Shown here: piece by piece, positions 1-64,000 of the stretch
Numbering within the stretch: position 1 is the stretch's first letter
How the letters are laid out: the number at the start of each line of letters is the position of its first letter
NCBI GenBank assembly: GCA_036227345.1
Contig: CP109468.1
Coordinates: forward strand, 248,001 to 312,000
Direction of reading: 5' to 3'
Origin: Streptomyces sp. NBC_01463
Lineage (GTDB): Bacteria; Actinomycetota; Actinomycetes; Streptomycetales; Streptomycetaceae
Length of the DNA: 64,000 bases
Program-made: the position numbers and the translations under genes
Notes under the pieces: model-generated
What the model was told of the DNA's origin: nothing
The model's input: the letters and a program-made list of their open reading frames with translations, nothing else
The model's database searches: none

Positions 1-126
1 ACCCCCGAGGTGTACCGGTTCGTTGAGCGCCACGTCGTCGACGGCTCCGTCGTGGACGTACGGGTGGTGACCGCCGTGACGCGGGACGGGTTGCTGCTCA
101 GCGTTCAGGAGACCGCCCGTCGGTAG
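1..126 (+). CDS. C-terminal fragment of an unidentified protein (5' end outside window)
   Basis: Frame 1 is open from the first base to a TAG at 124-126 and encodes 41 residues that start TPEVYRFVERHVVDG and end SVQETARR. Third-position GC is high, which fits real coding sequence. The alternating valine-rich pattern suggests beta strands, but there is not enough of the protein to name a family. It converges with the acetyltransferase gene that ends 21 bases downstream. Confidence 0.5.
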   Translation, partial: TPEVYRFVERHVVDGSVVDVRVVTAVTRDGLLLSVQETARR

Positions 127-147
127 CGGAACCGCGGACGTCGCGAC

Positions 148-711
148 TCAGAGTCGGTCGGCCAGCGCAGGCGGCGGTGCGGTCGGGGTCCACACCCCGA
201 ACCACTGCTCGGCGCCGTAGTCCTCGTACCGCTCAACCTCGGTGAACCCCAGCGTTGCGGCGAGGCGCATCGAGCGCTTGTTGGCGGTCCGGGTACGGAG
301 CACCACCGCCTCGCCGGGCAGGGTTCCGGCGAACCAGTCGAGTGCCGCTCCGCACGCCTCGGTGGCGTACCCGCATCCCCATGCCTGCGGCAGGAGCAGA
401 TAGCCGAGCTCGGTCGATCCGATGTCCTGACGGACGTGGCCAGGACGCTCCGCGTGCGGATCGAGCGCGATCGTGCCGATCATCGCCCCGTCGAGTTCGA
501 TCACGAAAACGCCGGGGCGCTGCCCGGGTACCTCGGGCAGCTTGCGTTCGAGCTCGGCACGCGGTTGCGGTCCACCCAGGTAAGTGCCCACCTCTGGAGA
601 GGTGTTCAGCTCGATGACTGCCGCACGGTCCCGGGCTTCGGACTCGCGGAGTACGAGCCGCTCGGTCCTGATCGGGGCAGGTGGCCAGGCGAGGCCTCTC
701 GGGTCGGTCAT
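148..711 (-). CDS. GNAT family N-acetyltransferase (RimJ/RimL-like)
   Basis: The 187-residue product has the layout of RimJ/RimL-type acetyltransferases, which move an acetyl group from acetyl-CoA to an amine. The N-terminal IRTERLVLRESEARD segment is typical of the group. A central ELGYLLLPQAWGCGYATEA stretch is the acetyl-CoA pyrophosphate-binding strand and loop, and NKRSMRLAATLGFTEVERYE forms the usual C-terminal substrate and CoA region. Start chosen at MTDPRG (711); an ATG 8 codons upstream is possible but adds residues not usual in the family. The substrate cannot be told from sequence. Confidence 0.85.
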   Translation of the reverse strand: MTDPRGLAWPPAPIRTERLVLRESEARDRAAVIELNTSPEVGTYLGGPQPRAELERKLPEVPGQRPGVFVIELDGAMIGTIALDPHAERPGHVRQDIGSTELGYLLLPQAWGCGYATEACGAALDWFAGTLPGEAVVLRTRTANKRSMRLAATLGFTEVERYEDYGAEQWFGVWTPTAPPPALADRL

Positions 712-769
712 GCCGTCCAACCTAGCCAGCAGCATCGGAGGCCCTCAAGAAGCGTCCCGACGGCGGCCT

Positions 770-2269
770 TCAGGGAGCGACGGTGTCCGCCGTCCGCTCC
801 CGCACCGCCCGGCCGCCGGTCAGGCTCGGACGGCGGTGGGCCCAGGGACGTATCGCCTCGTAGGCCGCGGCCGTGCGCAGGACGGTCCCGTCGGCGAGGT
901 GGCCGCCGATCAGCTGGAGGCCGACGGGAAGACCGTCCGGTGTGCGGCCCGCCGGGAGGCTGACCGCGGGCGCGCCGGTGAGGGACGCCGGGTAGTTGAA
1001 GCCGATCCAGGCGGTGTCGGTGACGCGTTGTCCATCGATACGGCCAGGGCCCTGAATGCCGACGGGGAACGGGGGCACGGCGGAGGTGGGCGTGATCAGG
1101 ATGTCGTAGCGGGACATGAAGGCGGCCATGCGGTTGGTGAGGGCCTTGCGCGCGATGTTGGCGTCGGTCAGCTCCTGCGCCGTCCATTCGCGGGTCATCC
1201 AGGACACCAGGTGCGGGGACATGGACGGGCCGTGCGCGTCGATGAGGCGGCGCATGCCGGTCAGGTCCGTCTCGGCGGTGATCAGCGCCTGGAACGCCTC
1301 CGCGGGGTCGCTCCAGCCCGGATCGGTCTCCTCGACCGTGCAGCCCAGGTCGCGGAAGACGGAGACGGCGTCGTCGACGACCGCACGCACCTCGGGGTCC
1401 ACCGGGAGGTAGCCGAGATCGGGGCTGTAGGCGATGCGGAGTCCGCCGCATCCTTCCACGGTGCCGCGCCGGACCGCCGTGTTCCAGTCGACGTCGTGGC
1501 ACGGGATGGAGTGCCGGTCCCGCGGGTCGGGGCCGGCCAGCACGGACAGCATGAGGGCGGTGTCGGCGACCGTCCGGGTCAGCACTCCCAGATGTTCGAG
1601 GCTCTCCCAGCCCGAGACGCCGGGGAACCGCTCGTCGCGGCATCCCGGCCAGACCGGGACGCGGCCCATCGACGGTTTGAAGCCGACCAGTTCACAGAAG
1701 GCGGCGGGCACGCGCAAGGAGCAACCGCCGTCGCTGCCGAGCGCCACCGGGCCGAGTCCCGCGGCGACCGCGGCGGCCGATCCGGCGCTGGAGCCCCCGG
1801 GGGTCAGCCCGGTGCTCCACGGATTGCGGCTGGGCGGGAAGAGGGGGTTGTGGCCGACGGCGCTGTATCCGAACTCCGTGGTGTTGGTCTTGCCCAGCAC
1901 GACGGCTCCGGCCTCGACACTCCGTTCCACGACGATGTCGTCCTCGTCGGGTACGTGGTCGCGGTACGCGGGGGAACCGGAGGTGGTCCGCAGACCCGCG
2001 GTCGCGATCAGGTCCTTCACGCCGAGCGGCACACCGGTCAGCGGTCCGGGGGTGCCGCCACGGGCCAGGTGGTCCGCCAGCGCGGCCGCCCTCGCGCGGG
2101 CCTGTTCGGGAGCCGGTGTGCAGAAGGCGCCGATCAGTGGGTTGACCTCGTCCATCCGGTCCAGCACAGCGTCCACGATCTCGACCGGACTGAGGCGGCG
2201 GTCGGCCACGCCGGTGACGATGTCGGTGGCCGGCAGGAAGCAGAGTTCGTCGCGTTCTTCGGGGGTCAC
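770..2269 (-). CDS. Amidase-signature family amidase
   Basis: The 499-residue amidohydrolase has a complete Ser-cisSer-Lys layout: Lys85 in GVPLGVKDLIAT, cis-Ser160 in the GGSSAGS loop, and Ser184 as nucleophile in SDGGCSLRVPA. The Lys-to-Ser spacing (75) and Ser-to-Ser spacing (24) match well-studied family members. The residue before the nucleophile is Cys where Gly is usual. It is the last gene of a minus-strand run behind an NCS1 permease and a CodA-like amidohydrolase, so it probably cleaves an amide or ureide formed from an imported nitrogen compound. The exact substrate is not known. Confidence 0.88.
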   Translation of the reverse strand: MTPEERDELCFLPATDIVTGVADRRLSPVEIVDAVLDRMDEVNPLIGAFCTPAPEQARARAAALADHLARGGTPGPLTGVPLGVKDLIATAGLRTTSGSPAYRDHVPDEDDIVVERSVEAGAVVLGKTNTTEFGYSAVGHNPLFPPSRNPWSTGLTPGGSSAGSAAAVAAGLGPVALGSDGGCSLRVPAAFCELVGFKPSMGRVPVWPGCRDERFPGVSGWESLEHLGVLTRTVADTALMLSVLAGPDPRDRHSIPCHDVDWNTAVRRGTVEGCGGLRIAYSPDLGYLPVDPEVRAVVDDAVSVFRDLGCTVEETDPGWSDPAEAFQALITAETDLTGMRRLIDAHGPSMSPHLVSWMTREWTAQELTDANIARKALTNRMAAFMSRYDILITPTSAVPPFPVGIQGPGRIDGQRVTDTAWIGFNYPASLTGAPAVSLPAGRTPDGLPVGLQLIGGHLADGTVLRTAAAYEAIRPWAHRRPSLTGGRAVRERTADTVAP

Positions 2270-2348
2270 GGGAGCCCTTTGTTCTCGGCGGGGACCTGGG
2301 GTGGGGTGGGTCGGAGAAGTGGGGACGGGGGCGGGCAGGCTGCTCGTC

Positions 2349-3782
2349 TCACACGTGGAGCGGATCGGGCTCGGCGGATTCGGCAGGGGTGGGGCCGGCC
2401 TGGGCGCCGGACAGCGGGGGCATACCCGAGGGGGCTTCGGCGTCGGTCGGGCGGCGCCCTGTCCACCAGAGGTGGCCGCCGTGGACCAGGGCGGCCACCA
2501 CGAACCCGAGCGCGGCGTCCACGGAGCCGGGGTGCGTGTGGTGCAGCACCCACGCCGCCGCCGATCCGGCCGCCCAGGCGACGAGCGCGGGAAGGACGTA
2601 TCCGGCGTGGCGGGAACCCGGTCCCCCGGTGGGTGCCTCGACGTCGTCGGCGGGTCGCGGCGGACGCCGCCGGAACCGGTCGGTCGCGTGCTGGACGATC
2701 AGCACGGCCCCGATGGGCGGCACGAGAATACCGAGGAGCTGGAGCCAGCTCACGATGGAACTCCACACCCCGGTCAGGGCGATGACCGATCCGAGCACCC
2801 CGAGGACGACGACCAGGGGGCGCATGCGCAGCGGTGTCGTACCCGACCATCCCAGGGCCGCGTTGTACAGGCAGTGTGCGGCGACGGAGCCCAGGTTCGT
2901 GAGGGTGAAGAGGACGGCCAACGCGGTGATCCAGGCGCCGTGTCCGGTGAGCAGGCCGAGGTAGGTGCCGCCGTCGGTCTCCGGGTTCGCGGCCCCGCCG
3001 GTGGCGACGACGGCGCCACCGACCAGGTAGGCGACGGTGTTGCTGAGCGGGAACGCGCTGAATGTGGCCAGGACTGCGGACCGGCCGTCCCGGCTCCAGC
3101 GGGTGAAGTCCGCCGTCATGGTGCCCGAGTCGACGAAACCGGCGATGACGATGCCGACGGCGGACCAGAAGGTGATGCCGTGGTCGTGCCCCTGGAAGTC
3201 GAGGGCCTGGGAGAGGCCGGCGCCGTCCTGCGCCGCGTACCAGAAGGCGAGGGCCGCGGTGACGAGGAACAGCGGGACGCCGAGCAGCCCGACGGCGGAC
3301 AGGGCGCGTATACCGGCCGCGGTCAGGCCGATGTATACAGCGGCCCCGAGCAGTGCTCCCCACAACGGGGCCCAGCCGAGGACCTGGTGCAGGGCCGTGC
3401 CGGTGAGACCGACCTGGTAGGAGAACCAGCCGATGACGACGGTGGCGAGGAATCCGGAGACGACCGCACGTCCGCGCGGGCCGAACACCGCGGCGGACTG
3501 CTGCGCGAAACTGCGCCCGGTCCGGCCGGCGTGGTGGCTCAGCGCACCCACGTAGCAGAAGAGCAGAAGGTTTCCGGTGAGGATGGCCCAGAAACCCTGT
3601 TCGAGGCCGAGGTTGTAGACGATCAGGCCGCCGAACACGGCGTTGCCGAGGCACATGGGGAAGCCTGCCCACACTCCGGCCACGGAGAGCAGGCTCTTCC
3701 TGGCGTGGGCCGGGACTGCGGTGTGCTCGTACTCCTCACCCGCTGCGGTGTGGTGGTCGGCGGTCGTGCGTGGTTCGGCCAT
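2349..3782 (-). CDS. NCS1 family nucleobase/cytosine-type permease
   Basis: The 477-residue integral membrane protein has about twelve hydrophobic segments. The first, SVAGVWAGFPMCLGNAVFGG, followed by a long GNLLLFCYVGALSHHAGRTG segment, is the form seen in CodB-like members of the nucleobase:cation symporter-1 family. Members import cytosine, purines, hydantoins or allantoin with H+ or Na+. It sits between an HpxZ-like gene and an amidase, 80 bases before the amidase start, which supports a role as the uptake step of this catabolic operon. The ligand cannot be assigned from sequence. Confidence 0.87.
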   Translation of the reverse strand: MAEPRTTADHHTAAGEEYEHTAVPAHARKSLLSVAGVWAGFPMCLGNAVFGGLIVYNLGLEQGFWAILTGNLLLFCYVGALSHHAGRTGRSFAQQSAAVFGPRGRAVVSGFLATVVIGWFSYQVGLTGTALHQVLGWAPLWGALLGAAVYIGLTAAGIRALSAVGLLGVPLFLVTAALAFWYAAQDGAGLSQALDFQGHDHGITFWSAVGIVIAGFVDSGTMTADFTRWSRDGRSAVLATFSAFPLSNTVAYLVGGAVVATGGAANPETDGGTYLGLLTGHGAWITALAVLFTLTNLGSVAAHCLYNAALGWSGTTPLRMRPLVVVLGVLGSVIALTGVWSSIVSWLQLLGILVPPIGAVLIVQHATDRFRRRPPRPADDVEAPTGGPGSRHAGYVLPALVAWAAGSAAAWVLHHTHPGSVDAALGFVVAALVHGGHLWWTGRRPTDAEAPSGMPPLSGAQAGPTPAESAEPDPLHV

Positions 3783-3838
3783 GGTGATCCCTTCGGTGGT
3801 ACGCGGGTGGCGCTGCTCGGACGGGGTGTGCGGGAGCC

Positions 3839-4258
3839 TCAGGGCGCCGGCGGGCGCCGGGAGACGTGGGCGGCGACGACGCGCCAGCCCTCGGGCAGCC
3901 GGAGCCAGGTCTGGGTCTGTCTGCCGACGCCGGGGTCGCCGTCGCGGACGAACAGGGTGGTGGTGACGGCGGTGTCGTGCCCGTAGGTGGTCACTTCGGT
4001 CCTGATCCGGGTGCGCCGCAGTCCGGTGGCGAGCCGCCGACGGCGGAACTCGGCTATCTCCGCCGCACCGAAGAGCTCCTCCCCCGCGCCGATGCGGACC
4101 GTCTCCGGGGCGTCCCGGAAGAAGCCGTCCAGGGCGGGGATGTCGTTGCCGGTCAGTGCGGCCTCGTAGGCATCGGCAAGGGCGCGGACCTCGGCGACGA
4201 TCTCGGGCCGATCGATCCGGTCCAGGGCGGCGGGTGCCTCAGTCGGCTTCTGCGGCAT
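3839..4258 (-). CDS. HpxZ/AtzH-like protein (DUF3225, NTF2-like fold)
   Basis: The 139-residue protein resembles oxalurate-catabolism protein HpxZ and AtzH, which are small NTF2-like proteins. The core runs from EIVAEVRALADAYEAALTGN through ALDGFFRDAPETVRIGAGEE to a C-terminal WLRLPEGWRVVAAHVS strand pair. Family members sit beside amidases in purine-ureide and cyanuric-acid catabolism, which is the setting here. The start is ATG at 4258, two bases after the stop of the upstream DUF1097 gene, so translation is probably coupled. A longer reading frame upstream overlaps that gene and is not used. Confidence 0.75.
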   Translation of the reverse strand: MPQKPTEAPAALDRIDRPEIVAEVRALADAYEAALTGNDIPALDGFFRDAPETVRIGAGEELFGAAEIAEFRRRRLATGLRRTRIRTEVTTYGHDTAVTTTLFVRDGDPGVGRQTQTWLRLPEGWRVVAAHVSRRPPAP

Positions 4259-4260
4259 GG

Positions 4261-4806
4261 TCAGCGGGCCTCCGCCGCGACGGTCTGGAACTCCACGGCG
4301 GGGACGGGCCGGGACAGGGTGAGCCGGTGTGCCAGATACGCGTAGACGGGGCCGAGCGCGTTCATCGCGACGACGCTCAGCCATGCCGCCCAGACGTTTC
4401 CCGGCTCGTAGCCGAAGCCTCCGAAGTAGGTGGCGAAGTAGGAGGCGAATCCCAGGAACATGCCCGGGACGAGTGAGGTGGCGCGGAGGCGGCCGGTGTA
4501 CATGAGGGCGGTGTTGAGGACCAGGATGACCGCGCCGAGCAGGGCGTTCTGTGCCCATCGCGCCTCGCTGACGTGAGGGGCGAGGTGCTGTTCGCAGACG
4601 ACGATGGCCAGGGCGAAGGCCGAGCCCACCGGCATCGCCCGCCAGAGCCGGGTGGCGTTGGCCAGGGTCGGTCCGCCCATCAGGTGCAGTCCGGCCCAGG
4701 AGATGAAGATCGCCCACGGCGGCAGGTTCAGCGCTGTCCCGCCGACGAAGGCGGTGGTCGCGGCGAGGACGGACGCGGTGAGTTCGTGCGGAATGCGCTC
4801 ACGCAT
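4261..4806 (-). CDS. DUF1097-like integral membrane protein
   Basis: The 181-residue product has about five hydrophobic helices, with glycine and aromatic motifs such as LPPWAIFISWAGLHLMGGP near the N-terminus and LGFASYFATYFGGFGYEPG near the C-terminus. This pattern fits the DUF1097 (YcdZ-like) family, whose function is not established. In this operon it lies directly upstream of the HpxZ-like gene with a two-base gap. It could be a second uptake or an efflux component for the pathway, but that is inference from position only. Confidence 0.65.
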   Translation of the reverse strand: MRERIPHELTASVLAATTAFVGGTALNLPPWAIFISWAGLHLMGGPTLANATRLWRAMPVGSAFALAIVVCEQHLAPHVSEARWAQNALLGAVILVLNTALMYTGRLRATSLVPGMFLGFASYFATYFGGFGYEPGNVWAAWLSVVAMNALGPVYAYLAHRLTLSRPVPAVEFQTVAAEAR

Positions 4807-4963
4807 GGCGTGCTCCTGACATACGGCAGGTGGGAAGGGGGCAGAGCCGCGTCCCGGGACTTGGCAGCGGGAACGGGACGGGGCGGCGGGAACGGGGGAC
4901 GGCAGAGGACGGTTCGTCCGCGACCGATTGCGAGTCGTGGGCGCGAGGCGGCCGGTCAGCGCT

Positions 4964-6247
4964 CTACGCGGCCCGGATGCCTCCGGCGGCCTCGGCCGGG
5001 GTGTCGATGATTTCGGTGGTGCGGACGGAACGCGCCACGACGCGACCACGCTTGACGACCCAGCGGCGCTCCGGCCGGTCGACCAGCACGTCCGCGTGGC
5101 GGCGCGTCCCGAGAACCACCAGGTCGGCGCGGGCTCCGGGGTGGATGCCGTAGCCGTCGTGGACGCCGGTGACGCGGGCGGCCTCCGTCGTGGCCATGCG
5201 CAGGATCCGCCCGGTGTCGGCCGGGCCGCCCATGTGGCAGGCCTGGGCGAGCAGGTGGCCGATGTCGAGCATGTCGGCGTTGCCGAAGGGCGTGAAGGCG
5301 TTGCGGACGTTGTTGGAGGAGTAGGCGGTCACCACTCCCCCGTCGATCAGCTCCCGGACCGGGGCCACTCCCCGGCGGACGGCCCGGTCGTCGCCTCGCC
5401 CTCCGAGGTACAGGTCGGTGGCGGGCAGCGCGACGACCGCGACTCCGGCCTCCGCGAGGAGCGCGACGACTTCGGCCCGCTCGGCGGGCGGCCGTCCGGC
5501 CAGCGAGGTCACGTGGCCGAGCGTCACCCGGCCGCCGAGACCGTGCTGCCGGGTGGCCTCGGCGAGGACTCCGGCGAGGGCGAAGCGCCCGTCGGCGGTG
5601 TCGTCGGCGAAGTCGGCGTGCAGGTCGGCCGGTACCCCGAACTCGACGGCGAGGCCGAGCACCGTGTCGATGTGGCGACGGCAGGCGTCGACGTCCGCCT
5701 CGTTGTACGTACAGCCGCCGACGACGTCCGCACCCCGCAGGAGCGCCTCCCGCAGCAGGGCGTACGTGCCCGGTGCACGTTCGATCCCTTCCTGGGGAAA
5801 GGCGACGACCTGGAGGTCCACCAAATTCTTCTGGCTCTCGCGGAGTTCGAGCATGACGTCCAGCCCGACGAGCCCGGCGACCGGGTCGACGTCCGGATGG
5901 GCGCGGATCAGTGTGGTGCCGTTGCCGACGGCCCACCGCAGCACCTGGAGGGCGCGTGCCCTGACGGAGTCAGGGGTGAAGTCGCGTTTGAGCTCCCCCG
6001 TCACCTCGATGGCATCGGCCAGCGTCTCCGCAGGTCGGCCGACTCCGCTCAACAGGGCCTTGTCCAGGTGGAGATGGGGCTCGATGAAACCGGGGACGAC
6101 GACCAGTCCGTCGCAGTCGATGGTTTCGCGGGCGGGAGCCTGCGGCGGCACGTCGCCCACCGCATCGATCATTCCGTCGATGACGGCGATGTCGGCCGGC
6201 GCACCGTCCTCCGTGATCAACGCGCGGCGCAGCACGAGGTCGTACAC
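4964..6247 (-). CDS. CodA-like amidohydrolase (cytosine deaminase family) with altered metal-site Asp
   Basis: The 427-residue protein has the amidohydrolase barrel of CodA and AtzC. Metal-site residues visible are His58 and His60 in EPHLHLDK, His210 in DLHADFADD, and His245 in VTLGHVTSL. Where cytosine deaminase has a His-Asp-Asp-Val segment, this protein reads SSNNVRNAF (Asn312-Asn313), so the usual Asp is Asn. It is the first gene of the minus-strand run and its promoter region faces the GntR gene. It probably deaminates or opens an imported N-heterocycle, but the substitution means that cytosine deaminase activity should not be assumed. Confidence 0.82.
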   Translation of the reverse strand: MYDLVLRRALITEDGAPADIAVIDGMIDAVGDVPPQAPARETIDCDGLVVVPGFIEPHLHLDKALLSGVGRPAETLADAIEVTGELKRDFTPDSVRARALQVLRWAVGNGTTLIRAHPDVDPVAGLVGLDVMLELRESQKNLVDLQVVAFPQEGIERAPGTYALLREALLRGADVVGGCTYNEADVDACRRHIDTVLGLAVEFGVPADLHADFADDTADGRFALAGVLAEATRQHGLGGRVTLGHVTSLAGRPPAERAEVVALLAEAGVAVVALPATDLYLGGRGDDRAVRRGVAPVRELIDGGVVTAYSSNNVRNAFTPFGNADMLDIGHLLAQACHMGGPADTGRILRMATTEAARVTGVHDGYGIHPGARADLVVLGTRRHADVLVDRPERRWVVKRGRVVARSVRTTEIIDTPAEAAGGIRAA

Positions 6248-6302
6248 AGCGATCCCCTTCTGGCGTTCCGGGAAAGAGTGACGTGCGATGACGTCCAGAA
6301 GG

Positions 6303-6310
6303 TGTATACA
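6303..6310. promoter_or_regulatory. Candidate GntR operator half of a shared TGTATACA motif
   Basis: A perfect 8-bp palindrome, TGTATACA, sits 56 bases upstream of the amidohydrolase start. A near copy lies upstream of the divergent FmdA-like gene. GntR/FCD regulators commonly bind short GTATAC-type palindromes. One more copy (3332-3339) is inside the permease gene, so the motif alone is weak evidence. Confidence 0.45.
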
Positions 6311-6478
6311 GAGACCGCGTTACGGCATACCGCTAACCGCGTGACGCTCGTGTTTCCGACAGCTCTTCACGGCCGCGGCTGCGGGCGGGACCGCCGGACA
6401 GGTGGATGGGAAGCCGGGAAGACGGGCAGGAAGACAGCGGGGGCAAGGCGCATGTCGGCGGTGCGCAGCACCCTCCGA

Positions 6479-7132
6479 TCAGCGCTTTCCGCGTAGCCGG
6501 TAGGCGGCTTGCGCACGCATGATGTGGTCGGCGACCCGGTCGCGTGCCTCCTTCGGGTCCTGGTCGCGCAACGCCTGGACGATCCCCTCGTGCTCGGCCC
6601 ACGAGTCCGGTGCGCGCCGCGGGAGTTCGACTGAATACACCCAGGAGATCTTGTATCCGAGCTGTGCCACCAGTGCCGCCAGCGTCGGACTGCCCGACGC
6701 CTCGGCGAGTACCCGGTGGAAGCGGGTGTTGAGATCGGCGAGCCCTGTCGACGAGCCGGCATCCAGGATCTCCCTGGCCTCGGCCACGAGGAGTTCGAGC
6801 GTGGCCAGGTGCACCGCGGTCCGGCGGGTGGCGGCACGCTCGGCACCGAACGGCTCGATGAGCAGGCGGATGCCCAGCAGGTCCTCGGCCTCCTTGTCGC
6901 TCAACTCGGCCACGAACGTGCCCCCGTACGGACGCGAGTGGACGAACCCCTCGGCCTCCAGGGTGCGCAGGGCTTCACGGACAGGAATGCGCGAGACCCG
7001 GTAACGGGCCGCGAGCCTCTCCTCGGTGAGGCGGTCCCCGGGCGTGAACACGCGTGTGACCACGTCGTTCCTGATGGCGTCGCACACCGCCTGCCCCGCG
7101 TCCCGCCTCCGCACCGCGCCGAGTTCGGCCAT
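6479..7132 (-). CDS. GntR family transcriptional regulator, FCD ligand domain
   Basis: The 217-residue protein has an N-terminal winged helix with RLTEERLAARYRVSRIPVRE, where the second helix is the recognition helix. A helical FCD domain follows, with metal-ligand-like residues in the DLNTRFHRVLAEASG and EHEGIVQALRDQD segments. FCD regulators sense small organic acids. ATG at 7132 is chosen because it has a GGAGGGCGG sequence before it, and because the longer start at 7195 would place the candidate operator inside the gene. It lies between the two arms of the catabolic cluster and most likely represses both. Confidence 0.88.
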   Translation of the reverse strand: MAELGAVRRRDAGQAVCDAIRNDVVTRVFTPGDRLTEERLAARYRVSRIPVREALRTLEAEGFVHSRPYGGTFVAELSDKEAEDLLGIRLLIEPFGAERAATRRTAVHLATLELLVAEAREILDAGSSTGLADLNTRFHRVLAEASGSPTLAALVAQLGYKISWVYSVELPRRAPDSWAEHEGIVQALRDQDPKEARDRVADHIMRAQAAYRLRGKR

Positions 7133-7186
7133 GGCTCCGCCCTCCGGGTTTCGCCGGGCCGCATGGGTTAACCGGCTTGTAACGGG

Positions 7187-7194
7187 TGTATGCA
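7187..7194. promoter_or_regulatory. Candidate GntR operator upstream of the FmdA-like gene
   Basis: TGTATGCA, preceded by GGG, lies 12 bases before the FmdA-like start and 54 bases before the GntR start. It matches seven of eight bases of the palindrome at 6303-6310, so both arms of the cluster may be controlled by the same regulator. Confidence 0.45.
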
Positions 7195-7206
7195 AAGGTC
7201 AACGCC

Positions 7207-8334
7207 ATGAGCGTACTTCAGCCTCACACCGGCACCATCGACGGTTCGGTCTACCTGGCCGCGGACCACGGGACGACGACCTGGGGTCTGCTCCCCAACG
7301 CGGCAGGCCGCCCCGCCCTCACCGTGGACTCCGGCACCACGGTGTGCCTCGACACGACGAGCCACGAGGGCATCCTGCCGGACCAGGGGCGCGACCCGGT
7401 GAAGTTCTTCGCGGAGGCCGGGATCGCGGAGCGGGACGTGTTGCACGACGCGATCGAACTGGCCTCGTCCGACGTACTGTTCGACCCCGGTGCGCAGGGT
7501 CCCCATGTCGTCACCGGGCCGATCGCGGTGCGCGGTGCGCTGCCGGGCGACGTGCTGGAGGTCGAGGTCGTGCGCCTGCGGCGCAGGACGGCGTACGGCG
7601 TGATCAGCAACCGGCACGGGCGCGGCGCCCTGCCCGGGGAGTACCCGGCGCCGGCTCCGGGCCACCCGGACGGGCAGCCCGTCCCCCCGGTGTCCCTGGT
7701 CGCCCATGTCGACGACGACGGTCGCGGCCGACTGCCGGTCGGCGACGGGCGGGACATCGGGTTCCCGCTCGCTCCCTTCCTCGGCATCATGGGTGTCGCG
7801 CCCGCCACAGAGGCGCCGGTGCACTCGGTCCCGCCGGGAGCCCACGGCGGAAACCTCGACATCCGGCTCCTGGGCGAAGGCGCGCGGCTGTTCCTCCCGG
7901 TGCAGGTGCCGGAGGCCATGTTCTACGCGGGTGACCCGCACTTCGCCCAGGGCGACGGTGAGGTCGCCCTCACCGCGTTCGAGGCTCCCCTGCGGGCCAC
8001 CCTGCGGCTGACCCTGCACTCCGACAGCCGGGCCCGGCGGCTCGCGGCAGGGCTCGCCGGCCCGTACGCGGAGACGGCCGGGCACTATCTCGTGACCGGT
8101 CTCGACGAGGACCTCGACGAGGCCGTCCGCAAGGCCACCCGTTCGGCGCTCACCTATCTCGCCGAACGCTGCGGCCTGCCCGGCTCGGTGGCGCTGGCCT
8201 ATCTGAGCGCAGCGGTCGATCTGCGTATATCGCAGGTAGTGGACGGTGTGAAGGGGGTCCATGTGTGCCTTCCCAAGGCGGATCTCGGTCCACTTCTGAT
8301 CGACGGACCCACCGCGCCGGGCCTGCTCCGGTGA
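7207..8334 (+). CDS. Acetamidase/formamidase family protein (FmdA/AmdA-like)
   Basis: The 375-residue protein belongs to the FmdA_AmdA family, which hydrolyses formamide or short amides to ammonia and an acid. Recognised segments include the N-terminal DHGTTTWGLLPN, the IAVRGALPGDVLEVEVVRL strand-turn typical of the family, and the GGNLDIRLLGEGARLFLPV core. ATG at 7207 is chosen because the in-frame start at 7186 would overlap the candidate operator. Its stop overlaps the next amidase start by four bases, so the two enzymes are probably made together and act in series. Confidence 0.82.
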   Translation: MSVLQPHTGTIDGSVYLAADHGTTTWGLLPNAAGRPALTVDSGTTVCLDTTSHEGILPDQGRDPVKFFAEAGIAERDVLHDAIELASSDVLFDPGAQGPHVVTGPIAVRGALPGDVLEVEVVRLRRRTAYGVISNRHGRGALPGEYPAPAPGHPDGQPVPPVSLVAHVDDDGRGRLPVGDGRDIGFPLAPFLGIMGVAPATEAPVHSVPPGAHGGNLDIRLLGEGARLFLPVQVPEAMFYAGDPHFAQGDGEVALTAFEAPLRATLRLTLHSDSRARRLAAGLAGPYAETAGHYLVTGLDEDLDEAVRKATRSALTYLAERCGLPGSVALAYLSAAVDLRISQVVDGVKGVHVCLPKADLGPLLIDGPTAPGLLR

Positions 8335-9554
8335 CCGGGGGAACGTCCGCTCCGAGCCCGCTGCCCGTCATCGGGCCGTACGTCCCCTGGCTGCCGTCGC
8401 CCGCACTGCCGGAACCCGTCGCCGCCGCGGGCCTGGCCGGTGCGCGGGTAGCAGTCAAGGACGTGATCGACCTCGCCGGCGCTCCCACCGGCAACGGGCA
8501 CCCCCTGCTGCTCGCCGAAGCCGCGACGGCTTCGCGTCATGCCTCGTGTGTGTCCCGCGTGCTGGACGCGGGAGGAGTGACCGCGGGCAAGGCCCACACC
8601 GACGAGCTCGCCTACAGTCTGGGCGGCACCAACGCCCACTACGGCGCACCCGCCAACCCCGCTGCGCCCGGCCGTCTGACGGGCGGCTCGTCCAGCGGTA
8701 CGGCGGCCGCGGTCGCCGGGCGGCTCGCCGACGTCGGGCTGGGTACCGACACCGCCGGCTCCATCCGGGTGCCGGCCTCCTACTGCGGCCTGTACGGGCT
8801 GCGCCCCACGCACCCACGCGCCGACCTCACCGGGATCAGCCCGCTCGCCCCCTCCTTCGACACCCCGGGCCTCCTCACCCGCACCCTCCCCCTGATGCGC
8901 GACGCCGCGGCGGCCCTCCTGGCAGGCACCGAGTCCGGCGACCTCACGACCCGCCGGCTGCTCGCCCCGGCCGACCTGTGGTCCCTGGCGGCTCCGGACG
9001 TACGCGCCGCACTGTCACCGGCTCTCGCCCGGCTGGCCGCCGGACTGGGTGTCGAGCCCGACCGGACCTCCCTGTTCGACGACCGGGCGCCGGTCCCGCA
9101 CGCCGCGGCCAGGGACGCCTTCACCACGGTCCAGGCCGCGGAGGTGTGGCGCGCTCACGGCCGGTGGATCACACGGGCCCGCCCGGAGTTCGGCCCGAAC
9201 GTCGCCGCACGGCTGCGGATGGCGGGCCGGGTGGGACGCGACCGCGAGGAGAGCGCCCGGGCCTGCGCGGCGGCCGTCGCCCGCTGGCTCGGCGAGCACC
9301 TGGCGGGCGCCGTACTGGCGATCCCCGCCACACCGACGCCCGCCCCGGCGTACGGCGAGCCGGGCACCGGAGTGCGCGAGGCGCTGCTCGGCCTGACCTG
9401 CCTGGCAGGTCTGGGCGGCCTTCCGGCCCTCACCGTTCCCGGTCCTCGCGCGGGCGGCCTGCCGGTCGGAATCTGCCTGCTGTCCGCACCGGGCGGAGAC
9501 GAACAGCTCCTGGTGGCAGGAGCATTCGCGGAGGCTGCTTCGGGCGGGGGATGA
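8331..9554 (+). CDS. Amidase-signature family amidase, translationally coupled
   Basis: The 407-residue amidase starts at a GTG that overlaps the preceding TGA (GTGA), a standard sign of translational coupling. The triad is Lys43 in VAVKDVIDLAG, cis-Ser120 in the GGSSSG loop, and Ser144 in GTDTAGSIRVPA, with 24 residues between the serines. It lacks the long N-terminal helical part of the first amidase and is shorter than most of the family. Its coupling to an FmdA-like enzyme points to hydrolysis of an amide intermediate in the same pathway. Confidence 0.85.
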   Translation: MTGGTSAPSPLPVIGPYVPWLPSPALPEPVAAAGLAGARVAVKDVIDLAGAPTGNGHPLLLAEAATASRHASCVSRVLDAGGVTAGKAHTDELAYSLGGTNAHYGAPANPAAPGRLTGGSSSGTAAAVAGRLADVGLGTDTAGSIRVPASYCGLYGLRPTHPRADLTGISPLAPSFDTPGLLTRTLPLMRDAAAALLAGTESGDLTTRRLLAPADLWSLAAPDVRAALSPALARLAAGLGVEPDRTSLFDDRAPVPHAAARDAFTTVQAAEVWRAHGRWITRARPEFGPNVAARLRMAGRVGRDREESARACAAAVARWLGEHLAGAVLAIPATPTPAPAYGEPGTGVREALLGLTCLAGLGGLPALTVPGPRAGGLPVGICLLSAPGGDEQLLVAGAFAEAASGGG

Positions 9555-9803
9555 CGTTCCCGAAGACGTTCGACCGGGAAGCGGCTTCGCTGACGTACGG
9601 CATCGGCCGGGGCGAAGACCTCTCCAGCCGCTCGACGTTCCGCACCAACCCCGTCGCCCGCCCCTCCCCCCTCTCTCTCCCTTTGTCCTCCACAAGGGAG
9701 TTGCTCCCCTGGTGGACTGGTGCGGATGATGTTGGTGAGGAAGCATGGGCGGGCGCGGTACGGGGGTCGTCCGCGCGATCGATGTGCGACATGAAGAGGG
9801 CCG

Positions 9804-10604
9804 ATGACTGACGAGCAGGGCATCCGGACGCCGGGGGACGGAATCGACACGGGCACGCCGCATTCGGCACGGGTGTGGAACTACTGGCTGGGCGGCAAGG
9901 ACAACTACGAGGTGGACCGCCGGCTCGGGGCGACGATGGAGGAGCTGTACCCGCAGATCATCGAGATAGCGCGCGCCTCGCGGGCGTTCCAGGCGCGGGC
10001 GGTGCGCTTTCTTGCCGGTGAGGCCGGGGTGCGCCAGTTCCTGGATCTCGGCACCGGTCTGCCGACCGCGAACGCGACGCACGAGGTCGCCCAGGAGGTC
10101 GAGCCGGCGGCACGGATCGTGTACGTGGACAACGACCCGATCGTCCTCGCCCACGCGCGTGCCCTGCTGACCAGCCGGCCCGAAGGGGCGACGGACTACG
10201 TGCACGCGGACCTGACGGACGCGAAGTCGGTGTTGCGCGAGGCAGCCCGGACGCTGGACCTCGACAAGCCGGTGGCCGTGATGGTGCTGTCGACGCTGGG
10301 ACACGTCGCGGACTCGGGCGACGCCGCGGCGCTGCTGCGCAGCTACTTGGACGTACTGCCCGTGGGCAGCTATCTGATGCTGTGCGACACCATCGGGACC
10401 CCGGAGACCGAGGCCGGTTCCGAGGAGTACGCCAGTGGCGGTGCCATGCCGTACATCTCGCGTCCCAAGGAGATCATGGCGACCTTCGCGGACGGACTCG
10501 AACTCGTGGAGCCGGGCTTCGGCTCGATCAGCCTGTGGCGCCCCGAAGAGCCTGTCGCCGGCGAACCGGTCGACCAGTGGGGATTCGTGGCCGCCAAGCG
10601 CTAG
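9804..10604 (+). CDS. SAM-dependent methyltransferase, DUF574 type
   Basis: The 266-residue protein is a DUF574 (Methyltransf_19) member, a group expanded in Streptomyces. It starts with the typical TPHSARVWNYWLGGKDNYEVD segment region, followed by the SAM-binding strand QFLDLGTGLPTANATHE. A nucleotide-binding acidic end, RIVYVDNDPIVLAHARALL, and a YVHADLTD motif follow. Substrates of the family are mostly unknown. A GAGGG element lies just before the ATG. It stands alone between the catabolic cluster and an MFS/amidase pair. Confidence 0.87.
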   Translation: MTDEQGIRTPGDGIDTGTPHSARVWNYWLGGKDNYEVDRRLGATMEELYPQIIEIARASRAFQARAVRFLAGEAGVRQFLDLGTGLPTANATHEVAQEVEPAARIVYVDNDPIVLAHARALLTSRPEGATDYVHADLTDAKSVLREAARTLDLDKPVAVMVLSTLGHVADSGDAAALLRSYLDVLPVGSYLMLCDTIGTPETEAGSEEYASGGAMPYISRPKEIMATFADGLELVEPGFGSISLWRPEEPVAGEPVDQWGFVAAKR

Positions 10605-10973
10605 CCACCACCTGTCGTACCGATCGACCACGTGGCCGGGCTGACGGTCGGCCATCGCAGTCGCGCCCGCGGCAGCCGGTCGGCGGACGCCCTCGCACAG
10701 CTCCCGGCGCGGTGCCGTGAAGCAGTGCAGGGCGTCCGGACGCGGCGACGCGGCACCGTTCCGGGCGTCTGCCGAGCCGGCATGGGGCCGCCCTCGGGCC
10801 ATCCTGCCCCTGCCTGAATGCCGGACCCTGCGAGCCCCGGGGCTCCCCCGCCTCCTGATCCCTTCCAGGCAGAAAGTTCCGCACACCCCCTTCTCCGTAC
10901 CGACTGGTCGGTACTAGCCTCGCGGCGGCGAGCACGCACTGCGGCGTGCCGTTGACCAGCACTGGGAGGCAAG
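10605..10973. other. Intergenic region upstream of the MFS/amidase pair
   Basis: No convincing gene is present in these 369 bases. The right-hand end holds an 18-bp inverted repeat (10897-10914) and presumably the promoter of the downstream transporter gene. The left part has only weak open frames without ribosome sites. Confidence 0.5.
10897..10914. promoter_or_regulatory. Candidate TetR-type operator (8-bp perfect inverted repeat)
   Basis: GTACCGAC and GTCGGTAC form perfect 8-bp arms around a TG centre, 59 bases before the MFS start. The form is typical of TetR operators with ACCGAC-type arms. No TetR gene is adjacent; the only one in the window is at 45.1-45.7 kb, so the regulator must act from elsewhere. 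Confidence 0.55.
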
Positions 10974-12683
10974 GTGTCGATTTCGCCACCGGCGGCGACG
11001 GAGCCGCGCACGGCCAAGAGGGCGCCATCGGCACTGCGCGGACTCGGGGCGCGACGACTCGACCGGTACCCCGAACCAGGCGCACGGCACTGGTACTTGG
11101 TGGTCGTCGTCCTCGTCACGATCGTCCTCTACTACCAGCTGTACATCCAGTACGCGGTGTCGACCGCCGTCATCAGCCAGTACCACATGACGTTCCTGTA
11201 CTTCGTGTACATCTCGGTGGCCGCCAACGCGGTGGGAGCGTTCTCCTCGCTGGTGGCCGGTCTCGCCGACCGCTGGGGCCGGGCCAACATCGTGGTCTAC
11301 GGGCTTCTCGCGGTCGGCCTGCTCACCACGTTCGCTCTGCCCAACGCGCCCGGAAAGGTGAGCTACCTGCTCGTCTACGCCGCGATCGCGTTCGTCGAGG
11401 GCATGATCCTGGTGGCCACACCCGCGCTGATCCGGGACTTCTCACCCCAGCTGGGCCGTGCCTCCGCCATGGGCTACTGGACGATGGGCCCGATCATCGG
11501 CAGCCTCGTCGTCACCGCCGTCACCTCACGCACCTACGGCGGCGGCACCACTTGGCAGGACGAGATCCGCTTCGCGGGCATCAGCGGTCTGGTGCTGTTC
11601 GTCGTCGCCCTGTTCGGGCTGCGCGAGCTCGCCCCGGCGCTGCGTGATCAGATCATGGTGAGTCTGCGGGACCGTGCGCTGGTCGAGGCCCGCGCCAAGG
11701 GCATGGACACGGACTCCGCGCTGCGCCCCCAGTGGCGTCAGATGCTGCGTCCGGACGTCGTCGGGTCGGCTGTCGCGATCAGCCTGTACCTGCTCCTGTA
11801 CTACGCCGCCGTCGGCAACTTCGTGCTGTACTTCGCGACCACCTTCGGCTACTCGGCGCAGCGCGCGAACGCCCTACTGAACTGGTACTGGGGGGCGAAC
11901 GCGATCACCCTCGTCGTGGCGGGAGTCGTCTCCGACCGGCTGCGGGTGCGCAAGCCGTTCATGCTGCTGGGCGGTCTCGGCTCCATCGGCTTCACTCTGT
12001 GGTTCACCCTGCGCGCCACCGAACCCCACACCGGGTACTACACGTTCGCCCTGATCGTGGCCGGCATCGGTGTGACCAGCGGCATCGCCTACTCCCCGTG
12101 GATGGCGGGGTTCACCGAGACGGTGGAGCGGCACAACCCGGCCGCCACCGCGATGGGCCTCGCCGTCTGGGGCTGGACGGTCCGCATCACCGTGGCCCTG
12201 TCCGCGGCCTTCGTACCGCTCGTGGTGAACACCGTGACCCCTCTCATCGAGTACGGGCCGGCCGTTGAACAGGCTTCGGTCCAGGCCGCGCCCGCACTGG
12301 CGGTGACCAGGGCCCACCCCGAGATCTTCGCCGAACTCGACGCGTACGCACCGGACAAGGTGCCCGCCTCCCTGCTCTCCCGCGCGGAGAAGGAGGTCGG
12401 TGCCGAGCAGCTGCGCACGGTGCGGAAAGCTGCGCCGCAGCTGAAGCTCCTGCGCGAGCACGGGCCCGAGGTACAGCGGGCCAGTGCCGACAACCCGGGC
12501 AAGTGGCAGACCTGGTGGTGGGTGTGTCTGGGCGGGCAGGTGCTGTTCCTGCCGTTCGTCTTCGTCATGTCCGGCCGATGGCGGCCGCGTGACGCCCGGC
12601 GTGACCTCCAGTTGCACGAGGAGGCCGTGGCCCGGCAGTTCGCCGAGATGAGGCCCGACTCCGAGGAAGGACGCACCGCATGA
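10974..12683 (+). CDS. MFS transporter with an extra soluble loop before the last helix
   Basis: The 569-residue transporter has about twelve membrane helices, starting with WYLVVVVLVTIVLYYQLYIQ. The cytoplasmic signature GLADRWGRANIVVYG lies between helices 2 and 3. About 90 charged, alanine-rich residues (roughly 425-515, from LIEYGPAVEQ to ADNPGKW) are inserted before the final helix, which is unusual for MFS proteins of normal size. The GTG start follows GGGAGGC. Its stop overlaps the start of an amidase by four bases (ATGA), so it probably imports the substrate of that enzyme or exports the product. Confidence 0.87.
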   Translation: MSISPPAATEPRTAKRAPSALRGLGARRLDRYPEPGARHWYLVVVVLVTIVLYYQLYIQYAVSTAVISQYHMTFLYFVYISVAANAVGAFSSLVAGLADRWGRANIVVYGLLAVGLLTTFALPNAPGKVSYLLVYAAIAFVEGMILVATPALIRDFSPQLGRASAMGYWTMGPIIGSLVVTAVTSRTYGGGTTWQDEIRFAGISGLVLFVVALFGLRELAPALRDQIMVSLRDRALVEARAKGMDTDSALRPQWRQMLRPDVVGSAVAISLYLLLYYAAVGNFVLYFATTFGYSAQRANALLNWYWGANAITLVVAGVVSDRLRVRKPFMLLGGLGSIGFTLWFTLRATEPHTGYYTFALIVAGIGVTSGIAYSPWMAGFTETVERHNPAATAMGLAVWGWTVRITVALSAAFVPLVVNTVTPLIEYGPAVEQASVQAAPALAVTRAHPEIFAELDAYAPDKVPASLLSRAEKEVGAEQLRTVRKAAPQLKLLREHGPEVQRASADNPGKWQTWWWVCLGGQVLFLPFVFVMSGRWRPRDARRDLQLHEEAVARQFAEMRPDSEEGRTA

Positions 12684-14128
12684 CCGAACAGACCCGGCTG
12701 CACGAACTCACCGCGCTCGAACAGGCCGCCGCCGTGCGGAAGGGCGAGGCCGGCCCACTGGATCTCGTACGCCATCACCTCGCCCGCGTGGAGCGGTACG
12801 ACGGACGTTTCGGCGCCTTTCTGACGCGGACTCCCGAGGCCGCACTCGCCGAAGCAGCGGCTCTCCCGGAGCGGCAGCCCGCACACCGCTCGCCACTGTT
12901 CGGTGTGCCGACCGCCGTCAAGGACCTCGTCGACACGGCCGGGGTTGCGACCACGTACGGGTCGAAGGCCTTCGCCGGTCACGTCCCTGCTACCGACGCC
13001 CACACGGTGACCCGGATGCGTGCGGCCGGCACCATCAGCCTGGGCAAGACCAACACACCCGAATTCGGCTGCTGTTGCTACACGGACAACGATCTCGTGG
13101 GCCCGGCCCGCAATCCCTGGGACCCGTCTCTCTCCGCAGGAGGGTCGAGCGGCGGAGCCGCGGTGGCCGTGGCGCTCGGCCTGGTCCCCGTCGCCCATGC
13201 AAGTGACGGCGGTGGCTCCATCCGGATCCCGGCGAGCGTCTGCGGGCTCGTCGGCATCAAGCCCTCGCGGGGCCGCGTCAGTTCGGGACCGTCAGGCGCC
13301 GAGGTCACGGGCCTCGCGGTGCAGGGTCCGCTGGCCCGGTCCGTGCGTGACGCGGCGGCCCTGCTCGACGTCCTGGCCGGGCCCGAGCCGGGCGACCCGC
13401 ACTGGGCGCCGCCGCTGCCGGCCGGCGAGTCGTTCCTCGGCCATACCGACCGGACTCCCGGACGGCTGCGCATCGGCCGGTACGCGGCACCGGCCGCCGA
13501 CGGCATCACCGTCGACCCTGCCTGCCTGGCCGCCTGGGAACACGCCTCTCACCTGCTGGAGAGCCTGGGCCACGTCGTGGAGGACATACCCACCCCGTTC
13601 GGCCCCGAGATCTCCGGGCACTTCGTGACCGCATGGGGTGTGCAGTCGCTCGGGCGCTCGCTGGAGGCCGGGCGGGAGAGCCTGCTCCGGCCGGTGACCC
13701 GGGCCTGGAGGGAGTACGGGCGCGGAGTGTCGGGCGAGCAGTTCGCCGCGGCCGTCACGGCGATGCACGGTGCCGCGCGACGCGCGATCCGTTCGACACA
13801 GGCGTACGACGTCGTGCTCACCCCTACCCTTGCGACGCTCCCGCGGAGCGTCGAGTACTTCGACGAGTCGGGCGACCCGCTGGTCAACCTGTACCGGCAG
13901 AGCGCGTTCAGCGCGTTCACCAGCCCGTACAACATGACGGGCCAGCCTGCCGTCAGCCTTCCGCTGTACTGGACGGAGGGGGGCCGGATTCCGGTCGGGG
14001 TCCAGCTCGTGGGACGCCCTGCCGACGAGGCGACGCTGATCGCGCTGAGCGCCCAGATAGAGGAGGCGAATCCCTGGCGGGACCGGTACGCGGACCTGCT
14101 CGCCGAGCCTGACGCCGGCGCGCGCTGA
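12680..14128 (+). CDS. Amidase-signature family amidase coupled to MFS transporter
   Basis: The 482-residue amidase starts within the stop of the MFS gene (ATGA). The triad is Lys81 in PTAVKDLVDTAG, cis-Ser156 in AGGSSGG, and Ser180 in SDGGGSIRIPA, again with spacings of 75 and 24. A CCCY run after the conserved TPEFG motif is unusual. The C-terminal FSAFTSPYNMTGQPAVSLP segment is the family's typical end. The closest described groups are aryl-acylamidases and cyclic-dimer hydrolases, but substrate cannot be read from sequence. With its transporter, it makes a two-gene uptake-and-hydrolysis unit. Confidence 0.88.
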   Translation: MTEQTRLHELTALEQAAAVRKGEAGPLDLVRHHLARVERYDGRFGAFLTRTPEAALAEAAALPERQPAHRSPLFGVPTAVKDLVDTAGVATTYGSKAFAGHVPATDAHTVTRMRAAGTISLGKTNTPEFGCCCYTDNDLVGPARNPWDPSLSAGGSSGGAAVAVALGLVPVAHASDGGGSIRIPASVCGLVGIKPSRGRVSSGPSGAEVTGLAVQGPLARSVRDAAALLDVLAGPEPGDPHWAPPLPAGESFLGHTDRTPGRLRIGRYAAPAADGITVDPACLAAWEHASHLLESLGHVVEDIPTPFGPEISGHFVTAWGVQSLGRSLEAGRESLLRPVTRAWREYGRGVSGEQFAAAVTAMHGAARRAIRSTQAYDVVLTPTLATLPRSVEYFDESGDPLVNLYRQSAFSAFTSPYNMTGQPAVSLPLYWTEGGRIPVGVQLVGRPADEATLIALSAQIEEANPWRDRYADLLAEPDAGAR

Positions 14129-14169
14129 CCGGAGGCGGAGGCCGGGGCGATGGACGGGGCGAAGCACCG

Positions 14170-14229
14170 CGGACGAAGTGCACACCTGGCACCTGCGGAG
14201 CTGCCCCGCACTTCGTCCGAGCGCCCCCG
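14170..14229. terminator. Bidirectional terminator between converging genes
   Basis: CGGACGAAGTGC (14170-14181) pairs perfectly with GCACTTCGTCCG (14218-14229). The hairpin lies exactly between the amidase stop and the stop of the converging FUSC gene. Confidence 0.65.
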
Positions 14230-17082
14230 CTACAGCCGCATGTCGTGGCCGATGCGTCCCGTCCCGCCCGCATTTGGCACGGACAGCAGCTCCGCATGCG
14301 GGGCGTGGGCGGAAGCCGACACGACGAGTGTGTGCGGACCCGGCCGCAGCCCGGCGACGCGGTACCGGCCCGACTGCACGGACCCTGCCGCGACCCGTTT
14401 CCCGCGCGCGTCGATCACCGTGATCCATCCCGCGCAGCCGGCCGGGTGCCGGTCGCACCGGACGGTTCCCGCGACGGTGACTCCACCGGAAGGCGTGGCC
14501 GAGACGGCTGGAGGAGTGGGCGGAACGGACTGGGGTGCGGCCGTCGCCGTTCCGGGAGCGGCAGTTGTCGAGACGCCGGCGGAGCGCCCGGAGGTCGCGG
14601 CGTCGTGGGGCGTCCGTCGGATTCCCCACTCCGCCACGAGTGCCTGCGTGCGCCGTTCCATCGGCGAACTCACGACGTCCTGCCGCGGAGTGCTGCGCAC
14701 GGTGAGTCCGCAGCGCTCCGCGTACCCGGCGAGGGATTCGTCGAGCGCGGCCAGTTCCCGCAGGGCCGTACGGATGCGGCCGGCGCGGGGCCCCGGTGGT
14801 GCCGGGTCCAGGTCCGCCTTCAGTTCCCGTATCAGCGGGGTCACTGCCTGCCAGGGCTCATCCGGTTCGCCGGTGGCCAGGGCGCGGTCCAGGGCCCGCA
14901 GCGAACCGGTCAGTGTGGTCGTGATGCGTGTGAACCGTTCGGCCTGCCGGGGCGCCAGGTCGATGTCGATGTCGGCGGCAGCCGCGAGGGCGCGGGCGTG
15001 ACCGGTGGCCGTGGTGAGCAGGGCGGTGCGGTTGTCCGCGTCCCGTTCCCGCACACCGAGGGGCATCCTGACCAGTGGCCGGACCAGGCTCACGACCTGG
15101 AAGAGGGCGGAGTCGACCGCGCGAGCGGCTCCGCGCAGCCGGACGGGGGCATCGGGGTCCTCCCAGCGCACGGCCAACTGCGAGACGAGGTCGTCGACGG
15201 CGGACACGTAGCCGCGCTCCGCCTCCCGCGTGATCCTCCGGCCGGACAGCGGGAAGATCAGTGCGGCGCACACGGTCGCGACCAGTATGCCGAGACCGTT
15301 GTCCAGCAGCCGCTCGCCGAGCAGGTGGTCCATGCCCGCGTCAGGCGTCGTCAGCCCGTACAACTGCACGAGTGCGACGACGAGGCCGACGACCCAGAAG
15401 GCGTAGGCGCGCTGCATTCCCCAGGCGCCGAGCGTGATCCCCGCCACGATGACCGTGAGCATCACGTAGACGTGACCGTGACCCACCAGGTGGAGCAGGG
15501 CGATGCCGATCACCGCGCCGACCACGGTGCCGGCCATGCGGTGGCCGAACTTGCGCAGCCGCTCATGGGTCGTGTTCGTACCGAAGAGGGTGATCATGAC
15601 GCCGACCAGCCCCCAGTAGAAACGGTGCGGGTCGATGGCGTCGGTGATCGGGCAGACGATGGCGGCGGCCACCCCCGCGTGGAGCGGTGCGCGTACGAAG
15701 GGGACGGCGCGTCGCCAGCTCGTCTCCGTCCCTGCCGCGAGCACGCGCTTCGTCGCCGCGGCCGATCCGGCGGGACGGTTGCGCTCCAGGGCGACGGTGG
15801 ACTGGAAGGGGACCTCGTCCGGTGACTCGGGAGAGTTCCGGCCCAGTGCGAGCCAGTGGGACAGCGAGCCGGCCAGCGAGTCGAGGAGGTGGGCCACGCG
15901 ACAGGCCGGTTCGACGCTCTCCGCCTGCCCGGTGCCCGTATCGGTCTGCTGCTGCACGGCATCGGGAGGGCTGGGCGCGGCATGGGGAAGGTGGGGCACA
16001 GCGTCGGCCTGCTGCCGGATGATCTCGGCTGCGGGGCGCAGTCCCTGGGCGCTGCCGAGAGGGGTGTCCCGCGCGACGACGAGTCCGACGACCAGTGCCT
16101 CGCGCAGGTCCGGAGGCACATCGAGCCGCGTCAGGTCCTGGACGGCCCGGCCTATCCCCCGCAGGGCGAGCTCCGCGTCGAAGAGGTGGCGGTGGAGCAG
16201 TTCGGCCATGTCGGGATCGGCCGCGACCTCCGGCTGGGCGAGGCGTCCGTCGATGGTGACGGTGGTGACGTTGAGCCGGCGCAGTGCGCGCGCCATACGG
16301 CGTACCGCCCGTTCCTGGTCGGCATCGGGGTCCAGTGCCTCGACGGCCGCGTCCGCCACCCGGCGGGCTTCCACGACGAACGCGCGCTGGGTGCGCAGCA
16401 GGTCCTCGCGCGGCATCGGGTAGCAGAGGAGCAGCCGGGTCGCGAGCACCGCGGCGGCGGACGTAAGGGCGACGAGGAACGCCTTGCCCGACATCCCCGC
16501 GGGGATGTTCGCCATCATGCCGACCATCAGGCCGTTGAACAGCATCATCCCCGTCAGCAGGGACAGCTGGCCGAATCGGGCCAGGAAGAACGTCAGGGCG
16601 AGCGCGCCGACCATCAGGCCGATCTCCAGGCGGCGGTCGTCGTGCAGCTCCGCGGCCAGCCACAGGACGGCGGCGTAGGGGAACGGCATCCACAGGATGG
16701 CGTGGGTGAGCCGCTGCCAGGTGTTCTCGGCGACGGCGAAGGCGCTCATCAGCCCCATCATCCCGCCGACCATCATGCCGATCATGGCCGGGATGTCGAG
16801 GGCGCGCGCCATGCCGTAGCCGACCGCGAGGGCGGTCACCATCGCGACGAACGTGCGCCATCCCGCCTGCAGCTGGCCGAGGCCGGGATCCGCCGCGAGC
16901 ACCCAGTCCCAGCGCCTTCGGGGTCCGCCCACCCGGCGTGGTGCGCGGGCGCGGGGAACACCGGCCCCGGATACGGGGGTGCATGGCGCGGCAGGCCCGG
17001 GTGCGGGGGTGGTGCCGGTGGGTGGTGCGGACGCTGCTCGGGCCGACGCCGTGCCCGACGGCGCGGCTCCTGGGCTGGTCAA
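14230..17082 (-). CDS. FUSC-family membrane protein with C-terminal carboxypeptidase-regulatory-like domain
   Basis: The ~950-residue protein has two membrane blocks of the FUSC/aromatic-acid-exporter type. The first starts near residue 76 (GWRTFVAMVTALAVGYGMAR) and the second at about 470-620 (AGVAAAIVCPITDAIDPHRF onward), each followed by a helical cytoplasmic part. The last ~85 residues, including VTVAGTVRC and SGRYRVAGLRPGPHTLVVSA, look like a carboxypeptidase-regulatory or transthyretin-like beta sandwich, an uncommon fusion. A TTG start at 17082, overlapping the MarR stop by four bases, is preferred, although a start further inside is possible. The family usually exports aromatic acids or relieves toxicity. 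MarR coupling suggests substrate-induced efflux. Confidence 0.8.
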   Translation of the reverse strand: MTSPGAAPSGTASARAASAPPTGTTPAPGPAAPCTPVSGAGVPRARAPRRVGGPRRRWDWVLAADPGLGQLQAGWRTFVAMVTALAVGYGMARALDIPAMIGMMVGGMMGLMSAFAVAENTWQRLTHAILWMPFPYAAVLWLAAELHDDRRLEIGLMVGALALTFFLARFGQLSLLTGMMLFNGLMVGMMANIPAGMSGKAFLVALTSAAAVLATRLLLCYPMPREDLLRTQRAFVVEARRVADAAVEALDPDADQERAVRRMARALRRLNVTTVTIDGRLAQPEVAADPDMAELLHRHLFDAELALRGIGRAVQDLTRLDVPPDLREALVVGLVVARDTPLGSAQGLRPAAEIIRQQADAVPHLPHAAPSPPDAVQQQTDTGTGQAESVEPACRVAHLLDSLAGSLSHWLALGRNSPESPDEVPFQSTVALERNRPAGSAAATKRVLAAGTETSWRRAVPFVRAPLHAGVAAAIVCPITDAIDPHRFYWGLVGVMITLFGTNTTHERLRKFGHRMAGTVVGAVIGIALLHLVGHGHVYVMLTVIVAGITLGAWGMQRAYAFWVVGLVVALVQLYGLTTPDAGMDHLLGERLLDNGLGILVATVCAALIFPLSGRRITREAERGYVSAVDDLVSQLAVRWEDPDAPVRLRGAARAVDSALFQVVSLVRPLVRMPLGVRERDADNRTALLTTATGHARALAAAADIDIDLAPRQAERFTRITTTLTGSLRALDRALATGEPDEPWQAVTPLIRELKADLDPAPPGPRAGRIRTALRELAALDESLAGYAERCGLTVRSTPRQDVVSSPMERRTQALVAEWGIRRTPHDAATSGRSAGVSTTAAPGTATAAPQSVPPTPPAVSATPSGGVTVAGTVRCDRHPAGCAGWITVIDARGKRVAAGSVQSGRYRVAGLRPGPHTLVVSASAHAPHAELLSVPNAGGTGRIGHDMRL

Positions 17083-17549
17083 CTGGTCTCCGATTCCATC
17101 GCGTTCAGCAGGGTGGTGAGGGCGTCGCGGGCGTCGCCCACCGCGCGCTCGGAGTCCTCGACGCCGGCGTCGAGGCCCCTCAGGAGCGCCGCGGCCATCC
17201 GTCGGCGCCCTTCTTCGAGCAGGGTCCGGCCGGCCGGCGTCAGGGTCGCCCCCACGACACGCCGGTCGGGTGCGCAGCGTTCGCGCGAGGCCAGCCCGCG
17301 TTCTTCGAGGCTCTGCAGGACCACGGTCACGCGCGGCTGCGCCATACCCGTGTACGCCGCGAGTGCGGTCACCCGCCGGGGGCGGTCCTCCAGCGCGTCG
17401 AGTACGGCCGCCTGGCTGCGGGTGAGTCCGAATTCGCCCGTGCGGAAGAGTGTCTGCGCCAGTCGTCCGATGCCTCTGAGGAGGCCCCGGGCAGCGGCCT
17501 CGATGCGCTGCTCGTCGGTGAGCCCTGACGGGGATGACGATTGATGCAT
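17079..17549 (-). CDS. MarR family transcriptional regulator
   Basis: The 156-residue winged-helix protein has LTRSQAAVLDALEDRPRRV as the first helices, MAQPRVTVVLQSLEERGLA as the recognition helix region, and an RCAPDRRVVGATLTPAGRTL wing. MarR repressors usually bind phenolic compounds and control the efflux gene beside them. It is followed without a gap by the FUSC gene, and the two probably form an operon. No clear ribosome site precedes the ATG at 17549; a TTGACA box sits only 17 bases upstream, so a slightly later start or leaderless message is possible. Confidence 0.88.
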   Translation of the reverse strand: MHQSSSPSGLTDEQRIEAAARGLLRGIGRLAQTLFRTGEFGLTRSQAAVLDALEDRPRRVTALAAYTGMAQPRVTVVLQSLEERGLASRERCAPDRRVVGATLTPAGRTLLEEGRRRMAAALLRGLDAGVEDSERAVGDARDALTTLLNAMESETS

Positions 17550-17571
17550 ATGGCAATTATATATATGTCAA
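17550..17571. promoter_or_regulatory. AT-rich promoter/operator of the MarR gene
   Basis: This stretch is almost pure A/T in a GC-rich setting. On the minus strand it reads TTGACATATATATAATTGCC, so it contains a -35-like TTGACA and a CATAT...ATATG palindrome. MarR proteins commonly bind such AT-rich palindromes over their own promoter. Confidence 0.5.
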
Positions 17572-18486
17572 GAGAGGACCCGGAACCATGTGCGGGCAAA
17601 ATGCCCGGCCTGTCCCGGCGTATCCCGTCCACCCGACAGGCCCCCAGACACCCGTGAGACGGCGCTCACCATCACCACTCGATCACCGCCCCCGGCCCGG
17701 GAGCTCACAGCCCCGACCGCCCGGTGACGTTCACCGCAGGCGAGACACCGACGGAGATACCAATGGGGTTCAGTTTCCCCATGGGAGGGATCGCGAAATT
17801 CCGCCACCGACTTCCGGGAATGCCGAATAGCCGATTGCCTGGCGGCGCTATTGATCTCGCGCCCTTTCGGTTTATTTCCTCTCCGCAGTCGCCACAAAGC
17901 CCCTCGCAGGGGCACATCCATGAGTGATTCGTAGCAGCGCCGGTCGCGGATTGCTCCCGGATCGAACCCGTCGCAGATTCAGGCCTGCTCGTGTGCCATT
18001 CAAGTGATCAAAGGACTGGCGGTCGATCGACCACGCCGGGCCGATCCCCTTGCCTGCCCGCCGAGTTGACGGCTGTCGTGCACTTCGATCCGACAGGAGA
18101 AGCCCTCCGAGAGGCACTACACCACTACTGCGAATAGCTTGCAATAAGGATCGGGTCCCACTTTTGGCCTACTGACGGAGTGGCGTGATTCAGCGACTTT
18201 CCGTCCGCTCGACGGCGCCCATTCCTGCGTTCATCTGCGGCTATTGAGGAATGGAACGTTCTGTCGATGAATTTCTTGACACTGGCGTGAGTTCATTTCC
18301 GGAGAAATGTGGTTCGCTGTCGCCCCGACGATCAGCGGGGCCCCGCCCCCTGGGCATACGCCCGGATCTTCATGTCCTTTGCGCGTGATCGTCGGATCCG
18401 TTCGATCCACCCCACGGATACCCCGGACCGGCACGTGTGACCCACACAGGCGGTGCGCGGTGATCCCTCTGTCGAGAGGCTCAGTC
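17572..18486. other. 0.9-kb AT-richer non-coding spacer
   Basis: No gene with good codon use and ribosome site is seen. The base composition is richer in A/T than the flanks. Short inverted repeats are present: ATGGGG/CCCCAT at 17763-17782, GCCCCT/AGGGGC at 17899-17913, and GTGTG/CACAC at 18435-18447, the last 40 bases before the DUF4331 gene and a possible operator. Confidence 0.45.
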
Positions 18487-20049
18487 TTGACCTCCCCCAC
18501 TCCGAGGCCGCGCAGCCGGCGCGTCCTCGACCACTCCCTCCTCGTCCTCGGTGCCGGTGCGCTGGCCACAGGTCTCGGCGTTCTCTCGCTCGCACCCGGA
18601 ATCAGCGCGGCGTCGAGCCACCGCGAGGCCCCGCTGATCGCCGGTGACCCCCGGGCGGACAACACCGACGTGTACGCCTTCACCAGCCCCGACCGCTCGG
18701 ACACGGTGACGCTCGCCGCCAACTGGATTCCCTTCGAGGAGCCCAACGGCGGTCCGAACTTCTACCAGTTCGCGGACGACGCCCGGTACAACATCAAGAT
18801 CGACAACACCGGTGACGGCAACGCCGACGTCACGTACAGCTGGCGCTTTCGCACCCTGACCCGGGACGCGGGCGGCCAGTTCCTCTACAACACGGGCCCG
18901 GTCACCTCGCTCAACGACCCGGACCTCAACATCCGCCAGGTCTACGACCTGACGGTGACCACCTCCCGAGGCACCTCCACGATCCTGCGCGGAGCCCCGG
19001 TCGCGCCGTCGAACGTCGGCAAGGCGTCCATGCCGAACTACGCCACCCTGCGCTCTCAGGCGGTACGCAACGTGCCGCGCGGCGGCAAGGCGTTCGCCGG
19101 ACAGGCGGAGGACCCGTTCTTCGCCGACCTGCGCGTCTTCGACCTGCTCTACGGCGGGGACCTCAGCGAACGCGGGCAGGACACCCTCGCCGGGTACAAC
19201 GTCAACTCGGTGGCGCTCCAGATCCCCAAGAAGGACCTGGCACTGCGGGGCAACGCCACCCGCAACCCCGTCGTCGGCATCTGGTCCACCACCGAACGCC
19301 GCGGCGCCCAGGTCACGGACTCCCGCAGCGGAAGCGCCCGGACCGGGTGGAAGCAGATCTCCCGTCTCGGGAACCCGCTGGTCAACGAGGTCGTCGTACC
19401 GCTGAAGTACAAGGACGCCTTCAACACCCTCAACCCCAGCCAGGACCGTACCGTCCAGCCCGTCGTGGACAAGGTGCTGGACCCGATCCTGCCCAAGCTC
19501 ATCCAGAAGGTGTACGGGGTACCGGCGCCCAAGGCACCCCGCAAGGACCTGGCGGAGATCTACCTCACCGGCATCTGCAAGGCCTGCGGACCGGTCAAGG
19601 CCGATCTGAACGCACACCGGCTGAACAAGGACGCCTCGCTCAAGAAGATCGTCCCGGCCGAGGAGCTGCGCCTGAACATGGCCGTTCCGCCCACCGCGCA
19701 GCCCAAGCGCCTCGGGGTGCTCGCCGGAGACCTGGCCGGCTTCCCGAACGGGCGCCGGCTGGCGGACGACGTCATCGACATCTCCCTCCAGGCGGTGGAG
19801 GGCGCTGCCCAGACCGGCAAGCTCGTCCCCGCACTCGCCGCCGGCGACAAGGTCGACGCCAATGAGGTGCCCTTCGGCGCACGCTTCCCGTACCTGGCGC
19901 TCCCCCACTCCAAGAGCGTCAACAGCGGACCGTCCGGTACCCGGCAGTCGGCGATGAACCCGTCGCACGCCGCGGCCCTCGGCACCGCGGGTGTCGCCCT
20001 GCTCGGCCTCGGCGGACTGCGCCTGCGACGGCGCCGCGCCACCAGCTGA
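18487..20049 (+). CDS. DUF4331 domain exported, membrane-anchored protein
   Basis: The 520-residue protein begins with a basic, hydrophobic signal sequence (RRVLDHSLLVLGAGALATG), followed by the typical DUF4331 start ASSHREAPLIAGDPRADNTD and then VYAFTSPD. Two Cys residues in GICKACG may form a disulfide. A short hydrophobic helix with RRRRATS at the end suggests a C-terminal membrane anchor. The TTG start at 18487 is preferred because GAGAGG precedes it by seven bases; a GTG at 18460 is the alternative. DUF4331 has no established biochemical role. It is followed by a TPR protein and a metal transporter, with which it probably acts at the cell surface. Confidence 0.8.
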   Translation: MTSPTPRPRSRRVLDHSLLVLGAGALATGLGVLSLAPGISAASSHREAPLIAGDPRADNTDVYAFTSPDRSDTVTLAANWIPFEEPNGGPNFYQFADDARYNIKIDNTGDGNADVTYSWRFRTLTRDAGGQFLYNTGPVTSLNDPDLNIRQVYDLTVTTSRGTSTILRGAPVAPSNVGKASMPNYATLRSQAVRNVPRGGKAFAGQAEDPFFADLRVFDLLYGGDLSERGQDTLAGYNVNSVALQIPKKDLALRGNATRNPVVGIWSTTERRGAQVTDSRSGSARTGWKQISRLGNPLVNEVVVPLKYKDAFNTLNPSQDRTVQPVVDKVLDPILPKLIQKVYGVPAPKAPRKDLAEIYLTGICKACGPVKADLNAHRLNKDASLKKIVPAEELRLNMAVPPTAQPKRLGVLAGDLAGFPNGRRLADDVIDISLQAVEGAAQTGKLVPALAAGDKVDANEVPFGARFPYLALPHSKSVNSGPSGTRQSAMNPSHAAALGTAGVALLGLGGLRLRRRRATS

Positions 20050-20084
20050 CCGGCCGCCCCGTCCAGGGGTGATCCCGGGTGACG

Positions 20085-20121
20085 GCGGTGTCCGGACCGG
20101 ACCCACCGGTCCGGACACCGC
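20085..20121. terminator. Strong hairpin between DUF4331 and TPR genes
   Basis: Sixteen bases starting GCGGTGTCCGGACC (20085-20100) pair perfectly with 20106-20121 around the five-base loop ACCCA. It lies 36 bases after the DUF4331 stop and 38 bases before the TPR start. It either terminates the first message or acts as a partial terminator that lowers TPR and transporter expression. Confidence 0.7.
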
Positions 20122-20159
20122 TTCCGCCCCCTGCCCGTCACACATCACAGGGAGTACCA

Positions 20160-21500
20160 GTGCCAGGCCCGACCGACCATGCCCCCACTGCTCCGGCCCG
20201 CGGCGGCAGACGACTGCGCAACACGGCCATCACCCTCGCCCTGGGGGCCGTCCTGTTCTCGGTCGGAGCGCTGGGCCTGGCTCCGCAGCAGCAGACGCCG
20301 GCGGCGTCGTCCGCGGCGGCCGGCCCTCGTAGCGCCGACCCAACGGAGGCCCTCCGGGCCCGGGTACGCCAGCTGCCCGCCGACCCCGCGGGCTGGTCCT
20401 CCCTCGGCATGGCCTACGTACAACAAGCACGGAGCACCGCCGACGCGGCCACCTACGCCCGGGCCGAGACCGCGCTGCGCAAGTCCCTGGCGCTCCAACC
20501 GGCCGACAACTTCGCCGCGGAGACCGGGATGGGCGCCCTCGAAGCCGCCCGCCACCGCTTCGCCCAGGCCCTGACCTGGGCACGCCGGGCCACCGCGTCC
20601 AACCCGTACAGCGCACCCGCCCAGGGTGTCCTGGCCGACGCGCTCACCCAGCTCGGCCGCTACGAGGACTCCTACGCGGCGGTCCAGCGCATGACCGATC
20701 TCAGACCCGACAGCAGCGCCCTGGCACGCGCCTCCTACAGCTGGGAACTCAGGGGCGACACGAAAAGGGCGCGCGACCTGATGAACAGGTCGCTCCAGGC
20801 CGCCGGTACTCCGGCGGAGAAGGCCTTCGCACTGACCCATCTCGCCACGCTCGCCCTGGAGTCGGGCCACCCCCGCACCGCGCTGGGCCTCGCCGGTTCC
20901 GGTCTCACCGCGCTGCCCGGGGACGCCGCCCTGCTGGAGGCGCGCGCCCGCGCCCACACCGCGCTCGGCCACCACGAGCAGGCCGTCACCGACTTCACCG
21001 CCGCCATCGCCGCCGCTCCCCTGCCCCAGTACCTCCTGGGCCTGGGAGATCTCCAGACATCCCTCGGGCACCCGGAGAGGGCCGAGCAGCAGTACGACGT
21101 ACTCAGGGCTCAGGAGAAGCTGCGCGAAGCCACCGGCGGCGTTGCCGACGTCGACGGGATCCTCTTCGAGGCCGACCACGGGGACCCCGGCACGGCGGTC
21201 ACGATGGGGCGTGCGGCGCTGCGCCTGCGGCCGTTCATCGCTGTCCACGACGCGATGGCCTGGGCCCTGCACAGGGCCGGCCGTGACACCGAGGCCATCG
21301 CGCAGGCCGACCTCGCTCTCGCCCAGGGCACGGTCAGCGCACCGTTCCACTATCACCGGGCGCTGATCAACGAGGCCCTGGGCCGGACCGGTGCCGCCCG
21401 CACGGACCTCGGGCGCGCCCTGGACACCGACCCTCACTTCCATCCGGTGGACGCCCCCAGGGCGCGCGCCGCGCTCAGCAGAATCGAAGCCGCCCGATGA
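20160..21500 (+). CDS. Tetratricopeptide-repeat protein with N-terminal membrane anchor
   Basis: The 446-residue protein has one N-terminal hydrophobic segment (NTAITLALGAVLFSVGALGL) and is otherwise built of TPR helices, such as DPAGWSSLGMAYVQQARSTA, ARAETALRKSLALQPADNFA and the last RTDLGRALDTDPHFHPVDAP. The TPR part is therefore outside the cell membrane or facing the cell wall. The GTG start at 20160 follows CAGGGAG. It overlaps the metal transporter gene by four bases. It probably serves as a scaffold for the DUF4331 protein and the transporter, but no enzymatic motif is seen. Confidence 0.82.
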   Translation: MPGPTDHAPTAPARGGRRLRNTAITLALGAVLFSVGALGLAPQQQTPAASSAAAGPRSADPTEALRARVRQLPADPAGWSSLGMAYVQQARSTADAATYARAETALRKSLALQPADNFAAETGMGALEAARHRFAQALTWARRATASNPYSAPAQGVLADALTQLGRYEDSYAAVQRMTDLRPDSSALARASYSWELRGDTKRARDLMNRSLQAAGTPAEKAFALTHLATLALESGHPRTALGLAGSGLTALPGDAALLEARARAHTALGHHEQAVTDFTAAIAAAPLPQYLLGLGDLQTSLGHPERAEQQYDVLRAQEKLREATGGVADVDGILFEADHGDPGTAVTMGRAALRLRPFIAVHDAMAWALHRAGRDTEAIAQADLALAQGTVSAPFHYHRALINEALGRTGAARTDLGRALDTDPHFHPVDAPRARAALSRIEAAR

Positions 21501-23212
21501 ACCGAACATGCCTTCACGTCCTCGCCGCGCTGACCCTCACCGGATCGCTGACGGCTGTCCTGACGGGCCTGGCCACCACCGCCCACGCGCACCCCCTGGG
21601 CAACTTCACGGTGAATCACCACACCGGGCTGACCTTCCGGCAGGACGCCGTGGACGCGGTGATCGTCGTGGACCGCGCGGAGATCGCCACCGCACAGGAA
21701 CGGCCGGGCGTAGACCGCGACCACAACGGCGTCCTCGATCCGGCGGAGAAGGGCTCCTTCGCCGCGCAGGGCTGCGCCGTGCTCGCCCGTCAGCTGCACC
21801 TGGACATCGCCGGAACACCGGTGCGCTGGAGGACCGGGAGCAGCAGCCTCACCTATCACCAGGGCGAGGGCGGTCTGCAGACCAGCCGGATGAACTGCAC
21901 CCTGACCGCTCCGGCCGGTCTGGCCGCCCCAGCGGACATCGGCGTGCGTACGGGCTACGACGAACGGCGCATCGGCTGGCAGGAGATGACGGCGCGCGGA
22001 CAGGGCGTCACGCTCACCCGGTCACCGCTGCCGGCCACCTCGCCCACCGACGAACTCCGCCACTACCCGAAGGACCCGCTGGCCACACCCCTGAACCAGC
22101 GGTCGGCCCGGCTCCACACCGAACCGGGGGACGGCCGCTCCGCCGCTGCCACCCGCACGGTGCTGCCCGGTGCGGGCCCGCTCACTGCGGCGCTCGGCAA
22201 GGTGTCCGCGGCCTTCGACTCGCTGGTGGGCCAACGCGAACTGACCGTCCCCGCAGGGCTCCTGGCGCTCCTTCTCTCATTGGTGCTGGGCGCCTCGCAC
22301 GCGGCGCTTCCCGGCCACGGAAAAACGATCATGGCCGCCTACCTGGCGGGCCGCCGGGGCACTCCACGGGATGCCGTCACCGTCGGCGTCACGGTCACCT
22401 TCACCCACACCGCAGGGGTGCTGGCGCTCGGGCTGGCCCTGCCGGTCGCCACCTCGCTGGCCGGGGAGACCGTCCTGACCTGGCTCGGTCTGATCAGCGG
22501 GCTGATGGTCACCTGCATCGGCTTGTGGCTGCTGCGCACCGCCCTGACCAAAGGCGCGGGCCACCACCACCACGCGCACGGCCACGGCCACAGTCACGGC
22601 CATCACCATCACGGCCACCACCACGGGGATGCTCACGAGCACGGTGTCTCCTCCCCGTCCGCTTCCCATCAGGCGGACCACCACCACGATCACGGGACGC
22701 AGGCGACGCCTCGGTCCGACCCGCCCTCCGCGACGCGGCTCCTGCCGGAACGGCGTCAGCCCGGAGCGACCTCGGCCGAGGAGGGCGGCACGGTGCTCGC
22801 CCCGGCCAAGAGAAACACGCATACCCACTCCCACACTCCGCCGTCCGCCCGGACCGGCCCCGTGCACGGAGCCAGGACGTCCCGCACCGGCCTCATCGGC
22901 ATGGGGATCGCGGGGGGCCTCGTCCCCAGCCCCTCGGCCCTGGTCGTCCTGCTCGGTGCGGTCGCCCTCGGGCGTACGGCCTTCGGCGTGCTGCTCGTGG
23001 TCGGGTACGGCCTCGGCATGGCCGCCACGCTCACCCTCGCCGGCCTGCTGCTGGTCCGACTGCGCGACAGGATCGAGGCGCGGGCGGACAAGTTCGCCCG
23101 CCTGCGTGCCCCGGCCGCCCGCCTCTCGGCAGTCGTACCGGCCGCGTCCGCCGGTCTCGTACTCCTCGTCGGTGTGCTGCTGACCCTGCGGGCGGTCGCC
23201 GGTCCCTGGTAA
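21497..23212 (+). CDS. NicO/RcnA-type nickel-cobalt transporter with external domain and His-rich loop
   Basis: The 571-residue protein has a signal sequence, then a ~220-residue exported domain starting HPLGNFTVNHHTGL, which includes an EF-hand-like DRDHNGVLDPAE (73-84). The membrane part starts near residue 255 with ALLLSLVLGASHAALPGHGK, the family's metal-binding helix. A loop at about 356-405 contains over twenty histidines, and a second set of helices starts IGMGIAGGLVPSPSALVVLL. The family moves Ni or Co across the membrane, generally outward in RcnA and inward in others. The start overlaps the TPR stop (ATGA). Direction cannot be set from sequence. Confidence 0.85.
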   Translation: MNRTCLHVLAALTLTGSLTAVLTGLATTAHAHPLGNFTVNHHTGLTFRQDAVDAVIVVDRAEIATAQERPGVDRDHNGVLDPAEKGSFAAQGCAVLARQLHLDIAGTPVRWRTGSSSLTYHQGEGGLQTSRMNCTLTAPAGLAAPADIGVRTGYDERRIGWQEMTARGQGVTLTRSPLPATSPTDELRHYPKDPLATPLNQRSARLHTEPGDGRSAAATRTVLPGAGPLTAALGKVSAAFDSLVGQRELTVPAGLLALLLSLVLGASHAALPGHGKTIMAAYLAGRRGTPRDAVTVGVTVTFTHTAGVLALGLALPVATSLAGETVLTWLGLISGLMVTCIGLWLLRTALTKGAGHHHHAHGHGHSHGHHHHGHHHGDAHEHGVSSPSASHQADHHHDHGTQATPRSDPPSATRLLPERRQPGATSAEEGGTVLAPAKRNTHTHSHTPPSARTGPVHGARTSRTGLIGMGIAGGLVPSPSALVVLLGAVALGRTAFGVLLVVGYGLGMAATLTLAGLLLVRLRDRIEARADKFARLRAPAARLSAVVPAASAGLVLLVGVLLTLRAVAGPW

Positions 23213-23355
23213 AGGTCCGGTGGGGTCGGCCGAGCGTGATCCGGCGGGGCGCGACAGGGCGAGTGTCATGATGCGCTCCCGGATCCGCCCCGTCCGGAGA
23301 ACGAGTGCGGCAGACAACCTGTGCGCAGGGCCGGTCGTACGCATGCAGACCGCGC

Positions 23356-25680
23356 TTACGGAGCACTCTGCTCGTCGTTCCTGCCACGCGAGCCTTTCCT
23401 CCAGAACGCGAGGGAGAGCACCTTCTGCTCGTGCTTGGTCTGCTCGTACTTCAGAACGCCCTTGAACTTGGGCTGCCTTGCGGCCCGGCAGGAGAGCCGG
23501 TCAGCATCCTGCGGCAGGCCCGCACCCGCGAGCGCGATCACCAGTACCGCCTGCTGGTCCGTGGGCCAGCTCTGCACCACGGACGCGATGATCTGATCGA
23601 CCACGTCCGGAGCGCGTGGCCGTGTGCGGTTGTCAAGGTTGTGCAACTGACGCAGCAGGAGCACGAGTTCGCCGATGTCGCGTTTGCCCGTACAGCCTCG
23701 CACTACGGCGGTGACGGCGGAGTCCCGCCAGGCCGCGGTCAGGGCGAGGAGGAGCGGTGCCATGCTCGGCCCCTGAGCCGCACGAGCCCGGGCGCGCAGT
23801 TGGTCTTCCTGCACGACCGCAGCGTCGGAGTGGTCGAGAGCCTGCAGAAACATTCCGGCATGGCCGGTGGGCTTCTCCCGAAGCGTGTGCTGGAACACCA
23901 CCTCGGCCAGCTGGGGCAGTTCACGCGTCTCAAGGCTTGTGAACAGATGAGCGGCCCTTTCCGGGCTGCCTGTTGCGGCCACCATCTCCACCACGGCCTC
24001 CGCGCCGGGGTAGGCCTCGTCCAGACAGCACAGGAGGGATCGCGTGGAGGCGGCGGAGTGGCGCATCGACCCCATCAACGCCTGTGCGGCCTGCGGGAAG
24101 TGATTCGTGCTGTACAGATCGGCGATCATGGTGGCGACAGAGTCCGCCGGCCAGAGCCCCACCGCACGATCCACGACCGAAGCCGCGTCATGGCTGTGCC
24201 TCCCCTGCACCAGGGCACGTACCAGGGCAAGGACGTGGGAAACCCCGCGGCTCTGTGTCGCGGAGAGTATGAGATCGGCCTCCCCGGTCATGCCTCTGGA
24301 CGTGAAGCACTCCATGGCGGTGACGACGCTACTGGCCTCGCGCCGTTCCGCGACCGCGACCGGCAGCGACTCTGCGTGCTTGTGCCGGCCCGCAGCGCGC
24401 AGCGCGATGACCAGTTCCACCACCTCCTGCACATAGCGCCGGCCCGCGGCCGGTCCCAGCGCCGCCAGGCTCAGGGGCTCGACCTCGGTCCCGGCCGCCC
24501 ACACGGTGACCGCCACGACCTCGGACACCGTCCGCACGACGAAGGCGGCGGTCAGAAGGCTTTCGGCGAGTTCACCCAACCCACTCCTGTGCAGTCCCAG
24601 CGACAGGCCGACGATGTCGCACGGGGACTTCAGCTCGACCGAGGAGCGGAGTACCGCCGCCACCCCTTCCTCGAAGCCCGCCCGGTGCAGTTCACCGACG
24701 AGCGCCGCGGTCTCGGCCACGGGCCGCGTCATCACCAAGGCCGGCACGACACTCTCCGCATGGGCGTGCAGACCGGCCCGCTGCAACCCCGACAACAGCG
24801 CCGCCACCTCCTCCACCCGGCGCGAACGGCTGGCCGCCGAGACCAGCTCGCGCGCTATCGCCTGCTGCGTGCGCGCCTCCAGGTCGCCCACCACTTCGAC
24901 CAGTTCGGCCACGGAAGAGGTCTGGTTCGCCGCCTCCAGCGCGGCCATCAGCGACGACGCCCCCTCGGCGCCGCCCTCCAGCTGCGCCATCGCGTCGAGT
25001 TCGGTCTCCAGCTGATGACACTGTTCCTCTGCGGCGATCAGCTCGGCCCTCGTGACGGCGAGGGCTTCCTGCAAGTGCACCATCTCCTCGCGGAGGTCGT
25101 CGCAGTCCCTCCGCAGCTGCTCGTACTCCCCCTCCCACAGGGCCACGTCCGCCCGATGAGCCAACTGCTGGTTGTCGAGGTCCCGTTCGAGGTGCTGGGA
25201 CCGGCTCGTCGACTCGGACAGGCTCCGCTCGCGATCGTGGAGGGCCTGCTCCAGGGCCCGTTCGCGTGTCTTGATCCGGCGGGTCTCCTCGTCCGCGCTC
25301 GCCAGTTCGTCCTGCAGCTCCTGCATGGCGCTGTGCCGGCGGTTCGCCGACTGCGCCACCCGGTGCGTCTCGCGCAGCGCGGCCTCGGCCTGAAGGGTCA
25401 GAGGCGCCGATTCCTGCCGGACATCGCTGATCAGGCCCGCCACGAAGTCCCACGGAGGGACCCGGTCACCGTTGAGATAGCGCGTCACCGAGCTGGGGTC
25501 GAGATGACGGCGCACGGCGTACCGCCGCCGGCTGATGCCCAGGGCCCCGAACAGCGCCTGGAGGTCCTCGGCCAAAGCCCTCTTCTCCGCGGGCAGGTCC
25601 TCCTTGAACGCCACCGGACGTTCCGGCCGTAAAGGGCCGCCGGGGCTGGCGTCGATGATCCCAAAGGCGATGTCAGACAT
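23356..25680 (-). CDS. HTH/coiled-coil protein with ~32-residue helical repeats
   Basis: The 774-residue protein has an XRE-like region at about 36-85 (SSVTRYLNGDRVPPWDFVAG), then a long charged coiled coil at about 95-235. From about 289 on there are at least eight tandem units of 31-33 residues (289, 321, 354, 385, 417, 449, 480, 512), each with the pattern VxxVxxLxxxLxxxGxxxxAxxLL. This is the spacing of PPR/TPR-type solenoids. The start is ATG 25680. No catalytic motif is present. It is probably a DNA-binding or scaffolding protein, but the target is not known. The downstream neighbour converges on it. Confidence 0.72.
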   Translation of the reverse strand: MSDIAFGIIDASPGGPLRPERPVAFKEDLPAEKRALAEDLQALFGALGISRRRYAVRRHLDPSSVTRYLNGDRVPPWDFVAGLISDVRQESAPLTLQAEAALRETHRVAQSANRRHSAMQELQDELASADEETRRIKTRERALEQALHDRERSLSESTSRSQHLERDLDNQQLAHRADVALWEGEYEQLRRDCDDLREEMVHLQEALAVTRAELIAAEEQCHQLETELDAMAQLEGGAEGASSLMAALEAANQTSSVAELVEVVGDLEARTQQAIARELVSAASRSRRVEEVAALLSGLQRAGLHAHAESVVPALVMTRPVAETAALVGELHRAGFEEGVAAVLRSSVELKSPCDIVGLSLGLHRSGLGELAESLLTAAFVVRTVSEVVAVTVWAAGTEVEPLSLAALGPAAGRRYVQEVVELVIALRAAGRHKHAESLPVAVAERREASSVVTAMECFTSRGMTGEADLILSATQSRGVSHVLALVRALVQGRHSHDAASVVDRAVGLWPADSVATMIADLYSTNHFPQAAQALMGSMRHSAASTRSLLCCLDEAYPGAEAVVEMVAATGSPERAAHLFTSLETRELPQLAEVVFQHTLREKPTGHAGMFLQALDHSDAAVVQEDQLRARARAAQGPSMAPLLLALTAAWRDSAVTAVVRGCTGKRDIGELVLLLRQLHNLDNRTRPRAPDVVDQIIASVVQSWPTDQQAVLVIALAGAGLPQDADRLSCRAARQPKFKGVLKYEQTKHEQKVLSLAFWRKGSRGRNDEQSAP

Positions 25681-25923
25681 GCCCACCAGTATCCGCCGGG
25701 AGCCGCACCGGAATGGCTCGTCCGGCATTGCCAACTCAGTTGGCAACGCCGCCGGTTGTTGCCGGTCAACGGCAGCAACGAGCCCCACCGGTGCCGTCTG
25801 CGCACGGCAGCACCAGAGGGCTCCGATGCGGCGCGTACGCCGGTAACCATGGGTGGAGACAGGCAAGAGGACCAGGAGCACCTGCCCACGGCGGGCCTGG
25901 CGGACGCAGGAGGACTTCCACCC

Positions 25924-26067
25924 ATGACCCACACCGTCGACACCACGAGCGAAAAGCTCCGGACGCCGCTCTGGCGCCGCCTCCTTCTCCAGGTGGCAAT
26001 CGGTGCTGCCGGAGCCGCGGGCTCCGCATCCGTGACGTGGGCCGTGTACTGGCTGCGGCATCGATAG
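25924..26067 (+). CDS. Small single-pass membrane protein
   Basis: The 47-residue product has a basic region, KLRTPLWRRLL, then a hydrophobic segment of about 20 residues (LQVAIGAAGAAGSASVTWAV). A GGAGGA ribosome site lies ten bases before the ATG. It is read away from the HTH-repeat gene, so it may share a divergent promoter. No family is recognised. Confidence 0.55.
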   Translation: MTHTVDTTSEKLRTPLWRRLLLQVAIGAAGAAGSASVTWAVYWLRHR

Positions 26068-26157
26068 CCGGTGCGTGCGCCGCCTTCCCCCGTGCGGCGG
26101 AGGCGGATCCTCATGCGGCATGACGTGCCGGGCCGGGCGGTGCGCGAGATTCGGGTC

Positions 26158-26742
26158 ATGACGACGAAGGACTCCGCCCCGCCCGAACCCCGCGTACCGC
26201 CGACGGCCCGGCCGCCGGTCCCGCCACCCCCGCGCTGGGCGGTCCGCGCCGCCCGTGTCGCGGCCTGGTCGACCGTCCCCTCCGGGGTGTGGCGCGTCGC
26301 GCTCGTGGTCGGGGTGCCGGTCGGGGTGATGGAGCGCGAGGAGTTCCTCGCGGCCTTCCCCGGCAACTCCGCCCTGCTGGCCCTGGGTTACGTACTGCTG
26401 ATCGGTGCGGTCGCCGAGACGGCCTCGTACCTCACGCTCGGCCTGGTACGCCCCTGGGGAGAAGTGGTGCCGCACTGGATCCCGCTCCTCGGCGGGCGCC
26501 CGGTCAACCACGGGCTCGCGGTTCTCACCGCTTCGCTGGGAGCCCTCACGGTCACCGTCCTGTGGTGGATCCTCTTCTTCGGCGGACTGCTGACCTCCCC
26601 CGGCCCCGATCCCGGCCCCGGCGTCTCAGCCGGTGAAGCCGTGTTCGTCGCCTGCTACGCGCCCCTCCTGCTGTGGGGCCCGCTCCTGGCGGCGGTGACC
26701 TGGTCGTACCACCAGCGGCACCGGCCGTGCAGAAGGACGTGA
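26158..26742 (+). CDS. Integral membrane protein of unknown function
   Basis: The 194-residue product has a proline-rich N-terminus and about four hydrophobic segments, including FPGNSALLALGYVLLIGAVA and ALTVTVLWWILFFGGLL. A conserved-looking LTLGLVRPWGEVVPHWIPLLGG stretch lies between helices, which is a form seen in Streptomyces membrane proteins with no known role. ATG at 26158 is chosen because of its length and hydrophobic layout. It follows the small membrane protein by 90 bases. Confidence 0.65.
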   Translation: MTTKDSAPPEPRVPPTARPPVPPPPRWAVRAARVAAWSTVPSGVWRVALVVGVPVGVMEREEFLAAFPGNSALLALGYVLLIGAVAETASYLTLGLVRPWGEVVPHWIPLLGGRPVNHGLAVLTASLGALTVTVLWWILFFGGLLTSPGPDPGPGVSAGEAVFVACYAPLLLWGPLLAAVTWSYHQRHRPCRRT

Positions 26743-26752
26743 TCGAACCCGG

Positions 26753-27260
26753 GTTCTGGACGGGCACGAGAAGCACGGCAGCGGAGATCTGGGCCCCGCC
26801 CGGGTCGAGGAGGAACTGCCGGACGTGCGGGCGGCACTCCGGTTCCTCATCGACTCCGCCGACGGGCGCGCCCTCGACCTGGCTGCAGCCCTGCGCGGCC
26901 AATGGCTCGGGCGGGGCCGGCTGCGGGAGGGCATCTGTCTGCTCGACGAGGTGCTCGCGCTGCCGGCCGCGGGGGACGGCACCGCCCGGCTACGGGCTCG
27001 CGAGGTCCATGCCCGTGCTCACCGGGGCGTCCAGCTCGCCAGAACCGCACTGGCCGAGGCCGTACGCGGTTTCCGGGAGCTCGGTGAGAGCACCTGGACC
27101 CACGTCCCGTACCAGCAGCTGGGCAGGATGCTGCACGAGGAGGGACACGCCGTGCAGGCCATCGCGCTGCTCAGCGAAGGGCTCGGCCTCGCGCAGCGCA
27201 ACGGCGGGAACTGGCCGTACGCGAGGGACTGCTGCCGCAGAGCTCCGTACCCACTCGGAA
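26753..27260 (+). pseudogene. Remnant of an AfsR/LuxR-like ATPase-TPR regulator
   Basis: Reading frame 2 shows LPDVRAALRFLIDSADGRAL, RGRLREGICLLDEVLALP and later RGFRELGESTWTHVPYQQLG with EEGHAVQAIALLSEGLGLA. These match the TPR-bearing C-terminal part of AfsR- or LuxR-type regulators. No start, ATPase part or HTH is present, and no stop ends it at a natural place; it runs directly into a different gene remnant. The whole is probably a decayed fragment. Confidence 0.5.
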
Positions 27261-27585
27261 CCTCACGGTCCTTGACCCGCAGCACCCGGCTGCTCACCGA
27301 CTTCCTGCGCACCATCCCCGTCGTTGCCCTGTGCCCGGTCCTGCTGCTGACGCTCGGCTCGACGATGAGACTCGTCCTGGTCGTCTCCTGAGCCCTCTGG
27401 CCGCTGCTGACAGCGGCCATCGACAGGGTGCGGCACGTGGACCCGGTGGCCGCGGACACCTTCCGCATCTTCCGGCTCCCCGCCCACCAGCGTGTGCGTC
27501 GCCTCGTCCAGCCCTCCGCGCTCCCCGAGCCACGCCGAGTTCGTCCTCGGCCTCCAGACCGCGGAGACCCGACGCATGGTCTGAA
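27261..27585 (+). pseudogene. Remnant of SsuC/TauC-like ABC transporter permease
   Basis: In the same frame as the regulator remnant, TDFLRTIPVVALCPVLLLTL and RHVDPVAADTFRIFRLPAHQ, then RRLVQPSALP, match the conserved inner-membrane loop of nitrate/sulfonate/taurine permeases. An in-frame TGA at 27389-27391 lies between helix and loop, and the terminal VLGLQTAETRRMV is in another frame, so at least one stop and one frameshift are present. The transmembrane start of the gene is missing. Confidence 0.5.
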
Positions 27586-27590
27586 CGGCC

Positions 27591-27639
27591 GCGCGCCCGG
27601 CCGGCTGTGCGCCCGCGTGGCACGGCCGGCCGGGCGCGC
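27591..27639. terminator. GC-rich hairpin terminator after the membrane-protein operon
   Basis: GCGCGCCCGGCCGGC (27591-27605) pairs perfectly with GCCGGCCGGGCGCGC (27625-27639). It lies seven bases past the stop of the minus-strand gene and probably also stops any reading from the pseudogene side. Confidence 0.65.
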
Positions 27640-27645
27640 CGTGCG

Positions 27646-28650
27646 TCAGGAGGCGTACGCCACCTTGATCTCGAAGATCAGGAATCCGCCGTTCTGGTAC
27701 AGGAAACCGTCCTGTCTGTCCCCGAGCAGCGCGCCGGGCGCCACCGTGAGGCCGGACTTCATGACGCCTGCCTCCTGCGTCTCCTTGAGCGGGACCCCGC
27801 CGTTGGCGACGCCCTTCACATGCATCCGCGCCGACCCCGGCACGTAGGTGAACCTGATGCGTCGCGGCGCCACGAAATTGCAGCTGTCCCACACGGTGAT
27901 CGAGTTCTCGGCGGAGAGCAGGCCTCTGACGGCGGGGTTGTACAGGGCCTCGGGCGGCAGCAGGACGCGCGCCCTGGAGCCCTGCAGAGCGGCAGCGGGG
28001 TTGGGGTACTCCTTCCCGTCCACCACTCTGGTGTCGAATGCCGGAGTGATGTCGTTGTTGAAGAAGAAATAGCAGCGGTAGTGGTGACCGTCGTTGGCGA
28101 TGACCTGGTCCGCGTAGCGCTCGTTCCCGTCCTGCTTGTCGCGGCACTGGACGAAGTTCCGTTCGTCACCGTGCACCCGGTTGTCGGTAATGGAATTGAA
28201 CACGGGATACGAAGCGGGCTTCTGCATCGTGAACGTCTTGCGGCCGGGACCCCAGCCACCCGAGTTGTCTATTTTCGCTTCCGGGGACGTGGAGACGGCC
28301 GCGTGGGGCGGGGCAGTGGAGGCCGATGCGGCTGCCCCCGAGGCCCCGCCGGCCCGGGGCAGCCAGCCTTGCTGCACTCCCACCAGGGCGACGACGCACA
28401 AGCTGGCGAACATACCGACGAGAAGGGCTCCCCTGCCTCTCGCGCCCGCCCACCGGACCGAGGCGCCGGGGGGCACCACGTACTGCTTCTCGACATATGT
28501 GACCCGGCTGTTGTCGCCGAGCGCCGAGCCCTTGATGTCGCGGCCCGCGGCCACACCACCCGCCCCGGCCGACACGCCCGGTGCCGGCCGCTCCCGCTCG
28601 TCCCGGGGTACCCCGGACTTTCTGCGTCGCGGCCGGAGCGGCGGAGTCAC
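27646..28650 (-). CDS. Single-pass membrane protein with GRDIKGSALG motif, unknown function
   Basis: The 334-residue product starts at a GTG that overlaps the stop of the upstream gene. Residues 34-50 read AAGRDIKGSALGDNSRV, a motif also present twice in its coupled neighbour. One transmembrane helix follows at about 74-92. The outer part contains Cys residues in VQCRDKQDGNERY, HYRCYFFFN and VWDSCNFVAPRRI. It ends FEIKVAYAS. No family with known function was recognised. The external part is predicted to be mainly beta strands. Confidence 0.6.
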   Translation of the reverse strand: MTPPLRPRRRKSGVPRDERERPAPGVSAGAGGVAAGRDIKGSALGDNSRVTYVEKQYVVPPGASVRWAGARGRGALLVGMFASLCVVALVGVQQGWLPRAGGASGAAASASTAPPHAAVSTSPEAKIDNSGGWGPGRKTFTMQKPASYPVFNSITDNRVHGDERNFVQCRDKQDGNERYADQVIANDGHHYRCYFFFNNDITPAFDTRVVDGKEYPNPAAALQGSRARVLLPPEALYNPAVRGLLSAENSITVWDSCNFVAPRRIRFTYVPGSARMHVKGVANGGVPLKETQEAGVMKSGLTVAPGALLGDRQDGFLYQNGGFLIFEIKVAYAS

Positions 28651-29075
28651 CGCTCGCTTCCCTCGCCCAACGCGCTGTCGGTGACGTCACCGCCGGTTGC
28701 GATCCCGTCCCGGGCCGCCCTGACGTCGTCCCCCTCGCGCGCCGGTGCCGAGGCGGTGCGCGCCTGCGTGGGAGGCCCGGTCACCTTGGAGTTCTTTCCC
28801 AGCGCCGAGCCGGTGATGTCGCCGCCCACGGCGATCCCGCCGCGCCCCGCTCGCACCCTCCGGCCACCGACGGAACCCCCGCCGGCACCGCGGAAGAGCG
28901 CCAGGACCGAGACCAGCAGCGCGGCCAGACCGACGACAGCGCCCGTCACACTCGCCACCTGGCCCGCCGTGTCCAGATCCCCTGCGACAGTGAGCACGAC
29001 CAGACCGACCGTCCCCGCTCCGGTCACCACTGCCGTCACCACGGCCCACCCGCGTGCTGCCCCTGCCGAAACCAT
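28647..29075 (-). CDS. Small membrane protein with two GGD-SALG motifs
   Basis: The 142-residue product has two transmembrane helices at about 10-32 and 42-62. The remaining cytoplasmic tail contains two copies of the motif: GIAVGGDITGSALGKNSKV (80-98) and GIATGGDVTDSALGEGS (124-140). The start at 29075 is chosen because the upstream extension is not hydrophobic and lacks a ribosome site. The stop overlaps the next gene by four bases (GTGA), so the two proteins are made together and likely form a complex. Confidence 0.6.
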   Translation of the reverse strand: MVSAGAARGWAVVTAVVTGAGTVGLVVLTVAGDLDTAGQVASVTGAVVGLAALLVSVLALFRGAGGGSVGGRRVRAGRGGIAVGGDITGSALGKNSKVTGPPTQARTASAPAREGDDVRAARDGIATGGDVTDSALGEGSER

Positions 29076-29202
29076 CAGCGCACCGCTCCTCAGCTTCACA
29101 ACCCACGCGGACCAGGTCGCGCAAGGGCGATGACATCCCGTCAACTCTACTGCCGTCAGCGGTGGTCATGAGGGTCATGACGGACTTCGGACCGACGGAA
29201 AG

Positions 29203-29243
29203 AGGTGGGGTCCCGCACGGCCGCGCGGCACGGGACCCCACCT
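29203..29243. terminator. Hairpin terminator of the flavoprotein gene
   Basis: AGGTGGGGTCCCG (29203-29215) pairs perfectly with CGGGACCCCACCT (29231-29243). It lies ten bases beyond the stop of the minus-strand flavoprotein. Confidence 0.68.
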
Positions 29244-29253
29244 CGCAGCCGAC

Positions 29254-31188
29254 TCAGAGAAGGTGCGTCACGGCACGGATGGCCGCGTCGAACGCGGCGT
29301 GGGTGTATCCGAACGCCTCGGCGTCGGAGTTCGCGATGGCGATCCGCCCGACCGGGCGACGGGCCTTGGCGTACGGGCGCTGCGACTCGGGCTGGTACAG
29401 GGCGGGATCGTCGAGGGAGTTGTACTCGTAGGCGTACCCGTGGGCCCAGCGGTTGACGGTGATGGCGGTGATGTCGCGGGCCGGGTCGAAGCCGTGGTCG
29501 CCCAGGGAGCGGGTCATCGAGTCACGGATCTCGCGCTCGAAGTCCTCGAACGGCATCCTGATCAGGGTGCGGCGGCCCGCCTTGTGCTGCTCGCGGCAGA
29601 TGAGGCCGGGCGAGCCCGGGGTCGCCGACAAGGAAACGACGGTGGGCAGTTCGGGGCGGTGCGGCATGGTGAAGTCGCCGATGTCGGTAACCGTGGGCAG
29701 GCCGAAGCTCGAGAAGAACATCGAGGGTGTGCTGACCCGGGACACGCGGGCTCGGGCGAAGGCCCGCCAGTCGCGGAGCGCGACCCGCGCGTACACCAGC
29801 GGCACCTTCGTGCCGTAGCGCATCGCCGTGACCTGTTCGGCCGGCAGCTCGGGCACGACGTACGAGGAGACGGAGTTCCAGCAGGCCATGACCACGCCCT
29901 TGGTCCGGACCCGGTAGCTGCGGCCTCCCTTGGAGTAGTCGACCACGGCGGCGTGCCTGCCGTCGTTGCGGACGTGGAAGGCCGTGCTGCCCAGCCGGAT
30001 GCGGACGTGGTTGTCCCGGTCGTCGAGGCGGGAGTAGTCCGCCTTCGCGGTGACGATCTCCCGCCAGTCCGGGCGCCGTTCGTCGAAGGCCTGCGGGACG
30101 AGCTTGCTGACCAGCAGGCGGGCGAGCGAGGCGTTGCCCTCGGGGAAGTAGAAGTTGCCGTCGTCCTCGGTCTCCGCGAGGTGCATCAGCGGTGTCAGTC
30201 CGGCGCCCGGCCACGGGGTGTGTGCGAGTCCCAGACCGCCGAAGCCCGGCTGTCCGGTCGCCCACGCGTCGGCCGCGGCGACGTGGTCGACGTTCACACC
30301 CCACAGGCCGTTGGTGCCCCGCTTGACGATCTCCAGCGCGTCGTCGTCCAGGCCGAGCTTCTCGCGGAGGTAGGCCTCGTACGGGGTGCGGGCGAGGGTC
30401 TCCTTCTTCTGCGCGTCCGTCAGTCCGGGGTAGAAGTCCTCGGTCGTCGTGTAAAGGCGGACCAGTGCGGCTCGGCTTGCCTCGCTCATCGGCAGTCTGG
30501 TGGCGTACGACGCCCAGGACTCGCCCGATTCGCGGATGACCAGTTGGTCCTTGCCCCAGCGTTCGGAGTTGAACAGGGTGCCGCTGCGCAGGGAGTACGG
30601 CGCGTAGGCGTCGCCCTTGACCGTGGCTTCCAGTGCCTTCAGGTCGACGCCGAGATCCTTGGTCAGCAGATCGCGGGCGCCACGCGACCAGGTGCTCGGG
30701 GTGTCGATGTTCACGGTGCCGCCGTTGGACAGCAACTGCGTACGGCCGACGTGGAATTCGTTGCGCCGGGCGTGTCCGCCGAAGTCGTCGAGGGCGTCGA
30801 GGATGAGCACCCGCGCTCGCGGACCGGCGTGCTTGCGGTAGAGGTGGGCGGCGGCCAGACCGCTGAGGCCGCCGCCGACCACGACCAGGTCGTAGCTCTC
30901 GCGGGTATCCGATATACGGCCGGGGGCGAAGGCGCCGTCGCGTACGGCGTGCGCCACGTCGTACGCACCCGGCTGCTGGCCCCGCAGGCCGGTCGCGGTC
31001 GGCGGGTACGGCGCGCTCGGCCTGCCGTGCCCGTGTCCGTGCGAAGTGCCGGGCACCGCCTGCGCCGTACCGGGAAGCGCCATGGCCGCGGCCGCGCCGA
31101 CCGCGGTGACGGCCACCCCGTCGAGGAAGTCACGGCGGGTGACCTTCCGATTGTTCATACCGAGCTCGTGATCACTGAATCTGGGCAT
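29254..31188 (-). CDS. Tat-exported FAD-dependent amine oxidase, spermidine dehydrogenase-like
   Basis: The 644-residue protein has a twin-arginine signal (RKVTRRDFLDGVAVTAVGAA) and a GxGxxG FAD-binding motif in YDLVVVGGGLSGLAAAHLYR. A DFGGHARRNEF segment replaces the GGR motif of amine oxidases. The overall layout matches bacterial spermidine dehydrogenases, which oxidise the polyamine and pass electrons on from FAD and heme. ATG at 31188 is chosen because it follows GGGGG and gives an N-terminus typical of actinobacterial relatives. It is transcribed alone. The role may be use of polyamines outside the membrane as nitrogen source, which would fit with the catabolic genes nearby. Confidence 0.75.
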   Translation of the reverse strand: MPRFSDHELGMNNRKVTRRDFLDGVAVTAVGAAAAMALPGTAQAVPGTSHGHGHGRPSAPYPPTATGLRGQQPGAYDVAHAVRDGAFAPGRISDTRESYDLVVVGGGLSGLAAAHLYRKHAGPRARVLILDALDDFGGHARRNEFHVGRTQLLSNGGTVNIDTPSTWSRGARDLLTKDLGVDLKALEATVKGDAYAPYSLRSGTLFNSERWGKDQLVIRESGESWASYATRLPMSEASRAALVRLYTTTEDFYPGLTDAQKKETLARTPYEAYLREKLGLDDDALEIVKRGTNGLWGVNVDHVAAADAWATGQPGFGGLGLAHTPWPGAGLTPLMHLAETEDDGNFYFPEGNASLARLLVSKLVPQAFDERRPDWREIVTAKADYSRLDDRDNHVRIRLGSTAFHVRNDGRHAAVVDYSKGGRSYRVRTKGVVMACWNSVSSYVVPELPAEQVTAMRYGTKVPLVYARVALRDWRAFARARVSRVSTPSMFFSSFGLPTVTDIGDFTMPHRPELPTVVSLSATPGSPGLICREQHKAGRRTLIRMPFEDFEREIRDSMTRSLGDHGFDPARDITAITVNRWAHGYAYEYNSLDDPALYQPESQRPYAKARRPVGRIAIANSDAEAFGYTHAAFDAAIRAVTHLL

Positions 31189-31415
31189 GCGAGACCCCCA
31201 CATGGATCTTCGGATTTCGGAGCAGAACCGTCTGATCGGAATGCTATACAGCTGTCAGGTGTTTTCTGAAGAACGAAATCCGTTGCGTGTGGGCCAAGTT
31301 GCTGCGAAATCAGCAGTCGGCGCGATGCGGTGAAGCCGGTCCTGCGCCCGGGGCCTCGGACCGGCTGCGGTCCCCCGGAGCCACGCCTTCGATCGGCGGC
31401 GCCACCAGGCGTCAT

Positions 31416-31451
31416 GGCCGCGTCCCGGCCGGCCTCGGCCGGGACGCGGCC
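31416..31451. terminator. Hairpin terminator of the LAETG metalloprotease gene
   Basis: GGCCGCGTCCCGGCC and GGCCGGGACGCGGCC form a perfect 15-bp stem around a 6-base loop. The hairpin is seven bases past the stop of the minus-strand gene. Confidence 0.7.
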
Positions 31452-31457
31452 CCCTGA

Positions 31458-32816
31458 TCAGGCGCTACGGCGTCCGCGGCGGCGCAGTGCGTACAGGGAG
31501 AGGGCTCCCGCGGCGGCCAGCGCGGCTCCGGTGCCGGCGATGAGCGGGGTCGTGGAACTGCCGCCCGTCTCCGCCAGGTTCCGGGCGTCGGCGCCGCCCT
31601 TCCCCGCGTGGCCGTCCGGCGCGGTGGGCGCGTCGGCGTCGGTGCCCTTCTCCGAGACGGGCGCTCCCTCACCGCCTTGGGGCTTCGGGTCGGGCGCGGT
31701 GGTGTTGCCCTGCTTCGACGATCCGGCCGCGGCAGGTGCGGGTACGCCACCGAGGCTGACCGAGACGGCGGCCGACCCGTTGCCGGACCGGCCGACCTCC
31801 ACCCGGACCTTGTTCGCCTTGTCGGTCAACGCGGTGACCGCGTCCTCCTTGCCCTTCCCTTCGCCCGGCGTGGGGTCGATGAGACGGGAGGAGTTGTAGT
31901 TGCCCTCGGGGACCAGATACGCGTGCACACCCTCGATCGCGGCGTCGAGGTTGCCGTCCTCGGCATCGGTGTAGGAGGGGTCCTCGTGGCGGTACTCCAC
32001 GACCAACCGGTCCTTGCCCAGCGGGATGTCGAGCGCCCTGACTCCACCGGCCGCACCGCCGTAGAGCGGGCTGAGGGTGAAGGTGGCGGACTTCTTCACG
32101 GTGACGGCCTGACCGCCGGGGAGCCAGGACCGGCTGATCAGCTCGGGGGCGGCGAAGCCGACGCCGACGCCACCGCCGCCCATGGGGGTCTTGCCGCTGT
32201 ACCCCTCCGCACTGGCGCAGCGGCCGAGGTCGCCGCCCGGGCACTCGTCGCGCTCGTGGTGGCTGTAGCCCTGGTTGTGGCCGAACTCGTGGACCATGGC
32301 GGCCTTGCTGGTCGTGCCGTCCTCGCCGACCTGCAGCCAGGTGTTCGGACCCGGTACGGAGCCGAGTCCGGCCCAGCCGCAGTCGCTTCCGGCGCCGGGC
32401 TGCAGCACGGAGATGCTGTCGTAGTCCTCCTTCTCCGTGTAGCCGTCCGCGAGCGCGGCCTCCCTGGCGGCCTTGTTCACGGCTCCGGCGTCGCACGGGT
32501 TCTGCGGCAGGTCGAGTTCGTACGGTCCGACGACTTCGTCCTCGGCGGCCGGGACATACGTGAAGGCTCCCTGGGAGACCTTGGTGTAGTACCCCGCGAT
32601 CGACTGGGAACCGCCGAAGTACTCCTTCCTGGCGTCCTGTTTGACCGCCTCGGCGTCGGCGTGCTTGGCGTCCTTGAAGTCGACCACGACCACGAGTACC
32701 CGGTTCCTGGCCGGGGCCTCGTCGGCGGCATGGGCCGGGGCGGCGGGGCCGACCGCGGCGAGCACGGCGGCCGTTGCCGCGGCGGTGGCGAGTCCCGTAC
32801 GGGCGCGCTTGTACAT
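31458..32816 (-). CDS. Secreted M6-like metalloprotease with LAETG sortase anchor
   Basis: The 452-residue precursor has a signal sequence ending near AHAAD (30). The zinc site HEFGHNQGYSH (176-186) fits the HExxHxxGxxH form. Four Cys residues nearby could make disulfides. The C-terminus has a low-complexity Ala/Gly/Pro/Thr spacer, then LAETG (414-418), a hydrophobic helix and an RRRGRR tail, which is a cell-wall sorting signal of the LAXTG type recognised by class E sortases in Streptomyces. The protein is therefore probably attached to peptidoglycan and cuts external proteins. It is preceded by an ECF sigma-factor fusion gene on the same strand. Confidence 0.84.
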   Translation of the reverse strand: MYKRARTGLATAAATAAVLAAVGPAAPAHAADEAPARNRVLVVVVDFKDAKHADAEAVKQDARKEYFGGSQSIAGYYTKVSQGAFTYVPAAEDEVVGPYELDLPQNPCDAGAVNKAAREAALADGYTEKEDYDSISVLQPGAGSDCGWAGLGSVPGPNTWLQVGEDGTTSKAAMVHEFGHNQGYSHHERDECPGGDLGRCASAEGYSGKTPMGGGGVGVGFAAPELISRSWLPGGQAVTVKKSATFTLSPLYGGAAGGVRALDIPLGKDRLVVEYRHEDPSYTDAEDGNLDAAIEGVHAYLVPEGNYNSSRLIDPTPGEGKGKEDAVTALTDKANKVRVEVGRSGNGSAAVSVSLGGVPAPAAAGSSKQGNTTAPDPKPQGGEGAPVSEKGTDADAPTAPDGHAGKGGADARNLAETGGSSTTPLIAGTGAALAAAGALSLYALRRRGRRSA

Positions 32817-32851
32817 GGGGGGTCCTTGGGATCGGTGGAACATTGCGGGGA

Positions 32852-32875
32852 GGGGGAGTGTGCGCGCACTCCCCC
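32852..32875. terminator. Hairpin terminator after the sigma-factor fusion gene
   Basis: GGGGGAGTG, then TGCGCG as loop, then CACTCCCCC form a perfect 9-bp stem. It lies between the sigma-factor stop and the metalloprotease start, so the two genes have separate messages or partial read-through. Confidence 0.62.
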
Positions 32876-32929
32876 GTCCCGCTGCTTTGCCGATCCTTTA
32901 CCGAAGCCGCCGTGGCGGAGGCTTCGAAG

Positions 32930-34603
32930 TCAGTACGCGGCGGCGCCGTCAGCCGGCGGCAGCCCGGCGAGACGGCCGTCGAACAGGGCGCCGTCGTAGC
33001 GGAAGCCGAACGAGGGCGAGGCGTAGTAGTGGTGGTTGGTGCCGATGTCCGTCGTGTGCTCCAGACCGTCGGCCGCGTGCGCCCAGTCGTTCAGCCCCAG
33101 GTACATCCGGTCGCCCCGCTGGATGAACCGCGCCTCGCCGGAGCCGTCCGGCGCGTAGAGACCCCACAGCTGTCCGGCGTCGGCGGAGGAGCAGTTCGTC
33201 TGGACGACCGGGGCGTCGTCGGTCTCGGTGCCCTGGTTGGACAGGCACATCCCGGTCCCGGTGTTGCGTATCTGCACCCGCCCGTCGTCACCCGGGCGCA
33301 GCAGATCCCACATCTGACGGCGGCTCCCCCGGCAGGGCGCCTCCCGCGCCTGGACGCCTGCGGCCGTGCTGCCGCCGGGGATCTCCATGCACCTGCCGGT
33401 GGAGGCGAGCCTGAGCCTGGTGCGGTCCTCCGCTTTCGGCAGCCACGCGGTCGGGGACGGTGGGGCCGGCGCGGAAGGGGAGGCACTCACGGTGGCACGT
33501 GGGGACTTCGTGGCCGGGCTGCTGGGGACACGGGGGGCGGGTGGCACCGGGGCGGCCTCTGCGGAGCGCACAGGGGCTTTCGGGGTGTCCTCTGCGCCGT
33601 CCAGGAGGAGCAGGCCACCGCCCAGCAGGGCGGACGCGGTGACCACGGCGGCGCCCAGCAGGGCGCCCTTGCCTCCCGCGGTGGAGGCGGCGGCCGCCGT
33701 CGCACCACCCGCCGAACCCGCTGCCGCGCCACCGGCAGCCGCCCCGAACTGGGCCTGGAAGTAGGCGTGGCCGCCCCACAGCAGCAGACCTGCCGGCAGC
33801 ACGGCTCCGAGCCGGCCGTCCAGGTGGGTGAGTTCGGCGAGCGCCCGCCTGCAGCCCTCGCACCCGTCCAGGTGCCGGCCCAGCCGCCGGTCACGCCGGG
33901 ACCCGCCGCGACGGACCGCCGCGGCGAGCAGCGGACCGTGGCGCCGGCACTCCTCGCTCCGGCTGCCGGTCTCGGCGTGCGCACGGAGATACGCCTCTCG
34001 CAGCCCCTCTCGGGCCCTCGCGGTGAGCGAGGTGACCCCGCTGGGGCTCAGGCCCAGCAGTACACCGATCCGTTCGGCGGACTCGCCCTCCACGACGCTG
34101 TGCCACAGGGCCGCCTGCCAGCGCTCGGGCAGGACGCGGAAGCCGCGAACGATCATGTCCCGGTCCTCCCGCGCGATCACCCGCTCCTCTCCGTCGGCGT
34201 ACTCCACGACCCCAATGTCCGGACCGGGCGCCTCCTGCTCGGCAAGCCACTGCTCGAAGTCCTCCTTCAGCTCGGTCCGTCGCGCGGTGGCCGCCCACTC
34301 CCCCGCGGTGTGCCGCACCACGGCGAGCAGGTAGGGCCGCCAGGCGTCCTCCGGCCCGCTGCCCGACCGCACCGCGTGCAGGACACGGGCGAACACCTCG
34401 GAGGCGAGGTCCTCGGCGGTGTGGGGATCGCGCGCGAAGGTGCGGGCATAGCCGAGGACGGCCGAGTGGTGGCGCTCGTACAGCTCAGCGGCGGCTGCCG
34501 TGTTCCCCGACTGTCTGACCCGTAGCCCCAGCTCCCGGTCCGGGCACCCGGCAGCGGGCGTCGTGGGATCCGTGCGGGTGTGCCGCGCGTGCATTCCAGT
34601 CAT
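32930..34603 (-). CDS. ECF sigma factor fused to zinc-finger, membrane and ricin-type lectin domains
   Basis: The 557-residue protein has sigma-70 region 2 at about 36-105 (DPHTAEDLASEVFARVLHAV) and region 4 at about 145-205 (LSPSGVTSLTARAREGL). A ZAS-like anti-sigma zinc finger follows: HLDGCEGCRR (244-253). One membrane helix lies at about 314-336, then a Pro/Ser/Ala-rich linker and a ricin-type beta-trefoil from ~395 to the end, with QxW-type repeats at RRQMWDLL and AGQLWGLY. One chain therefore carries sigma, its own inhibitor, a membrane anchor and an external sugar-binding sensor. The ATG at 34603 is chosen; no good start lies further upstream. Release by cleavage is a likely control step but not shown here. 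Confidence 0.83.
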   Translation of the reverse strand: MTGMHARHTRTDPTTPAAGCPDRELGLRVRQSGNTAAAAELYERHHSAVLGYARTFARDPHTAEDLASEVFARVLHAVRSGSGPEDAWRPYLLAVVRHTAGEWAATARRTELKEDFEQWLAEQEAPGPDIGVVEYADGEERVIAREDRDMIVRGFRVLPERWQAALWHSVVEGESAERIGVLLGLSPSGVTSLTARAREGLREAYLRAHAETGSRSEECRRHGPLLAAAVRRGGSRRDRRLGRHLDGCEGCRRALAELTHLDGRLGAVLPAGLLLWGGHAYFQAQFGAAAGGAAAGSAGGATAAAASTAGGKGALLGAAVVTASALLGGGLLLLDGAEDTPKAPVRSAEAAPVPPAPRVPSSPATKSPRATVSASPSAPAPPSPTAWLPKAEDRTRLRLASTGRCMEIPGGSTAAGVQAREAPCRGSRRQMWDLLRPGDDGRVQIRNTGTGMCLSNQGTETDDAPVVQTNCSSADAGQLWGLYAPDGSGEARFIQRGDRMYLGLNDWAHAADGLEHTTDIGTNHHYYASPSFGFRYDGALFDGRLAGLPPADGAAAY

Positions 34604-34923
34604 GCGAAGACCTCGTCCGGGGCGTTGGTCCGCCGCAAGGCCGCAGTACCGGTCGGACTGCCGCCTCCTGTGGCGGGGCTTGCTGGGTTCGGGCGTGTTC
34701 GGGGGCAGGCCGGCCTCCCCGTCGTCGTGGTTCGACGAACGGGAGACCTGTCCGCACAGAGGGAGACGCATGGCGGCCGGCCGGATATCGGAAAACGAGC
34801 GGCCCGTGGGAAACGAGGCGCGGAGGAGACTCCTCGCGGTGCGGGCTCCGGCACCCTCAGGACGCCCTCAGCACACCCCTGGCATCCCTGACGCACGCGC
34901 GCGGTCGGCCATGAGCGCTGCTC
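34604..34923. other. Intergenic region between Lrp and sigma-factor genes
   Basis: No supported gene. An open frame continuous with the sigma-factor gene extends into it but lacks coding character. On the minus strand, CGTTTCCC and CGTTTTCC form an imperfect direct repeat about 160-190 bases upstream of the sigma start, which could be part of its promoter. Confidence 0.4.
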
Positions 34924-35967
34924 TCACCTCGGTACGAGATTTCCGGCGCGCTTGTACGTGCGTATCAGGAGGGCCGTCTGGACTTCTCGTACGCCCTGCA
35001 GCCCCGAGAACGCCCGGGCATGGAAGTCGTGCATGTCGGCGGTCGTGGCGTGGCTGCTGTAGCCGAGGACGTTGTCCCTTCCCGTGGTGACGACGAGGTG
35101 CCGGACGGAGGGCTCGGCGGCCAGGTGGCGCAGCGCCGCGTCGAGGTGGACGTGCTCGACGCGGAGCTGGAAGCGCGATTCGACCGGATAGCCGAGTACC
35201 CCCGGTTCCGCGAACAGACGCAGGTGGAAGACGTGCGAGGCCATGAGCCGGTTGAGCCGTCGGCGTACCGTGGACTCGCCCAGGTTCAGCCGGGTCGCCA
35301 GGCTGGTCGTCGGCATGCGCGCGTCCTCGGCGAGCAGGGCCGCGAGCTCCCGGTCGACGTCGTCCACGCGGGTCCCGGTGACGGGCTGCCGCCCCTCCAT
35401 CGCCAGCCGGCGCATGCGCGTCGGTCCGGACCGGTACGGCGCCCAGTCGACCGCGGTGAGGAGCAGCCGGAGCACCAGGGCGGAGTGGATGTCGAGGACT
35501 CCCGGCATGGTGCCGATCGTCCGGTCCACGAGTGCGATGAGCTCGTTCTCGTCGGCGGCCGTCATCTCCGCGAGGACCACCAGGTCGCCCGTGGCGACCT
35601 CGACGGAGCGGCTGTCGGGCCGCGCGGCGATGGTTCGGGCGACCTCCTCCAGACGGCCGGGGGCGCAGCGCACGGCCAGTTCGACGACCAGGTCGTCCCC
35701 CAGGTATTCGCTCACCAGCCCGCCGATGAACCTCACCTGTCCGGTCCTGAGCATGCGCTCCAGGCGGCGGGCGACGGTGCGCTCGTGCAGGCCGACGTGG
35801 GCGCCGACGTCGGCGAAGGAGGCGCGCGGGCTCTGCGCGAGGAACCGCAGCACCGCCAGATCCTGGGCGTCGAAGGGCGACTGCCCGGCCGGGTCGGATT
35901 CCGCCACGCGTTCCCCTCGATTGCCCGATTCCGCCATCTGATTCCGGGATACGCCTGCTTCGCGCAT
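34924..35967 (-). CDS. Double-domain Lrp/AsnC family regulator
   Basis: The 347-residue protein is twice the normal size of Lrp/AsnC regulators. It has two winged helices (LAVLRFLAQSPRASFADVGA with VGLHERTVARRLERM; and LAALLAEDARMPTTSLATRL with LGESTVRRRLNRL), each followed by an alpha/beta RAM-like ligand domain. Lrp proteins sense amino acids or related small molecules. The start may be ATG 35967 or 35937; the first follows AGAGG. It is divergent from an MFS exporter and an M20 peptidase, which it probably controls through the shared 96-base promoter. Confidence 0.82.
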   Translation of the reverse strand: MREAGVSRNQMAESGNRGERVAESDPAGQSPFDAQDLAVLRFLAQSPRASFADVGAHVGLHERTVARRLERMLRTGQVRFIGGLVSEYLGDDLVVELAVRCAPGRLEEVARTIAARPDSRSVEVATGDLVVLAEMTAADENELIALVDRTIGTMPGVLDIHSALVLRLLLTAVDWAPYRSGPTRMRRLAMEGRQPVTGTRVDDVDRELAALLAEDARMPTTSLATRLNLGESTVRRRLNRLMASHVFHLRLFAEPGVLGYPVESRFQLRVEHVHLDAALRHLAAEPSVRHLVVTTGRDNVLGYSSHATTADMHDFHARAFSGLQGVREVQTALLIRTYKRAGNLVPR

Positions 35968-36063
35968 TCTCGGAGGCACCTCTTGCCTGGTTTCGGTGGT
36001 GACCCGCACATTACCGGACAGCATCATTCAGCCGACATCCGGCCGTCCGCAGAGGTGGAGCCC

Positions 36064-37503
36064 ATGCCCGACGCAGTAGTCAGACCTGCGCGCAAGATCG
36101 CCCCGAAGACTCCACCGACATCCGTCTCCGCCGTGGCCGTCCTGGTCTCGATCGTGCTCGTCGAGCTCTCCAGCGGCATCACCCAGGGCTTCCTGTCGCC
36201 GGTCCTGCGCAGCCTGACCGACGTGCTGCACGTCACCGCCGCCGACCTGAACTGGATCAGCATCGCGAACCTGATGGCCAGCGTCGCGTTCACACCGCTG
36301 CTCGCCCGCCTCGGTGACCTCCACGGCCACCGCCGCGTCCTGCGCTGGAACATCGCCGTCGTCCTGGCCGGCTCGGTGGTCGTCGGCATGGCCGGATCGT
36401 TCCGCGTCCTCATGGCCGGCCAGGTGCTCCAGGGAGCCTTCGCGGGCTTCTTCCCGCTGTTGGTCGGCATCCTGCGCAATCGCGGGAGCGCCGCCGAGAG
36501 CCGGCGAGCCATCGGCACGATGGTGGCGGCGCTGGTGGGCGGCATCTGTGTCGGTGGCGTGGCCAGCGGCCTGGTGGCCCACTACGTCGACACCCCGACC
36601 GCGGCGCTGTGGGTGCCCACGGCGGCGGTGGGCATCGCCTTCCTTGTCACCTGGCCCCTGCTGCCCGAGACGACGGAACGTCCCGGCGGCCGCCTCGACC
36701 TGCGCGGTGGCTTCCTCCTGTGCGCCGGCCTCGTGGCGATCATGTGCGGCCTCGGCCAGGGAGGCATGCCGGGCTGGGAGTGGAGCTCCGGCCGGACCCT
36801 GGGCTGTCTGGTCGGTGGTGCGCTGATGATGGCCCTGTGGGCCCTGGCGGAGACGCGCACCGTGGACCCGATGATCGATGTCCGTCTGTTCCGGCGCCGG
36901 AACGTGACGGTCGTCGCGATCGTGACGACGACGTTCTCGTTCTGCATGATCGGCCTGCAGGTCGCCGGGGCGATCTTCATGGGCACACCGCGGGACATGG
37001 GCTACGGGCTCGGCCTGACCCCGTTGCAGATCGCCTTCGCGATGATTCCCGCGCTCGCCGCGACCGGCCTCGCCGCGACGGCCGCACCGGCGCTGGCCGC
37101 ACGGATCGGCGACCGTGCCACGCTCGTCGCCGGTTCGCTGCTGATGGCCGCGGGTTACGTGCTCACCCTCGCCCTGCACGGTTCGGTCACCCCTTACCTG
37201 ATCTGCCAGACGGTGGCCGGTCTCGGCGCAGGACTGCTCCAGCAGGCCACCCGGACGCTGGCCGTCGAGTCGGTCCCCAAGGAACAGACGGCCGTCGGCT
37301 CCGGCATCAACGAACTGCTCATCAACGTCGGCGGTTCGCTCGGTGCGGCCTGCGTGCTCGCCGTCACGGCCGCAGCCACCCCGGCCGGCGCCGCACTGCC
37401 CCACTACTCGGCGTACGCGACCTGCTGGGCGGTGTGCGTCGCGGCGTCCCTGGCCGGGGCCGCGACCGCCCTGCTCTACCGGCCCGGCACCCGCACCGCC
37501 TGA
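36064..37503 (+). CDS. MFS drug:H+ antiporter, DHA2-like (14 helices)
   Basis: The 479-residue transporter has about fourteen hydrophobic helices. Motif A-like LARLGDLHGHRRVLRW lies after helix 2 and a GxxxGPxxGG-like SGLVAHYV segment follows helix 5. This is the DHA2 layout of multidrug and small-molecule exporters. It is divergent from the double Lrp gene and lies 23 bases before an M20 peptidase gene. The set suggests that Lrp senses a ligand, the peptidase cleaves a conjugate and the transporter moves a product, but the substrate is unknown. Confidence 0.87.
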   Translation: MPDAVVRPARKIAPKTPPTSVSAVAVLVSIVLVELSSGITQGFLSPVLRSLTDVLHVTAADLNWISIANLMASVAFTPLLARLGDLHGHRRVLRWNIAVVLAGSVVVGMAGSFRVLMAGQVLQGAFAGFFPLLVGILRNRGSAAESRRAIGTMVAALVGGICVGGVASGLVAHYVDTPTAALWVPTAAVGIAFLVTWPLLPETTERPGGRLDLRGGFLLCAGLVAIMCGLGQGGMPGWEWSSGRTLGCLVGGALMMALWALAETRTVDPMIDVRLFRRRNVTVVAIVTTTFSFCMIGLQVAGAIFMGTPRDMGYGLGLTPLQIAFAMIPALAATGLAATAAPALAARIGDRATLVAGSLLMAAGYVLTLALHGSVTPYLICQTVAGLGAGLLQQATRTLAVESVPKEQTAVGSGINELLINVGGSLGAACVLAVTAAATPAGAALPHYSAYATCWAVCVAASLAGAATALLYRPGTRTA

Positions 37504-37526
37504 CCATCCCCGAGGAAGGACCCCCC

Positions 37527-38714
37527 GTGAATCAACACGCCTTGCGCGAGCACACCCGTGCCACCGTCGCCCGCCGCCGCGACGACGTCATCGCCCTCAG
37601 CCACAGCCTCCACGCCGAACCCGAACTCGCCTACGAGGAGCACAGGTCGGCCCGGAAGATCGCCGATCTCACCGAAGCCGCCGGCTTCGACGTGCGGCGC
37701 GGTGCCTACGGTCTGGACACGGCCTTCGAGGCCGTCGCCGGAAGCGGCGACCTCGTCATCGCGCTCACGGCCGAGTACGACGCGCTGCCGGGCATCGGAC
37801 ACGCCTGCGGGCACAACGTGAACGGCGCCGCCGCCGTCACCGCCGCCCTCGCCCTGGCGCCGTTGGCCGACGAACTCGGCCTGACCGTCAAACTGCTGGG
37901 CACCCCGGCGGAGGAGTACGGCGGCGGCAAGGTCGACCTGCTGAACGCGGGGGCCTTCGACGATGTCGCCGCCGCCATGATGGTGCACGCCGCACCGGTG
38001 GACGGCGTGGGCATGACGTCCCTCGCCATCGGGAGCTGGAAGGTGCGCTACACCGGCCGCGCCGCCCACGCAGCCGCCATGCCGCACCGGGGCATCAACG
38101 CGGCGGACGCCATGCTCGTCGCCCAGGTGGCGATCAGCGCGTACCGGCAGCAGATGATCCCGGACGGAATCGTGCACGGCATCGTCACCGGCGGCGGTGA
38201 GGCGCCCAACGTCATCCCGGCCCAGGTGACCGCCGACTACGACTGCCGGGCCGCCACCGCCGAGGATCTCGCCGAACTGCAGGCACGGATCCGGGCCTGC
38301 TTCGAGGCCGGTGCCCACGCCACCGGCGCCGAACTCGCCCTGGAAGCGGTCGGGAACGACTACGCCGACCTGCGGCAGGACCTGGCCGTCTCGGCCGCCT
38401 ACCGGGATGCGATGGCGGGCCTCGGCCGCCCCATCTCCGACACCCCGGACTCCATGCGTGCCGGGTCGACCGACATGGGCAACGTGTCCCACCTCGTCCC
38501 GACCATCCACCCCTCGATCGGCTACGACTGCGGCGACACGATCATGCACAACCCCGAGTTCACCCGCTACGGCACGAGCCCCGGGGCGGACCGGGCCGTC
38601 CTCGACGGCGGACTGGCCATGGCCTGGACGGCGCTCGCCCTGGCCACGGACCAGGACCACCGCACCAGTCTGCTGACCCGGCTCGCCGAACGGCCCGGGA
38701 CCGCCCGCGGCTGA
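37527..38714 (+). CDS. M20 family peptidase/amidohydrolase
   Basis: The 395-residue zinc or manganese hydrolase has the M20D layout: SHSLHAEPELAYEEH at the N-terminus, GHACGHNVNGAAAV with metal Cys and His, and GTPAEEYGGGK with catalytic Glu. The MVHAAPVDG segment and the dimerisation lid are also present. Family members cleave N-acyl or p-aminobenzoyl-glutamate-type amides. The GTG start is 23 bases after the MFS stop and follows GAGGAAGG, so the pair forms an operon. Confidence 0.85.
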   Translation: MNQHALREHTRATVARRRDDVIALSHSLHAEPELAYEEHRSARKIADLTEAAGFDVRRGAYGLDTAFEAVAGSGDLVIALTAEYDALPGIGHACGHNVNGAAAVTAALALAPLADELGLTVKLLGTPAEEYGGGKVDLLNAGAFDDVAAAMMVHAAPVDGVGMTSLAIGSWKVRYTGRAAHAAAMPHRGINAADAMLVAQVAISAYRQQMIPDGIVHGIVTGGGEAPNVIPAQVTADYDCRAATAEDLAELQARIRACFEAGAHATGAELALEAVGNDYADLRQDLAVSAAYRDAMAGLGRPISDTPDSMRAGSTDMGNVSHLVPTIHPSIGYDCGDTIMHNPEFTRYGTSPGADRAVLDGGLAMAWTALALATDQDHRTSLLTRLAERPGTARG

Positions 38715-38730
38715 GCCCGGTGTGATCCCC

Positions 38731-38775
38731 GGAAACCGGCACCGCAGGCGCTCCGCGCGTGCGGTGCCGGTTTCC
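38731..38775. terminator. Hairpin terminator after the MFS/M20 operon
   Basis: GGAAACCGGCACCGCA (38731-38746) pairs perfectly with TGCGGTGCCGGTTTCC (38760-38775), a 16-bp stem. It lies 17 bases after the M20 stop. Confidence 0.75.
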
Positions 38776-38845
38776 GCAGTGAAGACGCCTCCCACCTTGA
38801 CGACTCCTTGATCCGAACGAAAGGGCGTGACCGCTCCACTCGCTC

Positions 38846-38851
38846 TACGAT
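38846..38851 (+). promoter_or_regulatory. Candidate -10 box of a leaderless message
   Basis: TACGAT ends seven bases before the GTG of the NB-ARC regulator. This is the spacing expected for a leaderless transcript starting at the codon, common in Streptomyces. No good -35 box at standard spacing is visible. Confidence 0.4.
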
Positions 38852-38857
38852 CGTCGC

Positions 38858-41158
38858 GTGAAGGCGGACAGACTGCGTGACGATCTGGCAGGGCAGCTAA
38901 GGCAGTTGCGTGATCTGACCGGACGGAGCCTGCGTGACCTCGCACGCGAGATCCACGTCAGCAGCTCCTCGCTGTCGCGCTACTTCTCCGGCCAGGCCGT
39001 CCCGCCCTGGTCGACGGTGGTCGCTCTGTGCAAGGCGGCCGGTCGCGACCCCAGGCAACTGCACGAGGTCTGGGGGCGCGCCAAGGACACCCCCCATGCG
39101 AGCGCCGCTGTCACTCCGTCCGTACGCAACGACCTGCCCCACGACGTCACTGCCTTCACCGGGCGCGGGCAGGAGCTGGCCGCGCTCCTCGACGCCCCGC
39201 GGAACACGACGATGGTGGCGATCGACGGAATGGGCGGCGTGGGCAAGACCGCCCTGGCGGTACACGGCGCGCATCTGCTGACCGCGGCCTTCCCCAGCGC
39301 CCAGCTCCACCTGGATCTGCACGGATTCACTCCGGGCCGCGAGCCGGTCGAACCCTCCGAGGCGCTGCGTGTGCTGCTCGCCGCGCTCGGGCTGCCACCC
39401 GGCAGGATCCCTGACGGAGTGGCCGAGCGGGCCGCGCTGTGGCGGTCGGAGCTGGCGACGCGGCGCGCGATCGTCCTGCTGGACAACGCCGCCGACGCCG
39501 ATCAGGTGCGCGATCTGCTGCCGGGTGCGGGCCGGAGCTTCTTCGTGATCACCAGCCGTCGGCGGATGGTGGAGCTCGACGGTGTTCAGCCCATCTCGCT
39601 GGACGTCCTGCCCGCCCGGGAGGCGGCGGACCTGTTCCTCACATCCGCGGGCGGGGACCGGCCCGGTGATGTCGGAGAGGTACTGCGCCGGTGCGGAAAC
39701 CTTCCCCTGGCGATCCGGGTGGCCGCCGCCCGCCTGCGCCACCGGCCCGCGTGGACGCTCGACACCCTGGTGGAACGGCTGCGCGAGGGCGAGCTGGCGG
39801 TGTCCGACGTGTTCGAGATGTCCTTGCGGCAACTCGACTCCGCGCAGCGGCGCATGTTCGGACTGCTGGGGCTCGTGCCGGGCGAGGACATCGACGCGTA
39901 CGGCGCCGCGGCCCTGGCCGGGATCCCGCTGGCCAACGCCCGTTCGCTGCTGGAGGACCTGGTCGACGTCCATCTGCTGCAGGAACCGGCCGCGGGCCGG
40001 TACCGGATGCACGACCTCCTGCGGCAGTCCGCCCGCGCCGAGGAATCGGCGGCGGACCCGGGACCGGCGATGGCCCGGCTGGGCGACTACTACCTGGGCG
40101 GCATGCTGGCCGCGGCGGAGGTGATCGAGCTGGTCGTCGTCCCCGTGCGGGTCATCGTCTCGCACCACGCTCCCGCGCTTCCCGGCTTCTCCCATGACGG
40201 CGCCCTCGACTGGCTGGACGCCGAGTGGGGCAACATCGTCGCCACGTTCAGACTCACCGTGGAGCTGCGGATCGACGCGACGGCGGTCGGGCTCGGCCAG
40301 TTCGCCTTCGTGATCTCGCTCGGGCGCCGCGGGGGCATGGCGCAGGTGTGCGACGGGCTCGCGGCCAGTCTCCCCGCCGCCGAGGCGCTCGGCGAGCGCC
40401 GGATGCTCGCCTCCCACCGGTACCTGCTGGGTGCCGCCCTGCTCCGGGTGGGCCGGCCGGCGGACGCGGTTCCCGAGCTGGAGACGGCTCGTGTGCTGAT
40501 GGCGTCGGAGGGCGACGTCGTCGGCCAGGCGCTGGCTCTCGAACAGCTGGCGGAGGTCCGTCTCTACGCCGATGACGCCGAGGGCGCCCTGGAACTCCTG
40601 CGCCGGGCGACGGGGCTGGTGCCACCCCGGCAGGCAGTGGTCCGTGTGTACATAGGTGTGCGGCTCGGGCGGGCTCTCCTGCTGCTGGGAGAGCCCGCCG
40701 AGGCCCACGAGGCCGTCTCCGGGCTGCTGGGGACCGCGCGCGGGCTGGACCGGCAGAAGGAGCGCATGTGCCTGGACGTGCTCGGCCGGGCGGCACTCGG
40801 CCTGGGTGACGCCCGGACGGCCCTCGACCTGGCCGAGCGGGCCGTGGCGATCAACCGGGAGACGCGCTATCCGGTCTTCGAGGCCATCAGCCGGACGGAT
40901 GCCGCCGTGGCCCTGCGCCACCTCGGCGCCGTCGACGAGGCGACGACCGCGCACGCCGAGGCGCTGCTGATCCTCGAAGAGGCGGGCGAGCCGCACCGCA
41001 TGGTGCGCAGTCTTCTCCTGTACGCGGAGGCGTGCCTGGTCACCGGCGACCGGGAGGCGGCGGCACGCCGGTTCCGGGTGGCGCTGGAGATCGCCACCAC
41101 GCAGGGGGTCACCTATCTGGAACCGGCGGCACGTGCGGGGCTGGCCCGGGTCTCCTGA
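38858..41158 (+). CDS. XRE/NB-ARC/TPR regulator (AfsR-like ATPase without SARP domain)
   Basis: The 766-residue protein has an XRE helix-turn-helix at about 10-65 (SLRDLAREIHVSSSSLSRY). An NB-ARC ATPase follows, with P-loop GMGGVGKT (124-131), Walker B RRAIVLLDNAAD, sensor SFFVITSRRRM and the CGNLPLAIRVAA motif. TPR repeats fill the C-terminal half. Such STAND proteins act as ATP-dependent switches that respond to a ligand bound by the repeats. Compared with AfsR, an XRE domain replaces the SARP domain. No ribosome site is seen, and a leaderless message is likely. Confidence 0.85.
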   Translation: MKADRLRDDLAGQLRQLRDLTGRSLRDLAREIHVSSSSLSRYFSGQAVPPWSTVVALCKAAGRDPRQLHEVWGRAKDTPHASAAVTPSVRNDLPHDVTAFTGRGQELAALLDAPRNTTMVAIDGMGGVGKTALAVHGAHLLTAAFPSAQLHLDLHGFTPGREPVEPSEALRVLLAALGLPPGRIPDGVAERAALWRSELATRRAIVLLDNAADADQVRDLLPGAGRSFFVITSRRRMVELDGVQPISLDVLPAREAADLFLTSAGGDRPGDVGEVLRRCGNLPLAIRVAAARLRHRPAWTLDTLVERLREGELAVSDVFEMSLRQLDSAQRRMFGLLGLVPGEDIDAYGAAALAGIPLANARSLLEDLVDVHLLQEPAAGRYRMHDLLRQSARAEESAADPGPAMARLGDYYLGGMLAAAEVIELVVVPVRVIVSHHAPALPGFSHDGALDWLDAEWGNIVATFRLTVELRIDATAVGLGQFAFVISLGRRGGMAQVCDGLAASLPAAEALGERRMLASHRYLLGAALLRVGRPADAVPELETARVLMASEGDVVGQALALEQLAEVRLYADDAEGALELLRRATGLVPPRQAVVRVYIGVRLGRALLLLGEPAEAHEAVSGLLGTARGLDRQKERMCLDVLGRAALGLGDARTALDLAERAVAINRETRYPVFEAISRTDAAVALRHLGAVDEATTAHAEALLILEEAGEPHRMVRSLLLYAEACLVTGDREAAARRFRVALEIATTQGVTYLEPAARAGLARVS

Positions 41159-41327
41159 TCCTGTCCCAGCGGTGGAGCAGCTGTCCCGTCCCGTCCCGGG
41201 ACACCCGCGAGGCAGCCGTCCGCCGACTTCGCGGCGCAGGTCAGACGGCTGCCGTGAAGGCGTCCCCCGTCCCGGGTGTTGCGGCACGGATTGCCCGGGA
41301 CGGGCCGCAGCGCCGAGGGTCTGTGCC

Positions 41328-41810
41328 ATGCACTCGACGCCTTCCCTGCTCGACGGACTGGACGCGCTTCCCGCTCGATGGGAAGTGCAGGGGACACTCG
41401 CCGCGCCCGTCGCGGCAGTCGCCGAACTGCTGCTCGTGGTCCGCGAGGGGCGCGTGGGCGACGACAACCTGCTGGTGCTGGCCCGGGCTTCGGCTGCCCG
41501 GAAGGGGGCGATGACCGTCGTGGCCGGGTCGGCCGCCGGCACCTACCGCGCCGAACTCGCAGGACCCGTGGAACCCGTGGCGATCCAGGTGGACCGGGAC
41601 CGGTCCAGGATCGCGGTGCAGAGCTGGTACGCCGGAGTGCACACCGTCACCGCCTGTCCGGCGGGCACCCGGGTGACCCACGGTGTCCACCGGGTCCTCC
41701 CCCACCATCCGGGGTTCGCGGCCGGCATCGCCGAGCTGGGCCTGCGTACCCGCATGTCACGCGATCTGCGGCAGGTACTCGCCGTGATCGCCGACCGGCT
41801 CGGCTGCTGA
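41328..41810 (+). CDS. Small SRPBCC-like protein
   Basis: The 160-residue product starts after GAGGG. The alternation VEPVAIQVDRDRSRIAVQSW followed by YAGVHTVTACPAGTRVTHGV, and a C-terminal amphipathic helix (RMSRDLRQVLAVIADRLG), fits an SRPBCC (START-like) lipid- or polyketide-binding fold. No catalytic residues can be named. It is located between the NB-ARC regulator and a beta-lactamase-like hydrolase, without a tight link to either. Confidence 0.55.
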   Translation: MHSTPSLLDGLDALPARWEVQGTLAAPVAAVAELLLVVREGRVGDDNLLVLARASAARKGAMTVVAGSAAGTYRAELAGPVEPVAIQVDRDRSRIAVQSWYAGVHTVTACPAGTRVTHGVHRVLPHHPGFAAGIAELGLRTRMSRDLRQVLAVIADRLGC

Positions 41811-41955
41811 CCGCCCCGGCGCCCGCCAAGTCCCTTCACCCCAGGCTGATTCGCCCTCGGGTGACCCGAACCGATCGCCCCGGCCCCGGTGTTCCGGGCC
41901 CGGCTGCGAACACACCGCATCCGCCATCCGCGTTCGATCCAAGGAGTACACAGCG

Positions 41956-43197
41956 ATGCCCAACGCCATCGACGACCGGCACAACGGGTTTTCCAAGACA
42001 GGACTGCAACGCGTGCGCGACGTGCTGGCACGGCATGTCGAGTCCGGGAAGGTGCCGGGCCTCGTCGCGCTGTTCAGCCGGGGCGCCGAGACACATGTCG
42101 AGACGCTCGGGACGATGCGCCACGACGGTGGCGAGCCGATGCGCCGCGACACGGTCTTCCGCATGGCCTCGACCTCCAAGCCGGTCGCGGTCGCGGCGGC
42201 GATGGTCCTGCTCGACGAGTGCAGGCTGCGGCTGGACGACACCGTGCAGGAGTGGCTGCCCGAACTCGCCGACAGACAGGTGCTCAAGCGGATCGACGGC
42301 CCGCTGGACGAGACCGTTCCGGCGCGGCGGCCGATCACCGTGCGGGACGTGCTGACCTCCACGTTCGGGATCGGCATGGATATGACGTCACTGGGCACGC
42401 CCGTCATGGGCGCGATCTTCGAGAAGGGGCTGACGCCCAATCTGCCGGAGCCTATGCCCGGTCCTGACGAGTGGCTGCGCCGCCTGGGCGAACTGCCGCT
42501 GATGCACCAGCCCGGCGAGCGCTGGCAGTACCAGATCGCCAGCGATCTGCTGGGTGTGCTCGTGGCCCGGGTGACGGGCCAGTCGTACGGCGCGTTCCTG
42601 CAGGAGCGCGTCTTCGGCCCGCTGGGGATGAAGGACACCGGGTTCCATGTGCCGGCCGACCAGATGCACCGGCTGCCGCCGCTGTACGCCCCCGACCCGC
42701 AGACCGGCGAGTTCCACGTATGGGACGAGGCGGAAGGGGGACGCCACAGCGCGCCTCCGGCCTTCGAGGGTGGCGGCGGTGGCCTGAACTCGACCGCCGA
42801 CGACTACCACGCGTACTTCCGGATGCTGCTCAGCGGCGGGATGCACGGGAACGAGAGGATCCTGTCCCGGGCCGCCGTCGAGCTGATGACCACCAACCGC
42901 CTCACCCCCGGACAGCAGGCCGCCCGGCATCAGCTGGCCACCGACAACGTCCACATCTCCTTCGGCCAGGGCCAGCACGGCGGCTGGGGCTTCGGGATGG
43001 CGGTACGCACCTACCGCGGTGACTACGCGCCCATCGGCCAGTTCGGCTGGGACGGCGGAAGCGGCACCTCGACGTACGCCGACCCGGCCAACGGGCTGAC
43101 CGGCATCCTGCTCACCCAGGTCGGGGCGTCCGTGCCGGATCCGATCCATCTGATGCACGACTTCTGGACCACGCTCTACCAGGCACTCGACGACTGA
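41956..43197 (+). CDS. Serine beta-lactamase-like hydrolase (class C/EstB type)
   Basis: The 413-residue protein has the SxxK motif S72-T-S-K75 in FRMASTSKPVAVA, a YxN-type Tyr in RWQYQIASDLLG, and a KTG-like FGWDGGSGT near the end. These are the active-site elements of class C beta-lactamases, D-Ala-D-Ala peptidases and EstB esterases. No signal sequence is present, so a cytoplasmic esterase or amidase role is more likely than antibiotic resistance. An AAGGAGT ribosome site precedes the ATG. Confidence 0.85.
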   Translation: MPNAIDDRHNGFSKTGLQRVRDVLARHVESGKVPGLVALFSRGAETHVETLGTMRHDGGEPMRRDTVFRMASTSKPVAVAAAMVLLDECRLRLDDTVQEWLPELADRQVLKRIDGPLDETVPARRPITVRDVLTSTFGIGMDMTSLGTPVMGAIFEKGLTPNLPEPMPGPDEWLRRLGELPLMHQPGERWQYQIASDLLGVLVARVTGQSYGAFLQERVFGPLGMKDTGFHVPADQMHRLPPLYAPDPQTGEFHVWDEAEGGRHSAPPAFEGGGGGLNSTADDYHAYFRMLLSGGMHGNERILSRAAVELMTTNRLTPGQQAARHQLATDNVHISFGQGQHGGWGFGMAVRTYRGDYAPIGQFGWDGGSGTSTYADPANGLTGILLTQVGASVPDPIHLMHDFWTTLYQALDD

Positions 43198-43247
43198 CGG
43201 CGAACCGGCGCAGCGCCCCCTTGAGAGCGCCGGGGGCCGGGCGCCAC

Positions 43248-43293
43248 CGTCACGGTGGGCGGCACTCCCTCGGGTGTGCCGCCCACCGTGACG
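43248..43293. terminator. Hairpin terminator after the beta-lactamase-like gene
   Basis: CGTCACGGTGGGCGGCAC (43248-43265) pairs perfectly with GTGCCGCCCACCGTGACG (43276-43293), an 18-bp stem with a 10-base loop. It is 51 bases after the stop codon. Confidence 0.75.
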
Positions 43294-43300
43294 TGGTTCC

Positions 43301-43456
43301 ACCGCCGTACGCAGGCTCTTCGGCAACCCGCCGCCCACCGGCATGCCGATGAGCGAGGCGCGGCCCGTGGCCCACGCGCTGCTGTGTGCGGGGGCCGTCA
43401 TCGGCGTCTTCATGGCGGTCGCCCTGTCGCGCTTCCGCCGGATCACGCTCGGCTGA
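43301..43456 (+). pseudogene. C-terminal fragment of an ABC-2 (DrrB-like) permease
   Basis: The frame ending at TGA 43454-43456 reads TAVRRLFGNPPPTG, then a membrane helix ALLCAGAVIGVFMAVALS and a basic RFRRITLG end. This matches the last helix and tail of DrrB-type antibiotic-exporter permeases. The rest of the gene is missing, and the fragment starts immediately after a terminator, so it is a relic of a deleted transporter. Confidence 0.5.
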
Positions 43457-43550
43457 GGCGTCGGGGACGTCCGTCAGGGATCGGGCGGCCCCTCTCAGGG
43501 GCAGCAGTGCCCCGAAGGGCGTACGTCCGCGCCGCAGGATCGGAAGGGGC

Positions 43551-44252
43551 TCAATAGCGAGACGAGCCGAGGTTCACCTGATGCCCGACGATGCTCATCT
43601 CCACGCCGTTCTCGGTGGCGCGGGCCGCGGTGAAGCCGGCGCCGTTCGGAAGGCCGACCGTCCACACCATGTTGGCCCCCTCGACGCCGGGAAGGTTCAG
43701 GGTGAGCTCTCGGCCTTGCGCGAGAAGCGTCCCGACGCCGTTCACCGCCCTCTCGCCGGTGCCCGCGATCTTGACGTGTGCCGCCTGGCCGCTCGATCCA
43801 GATGCTTGCGAGACCGTCAGCGGGCCGGCACCTGCCAGCCGTGTCACCACCCCGGACAGTTCCTTGTAGGAAAGGGTCAGGGTGCCGGTGGCCAGGTTCG
43901 CTTCGGCTCTGCGCGCGGACAGCGAGGTCACCGTCACATCGTTCAGATCGAGGTGGAGGCGTTCGATGTGCAGATAGCCGCCCCGTGCGTTGGTCGTGCT
44001 GTCGACGTAGAACATGCCCGCGTCCAGGGTGACGTGATGAAGGGTGCCGCCGGCTACCTGGGTGAGGAACGGAAAGCCCTTGATGGCCAGGTCCAGATGG
44101 CCGTCGGTGGTGTTCCCGTATCCGTACTTCTCCTTCGCGAGCTGAGCGACCTCCTTGTCCGCGTAGTGCACCGCCACCCGGTCGGCCAAGGTGAAGAGCA
44201 CAGCGAGCACGACCACCGTGATGGCCAGGACCTTCACCCATCTACGACTCAC
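43551..44252 (-). CDS. DUF2993 (LmeA-like) membrane-anchored protein
   Basis: The 233-residue protein has one N-terminal membrane helix (VLAITVVVLAVLFTLADRV) and an exported domain. The domain pattern HLDLAIKGFPFLTQVAGGTL and LHIERLHLDLNDVTVTS is typical of DUF2993, whose mycobacterial member LmeA is linked to lipomannan elongation. No enzymatic residues are evident, and the fold resembles lipid-binding tubular domains. It is transcribed alone. Confidence 0.75.
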   Translation of the reverse strand: MSRRWVKVLAITVVVLAVLFTLADRVAVHYADKEVAQLAKEKYGYGNTTDGHLDLAIKGFPFLTQVAGGTLHHVTLDAGMFYVDSTTNARGGYLHIERLHLDLNDVTVTSLSARRAEANLATGTLTLSYKELSGVVTRLAGAGPLTVSQASGSSGQAAHVKIAGTGERAVNGVGTLLAQGRELTLNLPGVEGANMVWTVGLPNGAGFTAARATENGVEMSIVGHQVNLGSSRY

Positions 44253-44456
44253 AGCACTTCCCCCATACGCTCAACCATTCGATTTCGGCGTCGTGATCAT
44301 GCGCCGTGCGCTGCGCGCCGAAGGGATTCTTTGCGAAGGGATTGCCTCACCGAACAAGATCCGTGACCTGCGTCATGACGGTCGGAAAGCCCTCGGTGCA
44401 CCGCGCGGCACGCGGCGGGCATCCGACGAGGTGGCCGAGCCGTGGGGCGACCCGGC

Positions 44457-45035
44457 TCAGCCGGTGCGTACCGCCATCAGCAGCCCGCTCGCCCAGGCCA
44501 TGCGGACGGACCGGAAGTCCTCGCGTCCCTCCAGTTCGGTCAGCAGGCGCCTTACGGCGACTTCATGGCTCTCCGGCCAACCGGGCTGGGGGAAGAGGTC
44601 GTCGATCAGATAGGTGCCGCCGGGGGCCACCAGTTCCAGGACCCGGTCGAGGTGCGTGAACTTGCCCGGCCAGGTGTCCGCGAAGACCAGGTCGAACGGC
44701 TCTCCGTCGTACGCCTCCAGCCAGTCACCACCGTCCATGGTCGCGAATGTCACCCGTGGATCGGAGCCCAACTGCGCGCGTGCGACCGCCTGGACGTCGG
44801 GGTCGAGTTCCACGGTGACGAGACCGGAGGCTCCGTCCATCCCGCTCAGCAGCCAGGCGGTGCCCTCGCCCACGCCGGTGCCGAGTTCGAGAATCCGGCC
44901 GCCGGGCCGGGCAGCCGCAAGCGCGGCCAACAGGCCGCCGGTGCGTTCCTCGCAGGACATGAGGAAGCCCGTCTCACGCGCTGCGGCACGCAGCCTGCGC
45001 AAGGTGGCCGGCAACTGGCTCGGTGTGTCGTCCAT
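44457..45035 (-). CDS. Class I SAM-dependent O-methyltransferase
   Basis: The 192-residue protein has the SAM-binding motif ILELGTGVGEGTAWLLSG, the acidic strand LVTVELDPDVQAVARAQL and the DLVFADTWPGKFTHLDRVLE segment of the O-methyltransferase family that acts on catechol-like or caffeoyl-type substrates. ATG 45035 is preferred because an upstream start adds a basic, low-complexity extension. The CGAAGGGATT direct repeat just beyond its 3' end (44319 and 44334) is not explained. Confidence 0.78.
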   Translation of the reverse strand: MDDTPSQLPATLRRLRAAARETGFLMSCEERTGGLLAALAAARPGGRILELGTGVGEGTAWLLSGMDGASGLVTVELDPDVQAVARAQLGSDPRVTFATMDGGDWLEAYDGEPFDLVFADTWPGKFTHLDRVLELVAPGGTYLIDDLFPQPGWPESHEVAVRRLLTELEGREDFRSVRMAWASGLLMAVRTG

Positions 45036-45134
45036 CCCGGAATGATGCGAGCGCCAACTCCTCGCGCACAAACGGGATTTCCTCGTCCCGGCTGTCGTCA
45101 CGCACTCGACGCCCGCCCCCCGACGCGCGTCGGC

Positions 45135-45710
45135 TCAGGGCGCGGTGGCTTCCCACGCCGCCTCGATCATCCGGAAGACCTCGTCCACCGTGGCCTCGGG
45201 GTCGTCCGCCCGGCAGGCCAGCGCGTAGGCGTCGATGGTGAATCGCGCGGTCGCCCGGCAGGCGGTCACGCTCCGGGACAGGCCGGGATCGGCGGCCAAC
45301 GCCGCCGCCAGCGCCTGCGCGTGACGCAGGCCCATCGAATCCTCGTACTCCTGCAAGGCGGGTGATCCCTCGATCATGCGCCGGACGGGGGCGCTGCCCT
45401 CCGCCGTGCAGTGCCGCACGAGAGCCTGGACCTCGCGGTGCAGCGCCGGGACGGGCGACTCGTGCGCAGGGCGGTCGGTCACCGCCCGTGTGAGGCGCTG
45501 CTCGAAGTCCGGGTCACGCTCGAACACCAGCGCCTCCTTCGAGGCGAAGTGGGCGAAGACGGTGGTGACGGCCACGTCGGCCTCGGTCGCGACGTCACGG
45601 ATGCCCACGGCTTCGTAGCCGTGCTCCAGGAAAAGGCTCAGCGCGGTGTGAGCGATCTTCTGACGGGTCGCAGCCTTCTTGCGTTCGCGGCGTCCGGAGG
45701 GCTCGATCAT
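45135..45710 (-). CDS. TetR family transcriptional repressor
   Basis: The 191-residue protein has the N-terminal TetR helix-turn-helix, from KIAHTALSLFLEHGYEAVGI to VAVTTVFAHFASKEALVFER. A helical ligand-binding domain follows. It is divergent from a quinone oxidoreductase gene, with 71 bases between, and a 9-bp inverted repeat in that space is its likely operator. It probably represses both genes until an electrophilic or quinone ligand binds. Confidence 0.88.
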   Translation of the reverse strand: MIEPSGRRERKKAATRQKIAHTALSLFLEHGYEAVGIRDVATEADVAVTTVFAHFASKEALVFERDPDFEQRLTRAVTDRPAHESPVPALHREVQALVRHCTAEGSAPVRRMIEGSPALQEYEDSMGLRHAQALAAALAADPGLSRSVTACRATARFTIDAYALACRADDPEATVDEVFRMIEAAWEATAP

Positions 45711-45737
45711 GACGATGACACTACCAGCTATGAATAG

Positions 45738-45765
45738 CTAACCGTTGCGAAACACTAACGGTTAG
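45738..45765. promoter_or_regulatory. Candidate TetR operator between divergent genes
   Basis: CTAACCGTT (45738-45746) and AACGGTTAG (45757-45765) form perfect 9-bp arms around a 10-base spacer. The repeat lies 16 bases before the oxidoreductase ATG. A second AGCTAT/ATAGCT repeat (45726-45739) overlaps its edge. Confidence 0.65.
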
Positions 45766-45781
45766 GACTATCGTCGACCGC

Positions 45782-46711
45782 ATGAGGAAAATCAGCTTTG
45801 CCGAGTTCGGCGGTCCCGAGGTCCTGCGACTGGTGGAGGCCGAGGAGCCCCAAGCACCCCCCGGTCGGATACGCATCTCCGTACGGGCGGCGGGGGTCAA
45901 CCCGGTCGACTGGAGGATCCGGGAGGGCCAGGTCCTGGGAGCCCATCCGGTCGAACTGCCCGCCGGGGTCGGGCTGGACGCCGCCGGGGTGGTGGACGAG
46001 GTCGGCGAGGGCGTCGACGGAGTCGAGGTCGGCGACCGGGTGTTCGGCGAAGGCGCCGACACGTACGCCGAGTTCGCCGTGCTGTCGGCCTGGGCCCGGA
46101 TGCCCGAGGGACTGCCCTTCGAGGAGGCGGCAGGGTATCCGTCGGTGGTGGAGACCGCGGTGCGCATCATCCGCGAGGTGGGCGTGCGGCCCCGGCAGAC
46201 GCTGCTGGTCAGCGGCGCGTCCGGCGGCGTCGGGTCGGCGGTGCTGCAGATCGCCCGTGCGCGCGGCATCACGGTGATCGGCACGGCCGGGGCGGCGAAC
46301 CAGGACTACCTGCGCGGCCTGGGCGCCCTCGCCACGACCTACGACGAGGGGTGGGTCGAACGGGTGCGGCACCTGGGCCGGGTCGACGCGGCCCTCGACC
46401 TGGCCGGCTCGGGCGTGATCCGCGAACTCGTCGAACTGACCGGGGACCCGCGCAAGGTCGTCTCCATCGCCGACCTCGGTGCGCCGCGGCTGGGCGTCCG
46501 GTTCTCCGGCGTGGCGGGGAGCGTTCCGGACGCGCTCGCCGAGGCCGTCGACCTCATCTCGCGGGGGGAGCTCCACATCCCGGTCGAGAAGTCGTACGCG
46601 CTCAGCGAGGCAGCGGCGGCTCACGCCGACAGCCGCGCAGGCCACACCCGGGGGCGCCGGGTCCTGGTCATCGGAGTCACGGCCTGTGCGGCGTCCCGCG
46701 CCGACGACTGA
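45782..46711 (+). CDS. NADP-dependent quinone oxidoreductase (zinc-free MDR family)
   Basis: The 309-residue protein has the QOR-type N-terminal GroES-like fold (AGVNPVDWRIREGQVLG) and a Rossmann domain with LLVSGASGGVGSAVLQIARA. Zinc-binding cysteines are absent. The family reduces quinones or activated alkenes with NADPH. No ribosome site is obvious before the ATG, so a short or leaderless message is possible. It is controlled by the divergent TetR gene. Confidence 0.87.
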   Translation: MRKISFAEFGGPEVLRLVEAEEPQAPPGRIRISVRAAGVNPVDWRIREGQVLGAHPVELPAGVGLDAAGVVDEVGEGVDGVEVGDRVFGEGADTYAEFAVLSAWARMPEGLPFEEAAGYPSVVETAVRIIREVGVRPRQTLLVSGASGGVGSAVLQIARARGITVIGTAGAANQDYLRGLGALATTYDEGWVERVRHLGRVDAALDLAGSGVIRELVELTGDPRKVVSIADLGAPRLGVRFSGVAGSVPDALAEAVDLISRGELHIPVEKSYALSEAAAAHADSRAGHTRGRRVLVIGVTACAASRADD

Positions 46712-47086
46712 TCACCGGAGAAGGGGTCTGACAGCTGCCGATCGAGAACGGCGTCGATCGAGGGGACGGGGACGTTGACAGGCAGGAGATCGTTGTCGGA
46801 CATCGGCCAGGGCTCATCGCGTCCGAGACTGCCCCCGCCGATCAGGCCATGGACGCCGGGGACGGCGCCGACACCTCGGCCGCCTCGCCGATCCGGTCCT
46901 CGACCAGTTGCCTCCGGCGAGGCGTAGGCGTCATGGATCAGGGACTCCTTCGGTTTCACGGCTGATTGAGCGGCGGCCGACGACGGCACAGCAGAGGCGG
47001 CCGTCGACACCGGCCCGCGAGATGACCTCGCCCAGCTGGGGCGCCGGTTCCCGCCCGATCCGGGTCCCGCTCCGTACGCTTCGGGC
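46712..47086. other. Intergenic region without a supported gene
   Basis: A minus-strand frame from about 46802 reads MSDNDLLPVNVPVPSIDAV but soon runs antisense into the oxidoreductase gene and has no ribosome site. Other frames resemble broken coding sequence, such as LGEVISRAGVDGRLCC on the minus strand. The region may contain remnants of deleted genes, but none can be identified. Confidence 0.35.
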
Positions 47087-47902
47087 ATGATTTCCGAAAT
47101 GTCCATCTCTTGGGACGGCAGGCCCGAGGTGGAATCCCGACTGTCGGCAGAGATGTTCGAGTCCGTCGGGGCACCGGTGCCCGATCTGACCGACGAGGCG
47201 CCCCGGCCCCGGACGATCGGCTCGGCGGTGGCCCGTCGCGACGGTGTGTTGCTCGGATGGGGCTGGGTGTTCGAGGACGAACAGGGCGGGGACGGGGCCG
47301 CGCGCGTGCAGGCCCTGTACGTTCCGCGCGAGGTCCGCCGCATCACCAACGGCGGCTACGATCTGCTCGCGCCGCCGGGCGAGGAGTTCATCATGGTCGA
47401 GGGCCTCTGCCGACAGGCCGCCCGGGCAGCCCAGCGGGCCGGATACGAGTTCCTGCGCTGGAGCGGCGCGGACACCGGCCCCGAGGGACGTGCCGCGACC
47501 GCTCTGCTCGCCCGCACGCAGGGCGAATACGCCCGCACCTGGAGCACCGACCCGGCCACCTGGCGGGCCCCTGTCGGGTTGCCCGATGTTCTCGTGCGGC
47601 TGATCCCTGGGCCCGATCTCACGCTGGCGACGTCGGAGGCAGATGTCTCCGCCCGCGTCGAGGGAACCATGGCCTACATCAACGCCGCGGAATCGATCCA
47701 CCACCGGAACGCCGGCCTGCACACCCTCGCCGCTGTCATCTCGGCACTCGTCACCCGTCTGCAACGCGACCACCCCCACGTCACCGAACTGAACATCTTC
47801 GAGTTCCAGGAAGCCACCGCACTACGCCAGGCGCTGACCCTCGCCGGCCTGCACGTCTCCTCGGCCCACCACGAATTCGAGCTTCCCCTCGGCCAGTCGT
47901 AG
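47087..47902 (+). CDS. GNAT-like protein of unknown function
   Basis: The 271-residue product has features of acetyltransferases in its first half: GSAVARRDGVLLGWGWVFED, then RVQALYVPREVRRITNGGYD as a possible CoA-binding strand and loop, and the helix GLCRQAARAAQRAGYEFLRW. The second half, with AGLHTLAAVISALVTRLQRD and ALTLAGLHVSSAHHEFEL, looks like a second such domain. No substrate can be suggested. A start four codons in (47099) is an alternative. Confidence 0.6.
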   Translation: MISEMSISWDGRPEVESRLSAEMFESVGAPVPDLTDEAPRPRTIGSAVARRDGVLLGWGWVFEDEQGGDGAARVQALYVPREVRRITNGGYDLLAPPGEEFIMVEGLCRQAARAAQRAGYEFLRWSGADTGPEGRAATALLARTQGEYARTWSTDPATWRAPVGLPDVLVRLIPGPDLTLATSEADVSARVEGTMAYINAAESIHHRNAGLHTLAAVISALVTRLQRDHPHVTELNIFEFQEATALRQALTLAGLHVSSAHHEFELPLGQS

Positions 47903-48415
47903 CAGCTCGGGCCCGTGCGAGACGGCCACGGAGGCGGCGCTCACCCCGGTCGGCGTCGGGCGCACGATCGCGCATCTCACACCCTGCCGGCTCGTCGCCG
48001 GGCTGCTCGCTGTCGCGTTTCCGACGTAGTGCCGCGAGACCGTTCGTGCTAGCTGCGGAGTGTGACTGCCGCGGGGAAGCCGCCCGTCCTGCCCGACTGC
48101 CCCGCAACAGTACGGCTGTGCCCCGCTTCTGCCGACCCTCGGCTCACCCGCCCCGAGCGGGAGACCGATCCGGCCGCTCTCCGGGACGCACCCTCGATCG
48201 CGGCTCAATCCTGCGGGTACCCGGACAAACATCGGGCGCACGCGATCATCGTATCGAGTTAATGTCACCGATTTCCCTTGGTCCGGGGCCGGGGGCGGCC
48301 CTTAGGGTTCTCGTGGATCTGGGCGGATTCCCGTCCCTACAACCCTTTTTCCTCCTCTTGCCCGGCGGCGTCCGCATACGCACGTCGCCGTCCTGACCAA
48401 GGAGAGCTTGTCCCG
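47903..48415. other. Promoter-proximal non-coding region of the 2-MIB operon
   Basis: These 513 bases contain no gene with good coding character. The right part is locally A/T-rich (TCGTATCGAGTTAATGTCAC near 48250) and likely holds the promoter. An AAGGAGAGC ribosome site precedes the encapsulin ATG. Confidence 0.45.
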
Positions 48416-49828
48416 ATGACTGTTGAACCGAGTTCGGACGTACGACTGGAACTGCCCCAGCAGTCCAGTCTGGGCACGGCGGCTGCCCGCAACCTCGCCA
48501 CCACGACCAAGTCCGCCCCGCAGATGCAGGAGATCACCTCCCGCTGGCTGCTGCGGATGCTGCCCTGGGTGGAGACCAAGGGCGGCGCCTACCGGGTGAA
48601 CCGCCGCCTGACGTACACCGTCGGCGACGGAGTCGTCGAGTTCGTCCAGGACGGTGCCGGAGTCCGGGTGATCCCGCGGGAACTCGGCGAACTGGCCCTG
48701 CTGCGCGGCTTCGACGACGTGGAGGTGCTGACCGCCCTAGCCGATCGGTGCGTCCAGCGGGACTTCCGTACGGGAGAGACGCTGGTCGAGCGCGGGGCGC
48801 CCGCGGACGAGCTCCATCTGATCGCTCACGGGCGCATCGGCCAGACCACGGTCGGCAATTACGGCGACGAGGTCGTTCTGGACGTGCTCGCCGACGGCGA
48901 CCGGTTCGGGGAGAACGCGCTGCTGGACGAGGAAGCGCGGTGGGAGCAGACCGCCACCGCCGAGACCTCGGGCACTCTGCTCACGCTGTCGCGCGCCGAC
49001 TTCGCCGCCGTGCTCTCCACGGCGCCGGCTCTCAGGGAGCACGTCGAATCGTTCGCATCGCATTCCCGCCAGCGGCAGAACCATCGCGGTGAGGCGGAGA
49101 TCGCGATGTCGGCCGGCCACGTCGGGGAGCAGGAACTCCCGGGCGCGTTCGCCGACTACGAGCTGAATCCGCGCGAGTACGAACTCTCGGTCGCCCAGAC
49201 CATTCTGCGTATCCACACCAGGGTCGCCGACCTCTACAACGGGCCGATGAACCAGACCGAGGAACAGCTCAGGCTCACCGTCGAGGCGCTGCGCGAGCGC
49301 CAGGAGCACGAGCTGATCAACAACAGGGAGTTCGGCCTTCTCCACAACGCCGACTTCAAGCAGCGCATCCAGCCCCACTCCGGCCCGCCGACCCCGGACG
49401 ACATGGACGAACTGCTCTGCCGCCGCCGGGGCTCCAAGTTCTTCCTCGCGCACCCCCGGACGATCGCGGCGCTGGGGCGTGAGTTCAACGCACGCGGGCT
49501 GTATCCGGACCACGTCGATCTCGGCGGCCAGCAGGTGCCCGCGTGGCGCGGGGTTCCCATCCTCCCCTGCAACAAGATCCCGATCACGAAGGAGAAGACG
49601 AGCTCGATCCTCGTGATGCGTACCGGTGAGGCGAACCAGGGCGTCATCGGGCTGCATCAGACCGGGCTCCCGGACGAGTACGAACCGGGCCTGTCGGTGC
49701 GCTTCATGGGCGTCGACGAGAAGGCGATCACGTCCTACCTCGTCAGCACCTACTACTCCGCCGCCATCCTCGTGCCGGACGCGGTCGGGGTGCTGGAGAA
49801 CGTCCAGATCGCGCGCTGGCCCAAGTAG
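48416..49828 (+). CDS. eshA: EshA-type family 2B encapsulin shell protein with cyclic-nucleotide-binding domain
   Basis: The 470-residue protein matches EshA and the family 2B encapsulin shells. The N-terminal arm ([20 protein letters not shown]) is followed by a Crp-like cyclic-nucleotide-binding domain at about 95-215 ([20 protein letters not shown] to [14 protein letters not shown]). After it is the phage-capsid-derived HK97-like part, with [20 protein letters not shown] and [20 protein letters not shown]. Shells of this kind self-assemble into protein cages. As in other Streptomyces 2-MIB loci, it is upstream of the terpene cyclase and methyltransferase, so the cyclase is the likely cargo. 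The nucleotide domain may gate or sense a ligand; this is not proved. Confidence 0.9.
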
Positions 49829-49935
49829 CGGATCCGGCCCGCCGAGACATGTGTGACGCCCTCGAAGCCGCCCGGCAACGTCCGCATGTGCCCGGTGGGC
49901 TTCGGAACAGCCGCCCACCCACCGAGGAGTCATGG

Positions 49936-51246
49936 ATGCCCGCGCCTGAGCTGACACCGCCGCAATCGAACCTGCCGGAGGCCGCTTCCCGCTTCGGGGC
50001 GCACGTGCTGTCCGACGCCGCGAGCCGGGCCCGCGACATCAAGGCCGCGACCGGCGGCCCGGTCGGCCTGCCTCTTCCGCCCGCACCGCCGGCGGTCCCG
50101 CCACCCGCGCCCGCTGCTTCCGCCACCCCGCCCGCCGGGGTGGCGGGGAGGGGCACCGGTCTGGAACGGATCCTGCGCGGCCCCAGCGGTCTGGGAACGG
50201 CGGGGCTCCGTCTCTTCCGGCGGGAGGAGCCGCCGACGCCTTCGGAGCCGGCCGTGGACACGGCGGATGGCCGGCCGGTCCCGGGCCTGTACTACCACCC
50301 GATCCCCGAGCCCGACCCGGTGCGGGTCGAGGAGGTCAGCCGACGGATCAAGGCCTGGGCGCTGGACGAGGTCGCCCTGTATCCGGAGGAGTGGGAGGAC
50401 CAGTTCGACGGCTTCTCCGTGGGGCGGTACATGGTCGGCTGTCATCCGGACGCGCCCAGCATCGACCATCTGATGCTCGCCACCCGGCTGATGGTCGCGG
50501 AGAACGCCGTGGACGACTGCTACTGCGAGGACCACGGCGGGTCGCCCGTCGGTCTTGGCGAGCGCCTGCTGCTGGCGCACACCGCCCTGGACCCCCTGTA
50601 CACGGCGAAGGAGTACCAGCCGCAGTGGACGGAGTCGCTCCGCGCGGACGCGCCCCGGCGCGCGTACCGCTCGGCCATGGAGTACTTCGTCCGGGCGGCG
50701 GGCCCATCCCAGGCCGACCGGCTGCGGCACGACATGGCGCGGCTGCACATGGGGTACCTCGCCGAAGCGGCCTGGGCCCAGCAGGACCACGTACCGGAGG
50801 TGTGGGAGTACCTGGCGATGCGCCAGTTCAACAACTTCCGCCCCTGCCCCACCATCACGGACACCGTCGGCGGGTACGAACTGCCCGCGGACCTGCATGC
50901 CCGGGCGGACATGCAGAAGGTCATCGCTCTCGCGGGAAACGCGACGACGATCGTGAACGACCTGTACTCGTACACCAAGGAACTCGACTCCCCCGGCCAG
51001 CACCTGAACCTTCCCGTCGTGATCGCGAAACGGGAGGGCCTTTCCGACCGGGACGCGTATCTGAAATCGGTCGAGGTCCACAACGAGCTCATGCACGACT
51101 TCGAGACCGAGGCAGCGGCGCTTGCCGTCGCCTGCCCGGTACCCGGTGTGCAGCGCTTCCTGCGGGGAGTGGCCGCCTGGGTGGACGGCAACCACCACTG
51201 GCACCGGTCCAACACCTATCGCTACAGCCTGCCCGACTTCTGGTAA
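49936..51246 (+). CDS. 2-methylisoborneol synthase (class I terpene cyclase)
   Basis: The 436-residue cyclase has the metal-binding DDCYCED (193-199) and NDLYSYTKE (341-349) motifs and the C-terminal HWHRSNTYRY segment typical of 2-MIB synthase. It converts 2-methylgeranyl diphosphate to 2-MIB. The first ~115 residues are rich in Pro and Ala and not part of the terpenoid fold; such disordered N-termini serve as encapsulin cargo-loading regions in related systems. GAGGAG precedes the ATG. The motif form DDCYCED, rather than DDxxD, is the family norm. Confidence 0.94.
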   Translation: MPAPELTPPQSNLPEAASRFGAHVLSDAASRARDIKAATGGPVGLPLPPAPPAVPPPAPAASATPPAGVAGRGTGLERILRGPSGLGTAGLRLFRREEPPTPSEPAVDTADGRPVPGLYYHPIPEPDPVRVEEVSRRIKAWALDEVALYPEEWEDQFDGFSVGRYMVGCHPDAPSIDHLMLATRLMVAENAVDDCYCEDHGGSPVGLGERLLLAHTALDPLYTAKEYQPQWTESLRADAPRRAYRSAMEYFVRAAGPSQADRLRHDMARLHMGYLAEAAWAQQDHVPEVWEYLAMRQFNNFRPCPTITDTVGGYELPADLHARADMQKVIALAGNATTIVNDLYSYTKELDSPGQHLNLPVVIAKREGLSDRDAYLKSVEVHNELMHDFETEAAALAVACPVPGVQRFLRGVAAWVDGNHHWHRSNTYRYSLPDFW

Positions 51247-51250
51247 GAGA

Positions 51251-52138
51251 ATGGAATCATCTGTGACGCACACCGAACTCACCTCCACCGCCCTGCGCAT
51301 TCCCGGCCCGACGACCCCGTACCAGGGAGACATCGCCCGCTACTGGGACGGGGAGGCCAGGCCCGTGAACCTGCGCCTCGGCGATGTCGACGGCCTTTAC
51401 CACCACCACTACGGCATCGGTGAGGTCGACCACTCGGCGCTCGGCGACACCGAGGACAGCGCGAGCGAGAAGCGGCTGATCGCCGAGCTCCACCGGCTGG
51501 AGTCGGCCCAGGCCGATGTCCTGCTGGGGCACCTCGGTGACATCGGGAGCGACGACACACTGGTGGACGCCGGCTGCGGCCGCGGCGGTTCGATGGTGAT
51601 GGCCCACCAGCGCTTCGGGTGCAAGGTCGAAGGTGTCACGCTGTCGGCCAAGCAGGCCGATTTCGCCAACACCCGCGCCCGGGAACTGCGCATCCAGGAC
51701 CGCGTCCGGGCCCGTGTCTGCAACATGCTCGCCACGCCCTTCGAAACCGGGTCGGCGGCCGCGTCGTGGAACAACGAGTCGAGCATGTACGTCGACCTGG
51801 ACGACCTCTTCGCCGAACACTCCCGTGTCCTCTCGGTCGGCGGCCGCTACGTGACCATCACCGGCTGCTGGAATCCGCGGTACGGCCAGCCCTCGAAGTG
51901 GGTCTCGCAGATCAACGCGCACTTCGAGTGCAACATCCACTCGCGCCGGGAGTACCTGCGGGCCATGGCCGACAACCGGCTCGTGCCGCAGGCCGTCATC
52001 GATCTCACTCCCGACACCCTGCCCTACTGGGAGCTGCGGGCCACGTCGTCGCTGGTGACGGGCATCGAGGACGCGTTCATCAACTCCTACAGGGACGGTT
52101 CCTTCCAGTACCTCCTGATCGCCGCCGACCGGGTCTGA
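51251..52138 (+). CDS. Geranyl diphosphate 2-C-methyltransferase
   Basis: The 295-residue SAM-dependent enzyme has the SAM-binding VDAGCGRGGSMVMAHQRFGC segment and the substrate-side MLATPFETGSAAASWNNESS. YWDGEARPVNLRLGD and YHHHYGIGEVDHSAL in the N-terminus are typical of geranyl diphosphate C2-methyltransferases. It methylates geranyl diphosphate at C2 with SAM as donor, giving the substrate of the adjacent 2-MIB synthase. The start is four bases after the synthase stop, so the two genes are co-transcribed. Confidence 0.93.
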   Translation: MESSVTHTELTSTALRIPGPTTPYQGDIARYWDGEARPVNLRLGDVDGLYHHHYGIGEVDHSALGDTEDSASEKRLIAELHRLESAQADVLLGHLGDIGSDDTLVDAGCGRGGSMVMAHQRFGCKVEGVTLSAKQADFANTRARELRIQDRVRARVCNMLATPFETGSAAASWNNESSMYVDLDDLFAEHSRVLSVGGRYVTITGCWNPRYGQPSKWVSQINAHFECNIHSRREYLRAMADNRLVPQAVIDLTPDTLPYWELRATSSLVTGIEDAFINSYRDGSFQYLLIAADRV

Positions 52139-52287
52139 CCCGCGGCCGGACCGGATACTGCGGAGTCTTCCCGCAGAAACACGACACAGGATGTCGGGTT
52201 TCCGGTCGAGTATGTCGAGCATGGTGACACCGGTCGGCGTCGACGACGGACGCCGGCCGGGCCAAGCTCTGACAGACAAGGAACTCC

Positions 52288-53223
52288 ATGGGTAACACGC
52301 CTCGAACATCGGCACCGGACCTCCACGGGAAGATCGCGCTCGTCGCGGGGGCCACCCGGGGAGCCGGGCGCGGCATCGCGGTCCGGTTGGGGGCCGCGGG
52401 CGCGACGGTCTACGTCACCGGGCGCACGACGCGGGAGCGGCGCGCGGAGTACGACCGGCCCGAGACGATCGAGGAGACCGCGGAGCGCGTCACCGCCGCG
52501 GGCGGAACCGGCATCGCCGTGCCGACCGATCACCTGGTGCCCGAGGAGGTCCGCGCACTGGCCGCGCGCATCGACGCCGAGCAGGGCCGGCTCGATGTTC
52601 TCGTCAACGACATCTGGGGCGGCGAGAAGCTGTTCGCGTTCGACGAACCGGTGTGGGAGCACGATCTGGACAAGGGGCTGCGCCTGCTCCGGCTGGGCGT
52701 GGAGACCCACGCGATCACCAGTCACTTCGTGCTGCCGCTGCTGATCCGCCGGCCGGGCGGGCTGGTGGTCGAGATGACCGACGGAACGGCGGCGTACAAC
52801 GCCGGGCGTTACCGCAACTCGTACTTCTACGACCTGGTCAAGAACAGTGTGCTGCGCATGGCGTTCGTGCTCGCGCACGAACTGAAGGAGCACGGCGGGA
52901 CGGCTGTGGCGCTGACTCCGGGCTGGCTTCGCTCCGAGATGATGCTCGACGCGTTCGGCGTCGCGGAGGACAACTGGCGCGACGCGCTTGCCAAGGTGCC
53001 GCTGTTCGCCATTTCGGAGAGCCCTGCCTACGTCGGACGGGCGGTGGCAGCGCTGGCCGGCGACGCCGACGTCGCGCGCCGCAACGGCGAGTCGCTCTCC
53101 AGCGGTCAACTCGCGCAGGAGTACGGCTTCACCGACCTCGACGGTTCGCGCCCGGACTGCTGGCCCTTCCTGATCGCGTCCGAGAACACCGACGAGCCGG
53201 TGGACCCGGCCTCCTACCGGTAA
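52288..53223 (+). CDS. Short-chain dehydrogenase/reductase
   Basis: The 311-residue SDR enzyme has the NAD(P)-binding GATRGAGRGIA (21-31) and the catalytic Tyr181 and Lys185 in YFYDLVKNS. The expected catalytic Ser falls at about Thr164 in EMTDGTAAY. It is longer than normal because of an extra C-terminal region with TDLDGSRPDCWPFL. It lies 149 bases after the methyltransferase, which argues for separate transcription, although a late role in 2-MIB metabolism is not excluded. Confidence 0.83.
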   Translation: MGNTPRTSAPDLHGKIALVAGATRGAGRGIAVRLGAAGATVYVTGRTTRERRAEYDRPETIEETAERVTAAGGTGIAVPTDHLVPEEVRALAARIDAEQGRLDVLVNDIWGGEKLFAFDEPVWEHDLDKGLRLLRLGVETHAITSHFVLPLLIRRPGGLVVEMTDGTAAYNAGRYRNSYFYDLVKNSVLRMAFVLAHELKEHGGTAVALTPGWLRSEMMLDAFGVAEDNWRDALAKVPLFAISESPAYVGRAVAALAGDADVARRNGESLSSGQLAQEYGFTDLDGSRPDCWPFLIASENTDEPVDPASYR

Positions 53224-53241
53224 GGGGCACCGCTCGCCCGT

Positions 53242-53294
53242 CCGACGCCGCGGCCCCGCTCCTCCACGGCACGGGAACGGTGCCGCGGCGTCGG
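53242..53294. terminator. Bidirectional terminator between SDR and GH3 genes
   Basis: CCGACGCCGCGGC (53242-53254) pairs perfectly with GCCGCGGCGTCGG (53282-53294). It lies between two converging genes; the intervening bases form a smaller hairpin. Confidence 0.65.
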
Positions 53295-53303
53295 CGCCGG
53301 TGG

Positions 53304-55640
53304 TCAGTCGAGCCCGTCGGCCAGGACGGTGAGCCGGGCACCGCGGGTCCGGTCGGAGGACGGGCCCGTCTCCACCTCGAATTCGCCCGGCTCCACGGCC
53401 CGCTCCAGGTCGCGCGTGACGGAGGCCAGGGTCCGTGCCTCCACGGGGAAGGAGACCTCGGCCCGTTCCCCGGGTTCGAGAGCGACCCGGGCGAAGCCGC
53501 GCAGTTCCCGGACCCGTGGCCACGAAGTGCCCCCGACGACCCGGCGTACGTAGAGCTGCACCGTCTCCCGTACCGGCCGGGCACCGGTGTTGCGGATGCC
53601 GACCGTGCACACCAGCGGCTGAGGTGGGGCATGCGTGGTGTTCGGTGCGGCGGGGGTGAGTTCCGCCACCGGGACAGAGCTCCGGGACAGGCGCGGGGTG
53701 CCGTACTCGACCGTCGTGTAGCTCAGCCCGTGGCCGAACACGTGGCGGGCGGTCGCGGGCTGGTCGACATAGCCGCGGTATCCGTGGTCCTTCCCGTTGT
53801 AGTGGACGGGAAGCTGCGCCGCCGAGCGCGGCACCGAGACGGGCAGCCGCCCCACGGGGTCCGCCGCGCCGAACAGGACGTCGGCCACCGCGCGCCCGCC
53901 CCAGGGGCCGGGGTACCAGGCGCTCAGCACCGCGGCTGCCCGGCCGGCGAGGTCCGGCAGCGCGTGCGGGCGGCCCTGGACCAGCACCACGACGACGGGT
54001 GTCCCTGTCGCGATGGTGGCGTCGAGCAGGGCCGACTGGCCCTGTGGGAGGCCGAGTTCGGCCAGGTCGACGCCCTCGCCGCATGTCATCTCGACAGGGT
54101 TGCCCGAGGAGACGACCGCTGCCCCGTTGGCGTCGAAGCGGGTTCCCGACTCTCGGGCGCTCGATCCGCCGAGCACCACGACCGCCACATCGGCCCCGGC
54201 TGCGAGCGCGACTGCGCCGGGAAGGCCGGACAGGTCGCCGCCCACGAGACCGGCCCCCCGGGCGTGCACGATCTCCGTGCCCCGGGGTGCCGCCGCCTTC
54301 AGTCCGTCGAGGACGCTGATGCCCGTGCCCGGCCGCTGGGGCGCGGTGTAGTCGCCGATCTGCTGCGGCACGGAGTCGGCGTTCGGGCCGATGACCGCGA
54401 TCCGGCGGGCGCGCTCGCCGAGCGGGAGTGTCCCGCCGTCGTGCGTGAGCAGGGTGACCGATTCCCGGGCGATGCGCTCGCTCAGTTGCTCGGGGCCCGG
54501 CGCGGGGCTGCGGTCCCCGGTGTACGGGTTCTCGAACAGGCCGAGCCGGAACTTCAGCGCGAGCACCCTGCCGACCGCGGTGTCCAGCGTGCCCTCGTCC
54601 ACGAGGCCGCGCCGCACGGCCTCCTCCAGGCGGGGGAAACTGGCGTCCCACAGACTCAGATCCGTGCCCGCGCGCAGGGCCATGGCACCCGCCGCCACCG
54701 GGTCGCCTGCCAGCCGCACCAGGCGGTCGAGCGCCAGCCCGTCCGCCATCACCAGTCCGGTGAACCCCCACCGCTCGCGCAGGATGCCGGTGAGCAGTTC
54801 CCTGTTGGCCGCGCACGGGATGCCGTCGAACTCGTTGTACGCGGCCATGAGGCCGGCCGCTCCGGCCCTGACGCCGGCCAGGGCCGCCTCCAGATGGATC
54901 TCGTGCAGTTCGCGCGCGCCCAGCTCGGTGGCCGCGCTGTTGCGGCCGCCGATCGTGGCGCCCTGCCCGGCGAAGTGCTTGAGGACCACGGCCGCCCGGT
55001 CCGGGCCGATGGACGCTCCGGACGGTCCCTGTACACCGCGCACCAGCGCTTCCGTGAACCGCGCCGCGAGGTAGGGGTCCTCACCGAAGCACTCCTCCGC
55101 ACGCCCCCAGCGCGGGTCGCGCACCAGGTCGAGCGCGGACACCAGGGCTACGTGGCCGCCGCGTGACCGCAGCTGCGCGGCGGCGAGCGCCGCGGCTTCC
55201 TCGTACAGGTCCGGGTTCCAGGTGGCGCCGACCGCCAGGTTGACGGGCAGCAGCGTGCCGTCCAGTGCCTGGAGACCGTGCGGCATCTCCTCGACCAGGA
55301 GAACGGGGATCCCGAGCCGGGTGGTCTCCACGACGTGCCGCTGCACGGCGTCGGAGACACGCGCGCCGTCCACCGCACCGATACCCGTGGCCGCGGTCAC
55401 GCCCGACCAGGGGTCGGCCCGCTGAAGCCCGTAGAGCGCGCCCATCCCGTCGAAGGCGGCCACCTCGGCGCGGAAGGCATCGGTCAGGCGGTGGCCCGAG
55501 GCCTCGCGCTCGTACGCGTCCCAGCCGTACATCCGCTGGTTGACCTGCCCCACCTTCTCGGTGAGCGTCATCCGTGACAGGAGGTCACGCACCCGGTCGG
55601 CTACGGGCGCCGCGGGATCACGGAAGAGCGGCTGGGACAT
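53304..55640 (-). CDS. GH3 family beta-glucosidase
   Basis: The 778-residue protein has the GH3 barrel and alpha/beta domain followed by a fibronectin-III-like end. Conserved elements are RDPRWGRAEECFGEDPYL, KHFAGQG (Lys221-His222), AAYNEFDGIPC and the nucleophile segment FTGLVMADGLALDRL with Asp300. The usual Ser before the nucleophile is Ala. No signal sequence is present, so it hydrolyses oligosaccharides after import. It is the last gene of an operon with an ABC importer, a LacI regulator and a second glycosidase. Confidence 0.88.
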   Translation of the reverse strand: MSQPLFRDPAAPVADRVRDLLSRMTLTEKVGQVNQRMYGWDAYEREASGHRLTDAFRAEVAAFDGMGALYGLQRADPWSGVTAATGIGAVDGARVSDAVQRHVVETTRLGIPVLLVEEMPHGLQALDGTLLPVNLAVGATWNPDLYEEAAALAAAQLRSRGGHVALVSALDLVRDPRWGRAEECFGEDPYLAARFTEALVRGVQGPSGASIGPDRAAVVLKHFAGQGATIGGRNSAATELGARELHEIHLEAALAGVRAGAAGLMAAYNEFDGIPCAANRELLTGILRERWGFTGLVMADGLALDRLVRLAGDPVAAGAMALRAGTDLSLWDASFPRLEEAVRRGLVDEGTLDTAVGRVLALKFRLGLFENPYTGDRSPAPGPEQLSERIARESVTLLTHDGGTLPLGERARRIAVIGPNADSVPQQIGDYTAPQRPGTGISVLDGLKAAAPRGTEIVHARGAGLVGGDLSGLPGAVALAAGADVAVVVLGGSSARESGTRFDANGAAVVSSGNPVEMTCGEGVDLAELGLPQGQSALLDATIATGTPVVVVLVQGRPHALPDLAGRAAAVLSAWYPGPWGGRAVADVLFGAADPVGRLPVSVPRSAAQLPVHYNGKDHGYRGYVDQPATARHVFGHGLSYTTVEYGTPRLSRSSVPVAELTPAAPNTTHAPPQPLVCTVGIRNTGARPVRETVQLYVRRVVGGTSWPRVRELRGFARVALEPGERAEVSFPVEARTLASVTRDLERAVEPGEFEVETGPSSDRTRGARLTVLADGLD

Positions 55641-55707
55641 CGGTGGCTCACTTTCAGGGGCGGGCTGAGCGGGACGGGCGAAGCGGTCGGGCCGGACGCG
55701 CGGCCTG

Positions 55708-57642
55708 TCAGCGCAGTTCGAGGACGCGCACCCCGTACGGGGCGATCACCACGTCCACCACCGGGTCGCCGCCCGTCAGCTCGTGCAGTTCACCGTCCGC
55801 CGACGGGCGAACGGTCAGTTCATCGGCGGACTGGCTCACCAGCCAGACGAAGCGGGTGCCGTCCTCCCGGACCAGCGTGTCGGCGGCGACGTACGGCGAT
55901 CCGGCCGTCACCGGCCGTGCGGCCCCGGCGAGTTCGGCGAGCGCCGCGTACAGCCGGTGCGTCTGCTCCGGGTTGGCCCGCGCGGTCCGGGCCGCCATGT
56001 GCTCCAGCGGGTAGGTGGCCAGGATCGTGCGGCCCTCGCCCGTCTCGTGGCGGAGCAGCGCCGGGCGGCCGTGCGCGTCGGTCGCGACGACGCGCGCGCC
56101 GGTGGGGACGACGGGCAGGTAGGCGCGGCTGTCCTCGTTCCCGGCGACGGGGAACGTCAGGGTCTCACCTGCGGCTATGGAGCCGAAGTCCTCCGTGAAC
56201 GTCATCTCCAGCACGTCGTCCTCGATCGGTTCCGCGACACCGTAGGAGAGCTGGAGCTCCACGCCGAACAGTCCGTCCAGATCGTGGAACCACGGGCCAC
56301 GTGTCGCCGGGTGCTCGCCCGAGCAGAACGACAGGTAGACCGTGGCGCCCTCGCGGGCCCGGCGCTCCAGCGCGCGTCGGGTGCGGGTGGTCAGCTGCCG
56401 GGTCGAGGGCAGCAGGTACAGCGCGGCGTCGTCGGGCAGTCCGTCGGCCTCCCTGGCGAACGCCACGGGCAGGTCCGCGCCGCGCGCGGCCACGTAAGCC
56501 TGGTGGAGGGAAGTGAAGATCAGCGGGCGGTCGGCGGGCCGGCTGTAGGGGTAGCCGCGTTCCAGGAAAGCGGGGACGACGAGGGCGGCGTCGGCGTCGG
56601 TGCGGCGGCAGCGGGCGAAGTCGACCTGCTTCAGGACCTCGGCGAAGGCGGCGAGTTCCCGCAGCGGTTCCTTCGGCAGGCCGGTGTGGTCGGTGATGCC
56701 GAAGTGCATCTCGAAGGGGTGGTGATCGTACGGCGACTGCTCCCACAGGTCGTCGTAGTCCGTGTTGTTCCAGGCGATCCAGCCGGTGGCGCCGCCGAGC
56801 AGCGAGTTGTGCAGGGTCTGGCGGTAGAACACTCCGGCGTTCGCGGCGGAGACCGTGTCGGTGGACAGGCCGAACTCCTCCAGCACCACGGGCTGGCCGG
56901 TCACCGCGGCGAGTTCGCACTCGAACGCGGCACGGTAGTGCTGGCGCGGCCGGTCCGTGTCGGAGCGGTAGACGTGCGGCCCGACGAAGTCCACGTACTC
57001 GGCGGTGTCCCGCAGCGAGAATCCGTTGTCGCGGCCGGTGACCTCGATGCCCCAGGCGCCGTCGCCGAGCGAGACGGGCTGGGTGCCGCCCGCCGCCCGG
57101 ACCGCGTCGCACATGAACTGCGCCCAGGCGGTGACGACGTCGCTGGAGGGCGGGTCGACCTGGTAGATCCGGCCGTAGCCCGGCATCTCGTTGGTGATGA
57201 GCCAGCCGGTGACCGCGGGGTGGTCCTTGAAGCGGCGGGTCATCTGGGAGACGAACCAGGCCTGACGCCCGACGAGCCACACGTCCTCGTACAGGTCGCG
57301 GTCGCCCCGCCAGGCCGGGTCCCAGTTCTCGCCCGACATGTGGCCGACGATGAAGGTGGGGACCGTCCCCATCCCCGCCTCGGTGTGGGCGTCCAGGAAG
57401 TCGCGGAACCGCTCGCACAGCTCCTCGTCGATCCGGCCGGGCTCCGGGTGGAAGTCGGGCCAGTAGAAGAAGGAGCGGGTCATGTTCAGTCCGTGGTCGC
57501 GCAGGACGGCCAGTTCCTCGCGGACGGTCTTCGGGTCGTAGTTCCGCCACATGAGCGGACCGCCGGTGCGGGACCAGAAGTTGGCGCCGAGCCAGGGAAG
57601 AACGGCGGAGTCGTGGGTGAGCTGGGCGCTGTGGCGTCGCAT
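55708..57642 (-). CDS. GH5-like cytoplasmic glycoside hydrolase (beta-mannanase/glucosidase type)
   Basis: The 644-residue protein has a TIM barrel with acid/base Glu152 in WLITNEMPGYG and nucleophile Glu256 in VVLEEFGLS, the pattern of GH5/clan A. A beta-rich C-terminal region with YLPVVPTGARVVATDAHGRP follows. No signal peptide is present. It lies between the LacI and GH3 genes, 67 bases before the latter, and should cut the sugar brought in by the adjacent ABC transporter. The exact sugar, perhaps a beta-mannan- or cellulose-type oligosaccharide, is inferred. Confidence 0.8.
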   Translation of the reverse strand: MRRHSAQLTHDSAVLPWLGANFWSRTGGPLMWRNYDPKTVREELAVLRDHGLNMTRSFFYWPDFHPEPGRIDEELCERFRDFLDAHTEAGMGTVPTFIVGHMSGENWDPAWRGDRDLYEDVWLVGRQAWFVSQMTRRFKDHPAVTGWLITNEMPGYGRIYQVDPPSSDVVTAWAQFMCDAVRAAGGTQPVSLGDGAWGIEVTGRDNGFSLRDTAEYVDFVGPHVYRSDTDRPRQHYRAAFECELAAVTGQPVVLEEFGLSTDTVSAANAGVFYRQTLHNSLLGGATGWIAWNNTDYDDLWEQSPYDHHPFEMHFGITDHTGLPKEPLRELAAFAEVLKQVDFARCRRTDADAALVVPAFLERGYPYSRPADRPLIFTSLHQAYVAARGADLPVAFAREADGLPDDAALYLLPSTRQLTTRTRRALERRAREGATVYLSFCSGEHPATRGPWFHDLDGLFGVELQLSYGVAEPIEDDVLEMTFTEDFGSIAAGETLTFPVAGNEDSRAYLPVVPTGARVVATDAHGRPALLRHETGEGRTILATYPLEHMAARTARANPEQTHRLYAALAELAGAARPVTAGSPYVAADTLVREDGTRFVWLVSQSADELTVRPSADGELHELTGGDPVVDVVIAPYGVRVLELR

Positions 57643-57781
57643 GGTCGGGTCCTGACCTCTTCGATGTGCGGGGGTGGATCGGTGCGGCGGGAGAACGGCC
57701 GGTGGGGCGGGCCGGGAGCCGCGGGGCGGAGCGGGGCCTGAGGGGCGGGCCGCGGGCGGGGCGGTCTGGGGAGCTCACGTT

Positions 57782-58885
57782 TCACGACCCGGCGGGAGAC
57801 GGGCCCGTCGACTCCCGGACGACCAGGCTGGGGCGTCCGTCGAGGACAGGTGCCGGCACGTCCTCGCCGCAGCGGAGGAGCAGTTCACGGGCGGCGGCCG
57901 CACCGACCCGTTGCACCTGCTGGTCCACGGTGGTCAGACGGGGGTGGAGCCAGCGGCCGAGCGGCAGGTTGTCGTAACCGACCACCGACACGTCCTGCGG
58001 CACCCGGAGTCCGCGGCGCTGGGCCGTGCCGATGCCGATGACGGCCATGGAGTCGTTGGGGAAGACCAGCGCGGTCGGCCGGCCGGGCAGGGCGAGCAGT
58101 TCCTCGGTCACGGCGACGGCCGCCTGTTCGGTGAAATCGGTGTGCCGGACGGCCACGGGACTCAGCCCGGCCACGGCAAGCGCATCCTCGAAGGCGGCGC
58201 GGCGCAGCCGGGTGTGCACCAGTTCGGCCGGGCCCGCGACGTACGCGAACCGCCGGTGGCCGAGTTCCAGCAGGTGGGCGACGGCCTCTCGGACACCGGC
58301 GTCCTGCTGACCGAGCCCCACACCGGGCACGGGTGATTCGGGGTCGGGTGCGCCCAGCAGGACGGCGGGCAGTCCGAGGTCCCGCAGCAGGTGCGGGCGC
58401 GGGTCGTCGGCGCGCGCGTCGGTCAGTACGGCTCCGTCTATGCGGCCCTCCGCGACCAGCCGTTCGTACAGGGCGTTCTCCTGGGCGATGTCGGCGACCA
58501 GGTGGAGCAGGAGACCGTAGCCCCGGGGGGCGAGTTCGCCCTCCAGGCCGGTGATCAGTTCGCTGAAGTGCGGGTCGGCGCCGAGCACGTCCGTGGGGCG
58601 TCTGACGACGAGCGCGATCGTGCGGGTCCGGGCCCGGCGCAGGGCCGACGCGGACGCGCTGGGCGACCAGCCCAGTTCGGCGGCCGCCGCGAGGACCCGG
58701 CGGCGGGTGGCCTCGGAGATCCGGCCGGTGCCGTTGACGGCCTGGGAGACCGCGGCGGTGGAGACCCCGGCCGCTGCGGCCACCGCCTTGATCGTGGGCC
58801 GGCCGGTGGTCTGGGCCGGCTGCCCCGGCGGTGTGCCCGCCGTGCCGTCCGATTCCTGGGTGCGCCCCTTGAGACGTTCCTTCAC
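57782..58885 (-). CDS. LacI family transcriptional regulator
   Basis: The 367-residue protein has the LacI headpiece TIKAVAAAAGVSTAAVSQAV with GRISEATRRRVLAAAAEL, then a periplasmic-binding-like effector domain ending in LTTVDQQVQRVGAAAARELL. The GTG start at 58885 overlaps the stop of the permease by four bases (GTGA), so it is made with the transporter it controls. It most likely binds the TTAACC/GGTTAA palindrome upstream of the binding-protein gene and is released by the imported sugar. Confidence 0.9.
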   Translation of the reverse strand: MKERLKGRTQESDGTAGTPPGQPAQTTGRPTIKAVAAAAGVSTAAVSQAVNGTGRISEATRRRVLAAAAELGWSPSASASALRRARTRTIALVVRRPTDVLGADPHFSELITGLEGELAPRGYGLLLHLVADIAQENALYERLVAEGRIDGAVLTDARADDPRPHLLRDLGLPAVLLGAPDPESPVPGVGLGQQDAGVREAVAHLLELGHRRFAYVAGPAELVHTRLRRAAFEDALAVAGLSPVAVRHTDFTEQAAVAVTEELLALPGRPTALVFPNDSMAVIGIGTAQRRGLRVPQDVSVVGYDNLPLGRWLHPRLTTVDQQVQRVGAAAARELLLRCGEDVPAPVLDGRPSLVVRESTGPSPAGS

Positions 58886-59709
58886 ATCTTCACCGCCCCG
58901 CTGACGAGTGCCTGTTGCATGCGCTTCTGGAGCACGGTGTACACCACCCAGACGGGAACCAGTGTCAGGACCGTGCCCGCGGTCAGGATGCCGTAGTCGG
59001 TGCCGGTCAGGGACTTGAGGGTGGGCAGCGCCACCTGCACGGTGCGCTGTTCGGGGTCGGGGCCGATGATGACGAGGGAGTACAGGTACTCGTTCCAGAA
59101 CGTCAGGAAGTTCAGGAGGAGGATCGTGGCGATCCCGGGCATGCACATCGGGGTGTAGATGTGCCGCAGGACGGCGAAGGTGGACGCCCCGTCCATCCGC
59201 GCCGCCTCTTCCATCTCGCGCGGGATCGTCCGCATGAACTGGACGAGGATCACGACGGACAGCGGCATCGCCGTGGCCGGCAGGAAGAGGACCATGAAGG
59301 TGCGGGTGTGGAAGAGTCCGGTCGCCGCGGCCAGCAGGAACGTGGGGAAGAGCGCGGCGAACGTGGGGACCAGGAACCCCAGGGAGAACACCCGCTCCAC
59401 GAAGGCGCCGAGGCGTCCCTCGGTACGGGCGATCGCGAAGGCCGCCGGAATGGCCAGGGCCAGGGTGAGCGCCAGTGCCAGCGCGGTGACGAGCACCGAG
59501 TTGACGACGGCCGGCCCGAGGTCCGCGGAGGAGAACGCCTCCCCGAAGTTGTGCGGGGAGAACGAGGTGGGCAGGGAGAAGGGACTTCCGAAGATCTGGT
59601 CGTTCGTCTTGAACGCCGAGACCAGCAGGTAGTAGAGGGGCACCACCAGCAGCGCCGCGTACAGCCACGCGAGGATGTGGGCCGGCAGCCAGGACCTTCC
59701 GAACTTCAT
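58882..59709 (-). CDS. Carbohydrate ABC transporter permease (MalG type)
   Basis: The 275-residue permease has six hydrophobic helices and the EAA-type loop MEEAARMDGASTFAVLRHIY that contacts the ATPase. The ATPase is not encoded here; in Streptomyces a shared MsiK-type ATPase usually serves such importers. Its stop overlaps the LacI start. Confidence 0.9.
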   Translation of the reverse strand: MKFGRSWLPAHILAWLYAALLVVPLYYLLVSAFKTNDQIFGSPFSLPTSFSPHNFGEAFSSADLGPAVVNSVLVTALALALTLALAIPAAFAIARTEGRLGAFVERVFSLGFLVPTFAALFPTFLLAAATGLFHTRTFMVLFLPATAMPLSVVILVQFMRTIPREMEEAARMDGASTFAVLRHIYTPMCMPGIATILLLNFLTFWNEYLYSLVIIGPDPEQRTVQVALPTLKSLTGTDYGILTAGTVLTLVPVWVVYTVLQKRMQQALVSGAVKM

Positions 59710-59722
59710 GGAACCGCTCCGA

Positions 59723-60664
59723 TCAGTAGTTCTGGCGGAAGACGCGACGGATCGTCAGCAGCCCGGCCAGACCGACCAGGAACAGGACCACGCCGACCGT
59801 CTGGCTGTAGCCGAGGTCGGCCGCGATGAACGCCTTCTGGTAGACGAGGAAGGACAACGTTGTCGACGAGCTTCCGGGGCCGCCCTGCGTGAGCAGCAGT
59901 ACGTTCTGCGCGGAGCCGAACAGCGTCCACAGGAACTGGAGCATGGTCACGACGCCGACGAAGTCGCGGATGACGGGGAAGTGGATGCGCCACATGGCGC
60001 GCCAGTGGCCGGCGCCGTCGAGCTGGGCGGCCTCGCCTATCTCGTCCGGCACGCTGCCGAGCCGGGCGGCGAAGAGCACGGCGGTGAATCCGATGCCGCT
60101 CCACACGTCGAGGACGATGAGGCAGTAGAGGGCGGTGGACGGGGAGGCGAGCCAGGCGTCGGTGAGCGAACCCAGACCGGCCTTGTCCAGTGCGCCGTTG
60201 AGCATCCCGTCGGGCGAGAGGACCGCGTAGAAGACCATCGCCTTGGCGGGCGTGGAGATCAGGCCGGGGATGAAGAGCAGGTAGCGCAGGACGCGGTGGC
60301 CCGGCGGCTTCTGCGCGACGTAGTACCCGAGCATGTACGCGCAGACGATCATCACGGGAAGGGCGATGACCAGCTGGGTGGCGGTGTTGCCCACCGAGTC
60401 CCAGAAGACCGGGTCGTCCAGCACCGTGCGGACGTTGTCGAGCCCGGCGAAGGACACGGGCTGGAGCATGCCCGGCCAGTGCAGGGCCGCGATGACGAAG
60501 ATGGCGACCAGCGGGCCGACCATGAAGACGAGGTACCAGACCAGTGCCGGCACGGCGAGGACGACCCCGGACTGCTTGCGGCGTGCGGTCCGTGCGGGAG
60601 GAGGTGAGGGCGGGGCCGGCCGGCGGACCGAGGCGCCGCCCGGGGCGGACGAGAGCAACGTCAT
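59723..60664 (-). CDS. Sugar ABC transporter permease (MalF type)
   Basis: The 313-residue permease has about six helices and the EAA-type loop IGEAAQLDGAGHWRAMWRIH. A Pro/Arg-rich N-terminus precedes the first helix. It lies 13 bases before the second permease and 32 bases after the binding-protein gene, so all are in one operon. Confidence 0.9.
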   Translation of the reverse strand: MTLLSSAPGGASVRRPAPPSPPPARTARRKQSGVVLAVPALVWYLVFMVGPLVAIFVIAALHWPGMLQPVSFAGLDNVRTVLDDPVFWDSVGNTATQLVIALPVMIVCAYMLGYYVAQKPPGHRVLRYLLFIPGLISTPAKAMVFYAVLSPDGMLNGALDKAGLGSLTDAWLASPSTALYCLIVLDVWSGIGFTAVLFAARLGSVPDEIGEAAQLDGAGHWRAMWRIHFPVIRDFVGVVTMLQFLWTLFGSAQNVLLLTQGGPGSSSTTLSFLVYQKAFIAADLGYSQTVGVVLFLVGLAGLLTIRRVFRQNY

Positions 60665-60696
60665 GAAGGGACTCGCAGAGGGCTCGGGCGCGCGGA

Positions 60697-61980
60697 TCAG
60701 GCCGTGCGGTAGGCGGATTCGAGGGCGGAGCGCACGGCGGCCGCGCTCGTCCCCCGGGTGAAGGCGGTGCTGGTCGCCGTGATCAGGGGCTGGGTGGCCG
60801 TCGGGGGGACGTACAGGTCGGGCAGGAGTACCTGGCCGACCCGGTCGCCGAGCTGCTGGGCCTTGGCCACCAGCGGGAAGTCCTTGCTGACGGTGTCGGT
60901 GACGAGCGCCATGTCCCGGCCGCTCTCGGTGATGAAGCGCGAGACCGTCTCGGGGCGGTACATGAAGCGCAGGAACTTCTCGACCGATGGCAGCTTCTTG
61001 ACGCCGTTGGGGCTGATCCAGAACCCGATGAGGGTGTACGAGCGCAGGATGGTCGGCTTGCTGTGCGCCGCGCCGGGGGCCAGCGGCCAGCCACCGACCT
61101 CCGTGTGCCCGGCCGCCTTCGGTGAGACCTTCGCCAGCGCCGACGACATCGCGGACTGGATGGCCGCCGCCTCGGTGTTGTACTGCGTGGTCATGATGTC
61201 CGAGGTCAGCCCCTGCGCCTTGTCGGCGAAGACACCGGCGTCGCGCAGCTGGACGAAGTAGTCGATGCCCTCGCGGGCTCCCCTGCTGCCGCTGAAGTCT
61301 CCGCTCGTGTAGACCTTCCGCGCCTCGTCGGGCGTGAGGAACGTCTGGATGATCTGGGCCAGCAGCTTCTGTCCGGTCCAGTCGTTTCCGCCGACGGTGA
61401 CCGGGGCGATGCCCTTGGCCCGCAGCCGGCGCGCGGCCCCGATCAGCTGGTCACCGGTGGTGGGTACGGAGTCGACGCCGGCCCGCCCGAGCAGGGCGGT
61501 GTTGAAGGCGACGGGCCAGTTGGTGGCGAAGTACGGGAAGGCGCGGAGCCTGCCGTCGGCGTCGGTCCACTCCTCGATGGCGGCGGGCAGCACGCGCTCG
61601 CGGAGCCCCCAGTCGTCGAGGTAGCCCTTCACGTCGACGGTGGCCCCGACATCGGTCCAGGCCAGGGTCTTGTCGTAGAGGTTGACCATGACCACGTCCG
61701 GCTCCTTGCGGGCCAGCCGGGAGGTCTCGTACACCTGGGGCAGGTCGTCGCCGTTGACGAGGTTCTTGATCCGGATGTCCGGATTCTCCTCGTGGAACGC
61801 CTTGACGACTGCCTTGTAGGTGGGAGAACCGGGCGCGGTGGTACCGAGTTGGGTGTGCACGGTCAGGGTGCCGGGGTCGGAATCGGCCGAGGCGAGTGTG
61901 GAGCAGCCGGACAGAGCGGTAGCGGCGGCGAGGCCGGAGCCTGCAGCGAGGAAACCGCGCCGGCTCAGGGATGAGCGCAC
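60697..61980 (-). CDS. Extracellular sugar-binding lipoprotein
   Basis: The 427-residue precursor has a twin-arginine-like start (LSRRGFLAAGSGLAAATA) and a lipobox LSGC, so it is exported and lipid-anchored. The mature part is a cluster B/D-type solute-binding protein with FPYFATNWPVAFNTALLGRA and WPLAPGAAHSKPTILRSYTL segments. It captures an oligosaccharide for the two permeases. The GTG start is 25 bases downstream of the candidate LacI operator. Confidence 0.88.
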   Translation of the reverse strand: MRSSLSRRGFLAAGSGLAAATALSGCSTLASADSDPGTLTVHTQLGTTAPGSPTYKAVVKAFHEENPDIRIKNLVNGDDLPQVYETSRLARKEPDVVMVNLYDKTLAWTDVGATVDVKGYLDDWGLRERVLPAAIEEWTDADGRLRAFPYFATNWPVAFNTALLGRAGVDSVPTTGDQLIGAARRLRAKGIAPVTVGGNDWTGQKLLAQIIQTFLTPDEARKVYTSGDFSGSRGAREGIDYFVQLRDAGVFADKAQGLTSDIMTTQYNTEAAAIQSAMSSALAKVSPKAAGHTEVGGWPLAPGAAHSKPTILRSYTLIGFWISPNGVKKLPSVEKFLRFMYRPETVSRFITESGRDMALVTDTVSKDFPLVAKAQQLGDRVGQVLLPDLYVPPTATQPLITATSTAFTRGTSAAAVRSALESAYRTA

Positions 61981-62004
61981 AGCGGGATGTCTCCAACCAG
62001 GACG

Positions 62005-62020
62005 TTAACCTTGTGGTTAA
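62005..62020. promoter_or_regulatory. Candidate LacI operator upstream of sugar-binding protein
   Basis: TTAACC (62005-62010) and GGTTAA (62015-62020) form perfect arms around TTGT. The site lies 25 bases before the binding-protein start, overlapping its probable promoter. It is unlike the TGGGAGCGCTCCCA operator of CebR. Confidence 0.6.
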
Positions 62021-62248
62021 TCGATGTACCAGTGGGCTGCGAGAAACCTAGAGCCACTTGCCGGAACGGTCAACCCCCGGTTGCACATGACGAAAATACG
62101 GACATCTCGGCAACTGACCGGCCACCTTGGGGCAGGATCTGATCACGGGCGGCGCGGTGCTCCCCCGTCCCCGTCCAACCCTGAGCGGACACCGACAGCC
62201 GCCCGCGCCGGACCGCCTGGCATCCTTGAGCCGATCCAGGAGGTGCAC

Positions 62249-62833
62249 ATGTCATTTGCTGAGTACGTGGAACGGGTTGCCGACGAGGTGGTCGGAGAGT
62301 TTCCGGCCGACGCCGGCATCTACGCCGTGACGTTCCGGATCGACAGCGTCGACCAGGATCCCCGGCTCCCGTACGTGGCCATCGGTTACACGACGGAGGC
62401 CGACGCCGCGAGGTCGGCACAGCAGGCGCAGCAGGCGTCGGACGGCTGGGAGACGCGCTGGAGCTACGCGTACTTCCCCGGAACGGGGCTCGAAGGCGTC
62501 CGGGCCGTCGGGCGTGATCCGGAGGGCGCGGAGGCGCACCGGCAGGAGGCCGAGTCCCGGGGGCTCCGGTACGAGGACGACGAGGAGCCGGACGGCCGCG
62601 ACGACCTGCTGATCGAATGGTTCCACGAGGTCTGCGTCGGGGCGGCCCGCCGCCTCCACCTGAGCGGCCGCATCGTGGAGGCGTTGGGACGCCCGACGCC
62701 GGTCATCCTCTACGACATGTTCGAACCGGACGCGATGTTCGAGCTGACGTCGGCCGCCAATCCCGCCGAGTTGGTGGCGGATTTCATGAGGGAGGATCCG
62801 GCCGAGAGCCTGGCGCCCGGATCACGGGAGTGA
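62249..62833 (+). CDS. DUF4303-like hypothetical protein
   Basis: The 194-residue acidic protein starts after a strong CCAGGAGGT ribosome site. IYAVTFRIDSVDQDPRLPYV and DGWETRWSYAYFPGTGLEGV, followed by a DLLIEWFHEVCVGAARRLHL helix, fit the DUF4303 pattern, whose members are often found as immunity-like or unknown small proteins. Its stop overlaps the next gene by four bases (GTGA), so the two products probably act together. No function can be assigned. Confidence 0.55.
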   Translation: MSFAEYVERVADEVVGEFPADAGIYAVTFRIDSVDQDPRLPYVAIGYTTEADAARSAQQAQQASDGWETRWSYAYFPGTGLEGVRAVGRDPEGAEAHRQEAESRGLRYEDDEEPDGRDDLLIEWFHEVCVGAARRLHLSGRIVEALGRPTPVILYDMFEPDAMFELTSAANPAELVADFMREDPAESLAPGSRE

Positions 62834-63264
62834 GCGCACCCACCGGAGCCGGAGGACTGGTCAGTCCGATCGGCGACGAGGACTTCCGGACCCGGTTGCG
62901 CCGGAGGGCCATGTGCCAGGCCGCCGGGCGCACGCCCGACATCGAGAGCAAGGCCGGCGAGGCCCTCATGGAGCTCACCCGACAGAAGGTGGCCGAGGCG
63001 ATGGAGTCGGGCATCGCCCCGGTCGGCGATGAGTCCGCCCCCGTCGTCGACGACCTCGTGCAACGCTTCGCCGAGGTGTTCGCGTGCACCCCCGGCACGG
63101 AGTTCCGGGACTGGATGGCCCGGCAGTTCGAAGAAGCGCACGATCCCGGGGCGGACCAGTACTGGCGGTTGGTCCGGATCGTCAACGGCTGGCAGGTGGT
63201 ATCGAACCTGATCCCGGTGCACCCCTGGCTGATCCAGGCCCTGAGAAGTGACCGCGCCGCGTAG
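62830..63264 (+). CDS. Helical hypothetical protein coupled to the DUF4303-like gene
   Basis: The 144-residue protein starts at a GTG within the preceding stop. Most of it is predicted helical, with segments VDDLVQRFAEVFACTPGTEF and WMARQFEEAHDPGADQYWRL. The pattern resembles ligand-binding helices seen after MerR domains, but no DNA-binding part is present. No family is certain. Its tight coupling to the previous gene is the only clue. Confidence 0.5.
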   Translation: MSAPTGAGGLVSPIGDEDFRTRLRRRAMCQAAGRTPDIESKAGEALMELTRQKVAEAMESGIAPVGDESAPVVDDLVQRFAEVFACTPGTEFRDWMARQFEEAHDPGADQYWRLVRIVNGWQVVSNLIPVHPWLIQALRSDRAA

Positions 63265-63542
63265 GCACCACCACAGTGCGGAGCGCGCCGGATCCCTGAA
63301 CGGGTCCAGAGGCGGAGGCGGCTGCCTGCGGACACGGCAAGAGGGCACGCCCGGCCGGCCTCGGAGCCGCGGCGGCTGCGGCGGCACCGACCGCGGCTTC
63401 GAGGCGGTCAACGCCGAAGGACGGTCACGGGTCACCGCTCCTGGGACACCGGTGGATTCACCGATGGCAGCTCGCCGCCATCCGTAGAAACTGCGGTCTC
63501 AACAAGTCAACGCGTTGGGACACGCATTCACGGAGGCAATCC

Positions 63543-64000
63543 ATGCGCATGCTTTCCCGCTTATCCAGGCGGCCCGTCGCCGCCACCGCACTGGGGGTAC
63601 TGCTCTGCGGTGCCCTCCTCGCCACCCCGCTGACCGCCCCGGCCGCGGCTTCCCCCGCCGCAGCCGTGGCCCCCACGGTGACCGTCCCGCCCGCCGGCAG
63701 CCACGGTTTCCCGTTCCTCGCCGCCGCGGAGGACCTCGGCTCGTTCGGCTACACCGAGAGCGAGTACTTCTTCTCGGGCACCGCGACGTCATACGCGAAG
63801 TCCGGCCTGTGGACATCCGACGGCCGGTGGAACGTCCGGACGTCCGGCACCGCCGCCTACAAGAGCCGCCTGCTCGTGCGCCGGCCCACCGATCCGGCGA
63901 AGTTCAACGGCACGGTGGTCGTGGAGTGGCTCAACGTCAGCGGCCAGCTCGAACTCTCCCCGGACTACTGGTTCGAACGGGACGAACTGCTGCGCGAGGG
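63543..64000 (+). CDS. Secreted alpha/beta-hydrolase domain protein, partial, with a TTA codon
   Basis: The open frame runs off the end of the window after 152 residues. The N-terminus is a signal sequence (ATALGVLLCGALLATPLTAP). The following NGTVVVEWLNVSGQLELSPDYWFERDE is typical of the exported alpha/beta-hydrolase domain family. The seventh codon is TTA (63561-63563), a rare leucine codon in Streptomyces read by the bldA tRNA, so expression may be limited to late growth. The catalytic residues lie outside the window. Confidence 0.75.
   Translation, partial: MRMLSRLSRRPVAATALGVLLCGALLATPLTAPAAASPAAAVAPTVTVPPAGSHGFPFLAAAEDLGSFGYTESEYFFSGTATSYAKSGLWTSDGRWNVRTSGTAAYKSRLLVRRPTDPAKFNGTVVVEWLNVSGQLELSPDYWFERDELLRE

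Follow-up and report, generated by a model that had tools for sequence, protein, structure and literature searches.

A divergent gene cluster of Streptomyces sp. NBC_01463 probably linked to oxalurate and possibly to the use of a cyclic ureide

A divergent cluster of eight genes in Streptomyces sp. NBC_01463 and the relatives of this cluster are best read as systems of oxalurate catabolism with two interchangeable enzyme sets, in a new combination with a CodA-like amidohydrolase subfamily, an FmdA-like amidase and the membrane protein DUF1097. The cluster is most likely a nitrogen-scavenging regulon, which would import a ring from uric acid breakdown, open it and strip ammonia from the product. 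Judged by the neighbors of the CodA-like gene in 93 loci, oxalurate is likely to be the node of the pathway. The stretch analyzed (hereafter the window) comprises 64,000 nt of the forward strand of contig CP109468.1 (assembly GCA_036227345.1), positions 248,001–312,000. The 93 loci include the window, and every one of them was chosen by its CodA-like gene.

Organization of the Cluster

The eight genes span positions 770–9554 of the window. Their families, strands and extent are as an earlier note on this DNA described them, and so is their arrangement in two divergent units around one GntR regulator, with six genes on the minus strand and two on the plus strand. On the minus strand are the amidase-signature enzyme AS1 (770–2269, GTG start; PF01425, 351 bits), an NCS1-family permease, which is a likely importer (2349–3782; PF02133, 89.7 bits), an HpxZ/AtzH-like protein of the NTF2 fold (3839–4258; over the cut-off of NF033625), the small helical membrane protein DUF1097, a candidate permease (4261–4806; PF06496, 69.6 bits), the CodA-like amidohydrolase of the F/N subfamily (4964–6247; PF07969/PF01979) and the FCD-type GntR regulator (6479–7132; PF07729 and PF00392). 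The regulator has an ATG at 7132 and a longer reading from 7195. The plus strand carries the FmdA-like amidase (7207–8334, with a longer reading from 7186; PF03069, 102.6 bits) and a second amidase-signature enzyme, AS2 (about 8265–9554; PF01425, 169.9 bits), whose start is uncertain and probably lies downstream of 8265.

These eight genes are almost certainly a functional unit. The neighborhood search proposed in the earlier note finds all of them kept together, in identical layout and with 82–96% identity, in L100, a locus of the same genus and the closest relative among those found. The cluster is thus more than a chance assembly. The layout is conserved in L020 and L030 as well, and HpxZ is read together with NCS1 in one open frame in L100. 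The right border at 9554 holds, since the genes beyond it (a methyltransferase, MFS and a third amidase; 9804–14128) are over threshold in none of the 92 other loci.

One of the scans for loci covers its best 80 loci only. L101, L104 and L107, the second copies of L020, L030 and L033, stand outside the locus counts and inside the set of 115 family ORFs. Also outside the locus set are L111–L116 and L019, whose CodA relative is 39% identical. At the thresholds used, 26 of the 93 loci contain no AllF, AllG, carbamate kinase, gamma-glutamyltranspeptidase-family enzyme, FmdA, AS2 or HpxZ; Sporosarcina and several Enterococcus loci are among them, and a few of their contigs are short.

Two Interchangeable Enzyme Sets

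Eight of the 12 other Streptomyces loci, and 8 of the 34 actinobacterial loci, carry the CodA-like, FmdA-like and DUF1097 genes next to AllF/AllG (oxamate carbamoyltransferase) and carbamate kinase. In L033 the same three genes are accompanied by carbamate kinase alone. AS2 takes the place of AllF/AllG/carbamate kinase in 18 actinobacterial loci, the window among them. No actinobacterial locus has both sets; 18 have AS2 only, 11 have AllF/AllG/carbamate kinase only, and 5 have neither (Fisher p = 1.5e-5, uncorrected for kinship). A caveat is that the exchange rests on few events, namely two changes on the tree, where label changes were counted without the paralogue row of L021.

The CodA-like gene is rare in the order: it is seen in 12 of 391 genomes, that of NBC_01463 included. 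AllG is seen in 14 of these genomes, and both genes co-occur in 7 (p = 1e-8). All six AllG carriers in Streptomyces also have the CodA-like gene. AllG has no match in the genome of NBC_01463, and the E. coli control does match. A record of E. faecalis shows the F/N amidohydrolase in a single run with fdrA, AllH (DUF2877), arcC, allD and a permease.

A further replacement concerns the FmdA-like enzyme. FmdA is present in 30 of the 93 loci, and an HpxW-like enzyme of the gamma-glutamyltranspeptidase family takes its place in 20, all proteobacterial. The two are never found together (0/93), an exclusion to be read with the caveat that the split also follows phylum. For the gamma-glutamyltranspeptidase-family enzyme of L048, the two chains of 5hft score 226 and 156 bits, the highest sum among the matches listed. 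The FmdA-like protein of the window, the only one of its family in its genome, shares PF03069 with the formamidase/acetamidase FmdA, but it is far below the cut-off of the formamidase equivalog model (70.3 vs 500 bits). The chances that it acts on oxamate are about even. No oxalyl-CoA decarboxylase is over the cut-off in the genome of NBC_01463.

HpxZ and AS2

HpxZ passes the NCBIfam HpxZ equivalog model NF033625 (155.9 bits vs a cut-off of 135), is the sole match of its family in the genome, and matches AtzH structures. The pocket of AtzH is formed by Tyr22, Arg46, Arg63, Arg66, Arg73, Phe94, Arg96, Gln106 and Gln108 (PMC6219798). All nine residues are identical in HpxZ. AtzH is reported to decarboxylate 1,3-dicarboxyurea.

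AS2 pairs with HpxZ inside the cluster of the window, and in all four Curtobacterium loci relatives of the two are fused in one polypeptide. HpxZ is present in only 8 of the 18 AS2-type loci. Its total of 9 among the 93 loci consists of 6 loci at 60 bits and 3 Curtobacterium fusions with lower scores (42–53 bits), which were confirmed with Pfam. The nearest model of AS2 is PRK08310 (375 bits vs a cut-off of 391), and AS2 fails the AtzE models (159.2 vs 461 and 155.1 vs 425.75 bits). AS2 and HpxZ together probably carry out the step from oxalurate to oxamate.

Proposed Pathway

As for substrates, reactions and regulation, we infer the following. NCS1 and/or DUF1097 would import a cyclic ureide, most likely parabanate, and the CodA-like F/N enzyme would open its ring to yield oxalurate. 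AS2 would split off ammonia from the terminal amide of oxalurate and leave N-carboxyoxamate, which HpxZ would decarboxylate to oxamate in the way AtzH acts on 1,3-dicarboxyurea. FmdA would convert oxamate to oxalate and ammonia. The whole scheme, one regulon leading from a cyclic ureide through oxalurate and oxamate to oxalate and ammonia, could be right or wrong with equal probability. The context supports the earlier note in proposing a unit under one GntR regulator that takes up an N-heterocycle or ureide, opens the ring and then releases ammonia.

Parabanate is the cyclic form of oxalurate and a singlet-oxygen product of uric acid. It might well be the ring, with a probability a little under one half. 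Slow hydrolysis turns parabanic acid into oxaluric acid. Phenotype arrays reportedly show it to serve as a nitrogen source, and it is reported to have induced oxamate transcarbamylase in a Streptococcus (1965 paper). Use of parabanic acid by bacteria, with no genes known for it, is also reported in connection with Zymomonas.

The same logic could apply to another ring. The CodA-like enzyme would then open hydantoin, 5-hydroxyhydantoin or some other cyclic ureide, and AllFGH or AS2 would act on the ureido acid. Some NCS1 carriers transport hydantoins. allD is present in the E. faecalis locus, L083 and L090, and in L083 it is joined by an M20 peptidase and a class-V aminotransferase; because of these genes, ureidoglycolate-level intermediates may occur near such loci. 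However, allD has no match in small operons, L069, L072 and L076 among them. Moreover, the decarbamoylated products of such rings would have no primary amide, and therefore the FmdA/HpxW-like enzyme, present in 50 of the 93 loci, would have no work. Another ring is thus unlikely, at roughly one chance in five.

The F/N Subfamily of CodA-like Amidohydrolases

With E. coli cytosine deaminase the CodA-like protein shares 31% identity and a TM score of 0.89. Among solved folds, 5-methylcytosine deaminase and cytosine deaminase come closest to it, and the fold is common to these two and AtzC (TM 0.82–0.91). The only models that match the protein are those of cytosine deaminases and of amidohydrolases in general. 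His61, His63, Gln156, His214 and His246 of E. coli CodA are kept in the window protein, while Glu217 is changed to Phe, and Asp313 and Asp314 to Asn. We take Glu217 to be catalytic and Asp313 to be a metal ligand; their counterparts in the window protein are Phe213 and Asn312. These two residues are both replaced in 88 of the 115 family ORFs, and never singly (residue 217 was read by its offset from the metal histidine). The replacements are Phe/Asn in the window protein and 86 others, and Leu/Asn in one. Three metal-site histidines and Gln156 are kept in 84 or 85 of 85 sequences.

These residues set the CodA-like protein apart from the canonical deaminases. Deamination, which the earlier note named beside ring opening, is unsupported because the subfamily lacks the acid residues of deaminases. 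A pathway in which the protein acts as the deaminase of a cytosine-like or creatinine-like base is improbable: the closest solved folds point to it, as does the permease, whose nearest model is that of CodB (PRK11017; 163.5 bits vs a cut-off of 326), but Glu217 and Asp313 are replaced together, the best score against curated deaminase models is 291.7 bits vs a cut-off of 438, so that none is passed, and the neighbors are oxalurate genes.

The residues thought to be necessary for hydrolysis are also missing from the F/N subfamily, and this counts against a ring-opening role. If the F/N protein were a binding or regulatory subunit outside the main route, and the imported compound oxalurate itself, the loss of the metal-ligand Asp and of Glu throughout the subfamily would be understandable. 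The conserved histidines and Gln156 speak against this, and so does the recurrence of the gene across phyla with changing partners, in a set of loci all picked by the CodA-like gene. The odds for such a subunit are poor, perhaps one in ten.

Ring opening by the F/N protein can be proposed only tentatively, and somewhat against the odds. The subfamily could be a new type of cyclic-ureide hydrolase, possibly undescribed, which keeps the histidine metal site, has Phe and Asn for the acids and opens parabanate to oxalurate. Its members occur in Actinobacteria, Proteobacteria, Firmicutes and archaea, and its back ends would be interchangeable, either phosphorolytic (AllFGH and carbamate kinase) or hydrolytic (AS2 and HpxZ). 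If so, parabanate use would gain its first known gene. The F/N type is not alone in this context: of the nine loci whose main copy is of the acidic type, three are near AllF/AllG (L095 and L097) or an AllH-like frame (L087).

Comparison with Known Systems

The oxalurate branch of the Klebsiella HPX system contains hpxW, hpxX, hpxY and hpxZ. hpxY has been named oxalurate amidohydrolase, and HpxW has a role in the proposed conversion of oxalurate via oxamate to oxalate. The cluster resembles this branch in the presence of HpxZ with an amidase and in the proposed order of intermediates. It differs in that AS2 is nearest to PRK08310 and not to AtzE, the FmdA-like enzyme stands in the place of HpxW, and the CodA-like enzyme, DUF1097 and NCS1 are added. 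The relatives of the cluster resemble the oxamate branch of the E. coli ALL system (allFGH, allK), as their AllF/AllG and carbamate kinase adjoin the CodA-like gene, FmdA and DUF1097, whereas the genome of the window has no AllG, and AS2 and HpxZ instead. The word "undescribed" in the earlier note is therefore too strong for HpxZ with an amidase and for AllFGH with carbamate kinase, which belong to described oxalurate catabolism. Their association with FmdA, DUF1097 and the CodA-like subfamily was not found in the open-licence literature among the matches listed.

In atzDGEHF of Pseudomonas sp. ADP, an amidase is followed by a decarboxylating AtzH-type protein (PMC6219798). The cluster shares the nine pocket residues and, as proposed here, this succession, but its eight genes include no AtzD or AtzF. 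An s-triazine (cyanuric acid) pathway with AtzC-like, AtzE-like and AtzH-like enzymes is highly improbable: AtzC is a structural neighbor of the CodA-like protein (TM 0.82–0.85) and the AtzH pocket is kept, but AS1 and AS2 score far below the cut-offs of the allophanate hydrolase models, and AtzD has no match in the genome, which proves little because the AtzD control matched nowhere.

With oxalurate catabolism as the preferred reading, a widespread CodA-like protein is tied to oxalurate metabolism and a concrete substrate is proposed for it. Candidate enzymes are also proposed for two ill-defined steps, the HpxZ-paired amidase acting on oxalurate and the FmdA-type enzyme acting on oxamate.

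Transport, AS1 and Regulation

DUF1097 is present in 46 of the 93 loci, none of which has the Firmicute permease, and its structure model has a mean pLDDT of 86.5. The NCS1 permease is seen in 6 loci. AS1, which contains the Lys, Ser and Ser motifs of its family, is over threshold only in the window, L025 and L100 of the 93 loci, with fragments in L018. AS1 and the NCS1 permease are an optional module. GntR could control both divergent units via TTGTATACAA-like sites. Two candidate GntR operators are GTGTATACAG (6302–6311), upstream of the CodA-like operon, and GTGTATGCAA (7186–7195), in the divergent gntR–fmdA gap. The GntR protein is 96% identical in L100.

Composition and conservation of the cluster

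The cluster can be read as a conserved module, predicted to serve oxalurate-type nitrogen scavenging, with two swappable back ends: AS2 with HpxZ (hydrolytic), or AllF/AllG with carbamate kinase. The proposed route is parabanate to oxalurate, oxamate and oxalate. The eight genes that the earlier note placed at 770–9554 are borne out by the ORF list and by Pfam and NCBIfam scans. Within this range, the amidase-signature enzyme AS1, the NCS1 permease, HpxZ, the DUF1097 protein, the CodA-like amidohydrolase and the GntR regulator are encoded on the minus strand, and the FmdA-like protein and a second amidase-signature enzyme, AS2, on the plus strand. The host genome is 9.07 Mb in two contigs, the window being its 248–312 kb part, and the G+C content is 71%. 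A whole-genome search found no further loci of the HpxZ and FmdA families elsewhere in it.

The contig search for CodA-like relatives provided the best 80 loci among the matches listed. These, the window and the loci from genome draws, minus three duplicates and one other locus (L019), make 93 mapped loci. Mapping was done by home-made profiles, and the family names come from Pfam and NCBIfam scans of representative members.

Counting the window's own genome each time, the CodA-like gene is present in 12 of 391 genomes of the order draw (E 1e-90), 6 of 246 of the genus draw (E 1e-60) and 2 of 396 of the phylum draw. One of the six genus-draw carriers, G165, has a CodA-like protein only 39% identical. 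The gene-neighbourhood check found the group conserved elsewhere. The nearest relative, L100, contains the full set in the order AS2-FmdA / GntR-CodA-DUF1097-HpxZ-NCS1-AS1 at 82–96% identity. Six of the eight genes are seen in Streptacidiphilus (L020) and Catenulispora (L030), NCS1 and AS1 being missing from both. The right border at 9554 also holds: in the profile mapping, the genes after it are absent from all 92 other loci. Because few genomes carry the CodA-like gene, these three relatives keep the layout and the following genes are not shared, the cluster is an accessory yet coherent unit.

The stretch directly after the cluster, 9804–14128, contains a gene that by eye resembles a methyltransferase, one for an MFS transporter and one for a third amidase (AS3); the latter two frames share a four-base overlap. 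These genes are not conserved together with the cluster. At 18307–23212, three consecutive plus-strand genes, read by eye, encode a long secreted-looking protein, a repeat-rich protein and a membrane protein with His-rich stretches.

The CodA-like protein

The AlphaFold2 model of the CodA-like protein (48 sequences) has a mean pLDDT of 94.4, and the best fold matches of this predicted model are 5-methylcytosine deaminase and cytosine deaminase (TM about 0.9). The metal-site histidines and Gln156 are kept. In contrast, the E. coli CodA residues Glu217 (proton shuttle) and Asp313 (metal ligand) are replaced by Phe and Asn. Since both are replaced, the protein is not filed as a cytosine deaminase, and the deaminase role suggested earlier is not retained. 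Among 115 family ORFs, a set that also counts paralogues and the second copies of three loci, the two positions are Phe/Asn (F/N type) in 87, Leu/Asn in 1 and acidic at both (acidic type) in 27; mixed acidic/non-acidic pairs are seen in none of the 115. It can be speculated that a strongly electrophilic ring like parabanate might need less catalytic help.

The main copy is of the acidic type in nine loci. Two of them (L095 and L097) adjoin AllF/AllG and one (L087) adjoins an AllH-like frame, so part of the context is common to the acidic and F/N types. Besides the F/N type, loci from Nocardia and Paraburkholderia contain an acidic-type paralogue, which possibly catalyzes a preceding step. Such paralogues lie near the F/N type at 7978–9333 in L021, at 13725–15092 and 16301–17938 in L042, and in similar loci.

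Gene content and the two back ends

Among the 93 loci, DUF1097 is found in 46, FmdA over threshold in 30, carbamate kinase in 23, AllF in 22, AllG in 21, a gamma-glutamyltranspeptidase-family enzyme (GGT) in 20, AS2 in 19, GntR in 18, AllH in 17, PucR in 16, a Firmicute permease in 14, NCS1 in 6 and AS1 in 3. HpxZ is found in 6 by threshold, or 9 counting weaker fused domains. AllF, AllG, HpxZ, GGT or FmdA accompanies a non-acidic-type main copy in 62 of 84 loci (AllF or AllG in 21), and the profile search found no oxalurate-type genes at all in 26 of the 93. Two loci on contigs titled Thermoplasmata archaea (L039 and L051) contain the CodA-like gene, DUF1097, AllF (a weak match in L051) and carbamate kinase, with AllG additionally in L039.

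Of 34 actinobacterial loci, 18 have AS2 only, 11 have AllF/AllG/carbamate kinase only, 5 have neither and none has both (Fisher p 1.5e-5, kinship ignored). On the tree of CodA-like proteins (27 actinobacterial rows), the back-end label needs two changes, so that at least two events, rather than 29, underlie the exclusion.

In the order draw, taken as the same 391 genomes for both counts, the CodA-like gene is seen in 12 genomes, AllG in 14 and both in 7 (p 1e-8). Six of these seven belong to the window's genus, and no other genome of that genus in the draw has AllG; the window's own genome gives no AllG match. In the seventh, G644, whose genome is of the AS2 type, AllG lies on a different contig. 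The seven AllG carriers without the CodA-like gene all belong to two other families. The six genomes of the window's genus with AllG each give two matches to it. All three second loci examined (L111, L112 and L113) combine AllFGH with carbamate kinase and an NCS1 permease; they look allantoin-type. L111 also has an Asp/Glu/hydantoin-racemase-family gene, an acidic-type amidohydrolase and a further NCS1 permease.

The window HpxZ matches AtzH structures, and 9/9 AtzH pocket residues are identical. AtzH is reported to turn 1,3-dicarboxyurea, which the amidase AtzE produces, into allophanate, and Tyr22 and Arg46 are implicated (PMC6219798). A single polypeptide combines an AtzH-like domain with the AS2 amidase (PF11533 + PF01425) in 4/4 Curtobacterium loci, with the Arg96 position altered in two. 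Of the individual hints that AS2 makes the N-carboxy compound which HpxZ removes, this fusion is the strongest. The pair would convert oxalurate to N-carboxyoxamate and then to oxamate. AS2 is by NCBIfam score not an AtzE orthologue, and 10 of 18 AS2-type loci have no HpxZ within the stretches covered.

FmdA and GGT occur together in 0 of the 93 loci; this split also follows phylum, because all 20 GGT loci are proteobacterial. For the GGT of one of them, L048, the two chains of 5hft, an HpxW structure, give 226 and 156 bits, summing to more than any other listed match. With the second GGT of L040 the picture is less clear, these chains giving 192 and 118 bits and 2nlz 300. HpxW converts oxamate to oxalate and ammonium (PMC5270733). 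FmdA could be considered a stand-in for HpxW.

Parabanate as the proposed ring

In an annotated E. faecalis record, fdrA, DUF2877 (AllH), an MFS carrier, carbamate kinase, a dicarboxylate symporter, allD, a permease and the F/N amidohydrolase stand in one run. AllD converts ureidoglycolate to oxalurate, so the transferase of this run probably acts on oxalurate. A search with this AllD found relatives in only two mapped loci (L083 and L090), implying that oxalurate elsewhere must have another source. L116 (NZ_CP143580.1; 747,526 bases), whose record is labelled a plasmid of E. faecalis, contains housekeeping-like genes, including methionine synthesis and nhaC, and may be a chromosome piece.

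Parabanate is the ring from which one hydrolysis gives oxalurate. According to PMC5703782, parabanic acid arises when uric acid reacts with singlet oxygen, and at neutral pH it slowly hydrolyzes to oxaluric acid. Phenotype arrays list it as a nitrogen source for Burkholderia cenocepacia, NtrC-dependent (PMC5491218), and, by way of genes that are not known, for Zymomonas (PMC7451989).

The combination of genes, which the earlier note proposed as undescribed, appears new, and the entry enzyme is probably new; the roles of AllFGH and hpxY had already been described. AllFGH is an oxamic transcarbamylase (PMC11326118), the three allFGH genes are discussed as candidates (PMC3364942), and hpxY is named oxalurate amidohydrolase (PMC12625717). 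The last two papers come nearest to the present combination; PMC12625717 finds allFGHK and biuret genes in nitrifiers, a few of which also have a cytosine permease. Excerpts of the open-licence literature contained no link between a cytosine-deaminase-like protein, FmdA or DUF1097 and oxalurate genes, which is weak as an absence.

Transport and regulation

DUF1097 and the Firmicute permease occur together in 0 of the 93 loci. This agrees with a carrier role for DUF1097, but the split also runs along phylum lines. The predicted DUF1097 model resembles AtALMT1 only weakly. The Firmicute permease-like protein, of 450 residues, adjoins the CodA-like gene at 7227–8585 in L082, at 10618–11973 in L116 and in relatives; the two copies scanned gave no Pfam match.

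Each of the two gaps in the window's cluster contains a palindrome close to TTGTATACAA, at 6302–6311 and 7186–7195. With up to two mismatches, five such sites are observed in the 64 kb against 0.88 expected; the other three fall inside genes. Both gaps of L100, L020 and L030 also have a site. Seven Nocardia loci (L021, L023–L026, L074 and L088) have one with one mismatch upstream of the CodA-like gene, and L031 has two-mismatch sites only. None is seen in the Curtobacterium and Gordonia loci. Sites are also missing from seven of the 11 loci that contain AllF/AllG or carbamate kinase; in the other four (L033, L053, L105 and L106), one or two are present at no more than two mismatches. Because of these four, the motif, enriched in GntR-type loci, is not confined to them.
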